Origin: Flavobacteriaceae bacterium
GTDB taxonomy: Bacteria > Bacteroidota > Bacteroidia > Flavobacteriales > Flavobacteriaceae
Assembly (NCBI GenBank): GCA_947457255.1
Contig: CANGUZ010000003.1
Span: forward strand, 1 to 64,000
Reading direction: 5' to 3'
Length of the DNA stretch: 64,000 bases
Shown here in pieces: positions 1 to 64,000 of the stretch. The notes under the pieces were generated by a model that made no database searches, was not told where the DNA came from, and worked only from the letters and a program-made list of their open reading frames with translations. Within the stretch, counting starts at the first letter, position 1. The number at the start of each line of letters is the position of its first letter. The translations under genes were made by a program, and so were the position numbers.

Positions 1-3000
1 GATCTATAAAACTTTCGATTTCAAAATTATGACGAACGGTTTCATTGTAAGAATGGGATAAAGTAAGATTTTCAGGATCGTAAATATGTTGCTTTTGTTC
101 TGGACCTCTTTCTTTTCTAACTCCTATAAAATTGATACTTTTAAGCTTAGTATAATCTATTGCTCTGTTTTCAATATTGTCTTTTTCAGCTTGATTAGGA
201 GTTACGTCTAATAATTGCTTCAATTTTATATCTTGATTAAACGGATCGTATTGCGGCGTAATGGTTTGTTCTCCAACAGCATAATTAAACGGAAGGTTGA
301 TTCCCCATTTTTTTGGCAATAATTTTCCTAAACTAAAATTAGTTACGATATTGTACTGTTGAATGGCTTCTCTGCTTCTCTCGTTTGGTCCTTGTTCTAA
401 TGCTCCAAAACCAATAGTACTTAGTTTACCCGTAGCGGAAATAGTAGCAAAATCAGCAATATTAGTATCTATATTTAAGAGTGCTGCCATTCCCCCTTTG
501 TTATCCATTTCGGCCAACCGAAGTTCGTTAAACCATACTTCACCTTTTATTTCTCTTTCTATTAAATCTATTCCTGAAGGATTTTTACCACCACTTGTAT
601 TGTTTTTAACACCAACCATTAAAGTTCGAATTAATCCGAAATTAGGATTCCCTCTTACTCCAATCTTCATTTTGTTTGGACCATCTTTATAGAAAATTTC
701 GTTTGGTGCTAATGGAGGTGAATTTCTCAATAGAATTTTTAATTCTGTTAATGATTCTAAAGACAAATCAATTTCGTTTCCTTCAGGCCAAATTGCTTCG
801 GGTGATGATGCTCCAGGTACTGTTACTTGTAATGGAATTTCTATTTGATAAAAATTATCTGTAAAATCGTTACCAAAACGAATAAAACCAATCATTTCGT
901 TATCTTGTATAGGAGAGGCATCGCCAGGAAGTGCTTCGGCATGCATGAACATTTTAAGTTTCTTAAATTGACGCATGTCTACACTTACATTTTTAAAAAC
1001 TGCTCTCGAATCGCCAGGCTCTAAACCCGTTCCTGCTGCTCTTAAAGCAAGAGATTGCTCATTTTGATTAATAATCGTATTGTTATTAAACAATTGTTCT
1101 CTCACTACTCCGGGAGGAGAGACATATTTTACTGGTTCTCGCGCTCCGTTTTCTTGAATGTTTACCGATTGAACATCGAAATCGGTTTTGTCTTTATCAT
1201 TTTCTTCTTTAACTTCTAAAGGGTCTAATGTATTTAAATATCTTCTCCATTCTCCTCTAACTAGGTCAAGTGCTCCAAAACGAACCGTTATATCATCTTC
1301 AAATCCGGTCATAAAGATTCTCATAAATCGAATCGATCTAAAATCGGTTATAGGGCCAATCTTGTTTTCAAATTGTGTTACAGGAATTTTAAACTGAATC
1401 CATCTGGCTTTTGTAGTTTCACCAAAAGATGCCCCAGGAATTGCAGCTTCAACTGGTAAAACATTAGTCACAAACTTTGTATTTCCAACATCCATTCCTG
1501 GTTTAATGTCAATGCTGTATTCATAATACGCATTATACCCATCCATGGTATTGTCTCTATTGATATCTTCAATATCAGGCAGTGTGTTGCTTCCTCTGTT
1601 AGTATCAGAAATAGTAACAGGAGAGTTCCCCTGAGTTCCGTTGTAACTTTTGTATCGGTCTAAAACACTTCCTTGAGCACTCAAGAAAAACTCATAATTA
1701 TCAGCAGCTGGATCAGGTAAACTAGCAAAATTAGTATAAACATTTCCTTCATTAGCATCTGACAATCCATCTAAACCAATGTCTTGTATAGCTCTATTGC
1801 CTTCGTTAGTATCAAAAGCGTAAACTAAAGATTGCGATGCTGGAACTTTACCCCAAACCGTATCATAAGTTAATTGATTGGTTCCTGCTTCTGGCAAACC
1901 GTTTTCAAATTGTTTTCTACCGTCTTTTAAAATATCTTCTGAAATAGAACCTAGATTAAAATAAATTTTTCCGGTATTTGTACTGGTATTTGGCAAATCG
2001 CCATTTCCTTCTCCATAAGGATCTAAAACCCAAAACTGAATGTACTCTACGTTTCCAAGCTCAAAATTAGTTGAATTTAAGGCTCTCATTATTCCTCCAA
2101 AATTTTCCTTTGGATTGGGTAATAAATTGGTGTCTTTTGCTAATTCATTATTATTATAAGGACCTCTTTCTTTAGGATAATAGGTTAAATCGAGTGTGTT
2201 TATTACTTGTGTCTCACCTAAAGCAATATCTGTTACTGGTAATAATTCTCTGCTAAAAATTCTTCTTGTTTTGTTTAAGGATAAATCGTCTACAGAAATA
2301 CCTGTAGGTCTTTGTTGGTAAAAAATAGGGTCAATACTATACCAATTCAGTTTTGCTCTTTTATCGCCGTATTTTATATCGTTTAAATCAGCTCCAAAAT
2401 CGTTATATGTGCTTTCTGCATCTCTAACTGGTACTGACGATAAACTCCAAGACTGCGGCGAACGCAAATCAATAGTGGTTTGAGAACCCTCGAAGTCATC
2501 AACATAAATAGTAGATTCGCCTTCAAATCTATCGCCTTGTGGTGAATCTGGTTTTAAGAAAGCTACCTCGCCCCTAACCGATAAATTAGAAGGCACATCA
2601 GTATCAATATTGGGCAACTTATTAATTACTCTAGTAAAAAAAGGAACTTCGGTTGAAAAATTAGTATTTGCTCCAAAAATGGTATTGTTAACTGATTCTT
2701 GACCAAAACTTGATTTTTGCGTCAATGGCCTTTCAGTCATTTTTAAAAATGAAGCACCAAGAGTAAAATTTTCAGAAAATTTATGCTCAACATTTACTCC
2801 AAAAAATCGTCTGGTTTGCTGTCCGAAAACAGAGTTATTTTCTACCGAAACCTGAATTGGGGTGTTAGATGCTTTAAGAGCTGGGTCTAATATTTGTACT
2901 CTTCCTGCCTGATAATTTACACTATAATCTATTCCTTCCTGTAAAACTCTTCCGCCTGCTGTTACCACTACTGAACCTTGCGGGACATTAAAAGCACCTA

Positions 3001-5128
3001 TTGGAATTCCGTCTCCTCCTGTAGATTTAAACCTTCCTCTTAATTGAAATTTATTTTTATCCCCATCTTCTAAAGCTAAAGATTGGGTTTTTCGATATAA
3101 ACTTCTGTAGACATATTTTTTCTGATTAGCATTAAATGTGGTAGTTAAATCCTTTGGCTCATTATAATCTTCCGTTGGACTTATTCTTAATTTATCAAAC
3201 AGTAATTTTCCAAAAGGTTCTACGGTAGTAAATATTATTCTTCCGTTTTCTCTATCGACGGTAAGCCCTTGAATAAAATCAAAAAATCCGTCACCGCCAG
3301 CCTGTGGATCATTGTTGAAGTTTAATTTATCGAGATTAAAAACTTTAAGTAATGGAGTCTCAGCAACTTTATCTTCTGGTTTTGAAGGGTCAGGAACTGG
3401 AAAATTTGTGCCTGGAACTGGAGAAATATAATTAATTGGTGATGGGTCTGAATAAAGAATATTAAATTTAAAATCTTGTTGTTCTAATTGAAAAGCTCCA
3501 GGAATTTGATAAATGTTTTTCATCATGATGTTCCAAATTGGCTTTTCGACATTTGTTAAATTACTTTTCAGCATTTTAAGTATTAATGTCTGTGATGTAA
3601 CAGATTCTGGTTGGCCAGTAGTCGGATTAATAGCACCGGCCTGAGTTGCATCTACACCATCGTTACCAAACTCTCCAACTTGAAAAACTTCATTTCCAAT
3701 TGTGTATTGATAAGCCACAGCTAAGACTTCATCGTTTGCCAAACGTTGTTGTAAAGATATGTATCCTAACTGTGTATGAAATGTATATTCGTTTGGAGTC
3801 AGTTTTCGAGCGTTTTCTAATTTTGAATAGTCCTGACCTTCAATTGGAACATTATTAAATCCTGCATTTGAAGTTGCAATATCACGAATGCCGGAATTTA
3901 ACAAACCTCCTCCAGTGGTAATTAATCCTGGGTCATAATCGTTATTTTTGTTGTCGACAGGAGAATTAGTGGGTTTATTAAAAAAATCTGAAGGAACTGG
4001 GTCTAGTGACACAACTTCTTTATTTGATATGCCCGTTAATTCCGCTTCACCCAAATCTTGAAGTGCAATTACATTTCTTAAATTATTATTGTTTGTACTA
4101 ACACGATTTTGACGATTAGTAATCCAAACTTCTAATCTGGTTATTTGTACTCTGCTGTCAATAAAAGGATAATTTTTTAATGACGAATCGTATTTGTTTC
4201 TAAAATATTGCGATAAAAAAAAGTGCCTATCGGCGTCATAATCTAAACCAAACAAATCAAATTCTTGAATGGTTCCTCCGCCTTGAGCAGTAACGGTTCG
4301 TGTTTGCGATTTTTGTTCAGAAAATATACCTGTAACTGTAGTTTTACCAAATTGCAATTGCGCTTTTACCCCAAACAAACTTTGAGCACCTCGAATTAAT
4401 GAACTATTTAAAGGTAAACTCACATTACCAACTTCAATCCTTTGTATGATATCGTCTTCAGTTGGGGTATATTCTAACTTAATTAAATTTTGAAAAGCAA
4501 AAGTAGATTGGGTGTCGTAATTAGCATTTACGTTTAATCGTGTTCCTACTTTTCCTGTCAAACTCATGCTGATTCTTTGTGCAAAATCAAAATTAGTAAC
4601 CGATCTATTTCTAGGCGAAAAAGCTGGGTTGTCTTGTTTAGAATGACGAAAACCCAAATCTACCTCAACAGAACCTGTGGGCTTTACATCGATAGTGTTG
4701 CTGCCAAAAATTGATTCAAAGAAACTTGAATTGACATAATATCTTGGCAATAAATCCTTTTTTGCCTCTTCGCTACCTTCCTTTTTCCCATCGATTGCAT
4801 CAGATTTCTTTTTGAAATAATTGCGCATCGACTCCCTCAAAACTAGTTGTTCGTACTCTTTTGGAGTTAGGATTATGGGGTAATTAATATTAAAGCCATC
4901 TACACTATTGGTATAGATGTACCTGTCAGTAACAGGATCATAAGTGTAGGCTTCAATAATACTAGGAGGGTTTTTAAGTTCTAATCCTCCTTTTGTATAT
5001 CCTTTTACGATAGTGTCTTGAATGGGCTCGGTTTCTTGAGCATTTGTTTCAATACTAAAAGCTAAAAATAGTAAGCAAATACTAATTCTTGAAATAAATA
5101 AAAAAAATTTTAAATAATATGTTTTCAA
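1..5128 (-). CDS. sprA: Cell surface protein SprA (gliding motility / T9SS translocon), N-terminal ~1709 codons; C-terminus beyond window edge
   Basis: Manual reverse translation from a TTG at 5128: LKTYYLKFFLFISRISICLLFLAFSIETNAQETEPIQDTIVKGYTKGGLELKNPPSIIEAYTYDPVTDRYIYTNSVDGFNINYPIILTPKEYEQLVLRESM...VDLGFRHSKQDNPAFSPRNRSVTNFDFAQRISMSLTGKVGTR; same frame still open at position 2 (…TLSHSYNETVRHNFEIESFID). Signal peptide, SprA-like N-terminus, ruvA immediately upstream. Confidence 0.9.
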   Translation of the reverse strand, partial: MKTYYLKFFLFISRISICLLFLAFSIETNAQETEPIQDTIVKGYTKGGLELKNPPSIIEAYTYDPVTDRYIYTNSVDGFNINYPIILTPKEYEQLVLRESMRNYFKKKSDAIDGKKEGSEEAKKDLLPRYYVNSSFFESIFGSNTIDVKPTGSVEVDLGFRHSKQDNPAFSPRNRSVTNFDFAQRISMSLTGKVGTRLNVNANYDTQSTFAFQNLIKLEYTPTEDDIIQRIEVGNVSLPLNSSLIRGAQSLFGVKAQLQFGKTTVTGIFSEQKSQTRTVTAQGGGTIQEFDLFGLDYDADRHFFLSQYFRNKYDSSLKNYPFIDSRVQITRLEVWITNRQNRVSTNNNNLRNVIALQDLGEAELTGISNKEVVSLDPVPSDFFNKPTNSPVDNKNNDYDPGLITTGGGLLNSGIRDIATSNAGFNNVPIEGQDYSKLENARKLTPNEYTFHTQLGYISLQQRLANDEVLAVAYQYTIGNEVFQVGEFGNDGVDATQAGAINPTTGQPESVTSQTLILKMLKSNLTNVEKPIWNIMMKNIYQIPGAFQLEQQDFKFNILYSDPSPINYISPVPGTNFPVPDPSKPEDKVAETPLLKVFNLDKLNFNNDPQAGGDGFFDFIQGLTVDRENGRIIFTTVEPFGKLLFDKLRISPTEDYNEPKDLTTTFNANQKKYVYRSLYRKTQSLALEDGDKNKFQLRGRFKSTGGDGIPIGAFNVPQGSVVVTAGGRVLQEGIDYSVNYQAGRVQILDPALKASNTPIQVSVENNSVFGQQTRRFFGVNVEHKFSENFTLGASFLKMTERPLTQKSSFGQESVNNTIFGANTNFSTEVPFFTRVINKLPNIDTDVPSNLSVRGEVAFLKPDSPQGDRFEGESTIYVDDFEGSQTTIDLRSPQSWSLSSVPVRDAESTYNDFGADLNDIKYGDKRAKLNWYSIDPIFYQQRPTGISVDDLSLNKTRRIFSRELLPVTDIALGETQVINTLDLTYYPKERGPYNNNELAKDTNLLPNPKENFGGIMRALNSTNFELGNVEYIQFWVLDPYGEGNGDLPNTSTNTGKIYFNLGSISEDILKDGRKQFENGLPEAGTNQLTYDTVWGKVPASQSLVYAFDTNEGNRAIQDIGLDGLSDANEGNVYTNFASLPDPAADNYEFFLSAQGSVLDRYKSYNGTQGNSPVTISDTNRGSNTLPDIEDINRDNTMDGYNAYYEYSIDIKPGMDVGNTKFVTNVLPVEAAIPGASFGETTKARWIQFKIPVTQFENKIGPITDFRSIRFMRIFMTGFEDDITVRFGALDLVRGEWRRYLNTLDPLEVKEENDKDKTDFDVQSVNIQENGAREPVKYVSPPGVVREQLFNNNTIINQNEQSLALRAAGTGLEPGDSRAVFKNVSVDMRQFKKLKMFMHAEALPGDASPIQDNEMIGFIRFGNDFTDNFYQIEIPLQVTVPGASSPEAIWPEGNEIDLSLESLTELKILLRNSPPLAPNEIFYKDGPNKMKIGVRGNPNFGLIRTLMVGVKNNTSGGKNPSGIDLIEREIKGEVWFNELRLAEMDNKGGMAALLNIDTNIADFATISATGKLSTIGFGALEQGPNERSREAIQQYNIVTNFSLGKLLPKKWGINLPFNYAVGEQTITPQYDPFNQDIKLKQLLDVTPNQAEKDNIENRAIDYTKLKSINFIGVRKERGPEQKQHIYDPENLTLSHSYNETVRHNFEIESFID

Positions 5129-5131
5129 GTA

Positions 5132-5728
5132 TTATAAATTTTTTAAAGCTTGTTTAATTATTGATTCAACGGTGGCTTCAGAATCTAAATTGACAATTTT
5201 ATCGACTACTTTTTCTGCTAATTTTTTGTTAAAACCTAAAACCTCTAGAGCACATAACGCTTCTTCCTTATTTGTATTGTTTTGAAACATGGAAACTTCA
5301 TCAATATCATATAGTTTTAACACTTTATCTTTTAAATCTAATATGGCTCTTTGTGCGGTCTTCATTCCAATTCCTTTGATGGACTGAATGGTTGCAACGT
5401 CTCCAACTGCCAAAGCTTGAATAATTTGTTTAGGCTCGAGTGAAGACAACATCGTTCTGGCAATACTGGCTCCTATACCAGAAACAGACAATAACATCTT
5501 AAAAATTTCTCGTTCTGACTTTTCTACAAACCCAAATAAAGTATGAGAATCCTCTTTTATTTGTAAATAAGTAAATAATTTTATGGTATCTGTCTGAGGT
5601 ATTAATGAATATGTATGTAAAGAAATATTTACATGATAACCAACACCGCCACAGTCTATAATGACTTCAGTTGGTGTTTTCTCTATTAATTTTCCTTGTA
5701 AATGTGCTATCATTATATGTTTGTGCAA
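5132..5728 (-). CDS. ruvA: Holliday junction branch migration protein RuvA
   Basis: MIAHLQGKLIEKTPTEVIIDCGGVGYHVNISLHT...LLSVSGIGASIARTMLSSL; GIGMKTAQRAILDLKDK HhH motifs. Likely start at the internal Met of MIAHLQGK. Confidence 0.95.
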   Translation of the reverse strand: MHKHIMIAHLQGKLIEKTPTEVIIDCGGVGYHVNISLHTYSLIPQTDTIKLFTYLQIKEDSHTLFGFVEKSEREIFKMLLSVSGIGASIARTMLSSLEPKQIIQALAVGDVATIQSIKGIGMKTAQRAILDLKDKVLKLYDIDEVSMFQNNTNKEEALCALEVLGFNKKLAEKVVDKIVNLDSEATVESIIKQALKNL

Positions 5729-5776
5729 TCAAATTTAACAAAAAATATGAACTGCAATTATTTTGTGAAATTAGGT

Positions 5777-8074
5777 TTAAAATTTTATTTCAAAATCTTT
5801 AAGCCGACTCATTTTTTCTTGAGCATCTACAACTGCTACCGCAGCCATGTTTACCATTTCTTCAACACTTGCCCCTAACTGAAAAATATGGACTGGCTTT
5901 TCCATTCCTAACATTATTGGGCCAATGGAATCAACTTTATACAACTCTTTTAATAATTTGTAAGTAATATTTGCCGATTCTAAATTTGGAAAAATTAAGG
6001 TGTTTACTTTTTTATCTGCTAATTTAGAAAAAGGAAATTTTGCCTTTAACATATCTGAATTCAAAGCAAAATCAGCTTGAATCTCTCCGTCAACAACTAG
6101 GTCTGGAAAAAATTTATGCAAGTAGGCAACTGCTTCTCTTACTTTTGAAGTGCTTTCGTTATCAGAAGATCCAAAATTAGAATAGGAAACCATTCCAATT
6201 ACAGGTTCCATTCCAAACATTCTAACGGTGTTAGCGGTCATCAAAGCAATTTTTGCCAAGTCATCAGCAGAAGGATTTGGATTGATGGCTGTGTCAGACA
6301 AGAACATTGGTCCTCGATTGGTCATCATCATATTCGCAGTAGCAAAAATGGTGATTCCTGGCGCTTTACTTATTAACTGCATCATTGGTTTTACTACCGA
6401 TGGATAACTTCTAGAATATCCAGTGACTAATGCATCGGCTTCGCCTTCATTTACCATCATCGCACCAAAATAATTTCGTTCGCGCATCCACTTTTCTGCG
6501 TCTAATAATGAAATTCCTTTGCGCTGTCTCGATTTCCAAAAAATTTCAGCAAAATGCAATCTTCTTTTGTCCTCTTCTTTATTTTTAGGATCATAAATAG
6601 GAACTTCAACATCAAAACCCAATTCTTTTTTTAGTTCTAAAATGATTTCTTTGTTTCCTAACAAAATTGGGAATCCTATTCTTTCTTCTAAAACAATCTG
6701 TGCCGCTTTAAGTACATCAAGATGATCGGCTTCTGCAAAAATAATGCGTTTTGGATCGTTCTTGGCTCTATTTGTTAAAAGACGCACCATTTTATTATCA
6801 GAGCCTAAACGGTCTAACAATTGTTCTTCATACAAATTCCAATCTTCGATAGGCTGAAGTGCCACACCAGATTCCATCGCCGCCTTAGCCACAGCAGGCG
6901 CCACTTTAGTTATTAATCTTGGATCAAATGGCTTAGGAATAATATAATCGCGGCCAAAAACAAGTTTAGTTTCTCCATAAGCAATATTTACTTGCTCTGG
7001 CACACTTTCTTTAGCTAAAGCTGCAAGGGCTCGAACCGCAGCCATTTTCATAGCTTCGTTAATTTTTGTTGCACGAACATCTAATGCTCCACGAAAAATA
7101 TACGGAAAACCAAGTACATTATTTACCTGATTAGGATGATCGGACCGCCCTGTTGCCATAATAATATCTTTTCGAGTAGCAATAGCTAAATCGTAAGCTA
7201 TTTCGGGATCAGGATTTGCCATTGCAAAAACAATAGGATTGTTAGCCATTCCCAATAACATTTGTGGCGTCATGATATCTCCTGATGATAATCCTAGAAA
7301 AATATCAGCTCCTTTTAAGGCTTCTTCTAGAGTTATTGCTTCAATATTTTGAGCATACTTTTGTTGTAAATTAGATAATGAAGGGTTGTTTTTTGTTAAC
7401 AGTCCTTTGCTATTGAACATAAATATATTCTCCTCTTTTACCCCCAATAACACATATAAATCGGCACAAGCTAATGCTGCAGAACCTGCTCCTGAAACTA
7501 CCATCTTTACATCTTCAGCTTTTTTATTGGCCAATTCTAGCGCATTTATTAATGCTGCCGAGGAAATAATTGCAGTACCGTGCTGATCATCGTGCATAAC
7601 TGGAATATTTAATTCGGCTACCAAACGTCTTTCAATTTCGAAAGACTCAGGTGCTTTTATGTCTTCTAGATTGATTCCACCAAAAGTTGGCGCAATATTT
7701 TTTACCGTTTGTATGAATTCTTCTACATCTTTAGTTCCGATTTCGATATCAAAAACATCAATATCAGAAAAAATCTTGAACAATAATGCTTTTCCTTCCA
7801 TTACTGGTTTAGAAGCCTCAGGACCTATATCGCCTAATCCTAACACAGCAGTTCCATTGGTTATAACAGCAACTAAATTCCCTTTTGCCGTATATTTATA
7901 TACGTCGTTTACATCATTTGCTATTTCTAAACAAGGTTCAGCCACACCTGGCGAATAGGCTAATGACAAATCTCTTTGTGTAGCATATTTTTTGGTAGGT
8001 ACAACTTGTATTTTTCCCGGTGTAGGTTTGGCGTGATATAGTAAGGCTTCTAATCTTTTGCTGTTCTTATCCAT
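5777..8074 (-). CDS. maeB: NADP-dependent malic enzyme with C-terminal phosphotransacetylase-like domain
   Basis: 765 aa; YSPGVAEPCLEIANDVNDVYKYTAKGNLVAVITNGTAVLGLGDIG malic enzyme motif plus PTA-like C-terminal half (VTGYSRSYPSVVKPMMQLI). Confidence 0.95.
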   Translation of the reverse strand: MDKNSKRLEALLYHAKPTPGKIQVVPTKKYATQRDLSLAYSPGVAEPCLEIANDVNDVYKYTAKGNLVAVITNGTAVLGLGDIGPEASKPVMEGKALLFKIFSDIDVFDIEIGTKDVEEFIQTVKNIAPTFGGINLEDIKAPESFEIERRLVAELNIPVMHDDQHGTAIISSAALINALELANKKAEDVKMVVSGAGSAALACADLYVLLGVKEENIFMFNSKGLLTKNNPSLSNLQQKYAQNIEAITLEEALKGADIFLGLSSGDIMTPQMLLGMANNPIVFAMANPDPEIAYDLAIATRKDIIMATGRSDHPNQVNNVLGFPYIFRGALDVRATKINEAMKMAAVRALAALAKESVPEQVNIAYGETKLVFGRDYIIPKPFDPRLITKVAPAVAKAAMESGVALQPIEDWNLYEEQLLDRLGSDNKMVRLLTNRAKNDPKRIIFAEADHLDVLKAAQIVLEERIGFPILLGNKEIILELKKELGFDVEVPIYDPKNKEEDKRRLHFAEIFWKSRQRKGISLLDAEKWMRERNYFGAMMVNEGEADALVTGYSRSYPSVVKPMMQLISKAPGITIFATANMMMTNRGPMFLSDTAINPNPSADDLAKIALMTANTVRMFGMEPVIGMVSYSNFGSSDNESTSKVREAVAYLHKFFPDLVVDGEIQADFALNSDMLKAKFPFSKLADKKVNTLIFPNLESANITYKLLKELYKVDSIGPIMLGMEKPVHIFQLGASVEEMVNMAAVAVVDAQEKMSRLKDFEIKF

Positions 8075-8099
8075 TAGAATAATTTTATGTTTCGACCTA

Positions 8100-8107
8100 C
8101 AAAGGTA
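8100..8107 (-). promoter_or_regulatory. Candidate Bacteroidota -7 element TACCTTTG (consensus TAnnTTTG) for maeB
   Basis: CAAAGGTA on + strand = TACCTTTG on -, 26 bp upstream of the maeB ATG (8074). Confidence 0.5.
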
Positions 8108-8295
8108 AAAGTCTAGATGTAAAAAGGAAATTTTTAAGGAGATAGTTTTGCAAAGTTTTCATATATTCTTTGCGGTTTTAAAATACAAATATCAATATAT
8201 TCAAATAATAATTAGTATTGCATCAGTCATAGCAACCTTAATTTTCAAAAAAATGTTTTTTTACACACGATTATTTATTAAAAAGTGACTCTAAA

Positions 8296-11109
8296 TTACT
8301 TCAACACTTCTTTAATAGGAGTTTCAGGGATTACTGTTGTTGTTTGAGGCTCTACATATTCTGTTTCCTGTAAATCTTCGGTTTGTTTTCCTAGTTTTAC
8401 TTTAGGGTTTTCTTGAGTTCCCGTTATGGTCATAGGGATTCCTAGAATACCTAGTGGAGGTAATCCTAAACGCATTTTAATGTTTAACTTGCCATCAAAA
8501 CTTGTAGTTCCTTCAATACGTGGTCGAAAACCAGCCACTTTAAATTTAAAACGCTCAATAGTAATGATATTATTCTTGATTGTGGAATTAATATCTACTT
8601 CAGACACATCTGGATTTTTAATAGCTTCAGTATCGGTTTTCTTGCTAACCGCACTAAACATTTTAAAACCCATCATTTTTACTTTTTTTACGGATAGTTT
8701 TCCCCCACCAACTAAAGACGGATAAATAGGCTGCATGTTTCCATCTAATTTTCCGTTTACTTTGTAATCTAATGAAACAATTCCTTCAGCTTTTTCAGCA
8801 GCGGTTGCCATTTCTCGAAACATTTTTATTTCATTATAAGCTCTTTTTATATCAAAGTCTTTGGCTAACACTTTAAAATCGAAAAAGGCTCTGTTCGAAG
8901 TTTCATTATAGTAAAGAGCATTCATATTTACATTGCATCCAATAATATTTAAAATGGAGTTACTAAGATTTAATTTGCCCTGATTCATACTAAGATTCCC
9001 TTTAGATTCATGTATATTGAGTTCTCCAAAAGTTATTTTTTTAGCAGTAGCAGAAAGATTTAAATCGAGATTAGAAGGAATTATAATTACTCCAGTTTCT
9101 GTTGCCGTTGGGGTTTTGTTTTCATTAGTTTTAAGTTCTGTTTTTTGGGTTGAGGGAACCGTCATGAACTCATCTACATTGATAAAATTTGAGCTAAATG
9201 TAAAATTGCCTTTTAAAACAGCAGCTTCAGATAAAGCAAAATTGATTACGTTTTGCATGTATCCATTCATATTAAAATCTGAAGCTCCATAAGTGGCTGT
9301 AAAATTATTAAAGCTCATTTTATCCTGATAAAAAGTGAATAAACCCTCCTTAATTATAAATGGCTTTGGTAAATATTCGGTTGTGGTTTTAATATTTTTA
9401 AGTAGCAAAGTTCCGCTATTATTAAGTTTGCTATAATTGCCTTTCATGGCTTCGCTTTGTTTTCCTTGAAAAGCGACATCGGCTTTTATATAGCCTTCTA
9501 AATCCAATCCTTTTTTAGAGAACACTTTATAGATTTTAGCAATGTCTAACTCCCCTTTTGCCTTAACATCATATGAAATATCTTCAAAATTCTGAAAACT
9601 AGCATTCAACAGTACAGGTTTTCCTTCAAAAACAAAAGAAGCTGGAGTTACAGCAACTTTCAAATCTTTGAGCGCGCCATTTGAATTGGAAATTTTTGCA
9701 ATGAGATTAATATTTTCAATTGGATTAGGGTAATATTGAGTTTTGATTGTAGTGTTTTTTAAATTAACATACCCTTTAGTTACTGGAAATAAGTTATTGT
9801 TTTTGTTATACTGACCTTTAGAATTAATATCCATTTTGAGCATTCCTTTTATGTCCATATTTTCAAAACCAAAGGCACGATCCATTTTTTGTAAATCTAA
9901 TGAAGCTTTAATTTTAGCATCAATAGCGGGGTTTTTAAGACCTGTTGTTTTTACTATTGCTTTTAAATAATCATTACCAACATTAAAAAAGATAGAATCG
10001 AGGTTTACTTTTAGTTTTTCAGTGTCTAGTGACGGTAATTTAGTGTCAAAATTTAAAAACAGATTCGTTACTGGAAGTGGTGCATCTTTATAATCTATTT
10101 TCCCCTCTCTAATTTTCATATTGAAAGCCAAATCGGGTTTTGAATTTGTTGCAGCAATGTACTTTCCTTTTAAAGTTAATGACAAATCGGTATTGCCTTT
10201 TACTTTGGTTTTGTCTAACCAAGTAACATATTGAGGAGGAAGTGCGGTAAAAAAATCATTGAGTTTACTGTCTTTAGATTCGATGGTAAAATCTAAATTA
10301 TAACCGCTTTTTAAGAAATCTAATTTCCCAATGAATTGTACAGGTAGCTTATTGATTTTTAAATCATTTTCTTGAAACACAAAAGACAACGAATTCGTGT
10401 TGATTTTAGTTATTAAATCGGCTTTTACGTTTTTGTTTTTTAAATAGGTTTCGTTACCAAAAGTAAAATCGAGAGAATCAATTTCAGCATTAGTATACAA
10501 ATCGAAAATCGATTGGTCTAAGTTCCCTTTACCAATATAATTAAAACCTCTTGCATCGATGCTAATTTTAGCCGATTTATCGTTATAGACTAATCTACAA
10601 TTATCAATATCTATTTTATCTAATTTAATTGAGGTTGCCGCATCATCATCTTTTATAGTTTCTTTTTTATCAGATACATAAACATTATAATTGGCTTCAC
10701 CTTTTTCGTTGACTTTTACATTTATTAATGCATTTGAGAGGAAAATCTTGTCGATTTGAACTTTTTTATTAAAAATCAAACTGGTAATATTTATTCCAAA
10801 TGCTATTTCGTTAGCTTTAATTAAATTTTCATTCTTGTAGGGAGCTGAGCCGTTTAGCGAAAACTCTTTTAAAGTAAGTGTTAATGATGGAAAATGATTA
10901 AAAAAAGAAAGATTGGCTTCTTTAAAATTTAATTCGCCATCTAGTTTTTCGTTAGCGAATTTTTTAATCTCTTTTTCAATTTTTTTAGGAAAAGCTAACG
11001 GAAACACTATCATAAATAGCATTAGTAAACCAATTATAATTCCAAAAATTTTTGCGGATTTTATTGCTATTGATTTCATAAGACATTTTATAAACAACAA
11101 ATCTAACAT
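8296..11109 (-). CDS. AsmA-like family protein (large inner-membrane/periplasmic protein)
   Basis: 937 aa, N-terminal TM (FGIIIGLLMLFMIVFPLAF), AsmA-like repeats and C-terminal domain (VGGGKLSVKKVKMMGFKMFSAVSKKTDTEAIKNPDVSEVDINSTIKNN). Confidence 0.85.
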   Translation of the reverse strand: MLDLLFIKCLMKSIAIKSAKIFGIIIGLLMLFMIVFPLAFPKKIEKEIKKFANEKLDGELNFKEANLSFFNHFPSLTLTLKEFSLNGSAPYKNENLIKANEIAFGINITSLIFNKKVQIDKIFLSNALINVKVNEKGEANYNVYVSDKKETIKDDDAATSIKLDKIDIDNCRLVYNDKSAKISIDARGFNYIGKGNLDQSIFDLYTNAEIDSLDFTFGNETYLKNKNVKADLITKINTNSLSFVFQENDLKINKLPVQFIGKLDFLKSGYNLDFTIESKDSKLNDFFTALPPQYVTWLDKTKVKGNTDLSLTLKGKYIAATNSKPDLAFNMKIREGKIDYKDAPLPVTNLFLNFDTKLPSLDTEKLKVNLDSIFFNVGNDYLKAIVKTTGLKNPAIDAKIKASLDLQKMDRAFGFENMDIKGMLKMDINSKGQYNKNNNLFPVTKGYVNLKNTTIKTQYYPNPIENINLIAKISNSNGALKDLKVAVTPASFVFEGKPVLLNASFQNFEDISYDVKAKGELDIAKIYKVFSKKGLDLEGYIKADVAFQGKQSEAMKGNYSKLNNSGTLLLKNIKTTTEYLPKPFIIKEGLFTFYQDKMSFNNFTATYGASDFNMNGYMQNVINFALSEAAVLKGNFTFSSNFINVDEFMTVPSTQKTELKTNENKTPTATETGVIIIPSNLDLNLSATAKKITFGELNIHESKGNLSMNQGKLNLSNSILNIIGCNVNMNALYYNETSNRAFFDFKVLAKDFDIKRAYNEIKMFREMATAAEKAEGIVSLDYKVNGKLDGNMQPIYPSLVGGGKLSVKKVKMMGFKMFSAVSKKTDTEAIKNPDVSEVDINSTIKNNIITIERFKFKVAGFRPRIEGTTSFDGKLNIKMRLGLPPLGILGIPMTITGTQENPKVKLGKQTEDLQETEYVEPQTTTVIPETPIKEVLK

Positions 11110-11156
11110 TCTTTACTATGATAGGCAAACTATTTATTATAGCAAAAGAACATTAA

Positions 11157-11192
11157 AAACAAAAAAGCCCCTCATTTAGAAAGGCTCTTTGA
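11157..11192 (-). terminator. Rho-independent terminator after the sus-like operon
   Basis: On - strand: AAAGAGCC TTTCTAAATGAG GGGCTTTTTTGTTTTT (8-bp stem with one G-U, T-run), just past amylase stop 11220. Confidence 0.6.
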
Positions 11193-11219
11193 TGCTATGA
11201 TAAAAAACTGTTCGTTTTA

Positions 11220-14069
11220 TTATTGCTTGATTAATTTGAAAGATTTAGTACTATTATTTTCATTGATAACTTTTACTAAATAGATTCCTTTAATTAATTC
11301 ACCAATTTCAAATTGATTGTCTTTTAAATTTTTTGCAAATGTTTTTACTAGTTGACCTGTAACGGAAAAGATTTGAACTTTATTTACATTAGTATTTAAT
11401 GTAAAATATTTTGATGTTGGGTTTGGATGCAATTGAATTTGAGTTGAAGCATCAAAATTAGTTCTTGATAACGTTGAAGGTTTGTTGCCAAACATTCTGA
11501 AACCTCCAGATTCAATAGTAATCTTATCAGTTGTCGTTACAACTTCAAAAGATGAATTGTCCATTAAATTATACCAAGTACCTGTATATGGAAAATTTCC
11601 TGTAATATTTTGAGATATTGTGCTAAAATTAGACAAAATCACTACGTTCTTAATTGTGTTTGGGTCAGAAATTGAGTTGTCAGAAATATAAATAGAGGGA
11701 GTAAAATTGCCTGAGTTTAAAGTTACACTTCCGTTAAATACGGGTTCGTTAATTTTTAATGCATTAATTCTAGCATAAGTATCATATAATGCTTTTCTTT
11801 CGGGAACTGCCAACCAATTTTGAGTCCATTGTTTAACATGTTTCGTGTCTAGTTTACAATCGCCTGGCCTAGTATTCGATTCATCGTTAACCGAGCCGTC
11901 AGGACAAGTAAAAATTGAAGAATCCCAACCTAATTCAGCAAATTGCCAAAGCATTTTAGGGCCCGGAATGGGTGTAGAAATAGCTGCAATAGCAGCCATT
12001 CTTTTTAAGGCTCCATTTAATGATTTTATTTCTGCTGAGGCTCCAAAAGTGCGGGCTTGATACATTAATCGGTCTTTATCATGACTTTCAGGATAGCCAA
12101 TTACACGTCTACCTGTAAAACCTTTACTAGTATTTAGCATTCCTGAAATGTTTTTATTTCCACCATTGCCTTCTATTAATTGTGTGTACGGAGCAAATTG
12201 CTCACTCCACATCATTACCCCTTTACCTTCGGCAATTTTATAATTTGCCCATTGTTGCTCTTCGTTTGAAGCACCTAAATGCTCAAATATTGCATAATGG
12301 TTAGGATCTAACTCCCAAGAATAATCTACATATTTTTTCAATACATCAACCCTGTCTTGTTGATACCTATTCGTACAATTTTGATCGCTGGGAGTACAAT
12401 TTTGTGTAATTCCCTTTGTTAAATCCCATCGAAATCCATCAATCTTAAACTCGTTAATCCATTGTTTTTGAATCCTATTCATATAATATTGAGTCAATGG
12501 ACTTTGGTGATTCAAATCGGTTCCAACACTGTAAGAATGCTTTGCTGTTTGATTGGCATAAGGGTTTTCAGCAGTTACACCATTAGACCAACCATCATTA
12601 TCAGTATCTGTCATCCACATTCGTTCTATTGGCGAACGACCATAAACATGGTTTGGAACTACATCTAAAATTACAGCAATTCCGTTTTGATGACATAAAT
12701 CGATTAACTCTTTTAACTTAGCAGGAGGACCATATCGTTTATCTAAAGCCAAGTGATAAGAAGTGTTATAGCCCCAACTTTCGTTGCCTTCAAACTCCAT
12801 TACAGGCATTAACTGAATAGCGTTTATATTTAGCCCTTTTAAATAATCTATTCTATCAATTAAATCTTGATAGGATTTATTGACATCAAAATCTCTAACT
12901 AAAGCCTCATAAATGATAAGCTTTTCTTTACTTGGCTTTACAAAATTGATTGTGGCATCACTCCAATTGTAACTTCTAAAAGTATTGGTTCCCGTTTGAA
13001 CAACGGTTACATCTCTATCTTGCCCAGCAGGATAATCAGGTAAATTAGGATACACTCCCAAAGTTTTAATTTCAGGATCATCATAATTATTTAAAACTAG
13101 TGTAGAAAAAGGATCCGCAGTTTTTACTAAAGATGGCGAATTGGCTGGACGATTGGTATTGTCTACCACCCAATATTGAAAAGTATATACTTGTTCAGGT
13201 GTTAATTCATTTATGGTAATCCAAAATTTTCCTGTTGTTGGATCTTTTTTCATGAGATAATTAGCCGTTGGGTTCCAATTATTAAAACTACCAGCTACAT
13301 AAACAAAATCTTTTAACGGGGCATTAAGCACTAATGTTACTTTTGTGTTATCACTTGAATAGTTTACTCCATCTTCTGTATCTTGAGGTTGGTTTTCAAG
13401 CTCGGGGTTTCCATTTATGATAACACTAAATTTCTTTACAAACCTTTTTGTTCCTTGTGAAATAGTTAGCGTATAAAAAGTATTTTCAGTAATGTTTGTT
13501 AATGGAAATGAATAACTCGAAATATCATTACTAGTGTTAATTTCTGTTTCATTGGCTGTTAAAACATAATTAGCATTTCCTCCAGTATTAGAGGCTTCAA
13601 CTGTAAAACCTGTTCCACTATCAATAATTTGGTTCGTATTTGCAACCGTTGGTGAAACTAATGATACTTGAAAAGCACCTACATTAAACAAAAAATCAAT
13701 TGACTTAGCTGAGCCATTTAATGTTTTTGCTAAAACTCCAATTTTTGTGATTCCAGTGGTATTGTAATAAACCGATGGCGTATAGGTAAAAACATACGTA
13801 TTACTTCCGGTTTGTGTTAATTTACTAGAGGCAGAGGAAGAAGTCCAAGCACCATTATTAGGTGTGCCAATATTTTTGTTATTGGCATCTAGTGCCCAAG
13901 CCCACAAATACAAATCGGTTGTTACGGGATTCGTAAGCTTAAAGCTAATGGTTACTTGTTGATTTTCTTCAAACAGCAAAGGGTTAACTGTTGCTACCGC
14001 AGTGGTGACCTGAGCAAATACCAGAAAATCAGATAGAAGTAAACAAGATAACAATATAATTTTTTTCAT
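11220..14069 (-). CDS. Secreted alpha-amylase family (GH13) protein with N-terminal E-set/CBM48-like domains and C-terminal T9SS sorting domain
   Basis: Signal peptide MKKIILLSCLLLSDFLVFAQ; GH13 motifs DVVPNHVYG, GFRWDLTKG, GYPESHDKDR; CTD LHPNPTSKYFTLNTNVNKVQIFSVTGQLVKTF...GIYLVKVINENNSTKSFKLIKQ. Confidence 0.93.
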   Translation of the reverse strand: MKKIILLSCLLLSDFLVFAQVTTAVATVNPLLFEENQQVTISFKLTNPVTTDLYLWAWALDANNKNIGTPNNGAWTSSSASSKLTQTGSNTYVFTYTPSVYYNTTGITKIGVLAKTLNGSAKSIDFLFNVGAFQVSLVSPTVANTNQIIDSGTGFTVEASNTGGNANYVLTANETEINTSNDISSYSFPLTNITENTFYTLTISQGTKRFVKKFSVIINGNPELENQPQDTEDGVNYSSDNTKVTLVLNAPLKDFVYVAGSFNNWNPTANYLMKKDPTTGKFWITINELTPEQVYTFQYWVVDNTNRPANSPSLVKTADPFSTLVLNNYDDPEIKTLGVYPNLPDYPAGQDRDVTVVQTGTNTFRSYNWSDATINFVKPSKEKLIIYEALVRDFDVNKSYQDLIDRIDYLKGLNINAIQLMPVMEFEGNESWGYNTSYHLALDKRYGPPAKLKELIDLCHQNGIAVILDVVPNHVYGRSPIERMWMTDTDNDGWSNGVTAENPYANQTAKHSYSVGTDLNHQSPLTQYYMNRIQKQWINEFKIDGFRWDLTKGITQNCTPSDQNCTNRYQQDRVDVLKKYVDYSWELDPNHYAIFEHLGASNEEQQWANYKIAEGKGVMMWSEQFAPYTQLIEGNGGNKNISGMLNTSKGFTGRRVIGYPESHDKDRLMYQARTFGASAEIKSLNGALKRMAAIAAISTPIPGPKMLWQFAELGWDSSIFTCPDGSVNDESNTRPGDCKLDTKHVKQWTQNWLAVPERKALYDTYARINALKINEPVFNGSVTLNSGNFTPSIYISDNSISDPNTIKNVVILSNFSTISQNITGNFPYTGTWYNLMDNSSFEVVTTTDKITIESGGFRMFGNKPSTLSRTNFDASTQIQLHPNPTSKYFTLNTNVNKVQIFSVTGQLVKTFAKNLKDNQFEIGELIKGIYLVKVINENNSTKSFKLIKQ

Positions 14070-14091
14070 AACTTAAGAGTTTTAAAGATAA

Positions 14092-14116
14092 AAAGGGCTA
14101 TAAAAAATAGCCCTTT
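14092..14116. terminator. Strong intercistronic hairpin between susE-like and amylase genes (bidirectional terminator-like)
   Basis: AAAGGGCTAT-AAAAA-ATAGCCCTTT, perfect 10-bp stem; - strand continues TTATCTTT. Confidence 0.6.
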
Positions 14117-14138
14117 AATAAAAGATTTAAGGTAATCC

Positions 14139-15302
14139 CTACTCTACCAATTCTAGTTTATAGGTATAGGCTCTTGGTTTACTCACATCTAAAGTGATTT
14201 TGTATTTTTGTTTTGTGCCATCATTATTTCCTGCCAGTTTAATTCCTCCGTCATTACCCTGAACATTAGTAAGTGATGAACCAACTAATCCTAAAGTAGT
14301 AACTAATTTACTCGTACTTGGAGGGATGTTTTTAGGCTCATTCCCCGCTAATTCACCAGTCCAATCATTAGATCTAAATCTTAAAAGACGACCTTTAAAT
14401 AAGTCAATAGTAATTGTCCAAATATTTGAATTGTTTCCATCCATAGGTACTACAGCTGCTGTAGGTAACTTAACTGCTGTACCTAAAACGCCAAAAGTTT
14501 TATAAAACTGTGTTGTATATTTTAACTCTCCTGATTTTAAGTTTGCAGTAATGTAATAGTGGCCAGCTGTATTAATGTTTATATTGGCACCGCCACCTGC
14601 AACTAGCACTCCACCTGCATCTGCACCATAAACTATTGGACTAGCAAAACTTCCACAAGCATCTGGCTGATAAAACTTATAATCGCCAGGTTCTAAATAC
14701 AAATAGCCTTCATAATCAATATCGCTTTTGAATCCTGTACTGGCCAAATTAGCCAAAATAGTAGTGCCACTAACATTAGAAAAAGATAATACTTTAGGTG
14801 TTGTTGGATATCCTGTAACAGTAACAGTTTTGGGCGCGGCATATTGAATTTGCTGATTACTTGATGTTCCAAGAATAGATTTTATTCTAATATCTATTTT
14901 CATGACACCGCAATTAAAAGTAGGTAGTTTATTTAATGCATCATTAAATCCTGCTACCGATAAAGTAGCTTTTCTTAGCTTACTTATATCGGACTCATTA
15001 TCACTATAGACTCCATCTATCTCGATTTCATTTAAAAAGGTAGGGTCATTGTCATGATCGGTAATCACTATTCTATAATTTGCCGAAACTGGCACACCAT
15101 AATTGGCTCTATCCCATTCTAATTTCTTATATACTTCAGCAGCATTATCATCTAGCAAAACTGCTGGAGAAGGAACTTCTGAAACGTCTCTATATTCAAA
15201 ACCATTTAAGGATGGAATAGGCTCCTTATCATTGGTGCATGATACCAAGAGGAGCGTGAATAAAGTGAAAATTGTTGTTTTTAAAATATTTTTCATATAC
15301 AT
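14139..15302 (-). CDS. susE: SusE/SusF-like outer membrane starch-binding lipoprotein
   Basis: Lipoprotein signal (TLFTLLLVSCTND), SusE-like N-terminal domain, position after susD; YLYLEPGDYKFYQPD carbohydrate-binding repeat. Confidence 0.85.
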   Translation of the reverse strand: MYMKNILKTTIFTLFTLLLVSCTNDKEPIPSLNGFEYRDVSEVPSPAVLLDDNAAEVYKKLEWDRANYGVPVSANYRIVITDHDNDPTFLNEIEIDGVYSDNESDISKLRKATLSVAGFNDALNKLPTFNCGVMKIDIRIKSILGTSSNQQIQYAAPKTVTVTGYPTTPKVLSFSNVSGTTILANLASTGFKSDIDYEGYLYLEPGDYKFYQPDACGSFASPIVYGADAGGVLVAGGGANININTAGHYYITANLKSGELKYTTQFYKTFGVLGTAVKLPTAAVVPMDGNNSNIWTITIDLFKGRLLRFRSNDWTGELAGNEPKNIPPSTSKLVTTLGLVGSSLTNVQGNDGGIKLAGNNDGTKQKYKITLDVSKPRAYTYKLELVE

Positions 15303-15306
15303 TATA

Positions 15307-16941
15307 TTAATTATAACCTGGGTTTTGGGTTAATTTTGGATTGGCTTGACGCGCTTTTAAAGGAATAGGAAACAAATTATAATGTTCTGGAATGGAGGTG
15401 CCATCTTTTACACCACCTTTCCAAGGCCATAAATAGCTACCCCCAGTAAATTTACCAAATCGAATTAAATCAGTTCTTCTATGTCCTTCAAAGTTTAACT
15501 CTCTAGCTCTTTCGTCTAAAATAAAATCAAGTGTCAATTGTCCACCATTTATAGCCGTAGCATTAGATCTTGTTCTAACAGCGTTTACATATTGAAGGGC
15601 TAAACCAGCATCACCTCCGCCACCTCTTAATACACTTTCAGCATACATCAAATAAGCATCTGCTAATCGATACAACGGAAAATCTGTTCCAGAAAATGCT
15701 GTTAATATAGTTGCTGTTGGATTTATAAAATTGGTGTTTCTAAATTTTATTGATGGGTAACCATCTGTCCATTTTTTGAAATCATTCATTTCAAAACTAT
15801 GCCTCTTGGCAGGGTCAGGACTTAAATAATTACTCCAAAATAATCTACCTCTGTCATCATTAGATTCTGCTAATTCTTGTGGTGAGCTACCAAACAAACC
15901 ATACCATGCTTTTGTAGCACGATGCCCTCCCCAACCTTCTGTTGCACCATAATCAGACAATGTCATAGTTGCAGCATTTAAGCTACCATTTATTAAATAA
16001 GTAGTGTTTCCATAACTTTGGCTCGTAAGTGGCTCTGCAATCAAAGCATAAATAATTTCATTTTTAGCGTCGGTAACATCATTATCTCCAGAAAATAAAC
16101 TCTGAAAATTATCGGCTAATTTAAATCCTCCTTCGTCAATAATTAACTTAGAATATTTTCCTGCAAGTTCATAAGTACTCTTACCAGCATTAGGACTTGG
16201 AGCAGGCAATACATTCGTTCCAATATAAACTTCTGCATTCAAATATAATTTAGCCAACAACATTCTTACAGCCGCTTTGTTGGTTCGCCCATAACCAATA
16301 AACTGAGGAATAACATCTTCTATTTCTAAAAGATCTTTCTCTACAAAATGAAAAATTTCTTTTCTAGTCGATTCGGCTTTACCTTCTTTTAAACCCAAAT
16401 CAGCTTCGGTCAAAATAGGACCTTTTCCAAAACAATCTATCAAATAAAAATACGATAATGCTCGCAAAAATTTCATTTCAGCAACAATTTGTTTACTGTT
16501 TGAAATATTAAATACACTCATTTGATCAATTACAATATTAGCTTGGGGAACCGTATAATAAATTCTATTATACATGTATCGCATAAATTTATTATTCTCG
16601 TCCCAACCAGAAGTTATAGTTAAAGGATCTAATCCATTATCTCCCCAACGGTTTTTCATAGCGTCAGCTGTAAAATCCTGCATATTGATAATCCCTCTCA
16701 AAAAAGGAGATTCTCCTGCATCATCACCTGGAGTATCTGTACTCCCTGGTCCTGATGCTCCTGATAAGGCTAATGTGCCGTATACCTTAGAAACTAATCC
16801 TGAAAGATTAGGATCTAAATCGATTAATTGATCGATATTTCTTTTCTCATCTCTAGGCTCCGTATTCAAATCATCCGTACAGCTACTTAATAGTAATTGA
16901 ACGACAAATATTCCAATGATACTAATTTTAAACATTTTCAT
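15307..16941 (-). CDS. susD: RagB/SusD family nutrient uptake outer membrane lipoprotein
   Basis: Lipobox LLLSSCTDDLNTEP; SusD motifs (EMKFLRALSYFYLIDCFG; RLADAYLMYAESVLRGG; LDERARELNFEGHRRTDLIRFGKF). Confidence 0.95.
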   Translation of the reverse strand: MKMFKISIIGIFVVQLLLSSCTDDLNTEPRDEKRNIDQLIDLDPNLSGLVSKVYGTLALSGASGPGSTDTPGDDAGESPFLRGIINMQDFTADAMKNRWGDNGLDPLTITSGWDENNKFMRYMYNRIYYTVPQANIVIDQMSVFNISNSKQIVAEMKFLRALSYFYLIDCFGKGPILTEADLGLKEGKAESTRKEIFHFVEKDLLEIEDVIPQFIGYGRTNKAAVRMLLAKLYLNAEVYIGTNVLPAPSPNAGKSTYELAGKYSKLIIDEGGFKLADNFQSLFSGDNDVTDAKNEIIYALIAEPLTSQSYGNTTYLINGSLNAATMTLSDYGATEGWGGHRATKAWYGLFGSSPQELAESNDDRGRLFWSNYLSPDPAKRHSFEMNDFKKWTDGYPSIKFRNTNFINPTATILTAFSGTDFPLYRLADAYLMYAESVLRGGGGDAGLALQYVNAVRTRSNATAINGGQLTLDFILDERARELNFEGHRRTDLIRFGKFTGGSYLWPWKGGVKDGTSIPEHYNLFPIPLKARQANPKLTQNPGYN

Positions 16942-16959
16942 AATAGTATTTTTATTAAA

Positions 16960-19900
16960 TTAAAAATCAAGACTCAACCCTAATGTGTATGTTCTAGGTC
17001 TTGGATATAAATTTCGATCAATTGCATTAAAGTTTTCAGGGTCTTGACCTGAATACTTTGTTACTATAAATGCATTGTTAACTGCCCCACTAACTCTTAA
17101 TGATGATTTCCCTACAAATTTAGAAAATTTATATGCTAAAGAAATGTTATCACATCGTAAAAAAGTGGCGTCTTCTAACCAATAGTCCGAAAAATTTTCG
17201 AAATCGCTAAGATTATTAGTAAAAAGCGAATTACCTGATCCATTATAAAAATCTAAAACGTTGTTTAAAGCAGTACCATCCTGATTAGCCGCTGCTTGAA
17301 CAGTTCCTATATTTTTCTTTTGAAGGTTATAAACCTGTCCGCCAAGTTGGCCTCTAAAGTTGGCCGCTAAATCCCAATTTTTATAATTTACAGTTGTACT
17401 AAACCCGTAGGTCCAATTAGGACGTAATGCCACATGATATCTATCTCCAGCTGGAGTAATTGCGCCATCTCCATTACGATCTTTATAAGCCCCAACTATT
17501 GGCTGACCATTAGCATCATAAACTTGTTCATACACAAAGGCTGAATAAGGCTGTGAACCTACAATGTTTTCTGCTAAAAAGACTCCTGTTCCTCCAATGC
17601 CACCGCTACCAGTATCTCCAACCACTGAAATACCTTTTAATTCTTTGACTGTAGCATAATTGTAGGCAATATTACCGCTAAATCCAAGTGAAAAATCATC
17701 CGTCGAAATTGCTTTAACATTCAAGGCTAATTCAAATCCATTACTTTCTAATGACCCTATGTTTTTAATAAAATCCCCAGAAGCTGTACTTCCTGATTCA
17801 AAAGGTACTGACGACAATAAATCATTTGTTTTACGTTGGTATGCATCAATGCTTCCTGATAAAATACTGTTTTCGAACAATTCAAAATCCAATCCAAAAT
17901 TTATTGTAGTCGTTTTTTCCCAAGTTAAATCAGGGTTATAACTTACAGGAGTGTATGTAGTACTTCCTACTAAGTATTGACTGTTAGAGTTTCCTGGTTG
18001 AAACAATAGAACTGCAGGAAATCTATTATCACCAATGTTTGATTGTCCTGTTTTCCCCCATCCTGCTCTCAATTTTAAATCTTGAATCAATTTAGAATTT
18101 TTCAAAAAAGATTCTTGCTTCACTTTCCAAGCAGCACCAGCTGCTGGGAAGTAACCCCAACGGTTTTCAGGATTAAATATCGAAGAAGCATCTGCTCTAA
18201 AAGTTGCTGTAAACAAATACTTTCCTAACAAATCAAAATTAGTTCTCGCAAAATATGCCTGTAAGTTAAGTGGTGAGTAATATCTATCGTTAGGGTTTTG
18301 AGTAGGAAAATTGAGAAAACGCTCTCTCAATCCTGTCGCTAAATTGTATTGATATATTTTTTTATTTCCATCAATTACAAAATTCTGATAAGAATAGCCC
18401 GCTTGAACATCAAACTTAGTTACAAAACCAGAAAGTGGTTTAGAATAGGCTAAATAAGCATCCATAGTCTGGTTTGTATTCGATTGGTTTTCTTCATAAT
18501 TACTGCCTGGATTGAATACATAATTAGTAGACGGATCGGTTTCTGTATTGAATCTATATGTTGCTAGAGCATTATCTGAAAACCTTTCGCGTATTCTAGA
18601 TTGTGATGCGTCTAAACCTAAATTCAAAACTGCTCTTAAATCTCTTAAAAAAGGAAGTTTATAATCGAACTCTATATTTCCTAAAAATCGCAAGGCTGTT
18701 TCAGGTCGTGTTCTTTGATTCAATAAAGCAACAGGATTAGTAGCACCTACCATACCTTCCCTGCCATTACCCAATGATGTTGTTGCCTGATAATAACCCC
18801 CAAATTTATTTTGAAAAGATTCGCCAAAAACTGGTTTAGTTGGATCCATGCTCAGAGCTCCCCCAAGCGCACCACCCTCATCGATACTGTTTTTATCAGA
18901 ATAGGTTCCTTTTGCATTAATGTCAATCTTTAAATCGTCATTCAGCAATTTTGGTGTCATTTTTAAAGAGTAGGTTAACCTTTCATAATCACTCGTTTTT
19001 ACAAGACCTTGAATATTTGAATACCCAATAGAGGCTCTAAAAGGTATTTTTTTATACAAATTAGCTCTAGCGCTAAAATTATGATCTGTTGATAATGATG
19101 TGCGTATTATTTGGTCCAACCAATTAGTGTTGCTTAAAATTCTGCCTTCAATTTGAGGTGTCGCAGGATCATCTACAGCTGTGGTAGTAGGGTCATCTAT
19201 ACCTAATAAATTTGTGTTAAAATTTGACCTCTGGTCATTAAAAGTATTTGTTGATTGTTCCTTAATAAATCTTGTAAACTCTTCTCCATTCATAACGTCT
19301 AAAGTTTTCCCTATTGTTCCAACAGATATATTTGAAGAGTAATTGAATTGAGGAGCTCCAGAAGTACCTTTTTTAGTAGTTATAAGTATAACCCCGTTAG
19401 AAGCTCTCACGCCATAAATAGCTGTAGCGGAAGCATCTTTTAATATAGAAAAACTTTCTACATCATTTGGATTAATAAGCGAAAAAGGATTCGCAACACC
19501 AGCAGGATTTTCATTACTAATAGGAACCCCATCTATAACTATAAGAGGATTGTTTGAAGCACTTAACGACGCACCGCCTCTAATTCTAATATTAGGAGCA
19601 GAATCTGGTTGACCCCCATCATTAGTTATTCGTACACCTGCAGCCTTACCAGCTAATAACTGATCCGTTGAAACAATCGCTCCTTTATTAAATTCTTTTG
19701 AACTTATAAGCTCCACTGACCCAGTAGCATCCTTTTTCTTTGCAGAACCATACCCTACTTGAATCACAACTTCATTCAACTGGTTTGATTCTTCTTCAAG
19801 GCTAATTGTTATGGCTTTTTGAGAAGCAAAAGTTATAGTTTGATTTACATAACCAATATAAGAGAATACAACAACCTCCCCCTTATTTACTTTTGGCAAT

Positions 19901-20082
19901 TTAAATTTACCATCAAAATCAGTTGAAGTACCATTTGGAGTTCCTTTAATGATGACATTTACGCCAGGTATAGGTTGTTTCGATTTAGAATCTAGAACCG
20001 TACCCTCAAGGCTTGTTTGAGCTAGAACGCTAAAAGGAAGAAATACGAATAAAAATAACAACTTTTTGTAAATTGTTTTCAT
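16960..20082 (-). CDS. susC: SusC/RagA family TonB-linked outer membrane protein
   Basis: 1040 aa; CarboxypepD_reg-like N-terminus (GTVLDSKSKQPIPGVNVIIKGT), plug domain (IRIRGGASLSASNNPLIVIDGVPI), SusC signature. Confidence 0.96.
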   Translation of the reverse strand: MKTIYKKLLFLFVFLPFSVLAQTSLEGTVLDSKSKQPIPGVNVIIKGTPNGTSTDFDGKFKLPKVNKGEVVVFSYIGYVNQTITFASQKAITISLEEESNQLNEVVIQVGYGSAKKKDATGSVELISSKEFNKGAIVSTDQLLAGKAAGVRITNDGGQPDSAPNIRIRGGASLSASNNPLIVIDGVPISNENPAGVANPFSLINPNDVESFSILKDASATAIYGVRASNGVILITTKKGTSGAPQFNYSSNISVGTIGKTLDVMNGEEFTRFIKEQSTNTFNDQRSNFNTNLLGIDDPTTTAVDDPATPQIEGRILSNTNWLDQIIRTSLSTDHNFSARANLYKKIPFRASIGYSNIQGLVKTSDYERLTYSLKMTPKLLNDDLKIDINAKGTYSDKNSIDEGGALGGALSMDPTKPVFGESFQNKFGGYYQATTSLGNGREGMVGATNPVALLNQRTRPETALRFLGNIEFDYKLPFLRDLRAVLNLGLDASQSRIRERFSDNALATYRFNTETDPSTNYVFNPGSNYEENQSNTNQTMDAYLAYSKPLSGFVTKFDVQAGYSYQNFVIDGNKKIYQYNLATGLRERFLNFPTQNPNDRYYSPLNLQAYFARTNFDLLGKYLFTATFRADASSIFNPENRWGYFPAAGAAWKVKQESFLKNSKLIQDLKLRAGWGKTGQSNIGDNRFPAVLLFQPGNSNSQYLVGSTTYTPVSYNPDLTWEKTTTINFGLDFELFENSILSGSIDAYQRKTNDLLSSVPFESGSTASGDFIKNIGSLESNGFELALNVKAISTDDFSLGFSGNIAYNYATVKELKGISVVGDTGSGGIGGTGVFLAENIVGSQPYSAFVYEQVYDANGQPIVGAYKDRNGDGAITPAGDRYHVALRPNWTYGFSTTVNYKNWDLAANFRGQLGGQVYNLQKKNIGTVQAAANQDGTALNNVLDFYNGSGNSLFTNNLSDFENFSDYWLEDATFLRCDNISLAYKFSKFVGKSSLRVSGAVNNAFIVTKYSGQDPENFNAIDRNLYPRPRTYTLGLSLDF

Positions 20083-20113
20083 ACATTTTGTTTAAGTTAA
20101 AAATTAGTTTTGT

Positions 20114-20132
20114 GCCTATATTTTACTTCGAA
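20114..20132. promoter_or_regulatory. Copy 1 of shared motif GCYTATATTTTACTTCGAA (candidate operator upstream of susC)
   Basis: GCCTATATTTTACTTCGAA; 18/19 identical to 21424-21442. Confidence 0.5.
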
Positions 20133-20272
20133 TCGTTAAATTTAATTAAATTTCTACTTGTAAAGAAATCCAGACTATTAAATTAAGAGCGAAAACGTAA
20201 TAGTGTTGAAAACTTTCTGAATTTTATATATTTTTAAGGCTAAAATTACATTTTGTGAAATTATAATTTAAC

Positions 20273-20280
20273 TATCTTCG
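20273..20280 (+). promoter_or_regulatory. Candidate -7 element TATCTTCG with TTTTG (-33) at 20251 for lacI-type regulator
   Basis: TTTTG-17 bp-TATCTTCG, ~50 bp upstream of ATG 20330; similar to the Bacteroidota TTG/TAnnTTTG pattern. Confidence 0.45.
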
Positions 20281-20329
20281 CATAATACTATTTACGAAGT
20301 TATAAGTACATAGTAAAAACAACTCTATA

Positions 20330-21349
20330 ATGAAAAGAAAAGTCACATTAAAACAAATTGCAAAAGAATTAGACGTATCTATTTCTACTGTTTCTAAATC
20401 ACTTAAAGACAGCCCAGAAATAAGCGAAGACACTAGGCAAAAAGTACGTGCTTTTGCAAAATTGTACAACTATAAGCCCAACTTAATTGCATTAAGCTTA
20501 AAAAACAGAAAAACAAAAACCATTTGCGTTATTATTCCTGAGATTATTCATCATTTTTTCGCTACAGTTATTAGTGGTGTTGAACGTGTAGCTAATGAAA
20601 AAGGTTACAATGTTATTGTGTGCTTATCCGACGAATCTTTTGATAAAGAAGTCATAAATATGGAGATGCTTGCCAACGGAAGTATTGATGGCTTTATCAT
20701 GTCATTGTCTAAAGAAACCCAATTAAAAAAAGATTTTCACCACATTAGCGAAGTAATCAGTCAAGGAATGCCCGTGGTTATGTTTGACAGAGTTGCCAAT
20801 GATATTTTATGTGACAAAGTAATTATTGACGACAATTTAGCCGCTTTTGAAGCTGTTCAGTTTTTAATTAACAAAGGCTTTAAAAAAATTGCGCTGATTT
20901 CAACTGTTGACTATGTTAGTGTTGGCAAATTACGAACTGAAGGATATCTTAAAGCATTAAGAAACAACAACATTCCTATTAAAGAGGAGTTTATTCTTAA
21001 AGTTGAAAATATGGACAATTGCTCGGATCAAATAGAGGCATTATTGCTTAAAAATTCTTTTGATGCGATATTCGCTGTAAACGAATTGTTCGCTGTAACA
21101 GCTATAAAATTGGCAAAAAAGTTAAGTTTAAAAGTTCCTGAAGACATTTCAATCATAGGATTTACAGACGGTATGATTTCTAAATACTCATCGCCTAGCA
21201 TAACTACTGTAAGTCAAAATGAAATAAAAATGGGTGAAAAAGCAGCAACTATGCTCATAGATAGGCTAGAAAACGAAGATGAGGATGAGGAACATTATAA
21301 AACAGAGGTCATTGAAACCAATCTTGTAGAACGAGAATCTACGAATTAG
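20330..21349 (+). CDS. LacI family transcriptional regulator (probable maltodextrin locus regulator)
   Basis: N-terminal HTH KRKVTLKQIAKELDVSISTVSKSLKDSPEISEDTRQKVRAFAKLYNYKPN; periplasmic-binding-like domain; divergent from susC. Confidence 0.93.
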   Translation: MKRKVTLKQIAKELDVSISTVSKSLKDSPEISEDTRQKVRAFAKLYNYKPNLIALSLKNRKTKTICVIIPEIIHHFFATVISGVERVANEKGYNVIVCLSDESFDKEVINMEMLANGSIDGFIMSLSKETQLKKDFHHISEVISQGMPVVMFDRVANDILCDKVIIDDNLAAFEAVQFLINKGFKKIALISTVDYVSVGKLRTEGYLKALRNNNIPIKEEFILKVENMDNCSDQIEALLLKNSFDAIFAVNELFAVTAIKLAKKLSLKVPEDISIIGFTDGMISKYSSPSITTVSQNEIKMGEKAATMLIDRLENEDEDEEHYKTEVIETNLVERESTN

Positions 21350-21423
21350 TTTCATTTAGTATAAAATAATTTAAAAAAAAAACATTCAATTAAAATAAAT
21401 TATTACTTTTACGGCCTATCAAA

Positions 21424-21442
21424 GCTTATATTTTACTTCGAA
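21424..21442. promoter_or_regulatory. Copy 2 of shared motif GCYTATATTTTACTTCGAA (candidate operator upstream of sugar transporter)
   Basis: GCTTATATTTTACTTCGAA; see 20114-20132. Confidence 0.5.
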
Positions 21443-21458
21443 AACAAAAATAAGTTTT

Positions 21459-21503
21459 GATAAGCATGGTGCTTATCGTATCTAATCAATTACAATACGA
21501 TAA
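21459..21503 (+). promoter_or_regulatory. Two overlapping inverted repeats in the leader of the MFS transporter gene
   Basis: GATAAGCA-TGG-TGCTTATC (21459-21477) overlaps TTATCGTAT-13 nt-ATACGATAA (21473-21481/21495-21503), whose 3' arm ends on the A of the ATG. Confidence 0.55.
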
Positions 21504-22831
21504 TGGAAAAACCAAAATTAAATTTCTGGCAAATTTGGAATCTAAGTTTTGGATTCTTAGGAGTTCAAATCGGGTATTCACTACAAAACGGAAATACTAG
21601 TAGAATATTAGAAGCTCTAGGTGCCGATGTTCACAGCATAGGCTATTTTTGGCTTGCAGCTCCTTTAGCAGGTCTTATAGTTCAACCAATAATTGGACTC
21701 TCTAGCGATAAAACCTGGACCCGACTTGGCCGAAGAATTCCTTTCATTTTTGGCGGTGCAATTGTTTCTGCTTTGGCAATGTTTTTTATGCCAAACGCCG
21801 AATATTTTACCTATCTATTACCGCCATTAGTTTTTGGTGCAAGTATGTTATTATTAATGGACACATCCTTTAATGTAACTATGCAACCCTTTAGAGCTCT
21901 TGTAGGAGACATGGTAAATGACGAGCAACGCAACTTAGGATATTCGCTTCAAAGTGCTTTAATAAATTTTGGTGCTGTTTTTGGTTCACTTCTTCCTTGG
22001 ATATTAACAAATGTAGGTGTTGCAAACGTTCCGGCAGAAGGAGAAAAAGTGGCTGCTTCAGTAATTTGGTCTTTCTATATAGGAGGTGCTATTTTATTGA
22101 TTAGTGTCCTCTGGACGGTTTTTCGAACTAAAGAATATGCTCCCAAAGAGCACGCATTATATAACAATATTGATTTAGAAGCTAAAGAAACTAAAGAAAA
22201 AACAAGTCTTCTAACGCTAATTGGAAATGCTCCAAAAATATTTTGGCAACTAGGATTTGTGCAATTTTTCTCTTGGTTTTCTTTGTTTTTAATGTGGGTT
22301 TATACTACAAGAGCAATCGCTAATCAAGTTTGGGGTCCTGAAGCTATTGATGCAAAATCGGTAGGTTTTAATGAAGCTGGAGATTGGACTGGAGTTTTAT
22401 TTGCATTTTATAGTGCTGTAGCAGCATTATATTCCTTATTAATCCCTAAAATAGCAAAAGCAATTGGCAGAAAAAAAACCTATAGTTTTTCTTTACTTCT
22501 TGGAGGACTAGGCTTAATGTCTATGTTTTTAGTTCATGACAAAAACATTTTATTATTGTCTATATCAGGCGTTGGTTTGGCTTGGGCTGCTATTTTAGCG
22601 ATGCCATACGCTATGCTTTCAGGCTCACTTCCTGCTGATAAAATGGGTGTATATATGGGATTATTTAATGCTACAATTACTTTACCACAAATTGCCGCAG
22701 GAATCTTAGGAAGTACTTTGATTGCTGCTTTTGGAGGAAACCCAATGGTAATTATTGTTATTGCTGGAGCATCAATGCTAATAGCAGGATTAGCCGTGTT
22801 TTTAGTAAAAGAAAATTCAACAACAAATTAG
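21503..22831 (+). CDS. MFS sugar (maltose-type) transporter, SLC45-like
   Basis: 442 aa polytopic; WNLSFGFLGVQIGYSLQNGNTSRILEALGA, GPLSDKTWTRLGRRIPFI-type motif; sits in maltodextrin cluster. Confidence 0.9.
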   Translation: MEKPKLNFWQIWNLSFGFLGVQIGYSLQNGNTSRILEALGADVHSIGYFWLAAPLAGLIVQPIIGLSSDKTWTRLGRRIPFIFGGAIVSALAMFFMPNAEYFTYLLPPLVFGASMLLLMDTSFNVTMQPFRALVGDMVNDEQRNLGYSLQSALINFGAVFGSLLPWILTNVGVANVPAEGEKVAASVIWSFYIGGAILLISVLWTVFRTKEYAPKEHALYNNIDLEAKETKEKTSLLTLIGNAPKIFWQLGFVQFFSWFSLFLMWVYTTRAIANQVWGPEAIDAKSVGFNEAGDWTGVLFAFYSAVAALYSLLIPKIAKAIGRKKTYSFSLLLGGLGLMSMFLVHDKNILLLSISGVGLAWAAILAMPYAMLSGSLPADKMGVYMGLFNATITLPQIAAGILGSTLIAAFGGNPMVIIVIAGASMLIAGLAVFLVKENSTTN

Positions 22832-23041
22832 TAAACGAGAAAAAAATTATTTTAAATTAATTTTAAAAAAGTTATACAAAATTGAATTATTAATAATTAC
22901 TCGTTTTGTTTTTTATTAATAATTATATGGTTTGTCTTTAATTGTAATGTAACAATAAAACTTTATATTTAGTCATAAATGAAAGAAACAGTTATAGCGT
23001 TTTAAACTAATTTTGAAAGCAAAAAAAAGTATATAAATAAA

Positions 23042-23701
23042 ATGAAAAAGGTTAAAGCATTTATTTTTGATTTAGACGGCGTAATTGTCGACACTGCTAA
23101 ATACCATTATTTAGCTTGGAAAAAAATTGCCAATCAACTCGATATTGATTTTACGCATGAACATAATGAATTATTAAAAGGAGTTAGCCGAGTGCGTTCT
23201 CTTGACATTATATTAGAACTAGGAAACATTCAAGCTTCGCAAGAAGATAAAAACAAATGGCTTATTCAAAAAAACGAAGATTATTTGTCCTATTTAGTAG
23301 ATATGGACGAAAGTGAAATATTACCTGGGGTAATGCCGGTACTAAAATATTTAAAAACCAATAATCAAAAAATCGCATTAGGTTCGGCTAGTAAAAATGC
23401 AAGGCCAATTCTAGAAAAAACGGGAATACTCGATTATTTTGATGCAATTGTTGACGGCAATGACGTTTCTAATGCAAAACCTGATCCTGAGGTTTTCGTT
23501 AGAGCTGCACAATTGCTAAATGCTTCAAATGAAGATTCAATAGTTTTTGAAGATTCTGTGGCTGGAGTTCAAGCTGCCAATATAGCTCATATGAAGAGTA
23601 TTGGCATAGGAGAAAAAAACATTTTGCATGAAGCAAATTATATATTTCATGACTTTACAACAATAGAAACTAGTTTTATCGATCAATTAATAAACAACTA
23701 A
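23042..23701 (+). CDS. pgmB: Beta-phosphoglucomutase (HAD superfamily)
   Basis: AFIFDLDGVIVDTAKYHYLAWKKIA; GSASKNARPILEKTGILDYFDAIVDG; KPDPEVFVRAAQLL; adjacent GH65. Confidence 0.95.
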   Translation: MKKVKAFIFDLDGVIVDTAKYHYLAWKKIANQLDIDFTHEHNELLKGVSRVRSLDIILELGNIQASQEDKNKWLIQKNEDYLSYLVDMDESEILPGVMPVLKYLKTNNQKIALGSASKNARPILEKTGILDYFDAIVDGNDVSNAKPDPEVFVRAAQLLNASNEDSIVFEDSVAGVQAANIAHMKSIGIGEKNILHEANYIFHDFTTIETSFIDQLINN

Positions 23702-23735
23702 ATCAAAACATTTAATAACGCATAAAAAAAAAGAA

Positions 23736-26039
23736 ATGAACCAAGATTATATTAAAGCTGACAATTGGTCCATCATTGAGGAAGGATTTGATGTAGAGAG
23801 AGTAAAATCGTCTGAAAGCCTATTTAGTATTGGAAACGGTGCTATGGGACAACGAGCTAATTTTGAAGAATACTATAGTGGAGAAACTTTTCAGGGAAGC
23901 TATATAGCAGGAATATATTATCCCGATAAAACCAAAGTGGGTTGGTGGAAAAATGGTTATCCTGAATATTTTGCTAAAGTGTTAAATGCTCCAAACTGGA
24001 TTGGTATTGACATAGAAATAAACGGTGAAAATTTAGATTTGCACGCATGTACATCAGTTAGAAATTACCGTAGAGAACTGAACATGAAAGAAGGTTGGTA
24101 CAATCGTTCTTTTGAAGCTACACTAAAAAATGGAACAGAAATTAGTGTTAATGTTCGTCGATTTTTGTCGCTAGATTTAGATGAAGTTGGGGTTATCAAA
24201 TATGAAATCACTCCATTAAATAAAGACTCAAAAATAGTCTACAAACCTTATATCGATGCAGGTGTAACTAATGAAGATGCTAATTGGGAAGAAAAATTTT
24301 GGGAACCATTAGACGTAAAACATTCTGAAAATAAAGCATTTGTAACTGCAAGAACATTCAAAACGCATTTTATTGCGACTACATTCATGCAAAACAGTAT
24401 TTTATTAAATGATAAAAATTTAAATATTACCACTGAAAATATTGAATCAAATAAAGAAAAAATTCAATTCATCTACGCTGTGGCGGTAGCGAAAGGAGAG
24501 ACATCCGCTATAGAAAAAATAGGTGGTTATACTGTTTCTTTAAATCATGAAAACACCCAACATGGTGCTGAAAATGCAATTCTAACAGCATCAGCAAAAG
24601 GATACGAACAATTGTTGCAAGATCAAATAGCATCTTGGGAAAAAATTTGGGAAATGTCAGACATTACTATTGATGGAGACGTAAAAGCACAACAAGGAAT
24701 TCGTTTCAATATTTTTCAATTGAACCAAACCTATTTAGGAAAAGATTCCCGATTGAATATTGGTCCAAAAGGATTTACAGGAGAAAAATATGGTGGATCA
24801 ACGTATTGGGATACTGAGGCCTATTGCATTCCGTTTTATATGGCAACAAAGGACCAGCAAGTCGCTAGAAATTTGTTAACCTATCGTTATATTCAATTAG
24901 ATAAAGCAATTGAAAATGCAACAAAATTAGGATTCTCAAACGGAGCCGCTTTGTACCCTATGGTAACCATGAATGGAGAAGAATGTCATAACGAATGGGA
25001 AATTACTTTCGAGGAAATTCACAGAAATGGAGCCATTGCTTTTGCCATTTTTAATTACTACCGTTTTACTGGCGATTATTCATACATTCCAGAAAAAGGA
25101 CTCGAAGTTTTAATAGGAATTGCGCGTTTTTGGCATCAAAGAGCCAATTTCTCTACCCATAAAAACAAGTATATGATTCTTGGAGTTACGGGACCAAACG
25201 AATATGAAAACAATGTAAACAACAATTTTTATACGAACTACATCGCTAAATGGTGTTTGGATTATACTTTCGAACAAATTCAAAAAGTTTCTATAGAATA
25301 CCCTTCAGATCATAAAAGAGTTACCGAAAAAGTTAATATTACGGATGCCGAATTACAGTCTTGGAAAAAAGTAGCTGATAACATGTACTTCCCATTTTCT
25401 GAAGAACTAAATGTTTACTTACAACAAGATGGCTTCTTAGATAAAGAATTAGTTAGAGTTGCCGATTTGGATAGAAGCCAAAGACCAATTAATCAAAAAT
25501 GGTCTTGGGATAGAATTTTACGCTCTCCATATATTAAACAAGCCGATGTTTTGCAGTGCTTTTATTTCTTTGAAGATCATTTTACAAAAGAAGAATTAAA
25601 TCGCAATTTCGAATTTTATGAATCGTTTACCGTTCACGAAAGTTCGCTTTCACCTTGTGTACACTCTATTCAAGCAGCAGTTTTAGATAAAATGGAAATG
25701 GCTTATACTTTCTATTTAAGAACTTCTCGATTAGATCTTGATGATTACAATAAAGAAGTAGAAGAAGGCTGTCACATAACTTCCATGGCTGGAACTTGGA
25801 TGAGTATTGTAGAAGGATTTGGTGGTATGAGAGTAAAAAATGATGCACTTCATTTTTCTCCAAAAATCCCAAAAGAGTGGAATGGCTATTCTTTCAAAAT
25901 TAATTTTAGAAACCAAATTTTAAAAGTTTCTATTAATCATAACGACACTCAATTTTCACTTGAAGGTGCTACAGAACTGACTGTTTTTGTTAACGGAAAA
26001 GCGGTTCTAGTTGAGCCAAATAGTTTGGTAACCGTATAG
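23736..26039 (+). CDS. Glycoside hydrolase family 65 protein (maltose phosphorylase-like)
   Basis: 767 aa; GEKYGGSTYWDTEAYCIPFY, VTGPNEYENNVNNNFYTN, HITSMAGTWMSIVEGFGGMRV. Confidence 0.93.
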   Translation: MNQDYIKADNWSIIEEGFDVERVKSSESLFSIGNGAMGQRANFEEYYSGETFQGSYIAGIYYPDKTKVGWWKNGYPEYFAKVLNAPNWIGIDIEINGENLDLHACTSVRNYRRELNMKEGWYNRSFEATLKNGTEISVNVRRFLSLDLDEVGVIKYEITPLNKDSKIVYKPYIDAGVTNEDANWEEKFWEPLDVKHSENKAFVTARTFKTHFIATTFMQNSILLNDKNLNITTENIESNKEKIQFIYAVAVAKGETSAIEKIGGYTVSLNHENTQHGAENAILTASAKGYEQLLQDQIASWEKIWEMSDITIDGDVKAQQGIRFNIFQLNQTYLGKDSRLNIGPKGFTGEKYGGSTYWDTEAYCIPFYMATKDQQVARNLLTYRYIQLDKAIENATKLGFSNGAALYPMVTMNGEECHNEWEITFEEIHRNGAIAFAIFNYYRFTGDYSYIPEKGLEVLIGIARFWHQRANFSTHKNKYMILGVTGPNEYENNVNNNFYTNYIAKWCLDYTFEQIQKVSIEYPSDHKRVTEKVNITDAELQSWKKVADNMYFPFSEELNVYLQQDGFLDKELVRVADLDRSQRPINQKWSWDRILRSPYIKQADVLQCFYFFEDHFTKEELNRNFEFYESFTVHESSLSPCVHSIQAAVLDKMEMAYTFYLRTSRLDLDDYNKEVEEGCHITSMAGTWMSIVEGFGGMRVKNDALHFSPKIPKEWNGYSFKINFRNQILKVSINHNDTQFSLEGATELTVFVNGKAVLVEPNSLVTV

Positions 26040-26135
26040 ATTATTTCTAAAATAAAATTGACCCTTTAAGGTATTAAGCAGATTAAGAAAAACTTAATGA
26101 AACTTAATACCTTAATGGTTTTAAAAAACTATCTC

Positions 26136-28532
26136 ATGAAAAAAATAGTTGTTCTACTTCTGATTTCCGTTCTTTCGTTTGCACAAAATGCAAATCGAAA
26201 GTTTGTAAATTATACTTTTAAAAAAAATCTACTTGAAATTAATACCTCTGACGGGAAGTACCTTATAAAACCCTATTCCAATCAAATTATAGAAACCAGT
26301 TTTATTCCAACTGGAGAAGTATTCAATACCAATTCACATGCTGTAGTTTTAACTCCAGAAAAAGTTACCTTCAAAATAAAGCAAACTAAAAACGAAATAG
26401 TTTGTTCCACATCAGGTATAACTGTTTCTGTTCAAAAAAGTCCTTTTCAAATTTCTTATTTCTATAAAAACAATTTATTAGTATCCGAAAAAAATGGTTT
26501 TGTTAAAAAAACAAATGCCGATTCGAAAGAAACATCGCAATCTGAAACTTTAGAATTCAATTTAGACGACACCGAAGCCCTTTTTGGTGCTGGAGCTCGA
26601 GCTTTAGGCATGAACCGTCGTGGCAATCGTTTGCAATTGTACAATCAAGCCGATTATGGTTATGAAACGTACTCTAAAAAAATGAACTTCTCAATTCCGT
26701 TAGTCCTTTCCTCAAAAATTTATGCTATTCACTTTGACAATGCTCCTATTGGCTACTTGGATTTAGATAGCAAAAAAGACAATACTTTAATTTACGAAAC
26801 CATTTCAGGAAGAAAAACATACCAAGTAATTGCTGGTGAATCTTGGAGCAATTTAATTTCAAATTATACTTCCCTTACAGGTAGGCAACCATTAATTCCT
26901 CGTTGGGCTTTAGGAAATTTGTCAAGTCGTTTTGGATATCACAACCAAGATGAAGTAACAAAAACAATTGATAAGTTTATAAAAGATGAAATTCCTGTTG
27001 ATGCGATTATTTTAGACTTATATTGGTTCGGAAAAACAGTTCAAGGCACCATGGGGAATTTAGATTGGGACAAAGACAATTTTTCTGATCCAAAGAAAAT
27101 GATTGCTGATTTAAATACAAAAGGAGTAAAAACAGTTCTTATTACAGAACCCTTTATTTTGACCACCTCTAACAAATGGAAAGAGGCTGTTGAAAAAAAG
27201 GTGTTGGCAACAGACAAAGTAGGCAACCCATTTACCTATGATTTCTATTTTGGAAATACCGGAATTGTTGACCTATTTAAACCCGAGGGAAAAACTTGGT
27301 TTTGGAATATTTATAAAAACTTAATCAATCAAGGAATTGGCGGATGGTGGGGGGATTTAGGAGAACCCGAAGTTTTTCCATCAGCAGCACTTACTGCTAA
27401 GGGAACAGCTGATGAAGTTCATAATATATATGGGCATTCATGGGCAAAAATGATTAGTGATGGCTATAAAACTGATTTTCCTAAAACTCGACCTTTTATT
27501 TTAATGCGTGCCGGTTATTCTGGGTCACAAACCTATGGCATGATTCCTTGGTCTGGCGATGTGAGTCGCTCTTGGGGTGGTTTGCAATCGCAACCCGAAA
27601 TTGCTTTACAAATGGGAATGCAAGGCATGGCCTATATGCACTCAGATTTAGGAGGTTTTGCAGGAGATTATTTTGATAATGAATTGTATATTCGATGGTT
27701 GCAGTATGGCGTTTTTCAGCCCATATATCGCCCGCATGCTCAAGAAGATGTAGCTTCAGAACCAGTCTACAAAGACATTGTTACCAAAGCTAAAGCTAAA
27801 AAGCAAATCGAATTGCGTTATCAAATGTTGCCATACAATTACACTTTAGCTTTTGAAAACAATAATAAAGGATTGCCGTTAATGCGACCTTTATTTTTTG
27901 AAGAGCCTAAAAATCAAAAATTAGTTACCTCTTGTGATTCTTATTTATGGGGCAATGATTTTTTAGTTACTCCTATAACTAAAGCGTCGGTAACAAGTAC
28001 TTCAGTGTATTTTCCGGAAAACAACAATTGGTTTGATTTTTATTCAGATACGAAACATGAAGCAGGGAGCATTGCATCTATTGCAGTTTCGGCTGATAAT
28101 ATTCCTGTTTTTGTTCGTGGTGGCGCCTTTATTCCATTGATTAAAACAATACAAAACACATCGAAATATTCACTAAATACTTTTGACTTACACTATTATT
28201 TTGATGAAAAAACAGTTACAAGCAACGGAAAGTTATATAATGATGATGGAACAACAACTAATGCTTTTGAAAAAGGAGAATTCGAAATTTTAAATTTTGC
28301 ATCATCCATCAAAGATAAAACGGTCACCCTTACTTTAACTACAGAAACCGGAAAATTATTTCAATCTGATGAAAAAAACATTTCCTTAATTCTGCATAAT
28401 ATGAACGATAAAATTAAAAGTGTTGCTATAAATGGTGCTGAAAGCAACTATGTTATTCAAGATTCTAAAATAGTTGTCCCAATTCAAATAGTAAGAAATA
28501 AACCAACAATCGTATCGCTACAAATTCAATAA
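26136..28532 (+). CDS. Glycoside hydrolase family 31 (alpha-glucosidase-like); ORF opens at 26097, signal peptide suggests start at 26136
   Basis: MKKIVVLLLISVLSFAQ signal peptide; GH31 motifs VDAIILDLYWFG, GGWWGDLGEPE, FILMRAGYSGSQTYGMIPWSGDVSRSWGGL. Confidence 0.93.
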   Translation: MKKIVVLLLISVLSFAQNANRKFVNYTFKKNLLEINTSDGKYLIKPYSNQIIETSFIPTGEVFNTNSHAVVLTPEKVTFKIKQTKNEIVCSTSGITVSVQKSPFQISYFYKNNLLVSEKNGFVKKTNADSKETSQSETLEFNLDDTEALFGAGARALGMNRRGNRLQLYNQADYGYETYSKKMNFSIPLVLSSKIYAIHFDNAPIGYLDLDSKKDNTLIYETISGRKTYQVIAGESWSNLISNYTSLTGRQPLIPRWALGNLSSRFGYHNQDEVTKTIDKFIKDEIPVDAIILDLYWFGKTVQGTMGNLDWDKDNFSDPKKMIADLNTKGVKTVLITEPFILTTSNKWKEAVEKKVLATDKVGNPFTYDFYFGNTGIVDLFKPEGKTWFWNIYKNLINQGIGGWWGDLGEPEVFPSAALTAKGTADEVHNIYGHSWAKMISDGYKTDFPKTRPFILMRAGYSGSQTYGMIPWSGDVSRSWGGLQSQPEIALQMGMQGMAYMHSDLGGFAGDYFDNELYIRWLQYGVFQPIYRPHAQEDVASEPVYKDIVTKAKAKKQIELRYQMLPYNYTLAFENNNKGLPLMRPLFFEEPKNQKLVTSCDSYLWGNDFLVTPITKASVTSTSVYFPENNNWFDFYSDTKHEAGSIASIAVSADNIPVFVRGGAFIPLIKTIQNTSKYSLNTFDLHYYFDEKTVTSNGKLYNDDGTTTNAFEKGEFEILNFASSIKDKTVTLTLTTETGKLFQSDEKNISLILHNMNDKIKSVAINGAESNYVIQDSKIVVPIQIVRNKPTIVSLQIQ

Positions 28533-28543
28533 AAATATAATCA

Positions 28544-30208
28544 ATGAAAAAAGCAGTTCAAATAAGTATCGTGTTTTTAGTATTCTTTTTGTCAGGTTGT
28601 TCATCAACAAAAAAATGTGCTATAAAAGAAACAACAAAAACTCCTTTTGTTTGGGAGGGAGCCAATTTATATTTTTTAATGACTGATCGTTTTAAAGACG
28701 GAAATACAAAAAAAGAAATTTATTTAAACCGTACAAAAACTGCTGGAAAATTAAGAGGTTTTGAAGGCGGAAACATCAAAGGTATTATACAAAAAATTGA
28801 TGATGGTTATTTTGAAAAACTAGGAATAAATGCCATTTGGCTCACCCCGATTGTAGAACAAATTTATGACGGTGTAGATGAAGGAACCGGATTAAGTTAT
28901 GGTTTTCACGGGTATTGGGCAAAAGATTGGACATCCTTAGACCCAAATTTTGGTACTAAAGAAGATTTAGCATTACTAGTTCAAAAAGCACATGCAAAAG
29001 GCATCCGTATTGTTTTAGATGGTGTCATTAATCATACAGGACCTATAACAGCAATAGATCCTGTTTGGCCAAATGATTGGGTTCGTACAGGTCCGCAATG
29101 CGACTATAAAAGTTTTCTAAACACTACCGCTTGTACTTTAGTTGCTAATTTACCAGACGTAAAAACAGAAAGCACTCAAGAAGTGTCACTTCCGCCTTTC
29201 TTAATCGAAAAATGGAAAAAAGAAGGTCGTTATGAAAAAGAAGTAGCTTCATTAGATGAATTTTTTAAAAGAACTGGATATCCAAGAACGCCAAAAAACT
29301 ATATCATTAAATGGCTAACCGATTATATTACCGAATTTGGAATTGATGGTTACAGAGCCGATACGGTTAAACATACTGAAGAAGCGGTTTGGGCAGATTT
29401 CAAAACCCAATGTGAAATTGCATTTGCTGATTGGAAAAAAAACAACCCGACAAAAGTTTTAGACAATAATCCATTTTATACCATTGCCGAAGTATACAAT
29501 TATGGCATAAGCGGTGGTCAGATTTTTGATTTTGGAGATAAAAAAGTAAACTATTATCAAAACGGATTCAATAACATGATCAATTTTGAATTTAAGTGGG
29601 ATGCTCAAAAAGATTATGAGTTCCTCTTTTCAAAATATTCTAGCAAACTGAATAATGAATTAAAAGGTTATAGTGTTTTAAATTATTTGTCTTCACATGA
29701 TGACGGAAGTCCTTTCGACGCCAAACGTACAAAAAGTATAGAAAGCGGCACAAAATTATTGCTTTCTCCGGGAATTTCTCAGGTATATTACGGAGACGAA
29801 ACGGGTCGCTCTTTGGCAATCGAAGGCACTCAAGGAGATGCTACTTTACGCTCATTCATGAATTGGGAAGACATACAATCTAATCCTGAGACTCAAAAAA
29901 CACTGTTACATTGGCAAAAATTGGGTCAATTTAGGAGAAATCATCCTTCAGTAGGAGCTGGTATTCATGCTGTAATTTCTTCAAATCCTTATGTATTCAG
30001 TAGAACTTTTACAAAAGATAACTATTATGATTCTGTAGTTATTGGTTTAGATTTACCTGTAGGAATAAAAGAAATTACTGTAGGAACCATTTTTAAAAAT
30101 GGAGATGATGTAAAAGACACCTATTCCGGAAAATCAGCAACTGTTACCAATGGAAAAGTAATTATCGATTCCGAATTTGGCTTTGTCCTATTAGAATTAA
30201 AAAAATAA
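28544..30208 (+). CDS. GH13 alpha-amylase-family lipoprotein (SusG-like)
   Basis: Lipobox VFFLSGCSSTKK; GH13 motifs VLDGVINHTG, GIDGYRADTVKHTE, YLSSHDDGSPF. Confidence 0.93.
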   Translation: MKKAVQISIVFLVFFLSGCSSTKKCAIKETTKTPFVWEGANLYFLMTDRFKDGNTKKEIYLNRTKTAGKLRGFEGGNIKGIIQKIDDGYFEKLGINAIWLTPIVEQIYDGVDEGTGLSYGFHGYWAKDWTSLDPNFGTKEDLALLVQKAHAKGIRIVLDGVINHTGPITAIDPVWPNDWVRTGPQCDYKSFLNTTACTLVANLPDVKTESTQEVSLPPFLIEKWKKEGRYEKEVASLDEFFKRTGYPRTPKNYIIKWLTDYITEFGIDGYRADTVKHTEEAVWADFKTQCEIAFADWKKNNPTKVLDNNPFYTIAEVYNYGISGGQIFDFGDKKVNYYQNGFNNMINFEFKWDAQKDYEFLFSKYSSKLNNELKGYSVLNYLSSHDDGSPFDAKRTKSIESGTKLLLSPGISQVYYGDETGRSLAIEGTQGDATLRSFMNWEDIQSNPETQKTLLHWQKLGQFRRNHPSVGAGIHAVISSNPYVFSRTFTKDNYYDSVVIGLDLPVGIKEITVGTIFKNGDDVKDTYSGKSATVTNGKVIIDSEFGFVLLELKK

Positions 30209-30226
30209 GAAAAATAAAATTGATAC

Positions 30227-30257
30227 AAACGCCTTTAGAAATGAAGGCGTTTTTTTA
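30227..30257 (+). terminator. Rho-independent terminator closing the plus-strand maltodextrin operon
   Basis: AACGCCTT-TAGAAATG-AAGGCGTT-TTTTT. Confidence 0.85.
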
Positions 30258-30285
30258 TGTTTACACTTTCTTAATATAATAAAGA

Positions 30286-30963
30286 ATGCTAAAAATAGGA
30301 CATCGTGGAGCAAAAGGGTATGAACCTGAAAACACTTTGATTTCTTTTCAAAAAGCAATTGACATAGGTGTTGATGGCATTGAGTTAGATGTTCATCTGA
30401 GTTCCGATGGAGCAATTATGGTTATACACGATGAAACCATTGACAGAACTACTAACGAAAAAGGAGTTGTAAATAAACTATCTTTGCAAGAGTTAAAAAC
30501 TTTTCAAATTGAAAAAGAAAACACTATTCCTACTTTAATCGAAGTTTTTGATTTGGTAAACAAACGCTGTTTTATAAATATAGAACTTAAAGGAAAAGGA
30601 ACTTCAAAACCAATTATAAATTTAATTGAACACTATATTGAAGAAAAAAATTGGGAGTACAGTCATTTTATAATTTCAAGTTTCGATTGGACTGCATTGC
30701 AAGAAGTTCGTAAATGGAATCCTAAAATTCCTGTAGGAGTTTTAACCCATACCGATTTAGATTTGGCAATTGCTTTCGCCAAATTTATCAAAGCCGAAAC
30801 TATTCATCCGTATTTTCATTTGTTGAACACTGAAAACACACAAAAGATGCAAAATGAAGGTTTTAAAGTATTTGCTTGGACCGTAAATGAAATAGAAGAC
30901 ATTCAAAAAATAAAATCATTCCATGTAAACGGAATCATTTCTGATTTTCCGGATAGGATTTGA
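30286..30963 (+). CDS. Glycerophosphodiester phosphodiesterase
   Basis: IGHRGAKGYEPENTLISFQKAIDIGVDGIELDVHLSSDGAIMVIHDETIDRTT. Confidence 0.95.
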   Translation: MLKIGHRGAKGYEPENTLISFQKAIDIGVDGIELDVHLSSDGAIMVIHDETIDRTTNEKGVVNKLSLQELKTFQIEKENTIPTLIEVFDLVNKRCFINIELKGKGTSKPIINLIEHYIEEKNWEYSHFIISSFDWTALQEVRKWNPKIPVGVLTHTDLDLAIAFAKFIKAETIHPYFHLLNTENTQKMQNEGFKVFAWTVNEIEDIQKIKSFHVNGIISDFPDRI

Positions 30964-31045
30964 TTTTAAAACTACATATATTAATATCTCAAGGCTCATA
31001 TAAAACTAAACTTAATAAATCTTAAATCCTTTAATGGTTTAAAAA

Positions 31046-32260
31046 ATGAATCAAAATTTCGATATCATTGTTGTTGGTGGCGGCGCAGCGGGTTTTTTTA
31101 CAGCAATTAATAGTGTTGAGAAGAATCCCAAGCTTAAAGTCGCTATTTTAGAACGTGGTTCTGAAGTATTACAGAAAGTTCGAGTTTCTGGAGGCGGAAG
31201 ATGCAACGTAACTCATGCCTGTTTTGAACCTAATGAATTGGTCAAGTTTTATCCGCGTGGCGAAAAAGAATTGCGTGGTCCTTTTCATCAATTCTGTTCT
31301 GGCGATACAATAGAATGGTTTAGCAATCATGGTGTGGAACTCAAAATTGAAGACGACGGACGCATGTTTCCCGTTTCTAATTCATCGCAAACTATTATTG
31401 ATTGCTTCCTACAAGCTACCAAAAAATTAGGAATTAGGGTTTTAACAGGACAAAGCGTTCAATCGATATTCAAAAAAGATAGCTTTTGGAAAATTGAAAC
31501 CCAAAGCGAAAATTATCTTACCGAAAAATTAATTCTAGCCACAGGAAGTAACCCGAAAATATGGGAAATGCTACAAAATTTTGGTCACGCCATCGTTTCG
31601 CCAGTCCCTTCCCTATTTACTTTTAATATCAAAGATTCAAGAATCAAAGAATTACCTGGAGTTGCTGCAAATGTCTCCGTAAAAGTAAAAGATAGTAAAC
31701 TTATTTCCTCAGGACCTTTATTGATAACACATTGGGGCATGAGCGGTCCAGCGATTTTGAAATTGTCCGCTTGGGGCGCACGAATTTTAAATGAGAAAAA
31801 CTATCAGTTTACTATTTATGTCAATTGGCTCAATGATGTTGATGTCGAAGATGCTGAAAAAATTCTCAAAGAAATAAAACAAGAACATGCGAAGAAAGCG
31901 GTTTCGAAGAGATCGCCTTTTGAGCTTCCTAATCGTTTGTGGGAAAGTTTAGTACTTGCTTCTGGCATTGAAACAGAAACGAAATGGGCTGATGTATCGA
32001 AAATACAATTGCAAAATCTAGCCAACCAACTGACCAATGCTAGTTTTCAAGTAAACGGGAAAAGCACTTTTAAAGAAGAATTTGTAATCGCTGGCGGAAT
32101 CGATTTAAAAGAAATTAACTTCAAAACTATGGAAAGTAAACTACACCAAAATCTTTATTTTGCCGGAGAAATTGTAAATGTTGATGCCATTACTGGCGGA
32201 TTTAATTTTCAGAATGCTTGGACAAGCGGGTTTATTGTAGCTAATGCTGTAACGCAATAA
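31046..32260 (+). CDS. HI0933-type NAD(P)/FAD-dependent oxidoreductase (BaiN-like aminoacetone oxidase family)
   Basis: FDIIVVGGGAAGFFTAINS; KVRVSGGGRCNVTHACFEP; GGFNFQNAWTSGFIVA. Confidence 0.93.
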   Translation: MNQNFDIIVVGGGAAGFFTAINSVEKNPKLKVAILERGSEVLQKVRVSGGGRCNVTHACFEPNELVKFYPRGEKELRGPFHQFCSGDTIEWFSNHGVELKIEDDGRMFPVSNSSQTIIDCFLQATKKLGIRVLTGQSVQSIFKKDSFWKIETQSENYLTEKLILATGSNPKIWEMLQNFGHAIVSPVPSLFTFNIKDSRIKELPGVAANVSVKVKDSKLISSGPLLITHWGMSGPAILKLSAWGARILNEKNYQFTIYVNWLNDVDVEDAEKILKEIKQEHAKKAVSKRSPFELPNRLWESLVLASGIETETKWADVSKIQLQNLANQLTNASFQVNGKSTFKEEFVIAGGIDLKEINFKTMESKLHQNLYFAGEIVNVDAITGGFNFQNAWTSGFIVANAVTQ

Positions 32261-32271
32261 TACGTTACTTG

Positions 32272-32452
32272 CTCTTTCAAAACGGGTGATTAAATTTTCA
32301 AAATGAAAAAATAATCACAATAGCTGTGATAAAAAATTCATTTTGAAAAAAAAATCACAAAAGTTGTGGCAAAATTTTCAGTTCGAAAAAAATGCCACAA
32401 AAAGGAGTAGATATGGGAACTTATTTTCAACCAAATTAAAATAGTCCTATGG
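32272..32452 (+). repeat. Interspersed hairpin-module repeat, copy A (three hairpins + conserved 3' tail, left module absent)
   Basis: CTTTCAAAACGGGTGATTAAATTTTCAAAATGAAAAAATAATCAC..TGTGAT..ATCACA..TTGTGGCA..TGCCACAA AAAGGAGTAGATATGGGAACTTATTTTCAACCAAATTAAAATAGTCCTA. Confidence 0.85.
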
Positions 32453-32564
32453 GAACTTAGGAAAGCTAAGGTGATTCCCATTTTTAGTGTCAAATTCTGT
32501 TGTTGTGGTTTCACGATATTAGAATACTAATGCAGAGAACAAAATGATTACAGCATATTTCATA

Positions 32565-34349
32565 TTACTTTATAATCAATTTAAGTGTGAATTCTTTTAC
32601 TGCATCCACTTTTTTTAAGTACTCATCTATATTTTGTGTAACATAAAAATCAGGTCGAATACCACTATCATCTGGCAACTTTGTGGCAGAAGATATATGA
32701 ACATTATTTGCTATGGAAACAACTAATTTAGTGTGCTTCAATCGACAAAGGGTTTGACCTGCGGTGCAAAATTGATTTGACCCGAGCTCTTCACCGATAA
32801 TGATTCCAAGGTTAAGTGACTTAACCAAAGACATAAAGTGACCTGTTGTTGAATTACCATTTCCGTCTATTAAAAAATATACTTTTCCTTTAAATCGGTT
32901 TGCATTCGGCTGAAAAAAGCCTTCTCCGTATATCGCTTGTGTCTTTTCTTCAAATTCAGATTTTGAGTAATAGACAAATGATTTATCCACAAGGTGTTGA
33001 AGCAAATATATACTTGGATGCTGTGAACCACCACCATTGTATCTCAAGTCAATGATTAAATTTTTAATTTTCTTTTTGTGCAGTTCTTGAATACTTTTAT
33101 CAATAAAAGCATTAAAAACAAGATGTCTATTATCATCCCATTCATAAAAGTTGAAAGAGGAAATAGTCAGAATTGCGGTGTTTTTATCAATAATTTCAAA
33201 ACACAAATTATCAGGACAACTGATAACTGCAGGGTCATACAATTCTGTTGCAAAGTTTTCTGGTTGCTTCAACATTATGGCTTTATTATTTCCTTTTAAT
33301 TTAACGTCAAAAGTGTTTGGTAAACCTAAAGCATAAGGAATCATCAAAGCAAAATACGTGTTAAATTTCTGCCTTCTGTACGTTTCACTATTTGCCTGAG
33401 CTGAGATATGTGGAAAAATATCTGAAATGAGTTTTGGTGTTTCAACGCCATTTATGGATAAAATTTCATCTTTCACTTTTACTTTTTCAGCATTATTCAT
33501 GGGATTAACAACAAACAATTTGCCTTCGATTAACCTCACTTGTAGCGGAAAAGTTTTTTCTAAAGGAACTATACCAAATTCATGATATTCATTTTGCATA
33601 TTTGAGGAAGTCGTATGGGAACAGCCAACACTGGCAATGATGGCGTTACAATGCCAAGCAAATTCAGCATAAGTAGTATTTTCAGTAATCAATGACTTTT
33701 TCGATTCAATATTTTTCCAAAACTGATCTTTCGAGATAAATTTTAGGGGATGGGGATGAATTGCTAACAATTTTTGACCCAGTTGATCCAAATCGGCTAT
33801 GTAATTATCTTTTGAATACACCTTTGAAAATTTTTCTTGAGCTGTTAGCGGCTTAATAGAAGGATATTTAATTCCTTGAATTACATCCTCAGCATGAAAA
33901 TTATCCGGATTCATTTTCAGTGATTTCTCATAATTTTGAAGTGCCCTAGCACTATCTTTTGCTATAAGATAAGCCTCCCCCATACTGTCATAGGCGTTGG
34001 CCGAATTTGGAAATTCAGCAATAATGAGTCCGAAAACTGCAAGCGCATCGACTAAATTGTTTTCATTTAAAAAGGAGTACCCATACAAGGTTAATTCTGT
34101 TTCATTTCTAAAATCATACGATTCAAAATGATTTGCCTTCAATTGATGATAAAGTGCTATTCGCTCTTTTACTGGCAAATGAGCATTTTCTTTAAGCTTT
34201 TCGACAATAGATAATTTTTTCGTGTTGGCCTCTTTGGGTTGTAACGGATTATTTATACTCAAGGTATTTAGCTTATTTCCACACGAAGAGATCAAACAGC
34301 AACTTATAATTGTCAAACAAATTGCAAAAAGATTGGATATATTTTTCAT
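32565..34349 (-). CDS. S41 family peptidase-like lipoprotein with TPR repeats
   Basis: Lipobox ISCCLISSCGN; TPR NAYDSMGEAYLIAKDSARALQNYEKSLKMNPDN; S41 domain KKIKNLIIDLRYNGGGSQHPSIYLLQHL. Confidence 0.85.
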   Translation of the reverse strand: MKNISNLFAICLTIISCCLISSCGNKLNTLSINNPLQPKEANTKKLSIVEKLKENAHLPVKERIALYHQLKANHFESYDFRNETELTLYGYSFLNENNLVDALAVFGLIIAEFPNSANAYDSMGEAYLIAKDSARALQNYEKSLKMNPDNFHAEDVIQGIKYPSIKPLTAQEKFSKVYSKDNYIADLDQLGQKLLAIHPHPLKFISKDQFWKNIESKKSLITENTTYAEFAWHCNAIIASVGCSHTTSSNMQNEYHEFGIVPLEKTFPLQVRLIEGKLFVVNPMNNAEKVKVKDEILSINGVETPKLISDIFPHISAQANSETYRRQKFNTYFALMIPYALGLPNTFDVKLKGNNKAIMLKQPENFATELYDPAVISCPDNLCFEIIDKNTAILTISSFNFYEWDDNRHLVFNAFIDKSIQELHKKKIKNLIIDLRYNGGGSQHPSIYLLQHLVDKSFVYYSKSEFEEKTQAIYGEGFFQPNANRFKGKVYFLIDGNGNSTTGHFMSLVKSLNLGIIIGEELGSNQFCTAGQTLCRLKHTKLVVSIANNVHISSATKLPDDSGIRPDFYVTQNIDEYLKKVDAVKEFTLKLIIK

Positions 34350-34521
34350 TTATTAAATACTTCTTTAATGGTTTCAATTGTTCTCCAAAATTTACTCAAA
34401 TACCACATGTTTTTAACTAAGAATTGATTTCCTGTTCGAACTTTATATGATGTTATTAGCTTGCATTTAGTATTCTTCAGTGGTTGGCTTACATAATCCA
34501 ATCCATAATATTGACTGTTCT

Positions 34522-35484
34522 TTATTCAATTGTCTTCATTCTTTTCGCTTTTTTATTCCAAAGTATTATTTTTTGTTCCATACTTGAGGTTACGATTCTG
34601 GTTCCTTTTCTATTCCAAGAAATTCCCCATAAGTAGTCTTTTGAATTGCCTTCTGAAATAAGATTTCCGTTTATGTCCCATATTCTCAATGCGTCACTTG
34701 CTGATGCAAGTCTATCTCCTTTTGCATTCCAAACCAAATTCCTGTATTCCCCTTTACTAATGTCTATAGATTTTAGAAGTTCGCCTTGTTCGTTCCAATA
34801 TTGAAGTAATGATTTGTCTTTTTCGTCTCCATAGTCTCCGGTTACAAAAAAGTCACCTGATTTGTGCCAAGCAATGCTCAACAATAAAACATCTTCTGGT
34901 CTATGCTTTACTGATTTTAATAGACTTCCTTCCATGTCCAAAAACCGAATCTTGTCACTTACTGTAGTAAGAATGTTTTTTTTAGGATGCCAGGCGATGG
35001 CTGTAATTCCTTTGGTTGAGTTGGCCTGATTTTCAAACTTTCTAATCAACTCGCCATTTATATTATAGATGAATATTTGGCCATCATTGTCTGCAACAGC
35101 TAAATAGTCACCCGTAAAATTCCAATCAATTCCTCTCGCTCCGTCAGGAGAAATTCCGTTTAAATCAATTTTTTCGTTTGAATCCAAATTAATAAGGAAC
35201 GATTTTTCACTCGACATTTGCGTTGCAACGCCAATAATGTTTATTGATGGATGCCATTTAATTCGTGTAATTGTATTGCTTACAGGAAATGATTTGTATA
35301 GTTTTAAATTTGAGCTATAAATAGATAAAGAATCTATATTTCCGCCAATAGCAATTAGTTCTCCGTTTGGGCTCCAATCCGTTGTCCAAAGAATTTCCTT
35401 AGTCTTTTGAGCAAATGCTTGATTACAAAAAATAGTAATCAAAATAGTTAGAAGTCTCAGTATTTGAATTCGTATTGTTATCAT
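34522..35484 (-). CDS. WD40-repeat protein, secreted/periplasmic
   Basis: Signal peptide ...ILITIFCNQAFAQ; repeated GEL-x-WHP/W-x-GD and WSPNGELIAIGG / WNRKGTRIVTSS blades. Confidence 0.85.
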   Translation of the reverse strand: MITIRIQILRLLTILITIFCNQAFAQKTKEILWTTDWSPNGELIAIGGNIDSLSIYSSNLKLYKSFPVSNTITRIKWHPSINIIGVATQMSSEKSFLINLDSNEKIDLNGISPDGARGIDWNFTGDYLAVADNDGQIFIYNINGELIRKFENQANSTKGITAIAWHPKKNILTTVSDKIRFLDMEGSLLKSVKHRPEDVLLLSIAWHKSGDFFVTGDYGDEKDKSLLQYWNEQGELLKSIDISKGEYRNLVWNAKGDRLASASDALRIWDINGNLISEGNSKDYLWGISWNRKGTRIVTSSMEQKIILWNKKAKRMKTIE

Positions 35485-35517
35485 TTTAGTTTTTATAATA
35501 ATTTCTAACTTGTCTTT

Positions 35518-35940
35518 TTACTTTAGAATTTTACTTTTATCAAAAAACACATAATCCAAACTAAAGGTTCCCGATCCTAAAAACAATAGCGAAAGAAACA
35601 AAAGAAAAAAAGTAGAAGCGGTCCCTCCGTTAAAGAAATTCCCATCCGACATATACCATACTATTGTTAGCATCGTCGCCATAAGTGGCACAACTACGAT
35701 GCGAGTAAACAATCCGACAACTAAACAAGCGCCTCCAATCAATTCGATTAATTTGGCTAGCGTTAGCATCATTCGGGGTGCAGGCATACCAACATCTGTG
35801 AGGAACTTGGTATAGTCATTCATCATCGCTTCATCAAAAAGTTCTTTGCCAAACATTATTATTAGTATTCCTGTGCCAATTCGGATTAAAGAAAATCTGT
35901 TTTCCCAAAGAGGTCTCGAAGTAAAAATTTTTGAATTCAT
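35518..35940 (-). CDS. DoxX family membrane protein
   Basis: 140 aa, four TMs, RIGTGILIIMFGKELF...LAKLIELIGGACLVVGLFTR. Confidence 0.85.
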   Translation of the reverse strand: MNSKIFTSRPLWENRFSLIRIGTGILIIMFGKELFDEAMMNDYTKFLTDVGMPAPRMMLTLAKLIELIGGACLVVGLFTRIVVVPLMATMLTIVWYMSDGNFFNGGTASTFFLLFLSLLFLGSGTFSLDYVFFDKSKILK

Positions 35941-36069
35941 GATTTTTTGTTTTAAAAATATTGGACAAAACTATTTGTTCTGCATCCAAAACCGATGAAA
36001 AACTTGTAAAAGAAATGTAAAAAAAGTATAAATTTTTAGTAAATCGCTGCTTGATGTATAATAAAAAAA

Positions 36070-36077
36070 TACTTTTG
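36070..36077 (+). promoter_or_regulatory. Candidate -7 element TACTTTTG 5 bp before ATG 36082 (possible near-leaderless transcript)
   Basis: Matches TAnnTTTG; spacing to the start codon would place the TSS at or near the ATG. Confidence 0.35.
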
Positions 36078-36081
36078 AAGA

Positions 36082-36948
36082 ATGAAACAAAAATACCTTT
36101 TCCTTTTACTCTCCGCTTTATTGGTTTTGTTTGTCGCTTTGTTGTACGCTGATTTTCAGCAACAATCGGAAAATGAGAATCCAAAAAACCAAATCCTATT
36201 GCGAAAACTAGGAGATGAACTACTCCGAAGTTCCAAGGATTCGACCTCTAAAGTACTGCCAATACAAAAAATAGCCGCCAACGAGTTTCATATTGCGTTT
36301 GAAAATCAATTGGCCATTACACCTGATACTCTTGTTGCTATCGTGCAACGCAATCTCAACCAAAGCAGTTTCTCAAAGAATTATGCTGTGCAGGTTATAG
36401 CCTGTTCGACCAAGAAAGTGGTCTATGGTTTTGTACATTCTGCTCATGCCAAAGAAACTGTAATTCCGTGTTTGGGGCGCAAATTGGCCGTAGGTTGTTA
36501 CACGATTGCCTTGCAATTTATTCCGCAAAAAACGATTTTATCAAGGTATAAAACGATGCTCATTAGCGGTATCGTATTGGTGCTTTTGGTATTGCTCTTC
36601 AGAATAGGGTATAAAAAGAAAACGAGAACAATACCTAAGAGTGCAACGGGGGAAACCCTTCAAATAGGGAAATACGATTTTCACTACGAACAACATATTG
36701 TGTACTACGACGGATTAAAAATTCCGTTAACGGTGAAAGAATCGAAATTGCTCTACATTTTCTTTACCTCTCCCAATGTCATCATCGATCGCAACGAACT
36801 GCAAAAAGAAGTCTGGGAAAATGAGGGTGTCATCGTAACCCGAAGCCTAGACATGTTTATCTCCAAACTGCGCAAGAAATTAGATAAAGATCCCTCCGTG
36901 CGCATTGTGAATAGTCATGGTGTGGGTTATAAGTTGGAAGTGGGGTAG
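36082..36948 (+). CDS. Membrane-anchored winged-helix (OmpR/PhoB-type) transcriptional regulator with C-terminal DNA-binding domain
   Basis: N-terminal TM, periplasmic region, second TM (LISGIVLVLLVLLFRIGY), C-terminal LTVKESKLLYIFFTSPNVIIDRNELQKEVWENEGVIVTRSLDMFISKLRKKLDKDPSVRIVNSHGVGYKLE. Confidence 0.88.
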   Translation: MKQKYLFLLLSALLVLFVALLYADFQQQSENENPKNQILLRKLGDELLRSSKDSTSKVLPIQKIAANEFHIAFENQLAITPDTLVAIVQRNLNQSSFSKNYAVQVIACSTKKVVYGFVHSAHAKETVIPCLGRKLAVGCYTIALQFIPQKTILSRYKTMLISGIVLVLLVLLFRIGYKKKTRTIPKSATGETLQIGKYDFHYEQHIVYYDGLKIPLTVKESKLLYIFFTSPNVIIDRNELQKEVWENEGVIVTRSLDMFISKLRKKLDKDPSVRIVNSHGVGYKLEVG

Positions 36949-37033
36949 CGGGATGTATTAGTTTTTTAATTATTAAGGAAGAATGGAAAGTTTTTGAAAA
37001 TTAGGGATGAGGTTTAGGATGTGTTACGAGTAA

Positions 37034-37789
37034 CTAATTTTTTATAATTTCAATTCCGCTACATTCCTCTTTATTTAAAATGTATATTTTATTATTATCT
37101 AATGAACTATAAATATATTTATCACTCACGAAACCTAAAAATTTAAGACAATTCGGATCATTAATTTGAGTTTTATTTTTTGAATCTACAATGTCAAAAT
37201 ATTGCTTTTGTTTATTTAAGTAAATTTTTAGACTCTCAATTTTACCGTTAGAAAAACACGCTATTGGAAAAAAAGTTAGGAAATGACCAATATAATATCT
37301 TAATAAGACATTACTAATTTTAGATTTCACAAAAGGAAAATTAACAAAACGATATAATAAATAATAAGAAAATATTAAACATACTATTTCCCAATAATAA
37401 ATACTTTGACTATGATTTTCTATAAATATTGATAATAAACCTGTCACAAGCATAATCCATAATGGTATTGAACTAATTACACTAATAAATACTTTCTTTT
37501 TATGTGACCAATCTTCTTTTATTTCAACAAAAAAATCTTTGTTTTCAATTTCATTGTTTAAATAAGAAGAATGTAAAACATACTGACCAGTTATCATATT
37601 AACAACAAAATAGGCTTGTGATATCATTAATGGATATACAAAGTTTTTTGGTATATCATATATTGAAATTAGGCTAAAGACATTAATATCAAAAGTGCTC
37701 CAAAAGCCTATAAGATATAAAGAACCGCATACAAATAAATATGTCAAGAGAATTGTTGAGATTGGTATGTATTTTATTATGTCTTTCAA
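37034..37789 (-). CDS. Hypothetical multi-pass membrane protein with cytoplasmic C-terminal tail
   Basis: 251 aa, several hydrophobic spans; STFDINVFSLISIYDIPKNFVYPL. Confidence 0.7.
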   Translation of the reverse strand: MKDIIKYIPISTILLTYLFVCGSLYLIGFWSTFDINVFSLISIYDIPKNFVYPLMISQAYFVVNMITGQYVLHSSYLNNEIENKDFFVEIKEDWSHKKKVFISVISSIPLWIMLVTGLLSIFIENHSQSIYYWEIVCLIFSYYLLYRFVNFPFVKSKISNVLLRYYIGHFLTFFPIACFSNGKIESLKIYLNKQKQYFDIVDSKNKTQINDPNCLKFLGFVSDKYIYSSLDNNKIYILNKEECSGIEIIKN

Positions 37790-37948
37790 TTTAATATTTT
37801 TGGTTTAATTATTTCTATGGTTCCCATGATAGAACTCGTTACGATTTATGGAAATTATATTATCCTTTACTGTATACGAAATTAGGAAAATAAACGCTCA
37901 CGAAACTGAAAATTTAACATTGGAGCTTTTCGGTTGTTGTTCGCAGTT

Positions 37949-38701
37949 TTATTCGCTTTTGAAACTCTCTCCTTTTGTTAACCAAGAAACCCCAAAACAA
38001 ATTAGGGATAAAGTTTCAAAACTAAAAGTTGGCGGTAATCTCCAATCTTTAAAACTTTGAGAAAAGGGCATGGTAGCTACAATTCCCAGCATTGATAGAA
38101 CCATTCCCCATCCACAAAATTTATAAATTCTTATTGCAATTTGGTCTGGATTATCCTTCTTTTGCTCATGTGGGATAAACTTGAAGAAAATTAATGCAAT
38201 CAGCAGGACAAAAAAGATAGCAGCACTGATTAAATGTATAACCCCAATCCAAGGTTGACCAACAATCGCAGGAAATACAAATGATTTTAGGTCATCAGTA
38301 GTATAACATTCCTTTAGAATACAAAGGTCATTAGTAGTTGGAAAAATAACAATGAGTAAAGCCATAATTGCCAATGCTCTACAAATTCCTCGCTCATATT
38401 TATCAGCTCCGTGATAAGTCCACAGGAAAATCGTTAGTAGTAGTAATACACTCGAGAATACTATCTTGCAAGTGCTATGATAATAGTGACTGATTGATGG
38501 TAGGATTGGACTTTCGTAAAATAGAGAGCTTATTAAGCAAATAACAGGCAGAGAAATGCCTAAAAAGCCTATTAATCTACGTAATGTCAAATATGAAAGT
38601 ACAAAACTATCAAACTCAGTAGGATATCCTTCAAGTTCTGTTCTTTCTTTACTTGATTTTGATAAATTTGAATATCTTTTTGAATAACTATTTTTCACCA
38701 A
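37949..38701 (-). CDS. Hypothetical multi-pass membrane protein (DUF998-like appearance), overlaps upstream ATPase gene by 14 bp
   Basis: 250 aa, ~6 hydrophobic spans; PSISHYYHSTCKIVFSSVLLLLTIFLWTYHGADKYERGICRALAIMALLIVIFPTT. Confidence 0.75.
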   Translation of the reverse strand: MVKNSYSKRYSNLSKSSKERTELEGYPTEFDSFVLSYLTLRRLIGFLGISLPVICLISSLFYESPILPSISHYYHSTCKIVFSSVLLLLTIFLWTYHGADKYERGICRALAIMALLIVIFPTTNDLCILKECYTTDDLKSFVFPAIVGQPWIGVIHLISAAIFFVLLIALIFFKFIPHEQKKDNPDQIAIRIYKFCGWGMVLSMLGIVATMPFSQSFKDWRLPPTFSFETLSLICFGVSWLTKGESFKSE

Positions 38702-40010
38702 AATTTAATTTTTGTGGTTTTTCGGAAAACGGTACGCCTCCAAATTTACCATTTAAATAATTTTTTCTTAAATTTAAATCAAATCTAATATTAGGGAAAT
38801 CTGACAAAGGAAATATATCTGACACTCCATCTTTCTTCTCCATTAACCAAATTTCATCCTGACGTACAATTTTTTCATCCATCAAAAGATCTTCATGTGA
38901 ATTGAAAATTAATTGACCTTTTGCACTTCCTAAATTAAACGTCAAATACTGTCCTAACACTTCTTTTAAAAGTACTGGATGTAAACTTGTATTTATGTCA
39001 TCAATAAAATAGTTTACCCCTTCACCATAAGATCTTATGAGTGCTGGAAGTAAATGCAATAATACTATTGTTCCGCGCGATTCCTGATCGACATCAAATG
39101 CAATTGGTCTATTGTTATTATCATAATGAATACATACCAATTTAGCAATTAATATTTCGTCAAACTCATTTTTTAAAGCTGTACAGAAATTTCCTAAGTT
39201 ATCTTTGAATGAATGATGGGTTTTTGTTTGAAGAATTTCAGTAATTTGATTAATTATATCCTTATATTCTATCCCGAGATAAATATTGATTGGGACTAAA
39301 TTTATTTCTAATTTATCAATTCCAACATTTAATGGCTTTATTATATTATTTGCAAGTTGCAAATATTCCTTTTTTAAAGTAAATATATATGCAATATCAT
39401 CAAATTCATAAGTAGGAAATAGAAATTCGACCTTACATTCAAACCAATTTTTAACTAGAGTAATGTCTTCGTCCCTTATAAGTTCAAATGACAATACTGA
39501 TGTATATGGCTGTAATGCCTCAGATAATTGACTCTGAAAATTTTGTAACTTTGTATTATTTGGAAATTCTAAATTATTAAGAGTTCTCTTAAAAATTATT
39601 TGATCACTATCAATTTCAAGTAATTCCTCGTAAATGATTTTACGTGTCTCAGATTCTAAATGTATTTTATAACTGAATATTCTATAATCAATTAAGATGT
39701 CCACTTCTATTTGAATTGGCATATTTGAAATTTTGCTATCCAATTTAAAGGGAGTAAAATTTTTAATCGATTCAACACTTTTGAGAAATTCCTTGTTTAC
39801 TACAATCTGTTGTAAGTAGTACAGTGCTTTAAATAAATTTGATTTTCCAGAACCATTAGAACCATAAATTCCACTTGTTTTCAGGATGCTAAAGTCTTCA
39901 TCTACTGTATGTACATGTTCAGAAAAACGTTTGTAGTTTCTTTGAACAGTATGAAACACTACTCTTCGTTTAAATGATCGAAAATTTTCAATTTCTAATT
40001 TAACTAACAT
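38688..40010 (-). CDS. AAA15/RloA-like ATP-binding protein (COG1106-type)
   Basis: IENFRSFKRRVVFHT; Walker A GIYGSNGSGKSNLFKAL; Walker B-like YFIDDINTSLHP; C-terminal LRKNYLNGKFGGVPF. Confidence 0.88.
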   Translation of the reverse strand: MLVKLEIENFRSFKRRVVFHTVQRNYKRFSEHVHTVDEDFSILKTSGIYGSNGSGKSNLFKALYYLQQIVVNKEFLKSVESIKNFTPFKLDSKISNMPIQIEVDILIDYRIFSYKIHLESETRKIIYEELLEIDSDQIIFKRTLNNLEFPNNTKLQNFQSQLSEALQPYTSVLSFELIRDEDITLVKNWFECKVEFLFPTYEFDDIAYIFTLKKEYLQLANNIIKPLNVGIDKLEINLVPINIYLGIEYKDIINQITEILQTKTHHSFKDNLGNFCTALKNEFDEILIAKLVCIHYDNNNRPIAFDVDQESRGTIVLLHLLPALIRSYGEGVNYFIDDINTSLHPVLLKEVLGQYLTFNLGSAKGQLIFNSHEDLLMDEKIVRQDEIWLMEKKDGVSDIFPLSDFPNIRFDLNLRKNYLNGKFGGVPFSEKPQKLNFGEK

Positions 40011-40149
40011 AATGTGATTTTTTCTCGTGATTTTTTCACTTGGCTAATTTCAAAAAAAAATCTTTACGTTCGACGAAGAAGATGTTAAATTTTGCAGGTA
40101 CATTTTAAGAATTATACCTAACTTATATATTGCTTATAAAATCAAACCT

Positions 40150-40352
40150 GTCAACCCAAATTCGGTTTGATTGGTCATACAAACACCAACATCTATCTTT
40201 CCTAAAGATATTAATAAATTTTCAAAACCTATCACAAAATTTTCAAACTGAAAAAAAAATCACAACTTTTGTGTCAAAAAAATCATTTTGAAAAAATTGA
40301 CACAAAAAGGTGTAGAATGTGAACTTATTTTAAACCAAATAAAATTGTCCTA
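40150..40352 (+). repeat. Interspersed hairpin-module repeat, copy B (left module, two modules, 3' tail)
   Basis: GTCAACCCAAATTCGGTTTGATTGGTC...AATAAATTTTCAAAAC...TTTGTGTCAA-AAAAATCATTTTGAAAAAA-TTGACACAAA AAGGTGTAGAATGTGAACTTATTTTAAACCAAATAAAATTGTCCTA. Confidence 0.85.
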
Positions 40353-40427
40353 ATTCAGGAGATTTAGGATAACGAAGGATAAAATAACATACGTAAAAAA
40401 TAAAAAAACCTCGAACTAGATCATTCC

Positions 40428-41426
40428 TTACTCATTTGGACTATGATACGTATCAAACAAAAACTGCAACGTTTCAGGAATATTATTGGCTTTCATGCTT
40501 GGCAATACAATATTGTTATTCAACCAGTTTTCGATGATGACCTCAAATTTCTTACCCACTTCGTACACCACAGGAACTCCCATTTTTTTTAGCGCTGCAG
40601 CATTGCATTCTTGCTCGTAATGGTTTAGAATAGGAATGCTAAGCACCTTCTTTTTTAGGTACAACGCTTCTGCTGGAGTTTCAAATCCGCCTCCTGTAAT
40701 AATACCGTGGCAGCTGATAAGACTTTCGTTAAAATCTTTTTGATTCACAGGATAAAAAGTAATATTCCCAATTGTTTCAACTTCTTTCACAGTATGCAAA
40801 AACCAATGAAAATGTTGTTGCGGTAGTTTTCTAAACGCTTTTTCCAAACATTCTTTGTCAAACGAAGGCAGGTACACCGTGATATGCCCTAAGTTTTTAG
40901 GATTAGCTAATACAATTTCATCTTTAATAATTGGAGGAAGAATAAACGAGTCGTAGGGTTCAAAATGCAATCCAATGTTTTTAGGCGCGCTGGCATAATG
41001 CTTCAAGATGAGTTCGCCCATCACACTTTTTTTTTCTGGTCTTGGCGTCAACTCCGATACAAAGCTCGCCTGATGGCCTAGCTGTACTGCATGTACCTTT
41101 TGTAGTTTGCACGCTAGCGATGTTATCGAATCAAAATCATTAATAACCACATCATAGTTTTTAATGGGCAATGCTTTGGCTTCTTTGACAATTTGTATTG
41201 GTTTTATGTTCTTTGCAATATTCCAATAGTCTAATCCGCCACACTTGCTGTAATGCAAACTACACCCTTCGCTTCTATATTTCACAGGTAAATCTATCGC
41301 CAAGCTGGCATTGTTACCACTCATGAAAAAATCTACCGTACCAAATTGCTGCAAATAAGGATACAACTGCATCGCTCTACTTATGTGCCCATTGCCAGTT
41401 GCCTGAATAGCATAAAATATTTTCAT
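40428..41426 (-). CDS. Glycosyltransferase (MurG/GT28-like, TIGR00661-type)
   Basis: MKIFYAIQATGNGHISRAMQLYPYL; ISCHGIITGGGFETPAEALYLKKKVLSIPILNHYEQECNAAAL. Confidence 0.85.
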   Translation of the reverse strand: MKIFYAIQATGNGHISRAMQLYPYLQQFGTVDFFMSGNNASLAIDLPVKYRSEGCSLHYSKCGGLDYWNIAKNIKPIQIVKEAKALPIKNYDVVINDFDSITSLACKLQKVHAVQLGHQASFVSELTPRPEKKSVMGELILKHYASAPKNIGLHFEPYDSFILPPIIKDEIVLANPKNLGHITVYLPSFDKECLEKAFRKLPQQHFHWFLHTVKEVETIGNITFYPVNQKDFNESLISCHGIITGGGFETPAEALYLKKKVLSIPILNHYEQECNAAALKKMGVPVVYEVGKKFEVIIENWLNNNIVLPSMKANNIPETLQFLFDTYHSPNE

Positions 41427-41517
41427 AGGGAGAAAATGATTTGTTTTTTAAAAGTCATATGCAATCGCAATATCTTCAATGGTGTATGCTTACGCAAACT
41501 TCTTAAGAGTGGCGATG

Positions 41518-42345
41518 TCATATCTCTTGAGATAAAATTTTCTTAACGATATCTTGAATTTCCTCTTCGTTCACATTAGGCTCCTGCTCTACAAAATCTG
41601 TTTTTTGATATTGATAGATGTGCCATTTCTTTTTGTAGTATTCTAGCGCCGTGAGATTCTCTACCCAGTCACCACTATTGAGGTAAAGCACTTTGCCTTT
41701 TTCATTGGCTATGACTTTCATTTGTGGCTTGTGAATGTGCCCACAAATAACGTAGTCAAATTTCTTTTCGATGGCAATTTCCGCTGCGGTAGTTTCAAAA
41801 TCAGAGATGAAGGCAACGGCTTTTTTCACACCATCCTTAATCATTTTGGAATAACTTCGTTTTTCTTTCCCCAGCAATAACCGAAACCAATTGATGGCAC
41901 TGTTAATCAGGATTAATAAATCATATCCTTTGCCGCCCAGTTTCGCTAGTATCTTGGCATATCCTTTTGTAGAAGAATCAAACACGTCGCCGTGGAAAAT
42001 CCAAGTTTTTTTCCCGTCCAGTTCCAGTATAAGTTTGTCGGCAAGTTCTAGATTACCGAGTACAAAGTCGGAGTATTTTCTCAGGGCTTCATCATGATTT
42101 CCTGTAATATAAATTAACTTTGTGCCTTGGCTCGACATTTTCAAGAGTTGTCGTAGCACGTTCATGTGAGAAGCCGGAAAATAACTTTTGCTAAAATTCC
42201 AGATGTCGATAATATCGCCGTTTAAAACTAAGACTTCGGGTTGAATTGACTTTAAATACAGGAAGAGTTCTTTAGCGTGACATCCATAAGTTCCAAGGTG
42301 TGTATCACTTATCACCACCAACGGAATCTTTCTTTTCTTTTTCAT
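41518..42345 (-). CDS. UDP-2,3-diacylglucosamine diphosphatase-like metallophosphoesterase
   Basis: VISDTHLGTYGCHAKELFLYLKSIQPEVLVLNGDIIDIWNF; YITGNHDE; WIFHGDVFD; VICGHIHKPQ. Confidence 0.9.
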   Translation of the reverse strand: MKKKRKIPLVVISDTHLGTYGCHAKELFLYLKSIQPEVLVLNGDIIDIWNFSKSYFPASHMNVLRQLLKMSSQGTKLIYITGNHDEALRKYSDFVLGNLELADKLILELDGKKTWIFHGDVFDSSTKGYAKILAKLGGKGYDLLILINSAINWFRLLLGKEKRSYSKMIKDGVKKAVAFISDFETTAAEIAIEKKFDYVICGHIHKPQMKVIANEKGKVLYLNSGDWVENLTALEYYKKKWHIYQYQKTDFVEQEPNVNEEEIQDIVKKILSQEI

Positions 42346-42675
42346 TCAGAGTTTTTGCTAAAGTATAATGGATATGTTATTATATTGTTGGCAAAAGTTT
42401 ATTAAACTATTTTATTTTTTGGCTCCCAAAGTGTCTATAGTAAACAAAAGGTTTTGTCTTGTTAAGGAGTTGCTTCACTAAAGTCTACCGCTGCTGCGAA
42501 AAATAATACTATTTTAAATCATTTAAATAAAATGACAAGCAAAATTCAAAAATATGTTTTATTTAAAGCCTTTGCGGCAGTCCTATTTCCTTCCTGCAAC
42601 ATTGTAGAGGGTAATACACAGAAGATATTGAATCAAAGCGGTTTCAAACAATTTTTACTAATTTAGCTAAAAAAA

Positions 42676-43458
42676 ATGCAAATCAAAATTGAAGCCATTC
42701 AAGTGGCAGAATCGTTCAATATCAAGAAATTTCGTGCCGATTTTCAAACAGAAGCTTATTCAGGTTCCATCTCAGAAGTATTTTATAATCTCACAGAAAA
42801 CAACCGCTATTTGTATGTTTTTGATTATGGCGTCGTCGTTTTTGGCAATTATGATACTATTGCAAAAAGCGAATTTGTAAACTTTATAAAAACGTATGCC
42901 ACTACCTTAGTTGAACTTAATTTGGTAGAAGAATACCAAATTTCAATTGACAAAACCATCTTAAAACCGATAGTGAAAAATAGTTATGTTGCTGTAAACA
43001 CTATTGATTCCACAATTTTGCGCATTGTGATGCTCAATATTGGGCAATCTGTAGCATTAGATTATTATGAAGTTTTGACAGATGAGTTAATCAGTTCGTC
43101 CAAACATTACATTTTGCAGTTAGAAAAACAAGGAAAGATTAGCATTTCTAAAACCAATTTGCTAAAATATATCGGTAAAGTATTGAATGTAAAAAATAGT
43201 ATTGTAGATAATCTATATATCCTCGACGATCCGAATATGGTTTGGGACAGCGATGAGTTGAGCCAATTGAACCGCCACCTCAAAGCCAATTTCGACATCA
43301 ACACCCGTTTTAAAGATTTAGATTATCGGCTTCAAATTGTTGAGAATAACTTAACTTTGTTTACAGATGTCTTAAACGTGCGCGAAAGCTCTCGATTGGA
43401 ATGGTTCATTATCATTTTGATTATCTTTGAAATCATCATCAGTTTGGTTTATAGATAG
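42676..43458 (+). CDS. RMD1/DUF155 family protein
   Basis: 260 aa, YLYVFDYGVVVFGNYD...YYEVLTDELISSSKHYILQLEKQGKISISKTNLLKYIGKVLNVKNSIVDNLYILDDPNMVWDSDEL, C-terminal TM. Confidence 0.85.
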   Translation: MQIKIEAIQVAESFNIKKFRADFQTEAYSGSISEVFYNLTENNRYLYVFDYGVVVFGNYDTIAKSEFVNFIKTYATTLVELNLVEEYQISIDKTILKPIVKNSYVAVNTIDSTILRIVMLNIGQSVALDYYEVLTDELISSSKHYILQLEKQGKISISKTNLLKYIGKVLNVKNSIVDNLYILDDPNMVWDSDELSQLNRHLKANFDINTRFKDLDYRLQIVENNLTLFTDVLNVRESSRLEWFIIILIIFEIIISLVYR

Positions 43459-43524
43459 CATTTACTTTTTGAAATTATTAGTGCTATTGATTTTACTTTC
43501 CTTTTAATGTTTATTGTCAAATAA

Positions 43525-43615
43525 AAATTGCTGTGTCTAAAAAATCATTTTGAAAAAATTGACACAAAAAGGAGTAGAATGGGAACTCATTGCAAACCAA
43601 ATTAAAATTGTCCTA
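43525..43615 (+). repeat. Interspersed hairpin-module repeat, copy C (one hairpin + 3' tail)
   Basis: AAAATTGCTGTGTCTAAAAAATCATTTTGAAAAAATTGACACAAAAAGGAGTAGAATGGGAACTCATTGCAAACCAAATTAAAATTGTCCTA. Confidence 0.85.
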
Positions 43616-43753
43616 AGTCAGCATATTTTGGATAGCGGAGTAAAGAGAAATACATTTTTTTTCATCCCGAAGTGAGGAGACTTCGAAGAGGGAGTATTTA
43701 GCAATAGCGTTTAATGCCTGCTATGCGCCGTACTTAATTTTAATCCCATTTTT

Positions 43754-45409
43754 CTATTCCACTCGGACAAATTTTACTCTTTGAATTCTGTCCGAACTTA
43801 ACAAAATCATATTCGGTTTTTCAATTTCTAAAACATAGTTGTCCACTAATAATTTAGTTGGCGTAATTAGAAGTCCTTTAGTAACACCTCGATTTCGGCT
43901 TTTGATTTCATAATAATTATCACTGATGTACTTTATTTTTATATCTACATTTGTTTCAATGTTTCTAAATTTTCCATTAATTGATTTGAAATTGAAATTA
44001 TTCCAATTACTGTTGGATTTTGTCAAAGTATAAGGCGAATGAGAAGTGTAATACACTGTTACTGTCATTTCACCTTTCTCATTTTTTTTGAATTCTTGTT
44101 TAAAATTCTTGTCATAAGTTTGGTTAAAAATATTATCTGCTTCTCTTTCTAATCCTACATCGTTTCGACCAATTCGTTTTAAATATAAAAAGTTGTCACG
44201 TTTTTCAAATTGAAAAGTGTAATTATCTTCTGTTTGATACGTTCCAATTATATCATCATCACTTACAAAACTTCCAATTTTGGTTGGTTTTGTTTCAAAA
44301 TTATTTGATTTTTCATTTAGGTTGAAAACTACATCAACCATTTGTCTAGTTTGTCTATCTGGTGTTGATTTTCCAGTATTTGTGAGTGTAATAAAAGAAA
44401 TTTTATCAGGAAATCTCGTAACTGTTGCTTTCCAAGCACCAGTTGCTCCTTCGTGAAATTTATAATTTAATCCTTTGTAAGTTCCAAATTCTAAACCGTA
44501 GCCATAATTTTTGAATATTGAATTATTCGTAAAATTTTGACTTTCTTCTATTATTGTTTTCTTTATTTGATTGTTTGGTTTTCCTTGAATAATTTGTTCC
44601 CATTCCAATTGGTCTGATAACGTTGAAAATAAATTACCATCTCCGCAGACATTCCAAATCCAATTATATGTTGTCCAAGTGTCAAAATTAAAATAGGCTT
44701 TTGCAATTTGCCCACGAATTTTTCTATGGTCGCTTTCAAAAGATGTGTTTGGCATATTTAATTTTAGAAATAATTCGTTTGTATTTTCAACAAATGTTTT
44801 CCCTGTTACTTTTTCTATTATTAATGCCAATAAAATATAGTTTGAATTACTATACAAATATTTTGAATTTGGTTCAAAATTTAGTTCTTGTTGTTTTTCA
44901 ATTAGTTGTAAAACAGTTTTGTTGTCAAATGAATTTTCCCACCAAGTTAATCCTTGTAATGACCACAAATCATATACATCACGAATTCCACTGGTGTGAT
45001 TAAGCAAGTTTTCAATAGTAAGCTTTGATGTAAGTTTTGGATAAATTGTTGGTAGATATTTTCTGATATCATCATTAAGCCTTAATTTTCCCTCATCAAT
45101 TAGAACAAGAATTTGTAATGCTGTAAACTGTTTTCCGTTTGAAGCAATATTAAATCTAGAATCTTTTGTTATTAGAATACTATCTTTTAAATTCGCAAAT
45201 CCAGCGACTTTTTCATAAATTATTTTTCCATTGCTAACTATTCCAGTCGCAATTCCTGGTGCAGATTTAGGAACGTCCTGTGTTGCAATAGAGTCAAGCT
45301 TTTTTATTTGAAGTGGAGTTAATGTAGTAAGGTTCTGCCCATAAGAAAGAGTAGTTACCATAATAAAGAAGTTCAGGAGTAATGTTCTCATACTATATTT
45401 TTTTTGCAA
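43754..45409 (-). CDS. Serine hydrolase, beta-lactamase/class C family (secreted)
   Basis: Signal peptide; FNIASNGKQFTALQILVLIDEGKLRLNDDIRKYLP (SxxK-like), LLNHTSGI, YSNSNYILLALIIEKVTG (YxN). Confidence 0.88.
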   Translation of the reverse strand: MQKKYSMRTLLLNFFIMVTTLSYGQNLTTLTPLQIKKLDSIATQDVPKSAPGIATGIVSNGKIIYEKVAGFANLKDSILITKDSRFNIASNGKQFTALQILVLIDEGKLRLNDDIRKYLPTIYPKLTSKLTIENLLNHTSGIRDVYDLWSLQGLTWWENSFDNKTVLQLIEKQQELNFEPNSKYLYSNSNYILLALIIEKVTGKTFVENTNELFLKLNMPNTSFESDHRKIRGQIAKAYFNFDTWTTYNWIWNVCGDGNLFSTLSDQLEWEQIIQGKPNNQIKKTIIEESQNFTNNSIFKNYGYGLEFGTYKGLNYKFHEGATGAWKATVTRFPDKISFITLTNTGKSTPDRQTRQMVDVVFNLNEKSNNFETKPTKIGSFVSDDDIIGTYQTEDNYTFQFEKRDNFLYLKRIGRNDVGLEREADNIFNQTYDKNFKQEFKKNEKGEMTVTVYYTSHSPYTLTKSNSNWNNFNFKSINGKFRNIETNVDIKIKYISDNYYEIKSRNRGVTKGLLITPTKLLVDNYVLEIEKPNMILLSSDRIQRVKFVRVE

Positions 45410-45457
45410 ATATTAATTTTCACAAAATATAATTCGCTTTAAATCGTGATTTGGTTC

Positions 45458-46675
45458 CTATTTTTGGTAATGTTTTTCAATATATTCTTTTGGACTTAAT
45501 GAGGTCGCTCTTTTAAAAGCCCTATTGAATGTAGATTTTGAGTTAAAACCACATTCCAATGCAAGGCTAAGTAATGTTTGTATACTATGTTCACCTTTTT
45601 CAATTTTATCTAGTAATGCTCTTATTCTATGGTTATTTACAAAGTCATTAAAGTTCAAATTGAATCCTTGATTAATAACCTGTGAGACTTTTTTAGAATG
45701 AGTATCTAATTTGATACTTAGATCTGAAATTACAAGTTCTGGATTTTTATACATTTTGTCAGTTATCATTAGAATTTCTATTTTTTCTTTCCATTCATGT
45801 AAATCCAGTATTTCAATTTTGTCATCTTTTAGATTGTCTCTATTTAGAGTTGTTAAAGTGAACTCTTTTTTAAAGCCATGATTGGTTTCAAGATTTAAAT
45901 CGGTATCGGAATTTATAGGAGCTCCTTTAAAAGAGGTTACGGAATATATTGAATTTGCATAACCACTAACAGATATAAAGTAAAAAAGTATAGAGAAACA
46001 GACATAATACCAAAACTTATTTCCAAATTCATCCCATTCAGGATTCAACATAAAAAATAATATACGAATAAAAATAAGTGTCAAAAATGCGAATAAAAAT
46101 CGTTTGGCCCATTTAAACATTACCGATTCAGCAAAACTCACTTCATTATAAGTTATCCTTTTATAATTATAGTAAGTTTTGAGGCTTTTTAACAAATAAT
46201 AGCTTAATAATAATAGCCCAGCTATCTGATACCACAATGAAAAATCTCTGTCTTTTCCATCTTTATAAAAATAATATTCATTCAAAATTACTTTGTCTGA
46301 AATGAAAATGATGAGTGAATAAATCAGATAAATTGATGCAGGTATAAAATGAATGTAATTTTTTCTCGAAAACCGGAATGACTTATCAAGCAAAGTTTTA
46401 AAGTAAAAATATAAGACTGGAGGTAATACAAATAATTGTTGAAATGGAATATAAAAAAGAATATCTCGATAAGGTTGATGGGAATACCAACCAGCATAGC
46501 CTAGCATGAAAGGAGCTATATAGAAGGAGCATAAAATTGTAAATAAACTAAGCCAAAGACTTGACTTAGTTTCGGTTTGCAACCCTTTTATAAGTAGTAG
46601 CGTGGAAAAAACAATTCCATGTAAAAAGAAAATAAGTAAAATCGAACTTTTTAAACTAAACGAAAAAAGCATCAA
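45458..46675 (-). CDS. AraC family transcriptional regulator with N-terminal multi-TM domain
   Basis: C-terminal LSIKLDTHSKKVSQVINQGFNLNFNDFVNNHRIRALLDKIEKGEHSIQTLLSLALECGFNSKSTFNRAFKRATSLSPKEYIEKH. Confidence 0.92.
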   Translation of the reverse strand: MMLFSFSLKSSILLIFFLHGIVFSTLLLIKGLQTETKSSLWLSLFTILCSFYIAPFMLGYAGWYSHQPYRDILFYIPFQQLFVLPPVLYFYFKTLLDKSFRFSRKNYIHFIPASIYLIYSLIIFISDKVILNEYYFYKDGKDRDFSLWYQIAGLLLLSYYLLKSLKTYYNYKRITYNEVSFAESVMFKWAKRFLFAFLTLIFIRILFFMLNPEWDEFGNKFWYYVCFSILFYFISVSGYANSIYSVTSFKGAPINSDTDLNLETNHGFKKEFTLTTLNRDNLKDDKIEILDLHEWKEKIEILMITDKMYKNPELVISDLSIKLDTHSKKVSQVINQGFNLNFNDFVNNHRIRALLDKIEKGEHSIQTLLSLALECGFNSKSTFNRAFKRATSLSPKEYIEKHYQK

Positions 46676-46760
46676 TATCTATTTTTTATTGGATTAGAAT
46701 TTATGGTTCTCATAGAATGGCATAAGACTCGTTTATAGGTCGGACAAAATTATATGTTTC

Positions 46761-47003
46761 AGCCCAACTTTGAGTAGATTGGTCGCACCAACAACAATGT
46801 TTGTCTTTCTCAAATATATTAATAAACTTCCAAAACGGGTGACAAAATTTTTAAACTGAAAAACAAATCACAAAAGTTGTGGCAAAAAAATCATTTTAAA
46901 AAAAATGCCACAACTTCTGTGGCAAAAAAATATTTTTGAAAAAATTGCCACAAAAAGGAGTAGAATTGGAACTTGTTTTAAACCCAATTAAAATAGTCAT
47001 ATT
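46761..47003 (+). repeat. Interspersed hairpin-module repeat, copy D (most complete: left module, three hairpin modules, 3' tail)
   Basis: CAGCCCAACTTTGAGTAGATTGGTC...CTTCCAAAACGGGTGAC..; GTTGTGGCA..TGCCACAAC; TGTGGCAA..TTGCCACA AAAAGGAGTAGAATTGGAACTTGTTTTAAACCCAATTAAAATAGTCATA. Confidence 0.88.
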
Positions 47004-47131
47004 GGAAATTAAAGATTAAGTGAGCCTAAACTTTTGTTTAAATACTCCCTTTGCCAGTATAAATCCAACTTTAAATTAAACCAAAAACTCCAATTTTTTA
47101 AAACGGCGATTGGAAGTTGCGGTATTTTCAA

Positions 47132-49507
47132 TTAAAATTGAAATTTATACCCAAAGTCTGGAAACAAACCTATTTGATCAATCCTGTTTACTTGATTTGT
47201 TAAACGATTGTAGCGACTTACGAAAATATTATCATTGTTAGTTACATTCTGAATTTCGCAATAAAAAACATGCGATTGTTTTCGTTTTTTACTGTTAAAT
47301 TTTATTCCAGTTCGTAAATCCAATCTAAAATAGGCATCGTATTGTTTGCTATACGCATTAGCTTCATCATTAATTTGAAAACCTGCATTTTGTGAAGCAA
47401 CTAAATCTATTGGTGAATAAAATCGTCCTCCAGAAGTGGTTACTTTGCCATCAAAAGATAGAATGGTGCGCTTCGCTTTTCCTACTTTGAATTCTTTTCC
47501 TCCTAAAGCATTAATGGTATATTTATTATTAAAAGGCGAATTTCTTTCTATTCCATCGCTTCCTTCGTATTTACTTTCAAATAACGAAGTGGTTAAAAGT
47601 GCGTGATACCCTTTGCTAAAGAATTTTTCAATAGTCAATTCAATTCCCATATTGTTCCCTTTTCCGTTACTTACCAATGCTGTTTTATCAGTCGAATAAC
47701 CAAAATCTGCACCTTCTGTCAAAGAAGAATAACTGCTCGAAAAGTTTTCAACTGCTGCTTTGTCTATCGCTTGATAATAAATCTCAGCTTTTCCACGCCA
47801 TTTATCTGCTAATTTTACATCATAACCCAAAACGAAATGATTGCTTCTTACTAAGTCTAAATTTTTATTGGTTTGTACTAAATTTCCACCTATACTTTCA
47901 TTCTGAAATAAAATGGGTGCTGGCACATTTTGATGATGCAAACCATATCCAAAATTGATAGTATTATTGTTATTTACTTTATAGGTCACGGAAGTTCTAG
48001 GTTCTAAAACAAATTGATTGTTAACCGAAAATGATTGTCCGTGAAGTCCCGCATTTAAAGTGAATTTTTCAGAAAGTCTAATTTGAGCTTGAGCATAAGG
48101 TTGCAAAATCGTGTAATCGCCTTTTGTTTGGTAAATTGTATTAAAATCTTCAAATCCATCAGCATTGGCATCCGTTTGTTTGAAGCGGTCTTGTAAATTA
48201 AAATCTATATTGAAAAACTCAAATAAAACTCCTGTTCTAATCGTAAAATTTCTATTTATTTTTGAATTGAATAATGAACTTACTGTAATTCTATTTTCGT
48301 TATTATCACTTTCGGTATAGCGAATTTTATTTTCGGTTGGAGTTCCTATATCAAACAATCGATCTTCTTTGTAACTATTTAAAGCATTTGAAGTTCCAAT
48401 TGTTGTCTTTAAAAATGAATTATTTCCAGTTGCCACTTTATGAGTTAAACCAACAGCGTAAAAATCGGAATTTAATTTTTGATTGGCATCTTTTGCCGAA
48501 AACAAGTCTTCATCGGTGGCATCTTTTCCAAGAAACTCAATGTTAGAAAATCCCGCAATTCCAAAAAGTGTAAAATTGCCTAATTTACTTTTTCCAAAAT
48601 CAAGATTGAAAGAAACATCATTATAGTTAGGAATTGCGGCACCAGTTCCTGCACCGCCAAGATAACCTGCAATGCCGTAACGACCCGCAACCAAAAATGA
48701 ACCTTGATTTTTTCCCATTGGTCCTTCGGCGACAAATTCAACGCCAGGATAAGCACCAACACCGGCAGTAAATTCGTAATTGTCTTTGTTTCCTTTTCTG
48801 AAACTCAAATCAAAAACACCGCTAATGGCATTACCGTATTCGGCAGGAAAAGCAGAAGTTAGAAAATCGGAATTGGCTAACATATTTGGGTTTAAAGCCG
48901 AAACTGGACTTCCTGTTGTTCCTAAAGTTGAAAAATGATTTGGGCTTGGTACTGGAATTCCTTCCATGCGCCACAACATTCCAGCAGGAGAATTTCCTCG
49001 AACTACAATATCATTTCTGCTGTCATTTCCTGTAGAAACTCCGGCGAAATTGGCAACCAAACGAGCCACATCGCTTCTTCCACCAGCATATCGATTGACT
49101 TCTTCTACACTAAATTGCCGTGTTGATACTGCAGCCATTTTATTGATTGCTTTTGCTTTACCGTTATCAGATTTAATAACAACTTCATTAAGCGTGTTGA
49201 ATGCCTCGGTCAAAGCAATGGTCAAAAAAACATCTTTCCCCGAAGTTACATCAATATTTGGAACCGAACTGTTTTCATAACCCGTAAAATTGATATCTAT
49301 AATTTGACGACCTATTGGAACATTTTGTAATGTAAAATTTCCGTTTTCGTCTGTTAAAGCTGAATTATTTTCAACATTTACAAGTATAACAGTGACGCCT
49401 TGCAATGGTTTTTCAGATAATTTGTCGGTGATTTTTCCTTTTATAATTCCGTTTTGAGAAAACGCATTTAATCCGAATAGTACGCAAAATAGTAGTAATT
49501 TTTTCAT
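47132..49507 (-). CDS. TonB-dependent receptor with carboxypeptidase-regulatory-like N-terminal domain
   Basis: 791 aa; GIIKGKITDKLSEKPLQGVTVILVNVENNSALTDENGNFTLQNVPIGRQ; plug DIVVRGNSPAGMLWRMEGIPVPSPNHF. Confidence 0.93.
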   Translation of the reverse strand: MKKLLLFCVLFGLNAFSQNGIIKGKITDKLSEKPLQGVTVILVNVENNSALTDENGNFTLQNVPIGRQIIDINFTGYENSSVPNIDVTSGKDVFLTIALTEAFNTLNEVVIKSDNGKAKAINKMAAVSTRQFSVEEVNRYAGGRSDVARLVANFAGVSTGNDSRNDIVVRGNSPAGMLWRMEGIPVPSPNHFSTLGTTGSPVSALNPNMLANSDFLTSAFPAEYGNAISGVFDLSFRKGNKDNYEFTAGVGAYPGVEFVAEGPMGKNQGSFLVAGRYGIAGYLGGAGTGAAIPNYNDVSFNLDFGKSKLGNFTLFGIAGFSNIEFLGKDATDEDLFSAKDANQKLNSDFYAVGLTHKVATGNNSFLKTTIGTSNALNSYKEDRLFDIGTPTENKIRYTESDNNENRITVSSLFNSKINRNFTIRTGVLFEFFNIDFNLQDRFKQTDANADGFEDFNTIYQTKGDYTILQPYAQAQIRLSEKFTLNAGLHGQSFSVNNQFVLEPRTSVTYKVNNNNTINFGYGLHHQNVPAPILFQNESIGGNLVQTNKNLDLVRSNHFVLGYDVKLADKWRGKAEIYYQAIDKAAVENFSSSYSSLTEGADFGYSTDKTALVSNGKGNNMGIELTIEKFFSKGYHALLTTSLFESKYEGSDGIERNSPFNNKYTINALGGKEFKVGKAKRTILSFDGKVTTSGGRFYSPIDLVASQNAGFQINDEANAYSKQYDAYFRLDLRTGIKFNSKKRKQSHVFYCEIQNVTNNDNIFVSRYNRLTNQVNRIDQIGLFPDFGYKFQF

Positions 49508-49531
49508 TGTTATTTGTTTTAAATTTCAAAA

Positions 49532-49539
49532 CAAAATTA
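49532..49539 (-). promoter_or_regulatory. Candidate -7 element TAATTTTG for TonB-dependent receptor gene
   Basis: CAAAATTA on + strand, 25 bp upstream of ATG 49507. Confidence 0.4.
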
Positions 49540-49580
49540 CTATGGCAAAATAGTCTAAAACGATAACATTTGTTTAGATT

Positions 49581-50339
49581 TTACTTGAAAAAAGTTTTTC
49601 CTTGCAAGGCTTGAACTAATGTAAAAACGGCCAAACCAAAGTACAAAATACCAAGACCAACGGTAAGCTTAGTGTTTTTTAACAGATAAAAGGATAGAAG
49701 TGGAATGATTTGTAAAGCATGCATTCCTATAAAATGAGCAATCCGTAAATCACCATAAGTAAAACTCCAATTTAAAATAGGTATTCCTTTGCTTCCGTCT
49801 AGAGCCCCAATGGTATGAGTCATTTTTGAACCCATTACAAATCCTTCAAATGAAAAAATCACAAAGATGATCAATCCAAGTCGAATGCTCCACAAGTAAT
49901 AATTGGGCAATTCAGAAACAGTATTCCCAAAAAACAAAACAGCAATATAGGCCGTTGCCAAAGTTGCAATTGTTGCCATTACTGCCATCATTGAAAACAA
50001 AAAAGATTTTGCTGGTGTGGAAACATTAAAATGTGAAGTTTCTCCTTTTGAAGCTTGTAATGCAATATAAAAAATTTCAAAACCCAATGTGATTATAATA
50101 ATCCAATTAAAAAGTGTTGGATTAAAATTCGATAAATAACCTATAAACCAAGCCATTGTCCACGAATACAAAAAAGTTGACAATGCAAATTTGAACGGTT
50201 TGATGTAAGCGTTAATTCCAAAAACTTCGGTTGAAGTTGTTTTTGAGAGTACAAAAAATAGAATTGTAAATACCAAACAAATTAACCCAAAAATAAATAG
50301 CGTTTCATTTCTAGATTTTAGGGTTTCAATTAAGTACAT
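49581..50339 (-). CDS. Hypothetical multi-pass membrane protein
   Basis: 252 aa, ~7 hydrophobic spans; co-directional between crp-like and TonB receptor genes. Confidence 0.75.
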   Translation of the reverse strand: MYLIETLKSRNETLFIFGLICLVFTILFFVLSKTTSTEVFGINAYIKPFKFALSTFLYSWTMAWFIGYLSNFNPTLFNWIIIITLGFEIFYIALQASKGETSHFNVSTPAKSFLFSMMAVMATIATLATAYIAVLFFGNTVSELPNYYLWSIRLGLIIFVIFSFEGFVMGSKMTHTIGALDGSKGIPILNWSFTYGDLRIAHFIGMHALQIIPLLSFYLLKNTKLTVGLGILYFGLAVFTLVQALQGKTFFK

Positions 50340-50402
50340 CTTTTGGTATAAAATTAAATAGCAAATTTAGAACAGATGGATTTTCAAAACGATAACAAAT
50401 GT

Positions 50403-50966
50403 TTATGTTTTTTTTAATCTACTCAAATGAATCGATGTAATTCCTAAGTAGGAAGCAATCATATGTTGTGGAACACGGTTATGAATGTTTGGGAAAACCT
50501 CAGAAATGCTATCGTAACTTTCTTTTGGAGTTCTGCAATAGTTGTTTTTGATGCGATTGTCTTGATAAATATAATAATACTCCGCAATTAATCTACCCAT
50601 TTTTTGGCCTTCCTTAAGATTTTCGTAACCCCAATCTATTGTGGATTTTGGAATAATTATAACTTCTGTTTCTTCAAGTGCTTCAAGGGTGTAAATGGAT
50701 TTTGATTCTTCAAGAAAGCTTGTATAATCTACAATAAATTGATTTTCTAACGCAAAATGAATAGAATGTTCCGTACCCTTGTTGTCAATAATTTTAACTC
50801 TAATAATTCCTTTGTTGATGAAAAAGATTTCTGTTGCAATTTCGTTTGGTCTACTCAAAACTTCTTTTTTCATAAAAGTTTTGGTTGTACAGTCACGCAA
50901 GAAATTTTCCATTTCACTTTCAGAAATAGTTATGAGTTGCTTTATGACTTCTTTTATTTGTTTCAT
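50403..50966 (-). CDS. Crp/Fnr family transcriptional regulator
   Basis: cNMP-binding-like FINKGIIRVKIIDNKGTEHSIHFALENQFIVDYTSFLEESKSIYTLEALEETEVIIIPKS and C-terminal RVPQHMIASYLGITSIHLSRLKK HTH. Confidence 0.88.
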   Translation of the reverse strand: MKQIKEVIKQLITISESEMENFLRDCTTKTFMKKEVLSRPNEIATEIFFINKGIIRVKIIDNKGTEHSIHFALENQFIVDYTSFLEESKSIYTLEALEETEVIIIPKSTIDWGYENLKEGQKMGRLIAEYYYIYQDNRIKNNYCRTPKESYDSISEVFPNIHNRVPQHMIASYLGITSIHLSRLKKT

Positions 50967-50991
50967 CTTTTTTAATCTGTCGCGTAATTTT

Positions 50992-51099
50992 TACTACCAA
51001 ATTGGGTAGATTGGTCAATCAAAACAACACTATCTACTTTTCTCAAACATATAAATAAACTTCCAAAACGGGTGACAAAAATTTGGTTTGAAAAAACTA
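50992..51099 (+). repeat. Interspersed hairpin-module repeat, copy E (left module only; truncated at the TspO stop codon)
   Basis: CTACCAAATTGGGTAGATTGGTCAATCAAAACAACACTATCTACTTTTCTCAAACATATAAATAAACTTCCAAAACGGGTGACAAAAATTTGGTTTGAAAAAACTA; aligns with the left module of copies B and D. Confidence 0.8.
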
Positions 51100-51573
51100 C
51101 CTATTCAACCACCAAATACTAATATTTAAAACACTGGCAAAACTTACCCAAAGCAAATACGGAATAAATAAATAGCCCGCAATTTTGTCAATTTTTCCAA
51201 ATTTGATGTAGGTTTCATAAATCATCAACCAAAGCAAGATAATTTCGATGCCTGCCAACATGGGGTTTCGCAATCCAAAAAACAAAAGCGACCACAAGGC
51301 ATTCAATCCCAATTGAATTACGAAAAAAATCAAAGCTTTTCTAACGGCTTCTCGTTCAAAATCTATACGACTCCAAACCAAACCTGCCGCAATTCCCATC
51401 ATGATGTATAAGGTACTCCAAACCGGCGCAAACACCCAACTTGGAGGATTAAAACTCGGTTTTATTAAAGTAGGAAACCAAGTTAAAACACTGGAGCGGG
51501 TTACCATTCCTGAGATATACCCTATAGCCACACAAGTCAAAACAAAAATTAGAATTTTTACATATTTATTCAT
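51097..51573 (-). CDS. TspO/MBR family tryptophan-rich sensory protein
   Basis: WFPTLIKPSFNPPSWVFAPVWSTLYIMMGIAAGLVW; LGLNALWSLLFFGLRNPMLAGIEI. Confidence 0.93.
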   Translation of the reverse strand: MNKYVKILIFVLTCVAIGYISGMVTRSSVLTWFPTLIKPSFNPPSWVFAPVWSTLYIMMGIAAGLVWSRIDFEREAVRKALIFFVIQLGLNALWSLLFFGLRNPMLAGIEIILLWLMIYETYIKFGKIDKIAGYLFIPYLLWVSFASVLNISIWWLNR

Positions 51574-51827
51574 AAATTTATTTAATTTTAATTGTTTAAA
51601 ACGCGTAGATTCATATATAATAGAGTTTTTTTAGAAAATATCATTTTTTTGTAGCTATGAAATCTTAAAATAAAGCGAAGCTTCTTTTTAAAGTAAAAAA
51701 ATCTATGTTCCTATGTGTTGAAAAAACTTTACATTAATTGACTTAAGCTACTCTATTTTTTAATCAAATTTACTAATTTATATTCCGATTCTACAAATAA
51801 AGAAATGAAGGTATTCATCAAAAAAAG

Positions 51828-51835
51828 TATCTTTG
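51828..51835 (+). promoter_or_regulatory. Candidate -7 element TATCTTTG for the mevalonate cluster
   Basis: Perfect TAnnTTTG 17 bp upstream of ATG 51853. Confidence 0.55.
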
Positions 51836-51852
51836 CATAAATTTTACAATTC

Positions 51853-52938
51853 ATGTTTTCAGCAAACGATTTTATTCCGGAAACTTATTCTGCTACTATA
51901 GACCAAGGAAGCTTTACTTGGAGCGCACCCAGTAATATTGCTTTGGTGAAATATTGGGGAAAAAAAGACAAGCAAATTCCAGCGAATCCATCAATAAGTT
52001 TTACTTTGAATCATTGTAAAACAATTACCAAATTGGGTTTTTCCAAAAAAGAAAACAACGGAAATTTCTCTTTTGATTTGCTTTTTGAAGGAAAACCTAA
52101 AGAAGATTTCAAACCAAAAATCGAAAAATTTCTGGAACGAATAGAACTCCATTTGCCATTTTTGAAAGACTATCATTTTACGATTGATACCCAAAACACA
52201 TTTCCGCACAGTTCCGGAATTGCTTCGTCAGCATCTGGAATGGCGGCATTGGCAATGAATTTTATGAGTTTAGAAAAAGCTTTGCATCCTGAAATGACAG
52301 ATGATTATTTCTATCAAAAAGCCTCTTTCTTGGCGCGTTTAGGCTCAGGAAGCGCTTGCAGAAGCGTAAAAGGCAGTGTTGTGGTTTGGGGCAATCATAT
52401 CAATACAAAAGGAAGTTCTGATTTGTTTGGAGTCGAATTTCCGAATACTATTCATGACAATTTCAGGAATTATCAAGACACTATTTTACTTGTGGATAAA
52501 GGCGAAAAGCAAGTTTCGAGTACTGTTGGACATGATTTGATGCACAACCATCCTTTTGCCGAAAGGCGGTTTGCTCAAGCGCATGACAATTTAGATAAAC
52601 TTTCTATAATACTTCAAAACGGAAATCTTGACGAATTCATCAAAATTGTAGAAAGTGAAGCCTTGACATTGCATGCCATGATGATGACTTCGATGCCTTA
52701 TTTTATTTTAATGAAACCTAACACATTGGAAATTATAAATGCGATTTGGAAGTTTAGAAATGAAACAAAAATACCAGTTTGTTTTACACTAGATGCTGGC
52801 GCAAATGTACATGTATTGTATCCGAAAAACGTTTGCGAAAAAGTTTTACAATTTATTCAGGACGAATTAGTTGGCTATTGTCAAAATGGTCATTACATTT
52901 GTGATGAAATTGGAAATGGAACTGAAATAATTAAATAA
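51853..52938 (+). CDS. mvaD: Diphosphomevalonate decarboxylase
   Basis: WSAPSNIALVKYWGKKDKQIPANPSISFTL; FPHSSGIASSASGMAALAM; GSGSACRSVKGSVVVWG. Confidence 0.93.
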   Translation: MFSANDFIPETYSATIDQGSFTWSAPSNIALVKYWGKKDKQIPANPSISFTLNHCKTITKLGFSKKENNGNFSFDLLFEGKPKEDFKPKIEKFLERIELHLPFLKDYHFTIDTQNTFPHSSGIASSASGMAALAMNFMSLEKALHPEMTDDYFYQKASFLARLGSGSACRSVKGSVVVWGNHINTKGSSDLFGVEFPNTIHDNFRNYQDTILLVDKGEKQVSSTVGHDLMHNHPFAERRFAQAHDNLDKLSIILQNGNLDEFIKIVESEALTLHAMMMTSMPYFILMKPNTLEIINAIWKFRNETKIPVCFTLDAGANVHVLYPKNVCEKVLQFIQDELVGYCQNGHYICDEIGNGTEIIK

Positions 52939-52975
52939 AAAAATCAATACCTTTATATTTCTAAATAGATAAAGT

Positions 52976-53194
52976 ATGAACATTCAGTTAGAAAAATTAG
53001 AGTTAATGAAATTGTTGTCTGAAACCAACGATGAGTCAATAATTACATCTATTAAAAAAATCTTTACCGCCAAAAAAAAAGATTTTTGGGATGAATTATC
53101 AGAAGAACGACAAAATATTATAAACGAATCTTTGGAGCAATATGAAAAAGGCGAATTTTCTTCATTTGAAAAATTTATAAAACCACACCTTTAG
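52976..53194 (+). CDS. Putative antitoxin of a ParE-type TA pair
   Basis: 72 aa; DFWDELSEERQNIINESLEQYEKGEFSSFEKFIKPHL, 2 bp before ParE-like gene. Confidence 0.8.
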   Translation: MNIQLEKLELMKLLSETNDESIITSIKKIFTAKKKDFWDELSEERQNIINESLEQYEKGEFSSFEKFIKPHL

Positions 53195-53196
53195 AA

Positions 53197-53499
53197 ATGA
53201 AAAGAGAAGTCGTAATTACTCCTCGAGCTCAAATTGAAATTGAAAATATTTTTGAATACTTGGAATCAAAATGGAATGAAAAAATAAAAAAGAAATTTTC
53301 AAATAAAATCAATACAATTCTAAATTTAATTATTGAAAATCCGGAATTATTTCCTGTTTCAAATGTTAATAAAAAAATTAGAAAAGCTGTAATCAGCAAA
53401 CAATCTATTTTATTTTATCATTTCAATAATAAACATATTATTGTGCTCTCTATTTTTGACTCCAGACAAAATCAATCAAAAATTGAAAAAATAAAATAA
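53197..53499 (+). CDS. RelE/ParE superfamily toxin
   Basis: 100 aa; VVITPRAQIEIENIFEYLESKWNEKIKKKFSNKINTILNLIIENPELFPVS...KAVISKQSILFYHFNNKHIIVLSIFDSRQNQSKI. Confidence 0.88.
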   Translation: MKREVVITPRAQIEIENIFEYLESKWNEKIKKKFSNKINTILNLIIENPELFPVSNVNKKIRKAVISKQSILFYHFNNKHIIVLSIFDSRQNQSKIEKIK

Positions 53500-53515
53500 T
53501 TATCAATTATAAAAT

Positions 53516-54454
53516 ATGAAAGGACCATTATTTTACTCTAAAATATTACTCTTTGGCGAATACGGAATTATACGTGACTCAAAGGGTTTATCAATTCCTT
53601 ATAATTTTTATAACGGTGCGCTGAAAAAAGAGGATAATCCTTCAGCAGAAGCAATTGCATCAAACGAAAGTTTGAAACGTTTTGTCTCCTATTTAGAGAC
53701 TTTGCAAAACGAGCAACCTCAATTAGTAACTTTCGATATCAATACTTTAAAAACGGATGTTGAAACTGGAATGTATTTTGATTCTAGCATTCCGCAAGGC
53801 TATGGTGTAGGAAGTAGTGGTGCACTTGTAGCAGCAATTTACGATAAATATGCGCAAAATAAAATTACAGTTTTAGAGAATTTAACTCGTGAGAAACTTT
53901 TACAATTAAAAAATATATTTTCTCAAATGGAGAGTTTTTTCCACGGAAAAAGTTCTGGTTTAGATCCTTTAAACAGCTATTTGAGCATTCCAATTTTAAT
54001 TAATTCCAAAGACAATATTGAAGCAACCGGAATCCCAACACAAAGTTTAGACGGAAAAGGCGCTGTATTTTTGTTAGATTCTGGAATTGTTGGCGAAACG
54101 GCTCCAATGGTAAATATTTTCATGGAAAACCTTAAAGACAAAGGTTTTCGCGCCATGCTAAAAAATCAATTTGTAAAACATACTGATGCCTGCGTAGAAA
54201 ATTTTCTTGGCGGTGACATGAAATCATTGTTTGAAAACACCAAAAAATTATCGAAAGTAGTTCTGAATAATTTTAAACCCATGATTCCAGAACAATTTCA
54301 TGGTATTTGGCAACGCGGCATTGAGACCAATGATTATTACCTAAAATTATGTGGCTCAGGTGGCGGAGGCTATATTCTAGGCTTTACAGAAGATTTAGAA
54401 AAAGCAAAAAAGGCATTGAAAGATTATAAATTGGAAGTAGTGTATCAATTCTAA
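53516..54454 (+). CDS. GHMP kinase, mevalonate kinase
   Basis: FYSKILLFGEYGIIRDSKGLSIPY; GYGVGSSGALVAAIYDKYA; LCGSGGGGYILGF. Confidence 0.9.
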   Translation: MKGPLFYSKILLFGEYGIIRDSKGLSIPYNFYNGALKKEDNPSAEAIASNESLKRFVSYLETLQNEQPQLVTFDINTLKTDVETGMYFDSSIPQGYGVGSSGALVAAIYDKYAQNKITVLENLTREKLLQLKNIFSQMESFFHGKSSGLDPLNSYLSIPILINSKDNIEATGIPTQSLDGKGAVFLLDSGIVGETAPMVNIFMENLKDKGFRAMLKNQFVKHTDACVENFLGGDMKSLFENTKKLSKVVLNNFKPMIPEQFHGIWQRGIETNDYYLKLCGSGGGGYILGFTEDLEKAKKALKDYKLEVVYQF

Positions 54455-54494
54455 AAAAGTTTTTATTTTTAAACTTTAATTCTTTTTTTCTTCC

Positions 54495-55415
54495 ATGTTG
54501 AACAGAAAGAACAAGCTTTTAGTACTAAAAATTGTCAGTTTGTTCTCAGTAGTTAGAGGATATAATATTCCTATCATTGCTTTGGCTCAATATCTTTCAG
54601 CTATTTTTATTCTGGCTACTGAAAAAAGGGCTTTAGAGGTACTTTTAGATTTTAATCTTTTTATATTAGTTGTTGCTTCGAGTTTAACTATTGCTTCTGG
54701 TTATATTATTAATAGTTTTTATGATAGCAAAAAAGATTTAATTAATCGTCCAAATAAATCTCATTTGGATCGATTGGTGAGCCAAAAAACTAAGCTTCAG
54801 GTTTATTTTGGCATTAATTTTTTTGTGGCTTTGATTGCTTTATTTGTTTCTGGTCGGGCTTTTATCTTCTTTTCGGTTTACATTTTCTTGATTTGGTTTT
54901 ATTCGCATAAGATAAAAAAATACCCTTTGATTGGTAATCTTATGGCTGCATTTCTGGCTGTATTGCCTTTTTTTGGCATTCTTTTGTATTATAAAAATTT
55001 TTATGAAGTCATTTTTTTTCATGCTTCTTTTTTGTTTATACTGTTACTAGTTAGAGAAATGATTAAGGATTTAGAAAACATCAAAGGTGATTTGGCTAAT
55101 GATTACCAGACCATTCCTATTGTTCGTGGAGAATTAGTATCAAAAAGAATTATTACGTTTTTGTTGTTGCTTTCGATTATTCCTGTTTATTTTTTAATCA
55201 ATATTTTTGATGTGGGGTATATGGATATTTATTTTTATATCTGTTTTATTATTCTAATTTTTTTTGGAATACGTTTGTGGAAGTCTACCACAAAAGAGGA
55301 ATTTTTACAACTTCATAACACCTTGAAATTCCTTATTGTTGCAGGTGTTTTTTGCATAGTTCTCATAGACCCTAGTGTCCTGTGGAATGGTAAAAAATTA
55401 TTGATGACTATTTGA
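54495..55415 (+). CDS. UbiA-family prenyltransferase (geranylgeranylglycerol-phosphate geranylgeranyltransferase-like)
   Basis: Polytopic; SGYIINSFYDSKKDLINRPNK; REMIKDLENIKGDLANDYQTIPI. Confidence 0.85.
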   Translation: MLNRKNKLLVLKIVSLFSVVRGYNIPIIALAQYLSAIFILATEKRALEVLLDFNLFILVVASSLTIASGYIINSFYDSKKDLINRPNKSHLDRLVSQKTKLQVYFGINFFVALIALFVSGRAFIFFSVYIFLIWFYSHKIKKYPLIGNLMAAFLAVLPFFGILLYYKNFYEVIFFHASFLFILLLVREMIKDLENIKGDLANDYQTIPIVRGELVSKRIITFLLLLSIIPVYFLINIFDVGYMDIYFYICFIILIFFGIRLWKSTTKEEFLQLHNTLKFLIVAGVFCIVLIDPSVLWNGKKLLMTI

Positions 55416-55441
55416 ACTTTTCTTATTAACTCTAATCTTTT

Positions 55442-55535
55442 CGATTGGGTTAGCCCTGAAAGCATTGAAAATCCTACGCTTTTGGGCGTAGATTGTAACG
55501 GATAGCAGGAATAGCTCCTTAAAAACCGAATCTAA
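55442..55535 (+). other. Intergenic structured element (…TTAGCCCTGAAAGC…CTACGC-TTTTGG-GCGTAG…GGATAGCAGGAATAGCTCC)
   Basis: Central CTACGC/GCGTAG stem with flanking GC-richer segments; resembles elements I recall between genes in Flavobacterium genomes (recollection only). Confidence 0.45.
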
Positions 55536-55540
55536 TTGCC

Positions 55541-55548
55541 TATATTTG
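55541..55548 (+). promoter_or_regulatory. Candidate -7 element TATATTTG for rRNA pseudouridine synthase gene
   Basis: Perfect TAnnTTTG, ~106 bp upstream of ATG 55654. Confidence 0.5.
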
Positions 55549-55653
55549 CACACAATAGGTCATAATGACCGAAATGACAAAGTAAATTACAGCATATTAT
55601 GAAATGAGCTTTTGCGAATTCCATATTTCCTATAAAAATAAATAATACTTAAT

Positions 55654-56562
55654 ATGAATAATAAGGAAGGCAATAAAAAAGGAAATGGCGCTAGACCCAA
55701 TAGTTCTAGACCCAGTTCTAATAAGCCTAAACCGGCCATGCAGAAGCGTGCTCAAGGGCCAAAAAAAGTAAAAACGACTACTAAAATAGTTCCTGTTGCA
55801 ACCGATAAAATTGAAAAAAAACCAAATCAAGCGCCAAAGAGACCAAAAGTAGCAGACGAAATTCGTTTGAACAAATACATTGCAAATTCGGGTGTATGTT
55901 CTCGTCGTGATGCCGATATTTATATTCAATCGGGGAATGTTAAGGTAAATGGAAACCCAATAGTTGAAATGGGTTATATGGTGAAACCCGGAGATGTTGT
56001 AAATTTTGACGGAGCGGTTTTAACTCCCGAAAAGAAAGAATATATTTTACTAAACAAACCTAAAAACTTCACGACGGCTTTAGACGAAGGTCAAGAATAT
56101 AGGAATGTTTTAGAGCTCGTTAAAGGTTCCACCACTTCAAAAATAGGAGCTGTTGGTAGAATGGATAAAAATACAACTGGCTTGTTATTGTTTACGAATG
56201 ATACCGATATGATTCGTAAATTCACTTTACCGAATCAGAAATCATCAAAAATTTATCAGGTTTCGTTAGATAAAAATTTGAAATACGAAGATTTAGAAAA
56301 AATAAGCAAAGGTTTAGTTCTTGACGGACATCGCGTTTTCGTGGAAGAAGTAAGTTATATAGACGACCAACCTAAAAGCGAAGTGGGCTTGAAATTAAGA
56401 TCTTCGAACGTAAAAGTGGTTCGAGCTATTTTTGAACATTTCAGTTATGATGTTTTGAGAATAGACAGAGTCGCATTTGCAGGTTTAACCAAGAAAAATT
56501 TACCTCGTGGAAACTGGCGTTTTTTGACTGAACAAGAAATTATCAATTTGAAGAATGTTTAA
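55654..56562 (+). CDS. rRNA pseudouridine synthase (RluB/RsuA family) with basic N-terminal extension
   Basis: S4 domain IRLNKYIANSGVCSRRDADIYIQSGNVKVNG; VGRMDKNTTGLLLFTNDTDM. Confidence 0.93.
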   Translation: MNNKEGNKKGNGARPNSSRPSSNKPKPAMQKRAQGPKKVKTTTKIVPVATDKIEKKPNQAPKRPKVADEIRLNKYIANSGVCSRRDADIYIQSGNVKVNGNPIVEMGYMVKPGDVVNFDGAVLTPEKKEYILLNKPKNFTTALDEGQEYRNVLELVKGSTTSKIGAVGRMDKNTTGLLLFTNDTDMIRKFTLPNQKSSKIYQVSLDKNLKYEDLEKISKGLVLDGHRVFVEEVSYIDDQPKSEVGLKLRSSNVKVVRAIFEHFSYDVLRIDRVAFAGLTKKNLPRGNWRFLTEQEIINLKNV

Positions 56563-56584
56563 TCTTTTTTCAAAATTAAAAATT

Positions 56585-56613
56585 AAATTCCTGCTTTATA
56601 GCGGGAATTTTTA
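56585..56613 (+). terminator. Rho-independent terminator after pseudouridine synthase gene
   Basis: AATTCCTGC-TTTATA-GCGGGAATT-TTTA. Confidence 0.65.
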
Positions 56614-56628
56614 TTTTGAGTCTAAAAT

Positions 56629-57396
56629 TTATTGCGATAAAACTGTTTTTGCTATTGGTAAAATTCGCTCTACAAATTTAGCGTAAGCAACTGCTGAAGG
56701 ATGCAAACCATCATTAGCAACCAAATTAGTTTCTATTAATCCTAATCGAGTAATATCGGTAATGTTTACAAAAGCGATATTATTTGCTAAACAATACTCT
56801 TTTGCGAATGTATTATAAGTGTCTATTTGTGTTGAAATAGTTGCATTCCCATTTCCAAATCGAGTGTAAGCATAATCAGGGATAGAAACTACAATTACAT
56901 TCGTTTTATCTCCTTTTGCTAACGAAATAGCGGTATTTACTAACTCAGGAAATTCTTGTTCATAAAGTGAAAACGGTTTGCGTTGATATTGATTATTTAC
57001 TCCTATTAACAATGTAACCAAATCATAATTTGGTTTAAGATTTTTCGTATCGATTGCATTTATTAGATTCGTTGTAGTCCACCCTGTTGTGGCAATTACT
57101 TCTAGAGAAAAACTATCTTTTGGAAATGCACTTTGCAAACTTGATTTTAATTGTTCTGGAAACCGACAAGTTTCGCATACGCTTTCTCCAATAGTATAAC
57201 TATCGCCAAGTGCTAAATAGCTATAGGCTTTGGTTTCATGGACTGGGTCTGGATCTGGAATTGGGTCTGGCTCTGGAATTGAAACAACTATAGGAGCAAC
57301 ATCATCTAAATCAGAACTACAACTTAAGCCTGCAAATAATAAAAAACAACCCAAAACTATTTTAAATATTGTCTTCATAGATTCTGTAGTTAACAT
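56629..57396 (-). CDS. SGNH/GDSL hydrolase lipoprotein
   Basis: Lipobox FAGLSCSSD; YLALGDSYTIGESV; LLIGVNNQYQ; ANDGLHPSAVAYAKF. Confidence 0.9.
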   Translation of the reverse strand: MLTTESMKTIFKIVLGCFLLFAGLSCSSDLDDVAPIVVSIPEPDPIPDPDPVHETKAYSYLALGDSYTIGESVCETCRFPEQLKSSLQSAFPKDSFSLEVIATTGWTTTNLINAIDTKNLKPNYDLVTLLIGVNNQYQRKPFSLYEQEFPELVNTAISLAKGDKTNVIVVSIPDYAYTRFGNGNATISTQIDTYNTFAKEYCLANNIAFVNITDITRLGLIETNLVANDGLHPSAVAYAKFVERILPIAKTVLSQ

Positions 57397-57448
57397 TAAA
57401 TATTTTTATTTAATCTATAAATGAAGAAAAAAGAATTGGTCTATAGTA

Positions 57449-58231
57449 TTAAACCACAGCCTCTTTCTCTAAAATCATTTCTTCAATAGCATCCCAAAGT
57501 CCGATGCGTTTTTCTAAAGCTTGAATGGAAATTTCTGTTACTTCATTCCACTTTTTCGAATCATTTCCGCAAAGTTCCGTAATCATTTGCATTGCCATTG
57601 GCCCATGTTCATCAGCATCTAATTCAATATGTCTTTCAAAATAATAAATCAGTTTATTTAAATCTGTTTCTGGAAAATTTGCTTGAAAGTTTTTTAATAT
57701 TTCCGTAAACATACTCGGAATTAAATCTTCTCTTCCAAAGGTAAACGCCGCTGCAATTTCATGGGTTTTTCCTTCTTCAATGACTCTAAAAGTAAAATCT
57801 AAAAAAGCTTTAATATTAGGATGCAAATTACTTTGTTTAATAGCTACGAATATGTTTTGTAACGAACTTACTTGAGACAAAAAAGAATGAATTCCGTTAG
57901 TATCTGCACCACAATCTTTCATTGCATCAAGATACATTTCAAAATGACTTTGCCTTTTTCCATCTATAGTCAAATCAGATTCTTCGGCTAAAACAATTTC
58001 ATTAATTAGATATCGAGTTTCAGTATTTTCAGTAGCAAACCATGGCGTTGTGGTACAAGTTAATTTTGACTGCAACGCTTTTAACAAAGACATAAAATCC
58101 CAAACGGCATACACATGATTTTCTAGAAAAGAATGTAAATCGTCAATGGTTTTTACTTTATCGTAAAGTGAATGATGAAGTAATTGCTCTTTTTGATGAA
58201 ATATTGATTGATTGATTTGTTGAATATTCAT
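57449..58231 (-). CDS. DUF3050 family protein (start MNIQQINQSIFHQ; track ORF extends to 58324)
   Basis: VYAVWDFMSLLKALQ, YFERHIELDADEHGPMAMQM; upstream extension overlaps a terminator hairpin. Confidence 0.85.
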   Translation of the reverse strand: MNIQQINQSIFHQKEQLLHHSLYDKVKTIDDLHSFLENHVYAVWDFMSLLKALQSKLTCTTTPWFATENTETRYLINEIVLAEESDLTIDGKRQSHFEMYLDAMKDCGADTNGIHSFLSQVSSLQNIFVAIKQSNLHPNIKAFLDFTFRVIEEGKTHEIAAAFTFGREDLIPSMFTEILKNFQANFPETDLNKLIYYFERHIELDADEHGPMAMQMITELCGNDSKKWNEVTEISIQALEKRIGLWDAIEEMILEKEAVV

Positions 58232-58290
58232 GGCGAGTTTTAAATTATATACGAAATTATAAGCTAAATCGATTTTGTTAAATATACCAC

Positions 58291-58328
58291 AAAAATAAAA
58301 ATGCTTCACCAGAAAGAGAAGCATTTTA
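58291..58328 (-). terminator. Rho-independent terminator after acyl-CoA dehydrogenase gene
   Basis: On -: AAAATGCTTC-TCTTTCTGGT-GAAGCATTTT-TATTTTT. Confidence 0.75.
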
Positions 58329-58351
58329 TATCAATTTTATTTATTGTTTAA

Positions 58352-59530
58352 TCATTTAAAAGCTGGAATTCCTGTTATGTCCATACCTGTAATCAATAAA
58401 TGAATATCATGCGTTCCTTCGTAGGTTATTACCGATTCTAAATTCATCATGTGACGCATAATAGAATATTCGCCTGTAATTCCCATTCCACCCAATATTT
58501 GTCTTGCCTCACGAGCGATATGAATTGCCATTTCTACATTGTTTCTTTTGGCCATAGAAATTTGAGCGGTAGTTGCTTTTCCTTCGTTTCTTAAAACACC
58601 TAAACGCCAAGTTAAGAGTTGAGCTTTCGTGATTTCGGTAATCATTTCGGCCAATTTTTTCTGTTGTAATTGAGTTCCAGCTATTGGTTTATCAAATTGG
58701 ATTCTTTCTTTAGCATATCGTAAAGCCGAATCATAACAATCCATTGCAGCTCCTATAGCTCCCCAAGCAATGCCATAACGAGCAGAATCTAAACAACCAA
58801 GCGGAGCGCCAAGTCCAGATTTATTGGGTAACAAATTTTCTTTAGGAACTTTTACATTATCAAAAATTAGTTCACCAGTTGCAGAAGCACGAAGCGACCA
58901 TTTATTATGAGTTTCTGGAGTAGTAAAACCTTCCATGCCACGTTCTACAATTAATCCGTGAATTCTGCCCTCTTCGTTTTTTGCCCAAACCACAGCTATG
59001 TCTGCAAAAGGCGCATTCGAAATCCACATTTTTGCACCATTTAACAGATAATGGTCTCCCATATCTTTAAAATTGGTAATCATACTTCCTGGATCAGAAC
59101 CATAATTGGGTTCGGTCAAGCCAAAACAACCCAAAAATTCTCCCGAAGCCAGTTTTGGTAAAAATTTCATGCGTTGTTCTTCGTTTCCGTATTTCCAAAT
59201 AGGATACATTACTAATGAAGACTGTACTGAAGCTGTAGAACGAACACCAGAATCGCCTCGTTCTATTTCTTGCATAATTAAACCGTATGAAATTTGGTCT
59301 AAGCCAGCTCCACCGTATTGCTCTGGAATATAAGGTCCAAATGCCCCAATTTCAGCCAAACCACTTATAATTTGTTTAGGAAATTCAGCACGTTGCGCAT
59401 ACTCTTCTATGATGGGAGAAACTTCTCGTTTTACCCATTCACGGGCAGCTTCACGAACTAATTTATGTTCTTCTGAAAGTAAATCATCTAATAAATAATA
59501 ATCTGGAGCTTGAAAAAGATCTGGTTTCAT
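58352..59530 (-). CDS. Acyl-CoA dehydrogenase (glutaryl-CoA dehydrogenase-like)
   Basis: GCFGLTEPNYGSDPGSMITNFKDMGDHYLLNGAKMWISNAP; QILGGMGITGEYSIMRHMMNLESVITYEGTHDIHLLITG. Confidence 0.92.
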   Translation of the reverse strand: MKPDLFQAPDYYLLDDLLSEEHKLVREAAREWVKREVSPIIEEYAQRAEFPKQIISGLAEIGAFGPYIPEQYGGAGLDQISYGLIMQEIERGDSGVRSTASVQSSLVMYPIWKYGNEEQRMKFLPKLASGEFLGCFGLTEPNYGSDPGSMITNFKDMGDHYLLNGAKMWISNAPFADIAVVWAKNEEGRIHGLIVERGMEGFTTPETHNKWSLRASATGELIFDNVKVPKENLLPNKSGLGAPLGCLDSARYGIAWGAIGAAMDCYDSALRYAKERIQFDKPIAGTQLQQKKLAEMITEITKAQLLTWRLGVLRNEGKATTAQISMAKRNNVEMAIHIAREARQILGGMGITGEYSIMRHMMNLESVITYEGTHDIHLLITGMDITGIPAFK

Positions 59531-59685
59531 GGTTTAGTCATTGCGAAAGCATCTCAGTAAAGTGAAGCCAACTTGTTAGTTATTGTTTTACAAATTTACA
59601 TAAAGAAGTTTAACAAAGTGATTAACAATTGTTATAATTATCATCTTTTTCAGTTAATTTTGTTCAACTCTATAGCATAATAGCA

Positions 59686-60399
59686 TCACATCTTCAAATA
59701 AAAGCCCCTTACCAACTCAACATATTCATCCGTATATTCATGTCTTGAAATTTCAATAACCAATTCGTTAGCATCTAAAACAGGAGGTTCAAATCGTTTG
59801 AAAGCTAGTAAACTTCGAATAATTTGGGTTTTATGTGATCCTTTAACTCTAGTAATTTTTACTGGAAAAAGTTCTACTGCAGCACACAAATCAATAAATC
59901 GTTCTTCTTCTTTATAAGGAATGATTACCGAAAAAATACCGTTTTCCGAAAGTAATAAATCTGCGGCTTCGATTAAATCCTCAAAAGGCAGTGCGTCTTG
60001 AAAGCGAGCTAAATCTCTTTGAGAATTTTCGGTTTTAAAATTTTCACTATAAAATGGAGGATTGGAAACGATTAAATCATAGTCATCTTCTGGTTCTTCC
60101 GCAAACTCATCCAAACCAGCATGAAAACAAAATAATCTGTCGCTCCATGGTGAATTTTCAAAATTATTAACAGCTTGTTCGTAGGCGTCTTCGTCAATTT
60201 CCAAAGCATCTATTTGCTCTGCATGGCTTCTTTGTGCCAGCATCAAAGCAATAATTCCAGTTCCAGTTCCAATGTCTAAAATACTAAAAGGATTGTTTTC
60301 TATTGGCGTCCAAGCACCAAGTAAAACACCATCCGTTCCAACTTTCATGGCGCATCGGTCTTGCTCAATAGAAAACTGTTTGAATTGGAATTTAGACAA
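59686..60399 (-). CDS. tRNA1(Val) (adenine-N6)-methyltransferase-like protein
   Basis: CAMKVGTDGVLLGAWTPIEN; ILDIGTGTGIIALMLAQRS; LIVSNPPFY. Confidence 0.9.
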   Translation of the reverse strand: MSKFQFKQFSIEQDRCAMKVGTDGVLLGAWTPIENNPFSILDIGTGTGIIALMLAQRSHAEQIDALEIDEDAYEQAVNNFENSPWSDRLFCFHAGLDEFAEEPEDDYDLIVSNPPFYSENFKTENSQRDLARFQDALPFEDLIEAADLLLSENGIFSVIIPYKEEERFIDLCAAVELFPVKITRVKGSHKTQIIRSLLAFKRFEPPVLDANELVIEISRHEYTDEYVELVRGFYLKM

Positions 60400-60488
60400 C
60401 TTAGATTTTTTAGAATATTAGACGATTTAGATTTCTTATAAAGTCGCAGATGTTTTTAATTATCTAAAAGCGGAGCGAATCTAAAAAT

Positions 60489-61013
60489 CTATAAATACAT
60501 TTCAATTAAGCCTTCTGGCAAATCCATGACAACTTTTTTGTTAGCCCTATCAATTTTCACTAAAAAAGCATCAATCATAGGAATTAAGATTTCAACTTCT
60601 CCGTTTAAAACTTCAAACAAAGGTTGTGCTGAAGTATCATTTACAGATTGAATGATTCCGAAAACGCCCAAACGTTTGTCTTCAATTTCAAAACCTATAA
60701 CTTCATGAAAATAGAATTTGTTACCTGAAAGTTTTGGCAACAATTTTAAGGGTAAATAGATAGCACAACCCAATAATCGGTCGGCTTCTTCTTCATTCTT
60801 TACATCTTCAAAGCGAATTCGAAGGAAGTCATTTTTGTGTAGTGAGCTATTTTCAATAAAAAATGGAACCAGATTGTTGTTGAATTCAACAAAAACTGAT
60901 TCCATATTCTCATATAACTCGGGTTCGTCTGTATCTAAATACGCTAGGACTTCACCTTTGAAACTAAATTTTTTTGCGATTTTACCTAAATAGAAACACT
61001 CTTCTTTACGCAT
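60489..61013 (-). CDS. rimM: Ribosome maturation factor RimM
   Basis: YLGKIAKKFSFKGEVLAYLDTDEPELYENMESVFV; adjacent to rpsP. Confidence 0.93.
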   Translation of the reverse strand: MRKEECFYLGKIAKKFSFKGEVLAYLDTDEPELYENMESVFVEFNNNLVPFFIENSSLHKNDFLRIRFEDVKNEEEADRLLGCAIYLPLKLLPKLSGNKFYFHEVIGFEIEDKRLGVFGIIQSVNDTSAQPLFEVLNGEVEILIPMIDAFLVKIDRANKKVVMDLPEGLIEMYL

Positions 61014-61028
61014 CTTCGCATCTAAAAT

Positions 61029-61646
61029 TTATGCTTCAGTTGTTTCATTAGCTGTATCTGCAGCCGGAGCTTCTACTTCTGCTTCTGCAACTACTTCTTC
61101 GTTAGCAACTTCTGCAACCACTTCCTCAGTAGCAGCTTCAACTTCAGCAACTTCTTCTTCAACAACAGGAGTAGCAGCAGCTATAGCATCAGCTTCAGCT
61201 TGAGCAGCAGCAGCTAAACGTTTTGCATTTACTTCTTTTTCGGCTTTCAACGCTTTAGCTTTAGCATCAGCTTGCGCTTTAGATAAACCTTCTTTTTTGT
61301 TGTCAACTTTTCCCGCTTTAGCTTCTAACCAAGCCGCTAATTTTGCATCAGCTTGTTCTTGGGTTAGCGCCCCTTTACGAATACCTCCGTCAAGGTGATG
61401 TTTCAACAATGCTCCTTTATAAGAAAGGATTGCTTTTGCTGTATCTGTAGGCTGAGCACCGTTGTGCAACCATTTTACTGCGCTATCTATATCTAAATCG
61501 ATAGTTGCAGGATTGGTATTTGGATTGTAAGTACCTATTTTTTCAAGGTATTTTCCATCTCTTTTTGAGCGAGCATCAGCCGCTACAACCCAGTAAAAAG
61601 GTTTTCCTTTTTTTCCGTGTCTTTGTAATCTAATTTTTACTGACAT
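61029..61646 (-). CDS. rpsP: 30S ribosomal protein S16 with long Ala/Glu/Val-rich C-terminal extension
   Basis: MSVKIRLQRHGKKGKPFYWVVAADARSKRDGKYLEKIGTYNP; tail ...EEEVAEVEAATEEVVAEVANEEVVAEAEVEAPAADTANETTEA. Confidence 0.97.
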   Translation of the reverse strand: MSVKIRLQRHGKKGKPFYWVVAADARSKRDGKYLEKIGTYNPNTNPATIDLDIDSAVKWLHNGAQPTDTAKAILSYKGALLKHHLDGGIRKGALTQEQADAKLAAWLEAKAGKVDNKKEGLSKAQADAKAKALKAEKEVNAKRLAAAAQAEADAIAAATPVVEEEVAEVEAATEEVVAEVANEEVVAEAEVEAPAADTANETTEA

Positions 61647-61695
61647 AATCGTATGATTAAATTTTGAGGTACTCGACCTCTGTTAATTAAGGGCG

Positions 61696-61703
61696 CAAAT
61701 ATA
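61696..61703 (-). promoter_or_regulatory. Candidate -7 element TATATTTG for rpsP-rimM
   Basis: CAAATATA on +, 50 bp upstream of rpsP ATG (61646). Confidence 0.55.
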
Positions 61704-61836
61704 GTCTTTTTTTTAAAGAATACAAACTATTAAATTACTCAATTAATTGATGTTAGTTAAATAATTATATTTTTTATGTTTTTTTTACCTGTTTTTACTT
61801 TAAAAAGTTATTTTTGTGGTATAAATAAAATTACAA

Positions 61837-62331
61837 ATGAATAAAGGAATCTATTTTTTATTGTTTTTGATAGCATTAACATCTTGTACTCAAGATATAT
61901 CTACAAATAACACTGGAGTATTACAAGGCGTAAAGGACAATGTAGGTTGGAGAGCTACGGATGCTAGAGCAACTGTTGAATCACCAAGTACCATAAGTAT
62001 TGAAGCGGTTACCATAAATGAAACTTTGACTTTAAACATTCCTTTACCGTCTAGATTTGTAAGTCCAAGAAACGGAATTGAACCATACGATTTAAGCAAA
62101 ATCAACAATGGAGATGTTACTTATTCTTTCGCTATTGATGGTGTTACAACAGATTATGAGTCAGATTTAAATATTGATAACCCAGGAATAATTGATATAA
62201 CAGAATATGATGGGCAAACCATTTCTGGAACCTTTAGATTTAATTTAAAAAATACCGATGACTCTTCTGAAGAAGCAGAAATAGTAAATTTTCAGTACGG
62301 TAATTTTTACAAAGTCCCTGTAAATAGATAA
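61837..62331 (+). CDS. Hypothetical lipoprotein (DUF6252-like)
   Basis: MNKGIYFLLFLIALTSCTQD lipobox; small beta-rich protein. Confidence 0.75.
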   Translation: MNKGIYFLLFLIALTSCTQDISTNNTGVLQGVKDNVGWRATDARATVESPSTISIEAVTINETLTLNIPLPSRFVSPRNGIEPYDLSKINNGDVTYSFAIDGVTTDYESDLNIDNPGIIDITEYDGQTISGTFRFNLKNTDDSSEEAEIVNFQYGNFYKVPVNR

Positions 62332-62355
62332 AGAATTAATTTAAAATATTTATCA

Positions 62356-62388
62356 AAACCATTTACATCTGTAAATGGTTTTTTTGTT
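62356..62388 (+). terminator. Rho-independent terminator
   Basis: AAACCATTTACA-TC-TGTAAATGGTTT-TTTT. Confidence 0.8.
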
Positions 62389-62444
62389 TTAATTAAACTT
62401 GTCATAAATAATCTAATACATAGTAGTTTAGAATAAAATATAAG

Positions 62445-62452
62445 TATATTTG
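62445..62452 (+). promoter_or_regulatory. Candidate -7 element TATATTTG for RRM protein gene
   Basis: Perfect TAnnTTTG, 23 bp upstream of ATG 62476. Confidence 0.55.
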
Positions 62453-62475
62453 TATACTATTTTAAAATAATAATT

Positions 62476-62835
62476 ATGAACATTTTTGTTGGAAGCCTTC
62501 CATTCAGTATTGAGGAAGCAGATTTAAGAGAGTCTTTTGAGGCTTACGGTGCAGTAGATTCTGTAAAAATTATTACTGATAAATTTACTGGAAGAAGTAA
62601 AGGATTTGGTTTTATTGAAATGTCAAATGATGAAGAAGCTCAGAAGGCAATCAACGAATTGAATGGCGCTACTGTTCAAGGACGTGCAATTGTAGTAAAC
62701 AAATCTGAACCAAAACCAGAAGGAGAAAGAAGAAGCTTCAACAACAACCGTGGTGGTGATTCACGTGGTGGTTATGGAGGAAACAGTCGTGGCGGTGATA
62801 ACCGTGGCGGTGGAGACAGAGGAGGAAGATATTAA
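62476..62835 (+). CDS. RRM-domain RNA-binding protein with RGG-rich C-terminus
   Basis: MNIFVGSLPFSIEEADLRESFEAYGAVDSVKIITDKFTGRSKGFGFIEM; GGDSRGGYGGNSRGGDNRGGGDRGGRY. Confidence 0.95.
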   Translation: MNIFVGSLPFSIEEADLRESFEAYGAVDSVKIITDKFTGRSKGFGFIEMSNDEEAQKAINELNGATVQGRAIVVNKSEPKPEGERRSFNNNRGGDSRGGYGGNSRGGDNRGGGDRGGRY

Positions 62836-62857
62836 TATTTTTTTCAATCATATATTT

Positions 62858-62890
62858 AAAAAGGTGTCAATTTACATTGACACCTTTTTT
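62858..62890 (+). terminator. Rho-independent terminator after RRM gene
   Basis: AAAGGTGTCAA-TTTACA-TTGACACCTTT-TTT. Confidence 0.85.
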
Positions 62891-62895
62891 GTTTT

Positions 62896-62932
62896 TCCTC
62901 ACTCCAGCCTTCTCCAAGGAGAGGGAGTTAAA
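62896..62932. repeat. Possible copy of a 'CCCTCACTCC...CTCCAAGGAGAGGGAG' intergenic palindromic repeat
   Basis: CCTCACTCCAGCCTTCTCCAAGGAGAGGGAG; CTCC/GGAG dyad, GC-rich island between two genes. Confidence 0.5.
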
Positions 62933-62944
62933 AGAGGATTTGAT

Positions 62945-64000
62945 TTATAGATTAGCAACTAACCAATCTCCAACTTCACTAGTTGAATATGATTTTGAAC
63001 CTTTTGCAGCTAAATCTTCTGTTACGATTCCTTGTTCTAACGATTTATTTACAACACTTCTTATTGCTTCTGCTTCTGCTGTTAATTTAAAAGCGTCTTC
63101 AAACATCATAGCTGCTGATAAAACAGTTGCTAGAGGGTTTGCAATATTCAAACCAGTTGCTTGAGGGTATGACCCGTGAATTGGTTCGTACAAAGAAGTA
63201 TGCTCACCAACAGACGCTGACGGCATTAATCCCATTGAACCTGAAATTACAGACGCTTCATCGGTTAAGATATCGCCAAATAAGTTTTCAGTAATTAACA
63301 CATCATAAGAGTTTGGCCATTGTACCAATCGCATGGCTACAGCATCTACAAATTCGTAGCTTACTGTCACTTCAGGATAGTCTTTTTCCATAGCCTGAAC
63401 GGTTTCTCTCCATAAACGTGAAGTTTCCAAAACGTTTGCTTTGTCTACACAACACAATTTTTTAGAACGTGTCATTGCCAATTCGAAACCTTTTTTAGCT
63501 AATCGTTGTACTTCTGCTCTTGTATAAACGCAGTTGTCGAAAGCCGTTTCTCCTCCGTCTTTTCGTCCTTTCTCACCAAAATAAATACCGCCAGTCAATT
63601 CTCTCAAGAAAACCAAATCAGTTCCTTCGATTCTTTCTCTTTTTAAAGGAGAATTATCAATCAAAGATGGAAAAGTAAAAGTTGGACGAACATTAGCAAA
63701 CAACCCTAATTTTTTACGCATCAATAACAAACCTTGTTCTGGACGAACAGGTGCGCTTGGATCGTTATCATACTTAGGATGTCCGATAGCTCCAAATAAA
63801 ACAGCGTCTGCTTTCATACAAATTTCGTGAGTTTCGTCAGGGTAAGGAACTCCAACAGCATCAATGGCACAAGCACCTGTAAGTGCTGGTGTCCAAACTA
63901 TTTCGTGATTGAATTTTTTTGCAATAGCGTCAGAAACTTTAACCGCTTCATTGATTACTTCTGGTCCGATTCCGTCTCCGGCTAAAAGGGCAATGTTTAA
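62945..64000 (-). CDS. leuB: 3-isopropylmalate dehydrogenase, N-terminus beyond window edge
   Basis: Track ORF starts at internal Met 63817; frame continues upstream: LNIALLAGDGIGPEVINEAVKVSDAIAKKFNHEIVWTPALTGACAIDAVGVPYPDETHEICMKADAVLFGAIGHPKYDNDPS. Confidence 0.95.
   Translation of the reverse strand, partial: LNIALLAGDGIGPEVINEAVKVSDAIAKKFNHEIVWTPALTGACAIDAVGVPYPDETHEICMKADAVLFGAIGHPKYDNDPSAPVRPEQGLLLMRKKLGLFANVRPTFTFPSLIDNSPLKRERIEGTDLVFLRELTGGIYFGEKGRKDGGETAFDNCVYTRAEVQRLAKKGFELAMTRSKKLCCVDKANVLETSRLWRETVQAMEKDYPEVTVSYEFVDAVAMRLVQWPNSYDVLITENLFGDILTDEASVISGSMGLMPSASVGEHTSLYEPIHGSYPQATGLNIANPLATVLSAAMMFEDAFKLTAEAEAIRSVVNKSLEQGIVTEDLAAKGSKSYSTSEVGDWLVANL

Follow-up and report, generated by a model that had tools for sequence, protein, structure and literature searches.

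The window, by which we mean the whole 64,000-nt stretch of DNA analysed here, carries four related repeat modules, A to D, with up to 186 aligned nucleotides in common at 78-85% identity, flanks included, and a fifth copy, module E, represented by its left part only. Module B is located upstream of a minus-strand AbiLi-like gene (38688-40010; AbiLi E=7e-65), module D upstream of a minus-strand AraC-like gene (45458-46675) and module E upstream of a minus-strand Crp-like gene (50403-50966). Aligned with module D, module A shows 81% identity over 186 nt and module B 78% over 168 nt. The modules, their units (to which a strand does not apply) and one candidate promoter element are arranged as follows.

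32274-32459, plus strand: module A, three 35-nt units and a 3' flank, 5' part truncated, in a gap between convergent genes
32285-32319: unit A1, arms GTGATTA/TAATCAC
32325-32359: unit A2, arms TGTGAT/ATCACA
32365-32399: unit A3, arms TGTGGCA/TGCCACA
40138-40352, plus strand: module B, 5' promoter-side part, a degenerate unit (40230-40264), a unit at 40270-40304 and a 3' flank
40270-40304: unit B2, arms TGTGTCA/TGACACA
43519-43615, plus strand: module C, a single unit (43532-43566, TGTGTC/GACACA) and a 3' flank, 5' part lost, in a gap between convergent genes
46740-47015, plus strand: module D, the full form with 5' part, three units and 3' flank
46811-46818, minus strand: TATATTTG, candidate -7 promoter element (TAnnTTTG), between array D and the gene beginning at 46675
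46838-46872: unit D1, degenerate arms GGTGACA/AATCACA
46878-46912: unit D2, arms TGTGGCA/TGCCACA
46918-46952: unit D3, arms TGTGGCA/TGCCACA
51002-51084, plus strand: module E, 5' promoter-side part and one arm remnant, 82% identical to D

An earlier note on this DNA had described seven inverted repeats with covarying stems, and all seven arm pairs were indeed present, each with full complementarity and a loop of 19-23 nt. The conserved loop core that it proposed, TCATTTTGAAAAA, held in part: it is exact in three of the seven loops and nearly so in two, whereas the loops at 32286 and 32364 differ. Scanning the window for TGTGNN...NNCACA units with a span of 33-37 yielded 6 occurrences, whereas 100 dinucleotide shuffles averaged 0.29 and never gave more than 2. 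Unit length, counted from TGTG to CACA, is 35 nt without exception, and the step from neighbour to neighbour is exactly 40 nt. Neither the 35-nt unit nor the 40-nt step had been mentioned in the note.

Related arrays occur elsewhere in the same genome (G000; 2.06 Mb, 65% complete), on contigs C8 (TGTGGCA), C9 (TGTGATA, TGTGATA, TGTGAGC) and C62 (TGTGAGC), and in other members of the genus. A search for related loci seeded with alignment A1 returned 22 loci. Of 400 Flavobacterium genomes, 26 contain the pattern TTGTGGCA-N20-22-TGCCACAA, and none contains its reversed control; many of the matches are tandem, with a period of 40/41 and unrelated AT-rich loops. This genome list includes other palindrome families (L073/L086/L088; L070/L075 and kin; L071/L087/L114), which were split off by their tandem period. 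Across Flavobacterium, the unit is 35 or 36 nt long (TGTnnnN-N21/22-NnnnACA) and recurs with a 40/41-nt period. Because arms are kept in other species while loops are unrelated, the loop shared within the window points to a recent duplication inside G000.

In genomes G000, G100, G121, G226, G235, G265 and G385, an array ends a few tens of nucleotides before the start of a gene for a helix-turn-helix (HTH) protein. The family to which these proteins belong was recovered by profile search in 59 of the 400 Flavobacterium genomes, with at most six copies per genome, and an order-wide profile search (298 genomes, 91 genera) returned six Flavobacterium genomes and, weakly, one other; the family is nearly confined to Flavobacterium. 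Its members comprise about 175 residues, with an N-terminal XRE-like HTH and long C-terminal helices (HTH plus coiled-coil). No Pfam or NCBIfam model covers the family above cut-off; the closest Pfam model, HTH_19, falls just below it (E=9e-7), and we found no description of either the repeats or the family in the open-access papers searched. In the AlphaFold2 model (pLDDT 95.4), the HTH has four helices, the third spanning residues 26-33, and is followed by a 54-residue helix and further helices. The nearest structures in Foldseek were C.BclI and C.AhdI, with weak E-values and a probability near 1 over the HTH; controller proteins of restriction-modification (R-M) systems also ranked among the closest PDB sequences, the likeness being confined to the HTH part. 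The model thus presents the cognate protein as an HTH of the XRE/Cro-CI type with helix 3 as the predicted recognition helix. The HTH genes stand alone, matches to restriction enzymes or DNA methylases being a minority of their neighbours. G000 itself has two family genes, one on contig C8 (TGTGGCA-type) and one on contig C19 (TGTGAGC-type), and also holds dispersed arrays of both types.

We examined 100 HTH genes together with their upstream DNA. A TGT...ACA unit was present within 420 nt upstream of 77 genes, and 23 had no unit under the criteria used. Palindromes with a span of 35-36 occurred 43-44 times against about 2.5 in shuffles, a roughly 17-fold enrichment, and palindromes of span 21 were likewise enriched in these regions. 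The arms differ from gene to gene, including TGTGGCA, TGTGTCA, TGTGACA, TGTTTCA, TGTTGCA, TGTAGCA, TGTTATT, TGTGATT, TGTGAGC and others. Tandem TGTGGCA arrays co-occur with the HTH family, which is present in 11 of 14 genomes with such arrays vs 48 of the 386 others (Fisher 8e-8; p=4e-4 if all 26 genomes on the TGTGGCA list replace the 14 tandem ones). Counts for TGTTTCA were left out, as its chance background is high, at about 0.8 for each genome that lacks the HTH. At E<1e-6, no family member was detected in G415, G424 and G436, all three of which have tandem TGTGGCA arrays, and for the TGTGAT units of the window no cognate gene was found in the 65%-complete G000.

Covariation of the arms extends well beyond the window's seven hairpins. 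Among 86 units picked by their end letters and register, with pairing ignored, the two arms match at bases 4-6 in 50, where 9.6 would be expected and 2000 permutations never exceeded 18. Mixed arrays, in which the arm type varies, were informative as to which palindrome is the symmetric element, the unit or the 19-nt junction between units. Symmetric units numbered 44 of 67 and symmetric junctions 18 of 42, and in the L113 array (GGC|GAC|GAC|GTC|GTC), the type changes mostly between units. Since arm types change mostly between units, the 35/36-nt unit rather than the junction is the symmetric element, and the junction palindrome (19 bp, 5-nt gap) is disfavoured as the true operator, the enrichment of span-21 palindromes notwithstanding.

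We then compared arm bases with protein columns by mutual information in 73 non-redundant proteins. Base 5 scored highest with residue 30 (z=15.8) and residue 34 (z=10.0), base 6 with residue 26 (z=15.0), and base 4 with residues 27 (z=11.9) and 31 (z=11.8), whereas columns outside the predicted recognition helix reached a z of about 5 or less. The test corrects for near-identical proteins only, and the low scores outside the helix serve as the control for shared ancestry, which by itself would lift every column. The correlations can be read as rules. Ala or Gly at position 30 goes with A at base 5 and Ser with G or T, and with Ser30 the choice is made by residue 34 (Ile or Leu, G; Ser, T); Arg26 goes with C and Lys26 with T at base 6; and at base 4, Ser or Thr27 goes with G, Ala or Gly27 with T, and Leu31 with A. 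Applied to held-out family members, the rules named the correct arm for 8 of 9 arrays; three further held-out genes had no detectable array. In G000, the rules assign TGTGGC to the helix of the C8 member (RTQWSMYEI), and this is the arm type that prevails in the window; the arm upstream of the C19 member, TGTGAGC, is also that of the C9 and C62 arrays. At least two TGTAGCA units were present in 8 of 14 genomes with a Leu31 member vs 4 of 45 without (p=4e-4); one genome, G219, has six TGTAGCA units and a Leu31 gene of its own without a detected array. Arm bases thus covary with residues of the predicted recognition helix in the manner expected of transcription-factor operators.

We consider it likely, with a probability of about 0.8, that the arms are double-stranded half-sites of the HTH family. 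A unit would consist of two 7-bp half-sites in inverted orientation, separated by about 21 bp and each bound by one copy of the same protein, whose recognition helix (residues 26-34) would read the half-site through the major groove of normal duplex DNA. Both arms would change together because two copies of one HTH protein read them, and such recognition accounts for arm covariation better than selection on a fold does. The C-terminal helices may hold the copies together as a dimer or higher oligomer. Counting against this arrangement, a dimer of the XRE type would not usually bind half-sites some 21 bp apart.

The promoters associated with the arrays appear to be of the sigma54 type. The element TGGC[AG]-N5-TTTG precedes 36 of the 100 HTH genes, as compared to 0.05 expected, at a median of -47; its N5 spacing is fixed and its last base varies (C/T/A). 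As criterion, we used the -24/-12 element GG-N10-GC, which follows the sigma54 consensus (PMC12316311) and the motif in F. psychrophilum (PMC9723704), together with the presence of RpoN, which was found in 11 of 12 genomes tested and not in the incomplete genome G000. The sigma54-like promoter, roughly 47 nt ahead of the ATG, coincides with the promoter-proximal end of the array; if the promoters are predicted correctly, transcription starts downstream of most of the array, which therefore acts as DNA. Some mismatches within units fit these promoters, as the last left arm turns to TGTGGCA when it doubles as the -24 element, exemplified by the L160 array (GTC/GTC, GTC/GTC, GGC/GTC). By binding next to or over the promoter, the HTH protein probably controls its own gene, most likely negatively. 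However, the family protein is without an AAA+ domain, which counts against a simple action at a sigma54 promoter.

Within the window, the arrangement of modules and genes suggests a small regulon that includes defence genes. Modules D and E, like the C8 copy, have TAnnTTTG on the minus strand between the array side and the gene, and module B has a degenerate version; the TATATTTG element of module D, a putative promoter element, is also kept in the C8 copy before the STAND-like gene (alignment A4). The genes downstream encode AraC-like (D) and Crp-like (E) proteins, an AbiLi-like operon (B) and a 2025-aa STAND-like NTPase (C8). The TGTGGC/TGTGTC modules of the window may be sites for the HTH protein encoded on C8, which would then regulate the AbiLi-like operon, the AraC-like gene and the NTPase gene on C8. 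We put the chance that the modules regulate their neighbours in the window at about even, and modules A and C, lying between convergent genes, count against a pure regulon.

Accepting the arms as HTH sites, the dispersed arrays could instead serve as sponges, as chromosome-organising sites or as modules that spread themselves, a reading that we hold to be possible but the less favoured one. It is a variant of the HTH-operator explanation and does not exclude the operator reading. The high identity of the window modules, extending into their flanks, is consistent with this reading, and so is one array that is common to two species together with its flanks (87% over 1650 nt). Moreover, dispersed arrays sit in tandem, convergent and divergent gaps alike, and about one-third of those inspected outside the window lie between convergent genes. 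On the other hand, D, E and the C8 copy keep TAnnTTTG between the array, or its remnant, and the gene.

From the covariation, the earlier note had suggested that selection acts on structure, in the form of a folded RNA or a cruciform, or that the arms are maintained in a manner akin to gene conversion. That selection keeps the arms matched is borne out by the data; a fold does not follow, because identical half-sites of one protein covary likewise, and gene conversion is not needed. R-scape covariation, which the note had proposed as a check, is unable to separate an RNA or DNA fold from protein half-sites. If the units were transcribed and selected as RNA hairpins, covarying arms would be expected, and array D does fold better as RNA than shuffles do (z=-4.9). 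However, mismatched units show no excess of G-U (9 G-U, 5 C-A, 33 other); this combination of compensatory changes without G-U excess is explained equally by half-site identity. In addition, the sigma54-like promoters would leave most of the array outside the transcript, and pairing does not explain why arm bases track helix residues. Rfam gave no match over the arrays, its hits being Flavo-1 and the S16 leader, elsewhere. We regard a selected RNA fold as very improbable.

Similarly improbable is an extruded cruciform or single-stranded DNA hairpin that is recognised as such. The arms are perfect and several units fold stably as single-stranded DNA, in several cases better than shuffles, as any palindrome would; formally, an HTH could also read the bases of the stem, which is itself duplex. 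However, seven-bp AT-rich stems with loops of about 21 nt make poor cruciforms, units survive in which two valid half-sites are mismatched by A-G or T-C, and the HTH proteins nearest in fold (C.BclI, C.AhdI, C.Esp1396I) bind linear duplex. No more probable is an origin as selfish repeats of the REP kind that a RAYT/Y1 transposase would move: Bacteroidetes do carry RAYT/Y1 REP-like elements with atypical structures (PMC6006769), the palindromes are clustered, dispersed and intergenic, and G000 has two Y1_Tnp matches, but G100 and G121 have arrays without any such match, the transposase loci inspected were free of these units, and the array flanks are without a common tetranucleotide tag, REPs being defined by GTAG/CGTC at one hairpin end (PMC3733652). 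Intrinsic termination, for which short hairpins at the junctions with T after them on the minus strand might speak, is unlikely to be the main role, as the arrays precede promoters. The consensus boxes of integron attC sites are absent from the repeats, and an attC identity is likewise improbable.

With the arms read as half-sites of the HTH family, the analysis points to a general trap: significant arm covariation of a dispersed palindrome is no proof that RNA or DNA folds, since the symmetry of a protein site produces the same covariation. Moreover, dozens of paralogous regulators with matched operators offer a near one-residue-one-base table for an XRE-type HTH. More tentatively, and rather against the odds, the family may comprise mutually orthogonal, fast-diverging, self-reading HTH proteins, with protein and dispersed array spreading and diversifying as a unit under such a code, which could be read from genomes; this would resemble REP/RAYT systems, a DNA-binding protein taking the role of the transposase.

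Among known systems, the controller proteins of R-M systems (C.BclI, C.AhdI, C.Esp1396I) resemble the family in their XRE-type HTH and represent its nearest predicted fold. They are small regulators of about 80 aa, without long C-terminal helices, whose own genes are preceded by repeated, inverted half-sites to which they bind, with the half-sites close together. In contrast, the half-sites of the present family are about 21 bp apart, in units at 40/41 bp, and whereas controllers sit in the R-M operon, only some family members adjoin R-M genes. The likeness to REP/RAYT systems lies in dispersed, clustered extragenic palindromes and a cognate protein gene with copies of its own; here, however, the protein is an HTH protein and not a Y1 transposase, the GTAG tag is missing and the geometry is fixed. 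In the Xre-RES system of Pseudomonas putida, an XRE-fold protein represses its own promoter, apparently via more than one site, but this is a toxin-antitoxin pair without a tandem array of wide-spaced units (PMC12204516). Finally, in the GntR and IclR families, DNA-contacting residues and palindromic operator bases change together (PMC4494728, PMC8222616), a correlation that the present family shares, whereas its tandem arrays of a fixed unit, placed before its own gene and also dispersed, and its near restriction to one genus set it apart from both.

Repeat module B lies upstream of a gene set that includes an AbiLi-like ATPase gene and is a candidate defence operon. Annotated features of the window are:

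37034-40010, - strand: AbiLi-like ATPase gene (PADLOC, E=7e-65), then two uncharacterised ~250-aa genes
55448-55516, + strand: Flavo-1 RNA (Rfam match)
61656-61687, - strand: S16-Flavobacteria leader (Rfam match)

Within the 64,000-nt window, Rfam returned no matches besides these two.

Past the last repeat unit, the module 3' flanks contain a short ATG frame preceded by AAGGAG (e.g. 32403-32439; ATGGGAACTTATTTTCAACCAAATTAA in module A). The position of this element matches the HTH gene start in the copy on contig C8 of the same genome, and it may be what is left of an HTH gene that has been lost.

Further palindromes occur in other Flavobacterium loci:

L084/L085/L091 and L070/L075/L078/L079, near 1500: larger palindromes, of the type TTATGGCAATTTTGTGGCA...TGCCACAAAATTGCCATAA or related to it
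L073, L086 and L088, near 1500: 34-nt unit TTGTGGCAG..GCGACC..GGAAGC..TGCCACAA
L114 (G157 C23:384000-395000), 5703, 5974 and 7630: TTGTGGCAC..GTGCCACAA palindromes

The larger type, present in several genomes, is apparently unrelated to the HTH arrays, and the 34-nt unit, shared by three genomes, is distinguished by its GC-rich loop. The L114 palindromes, a family distinct from the HTH-array repeats, lie on both sides of a tyrosine-recombinase-like ORF (6207-7517, - strand) and may be its recombination sites.

The C8 locus comprises:

L109 (G000 C8:34000-52000), 5251-12300: HTH gene, array, NTPase gene, single repeat unit

Here, a gene for a 2025-aa STAND-like NTPase is divergent from the HTH gene with its array, and one more single unit follows the NTPase stop. 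Bounded by an RNA methyltransferase gene on one side and uvrB on the other, this set looks like a defence cassette with repeat units at its flanks.
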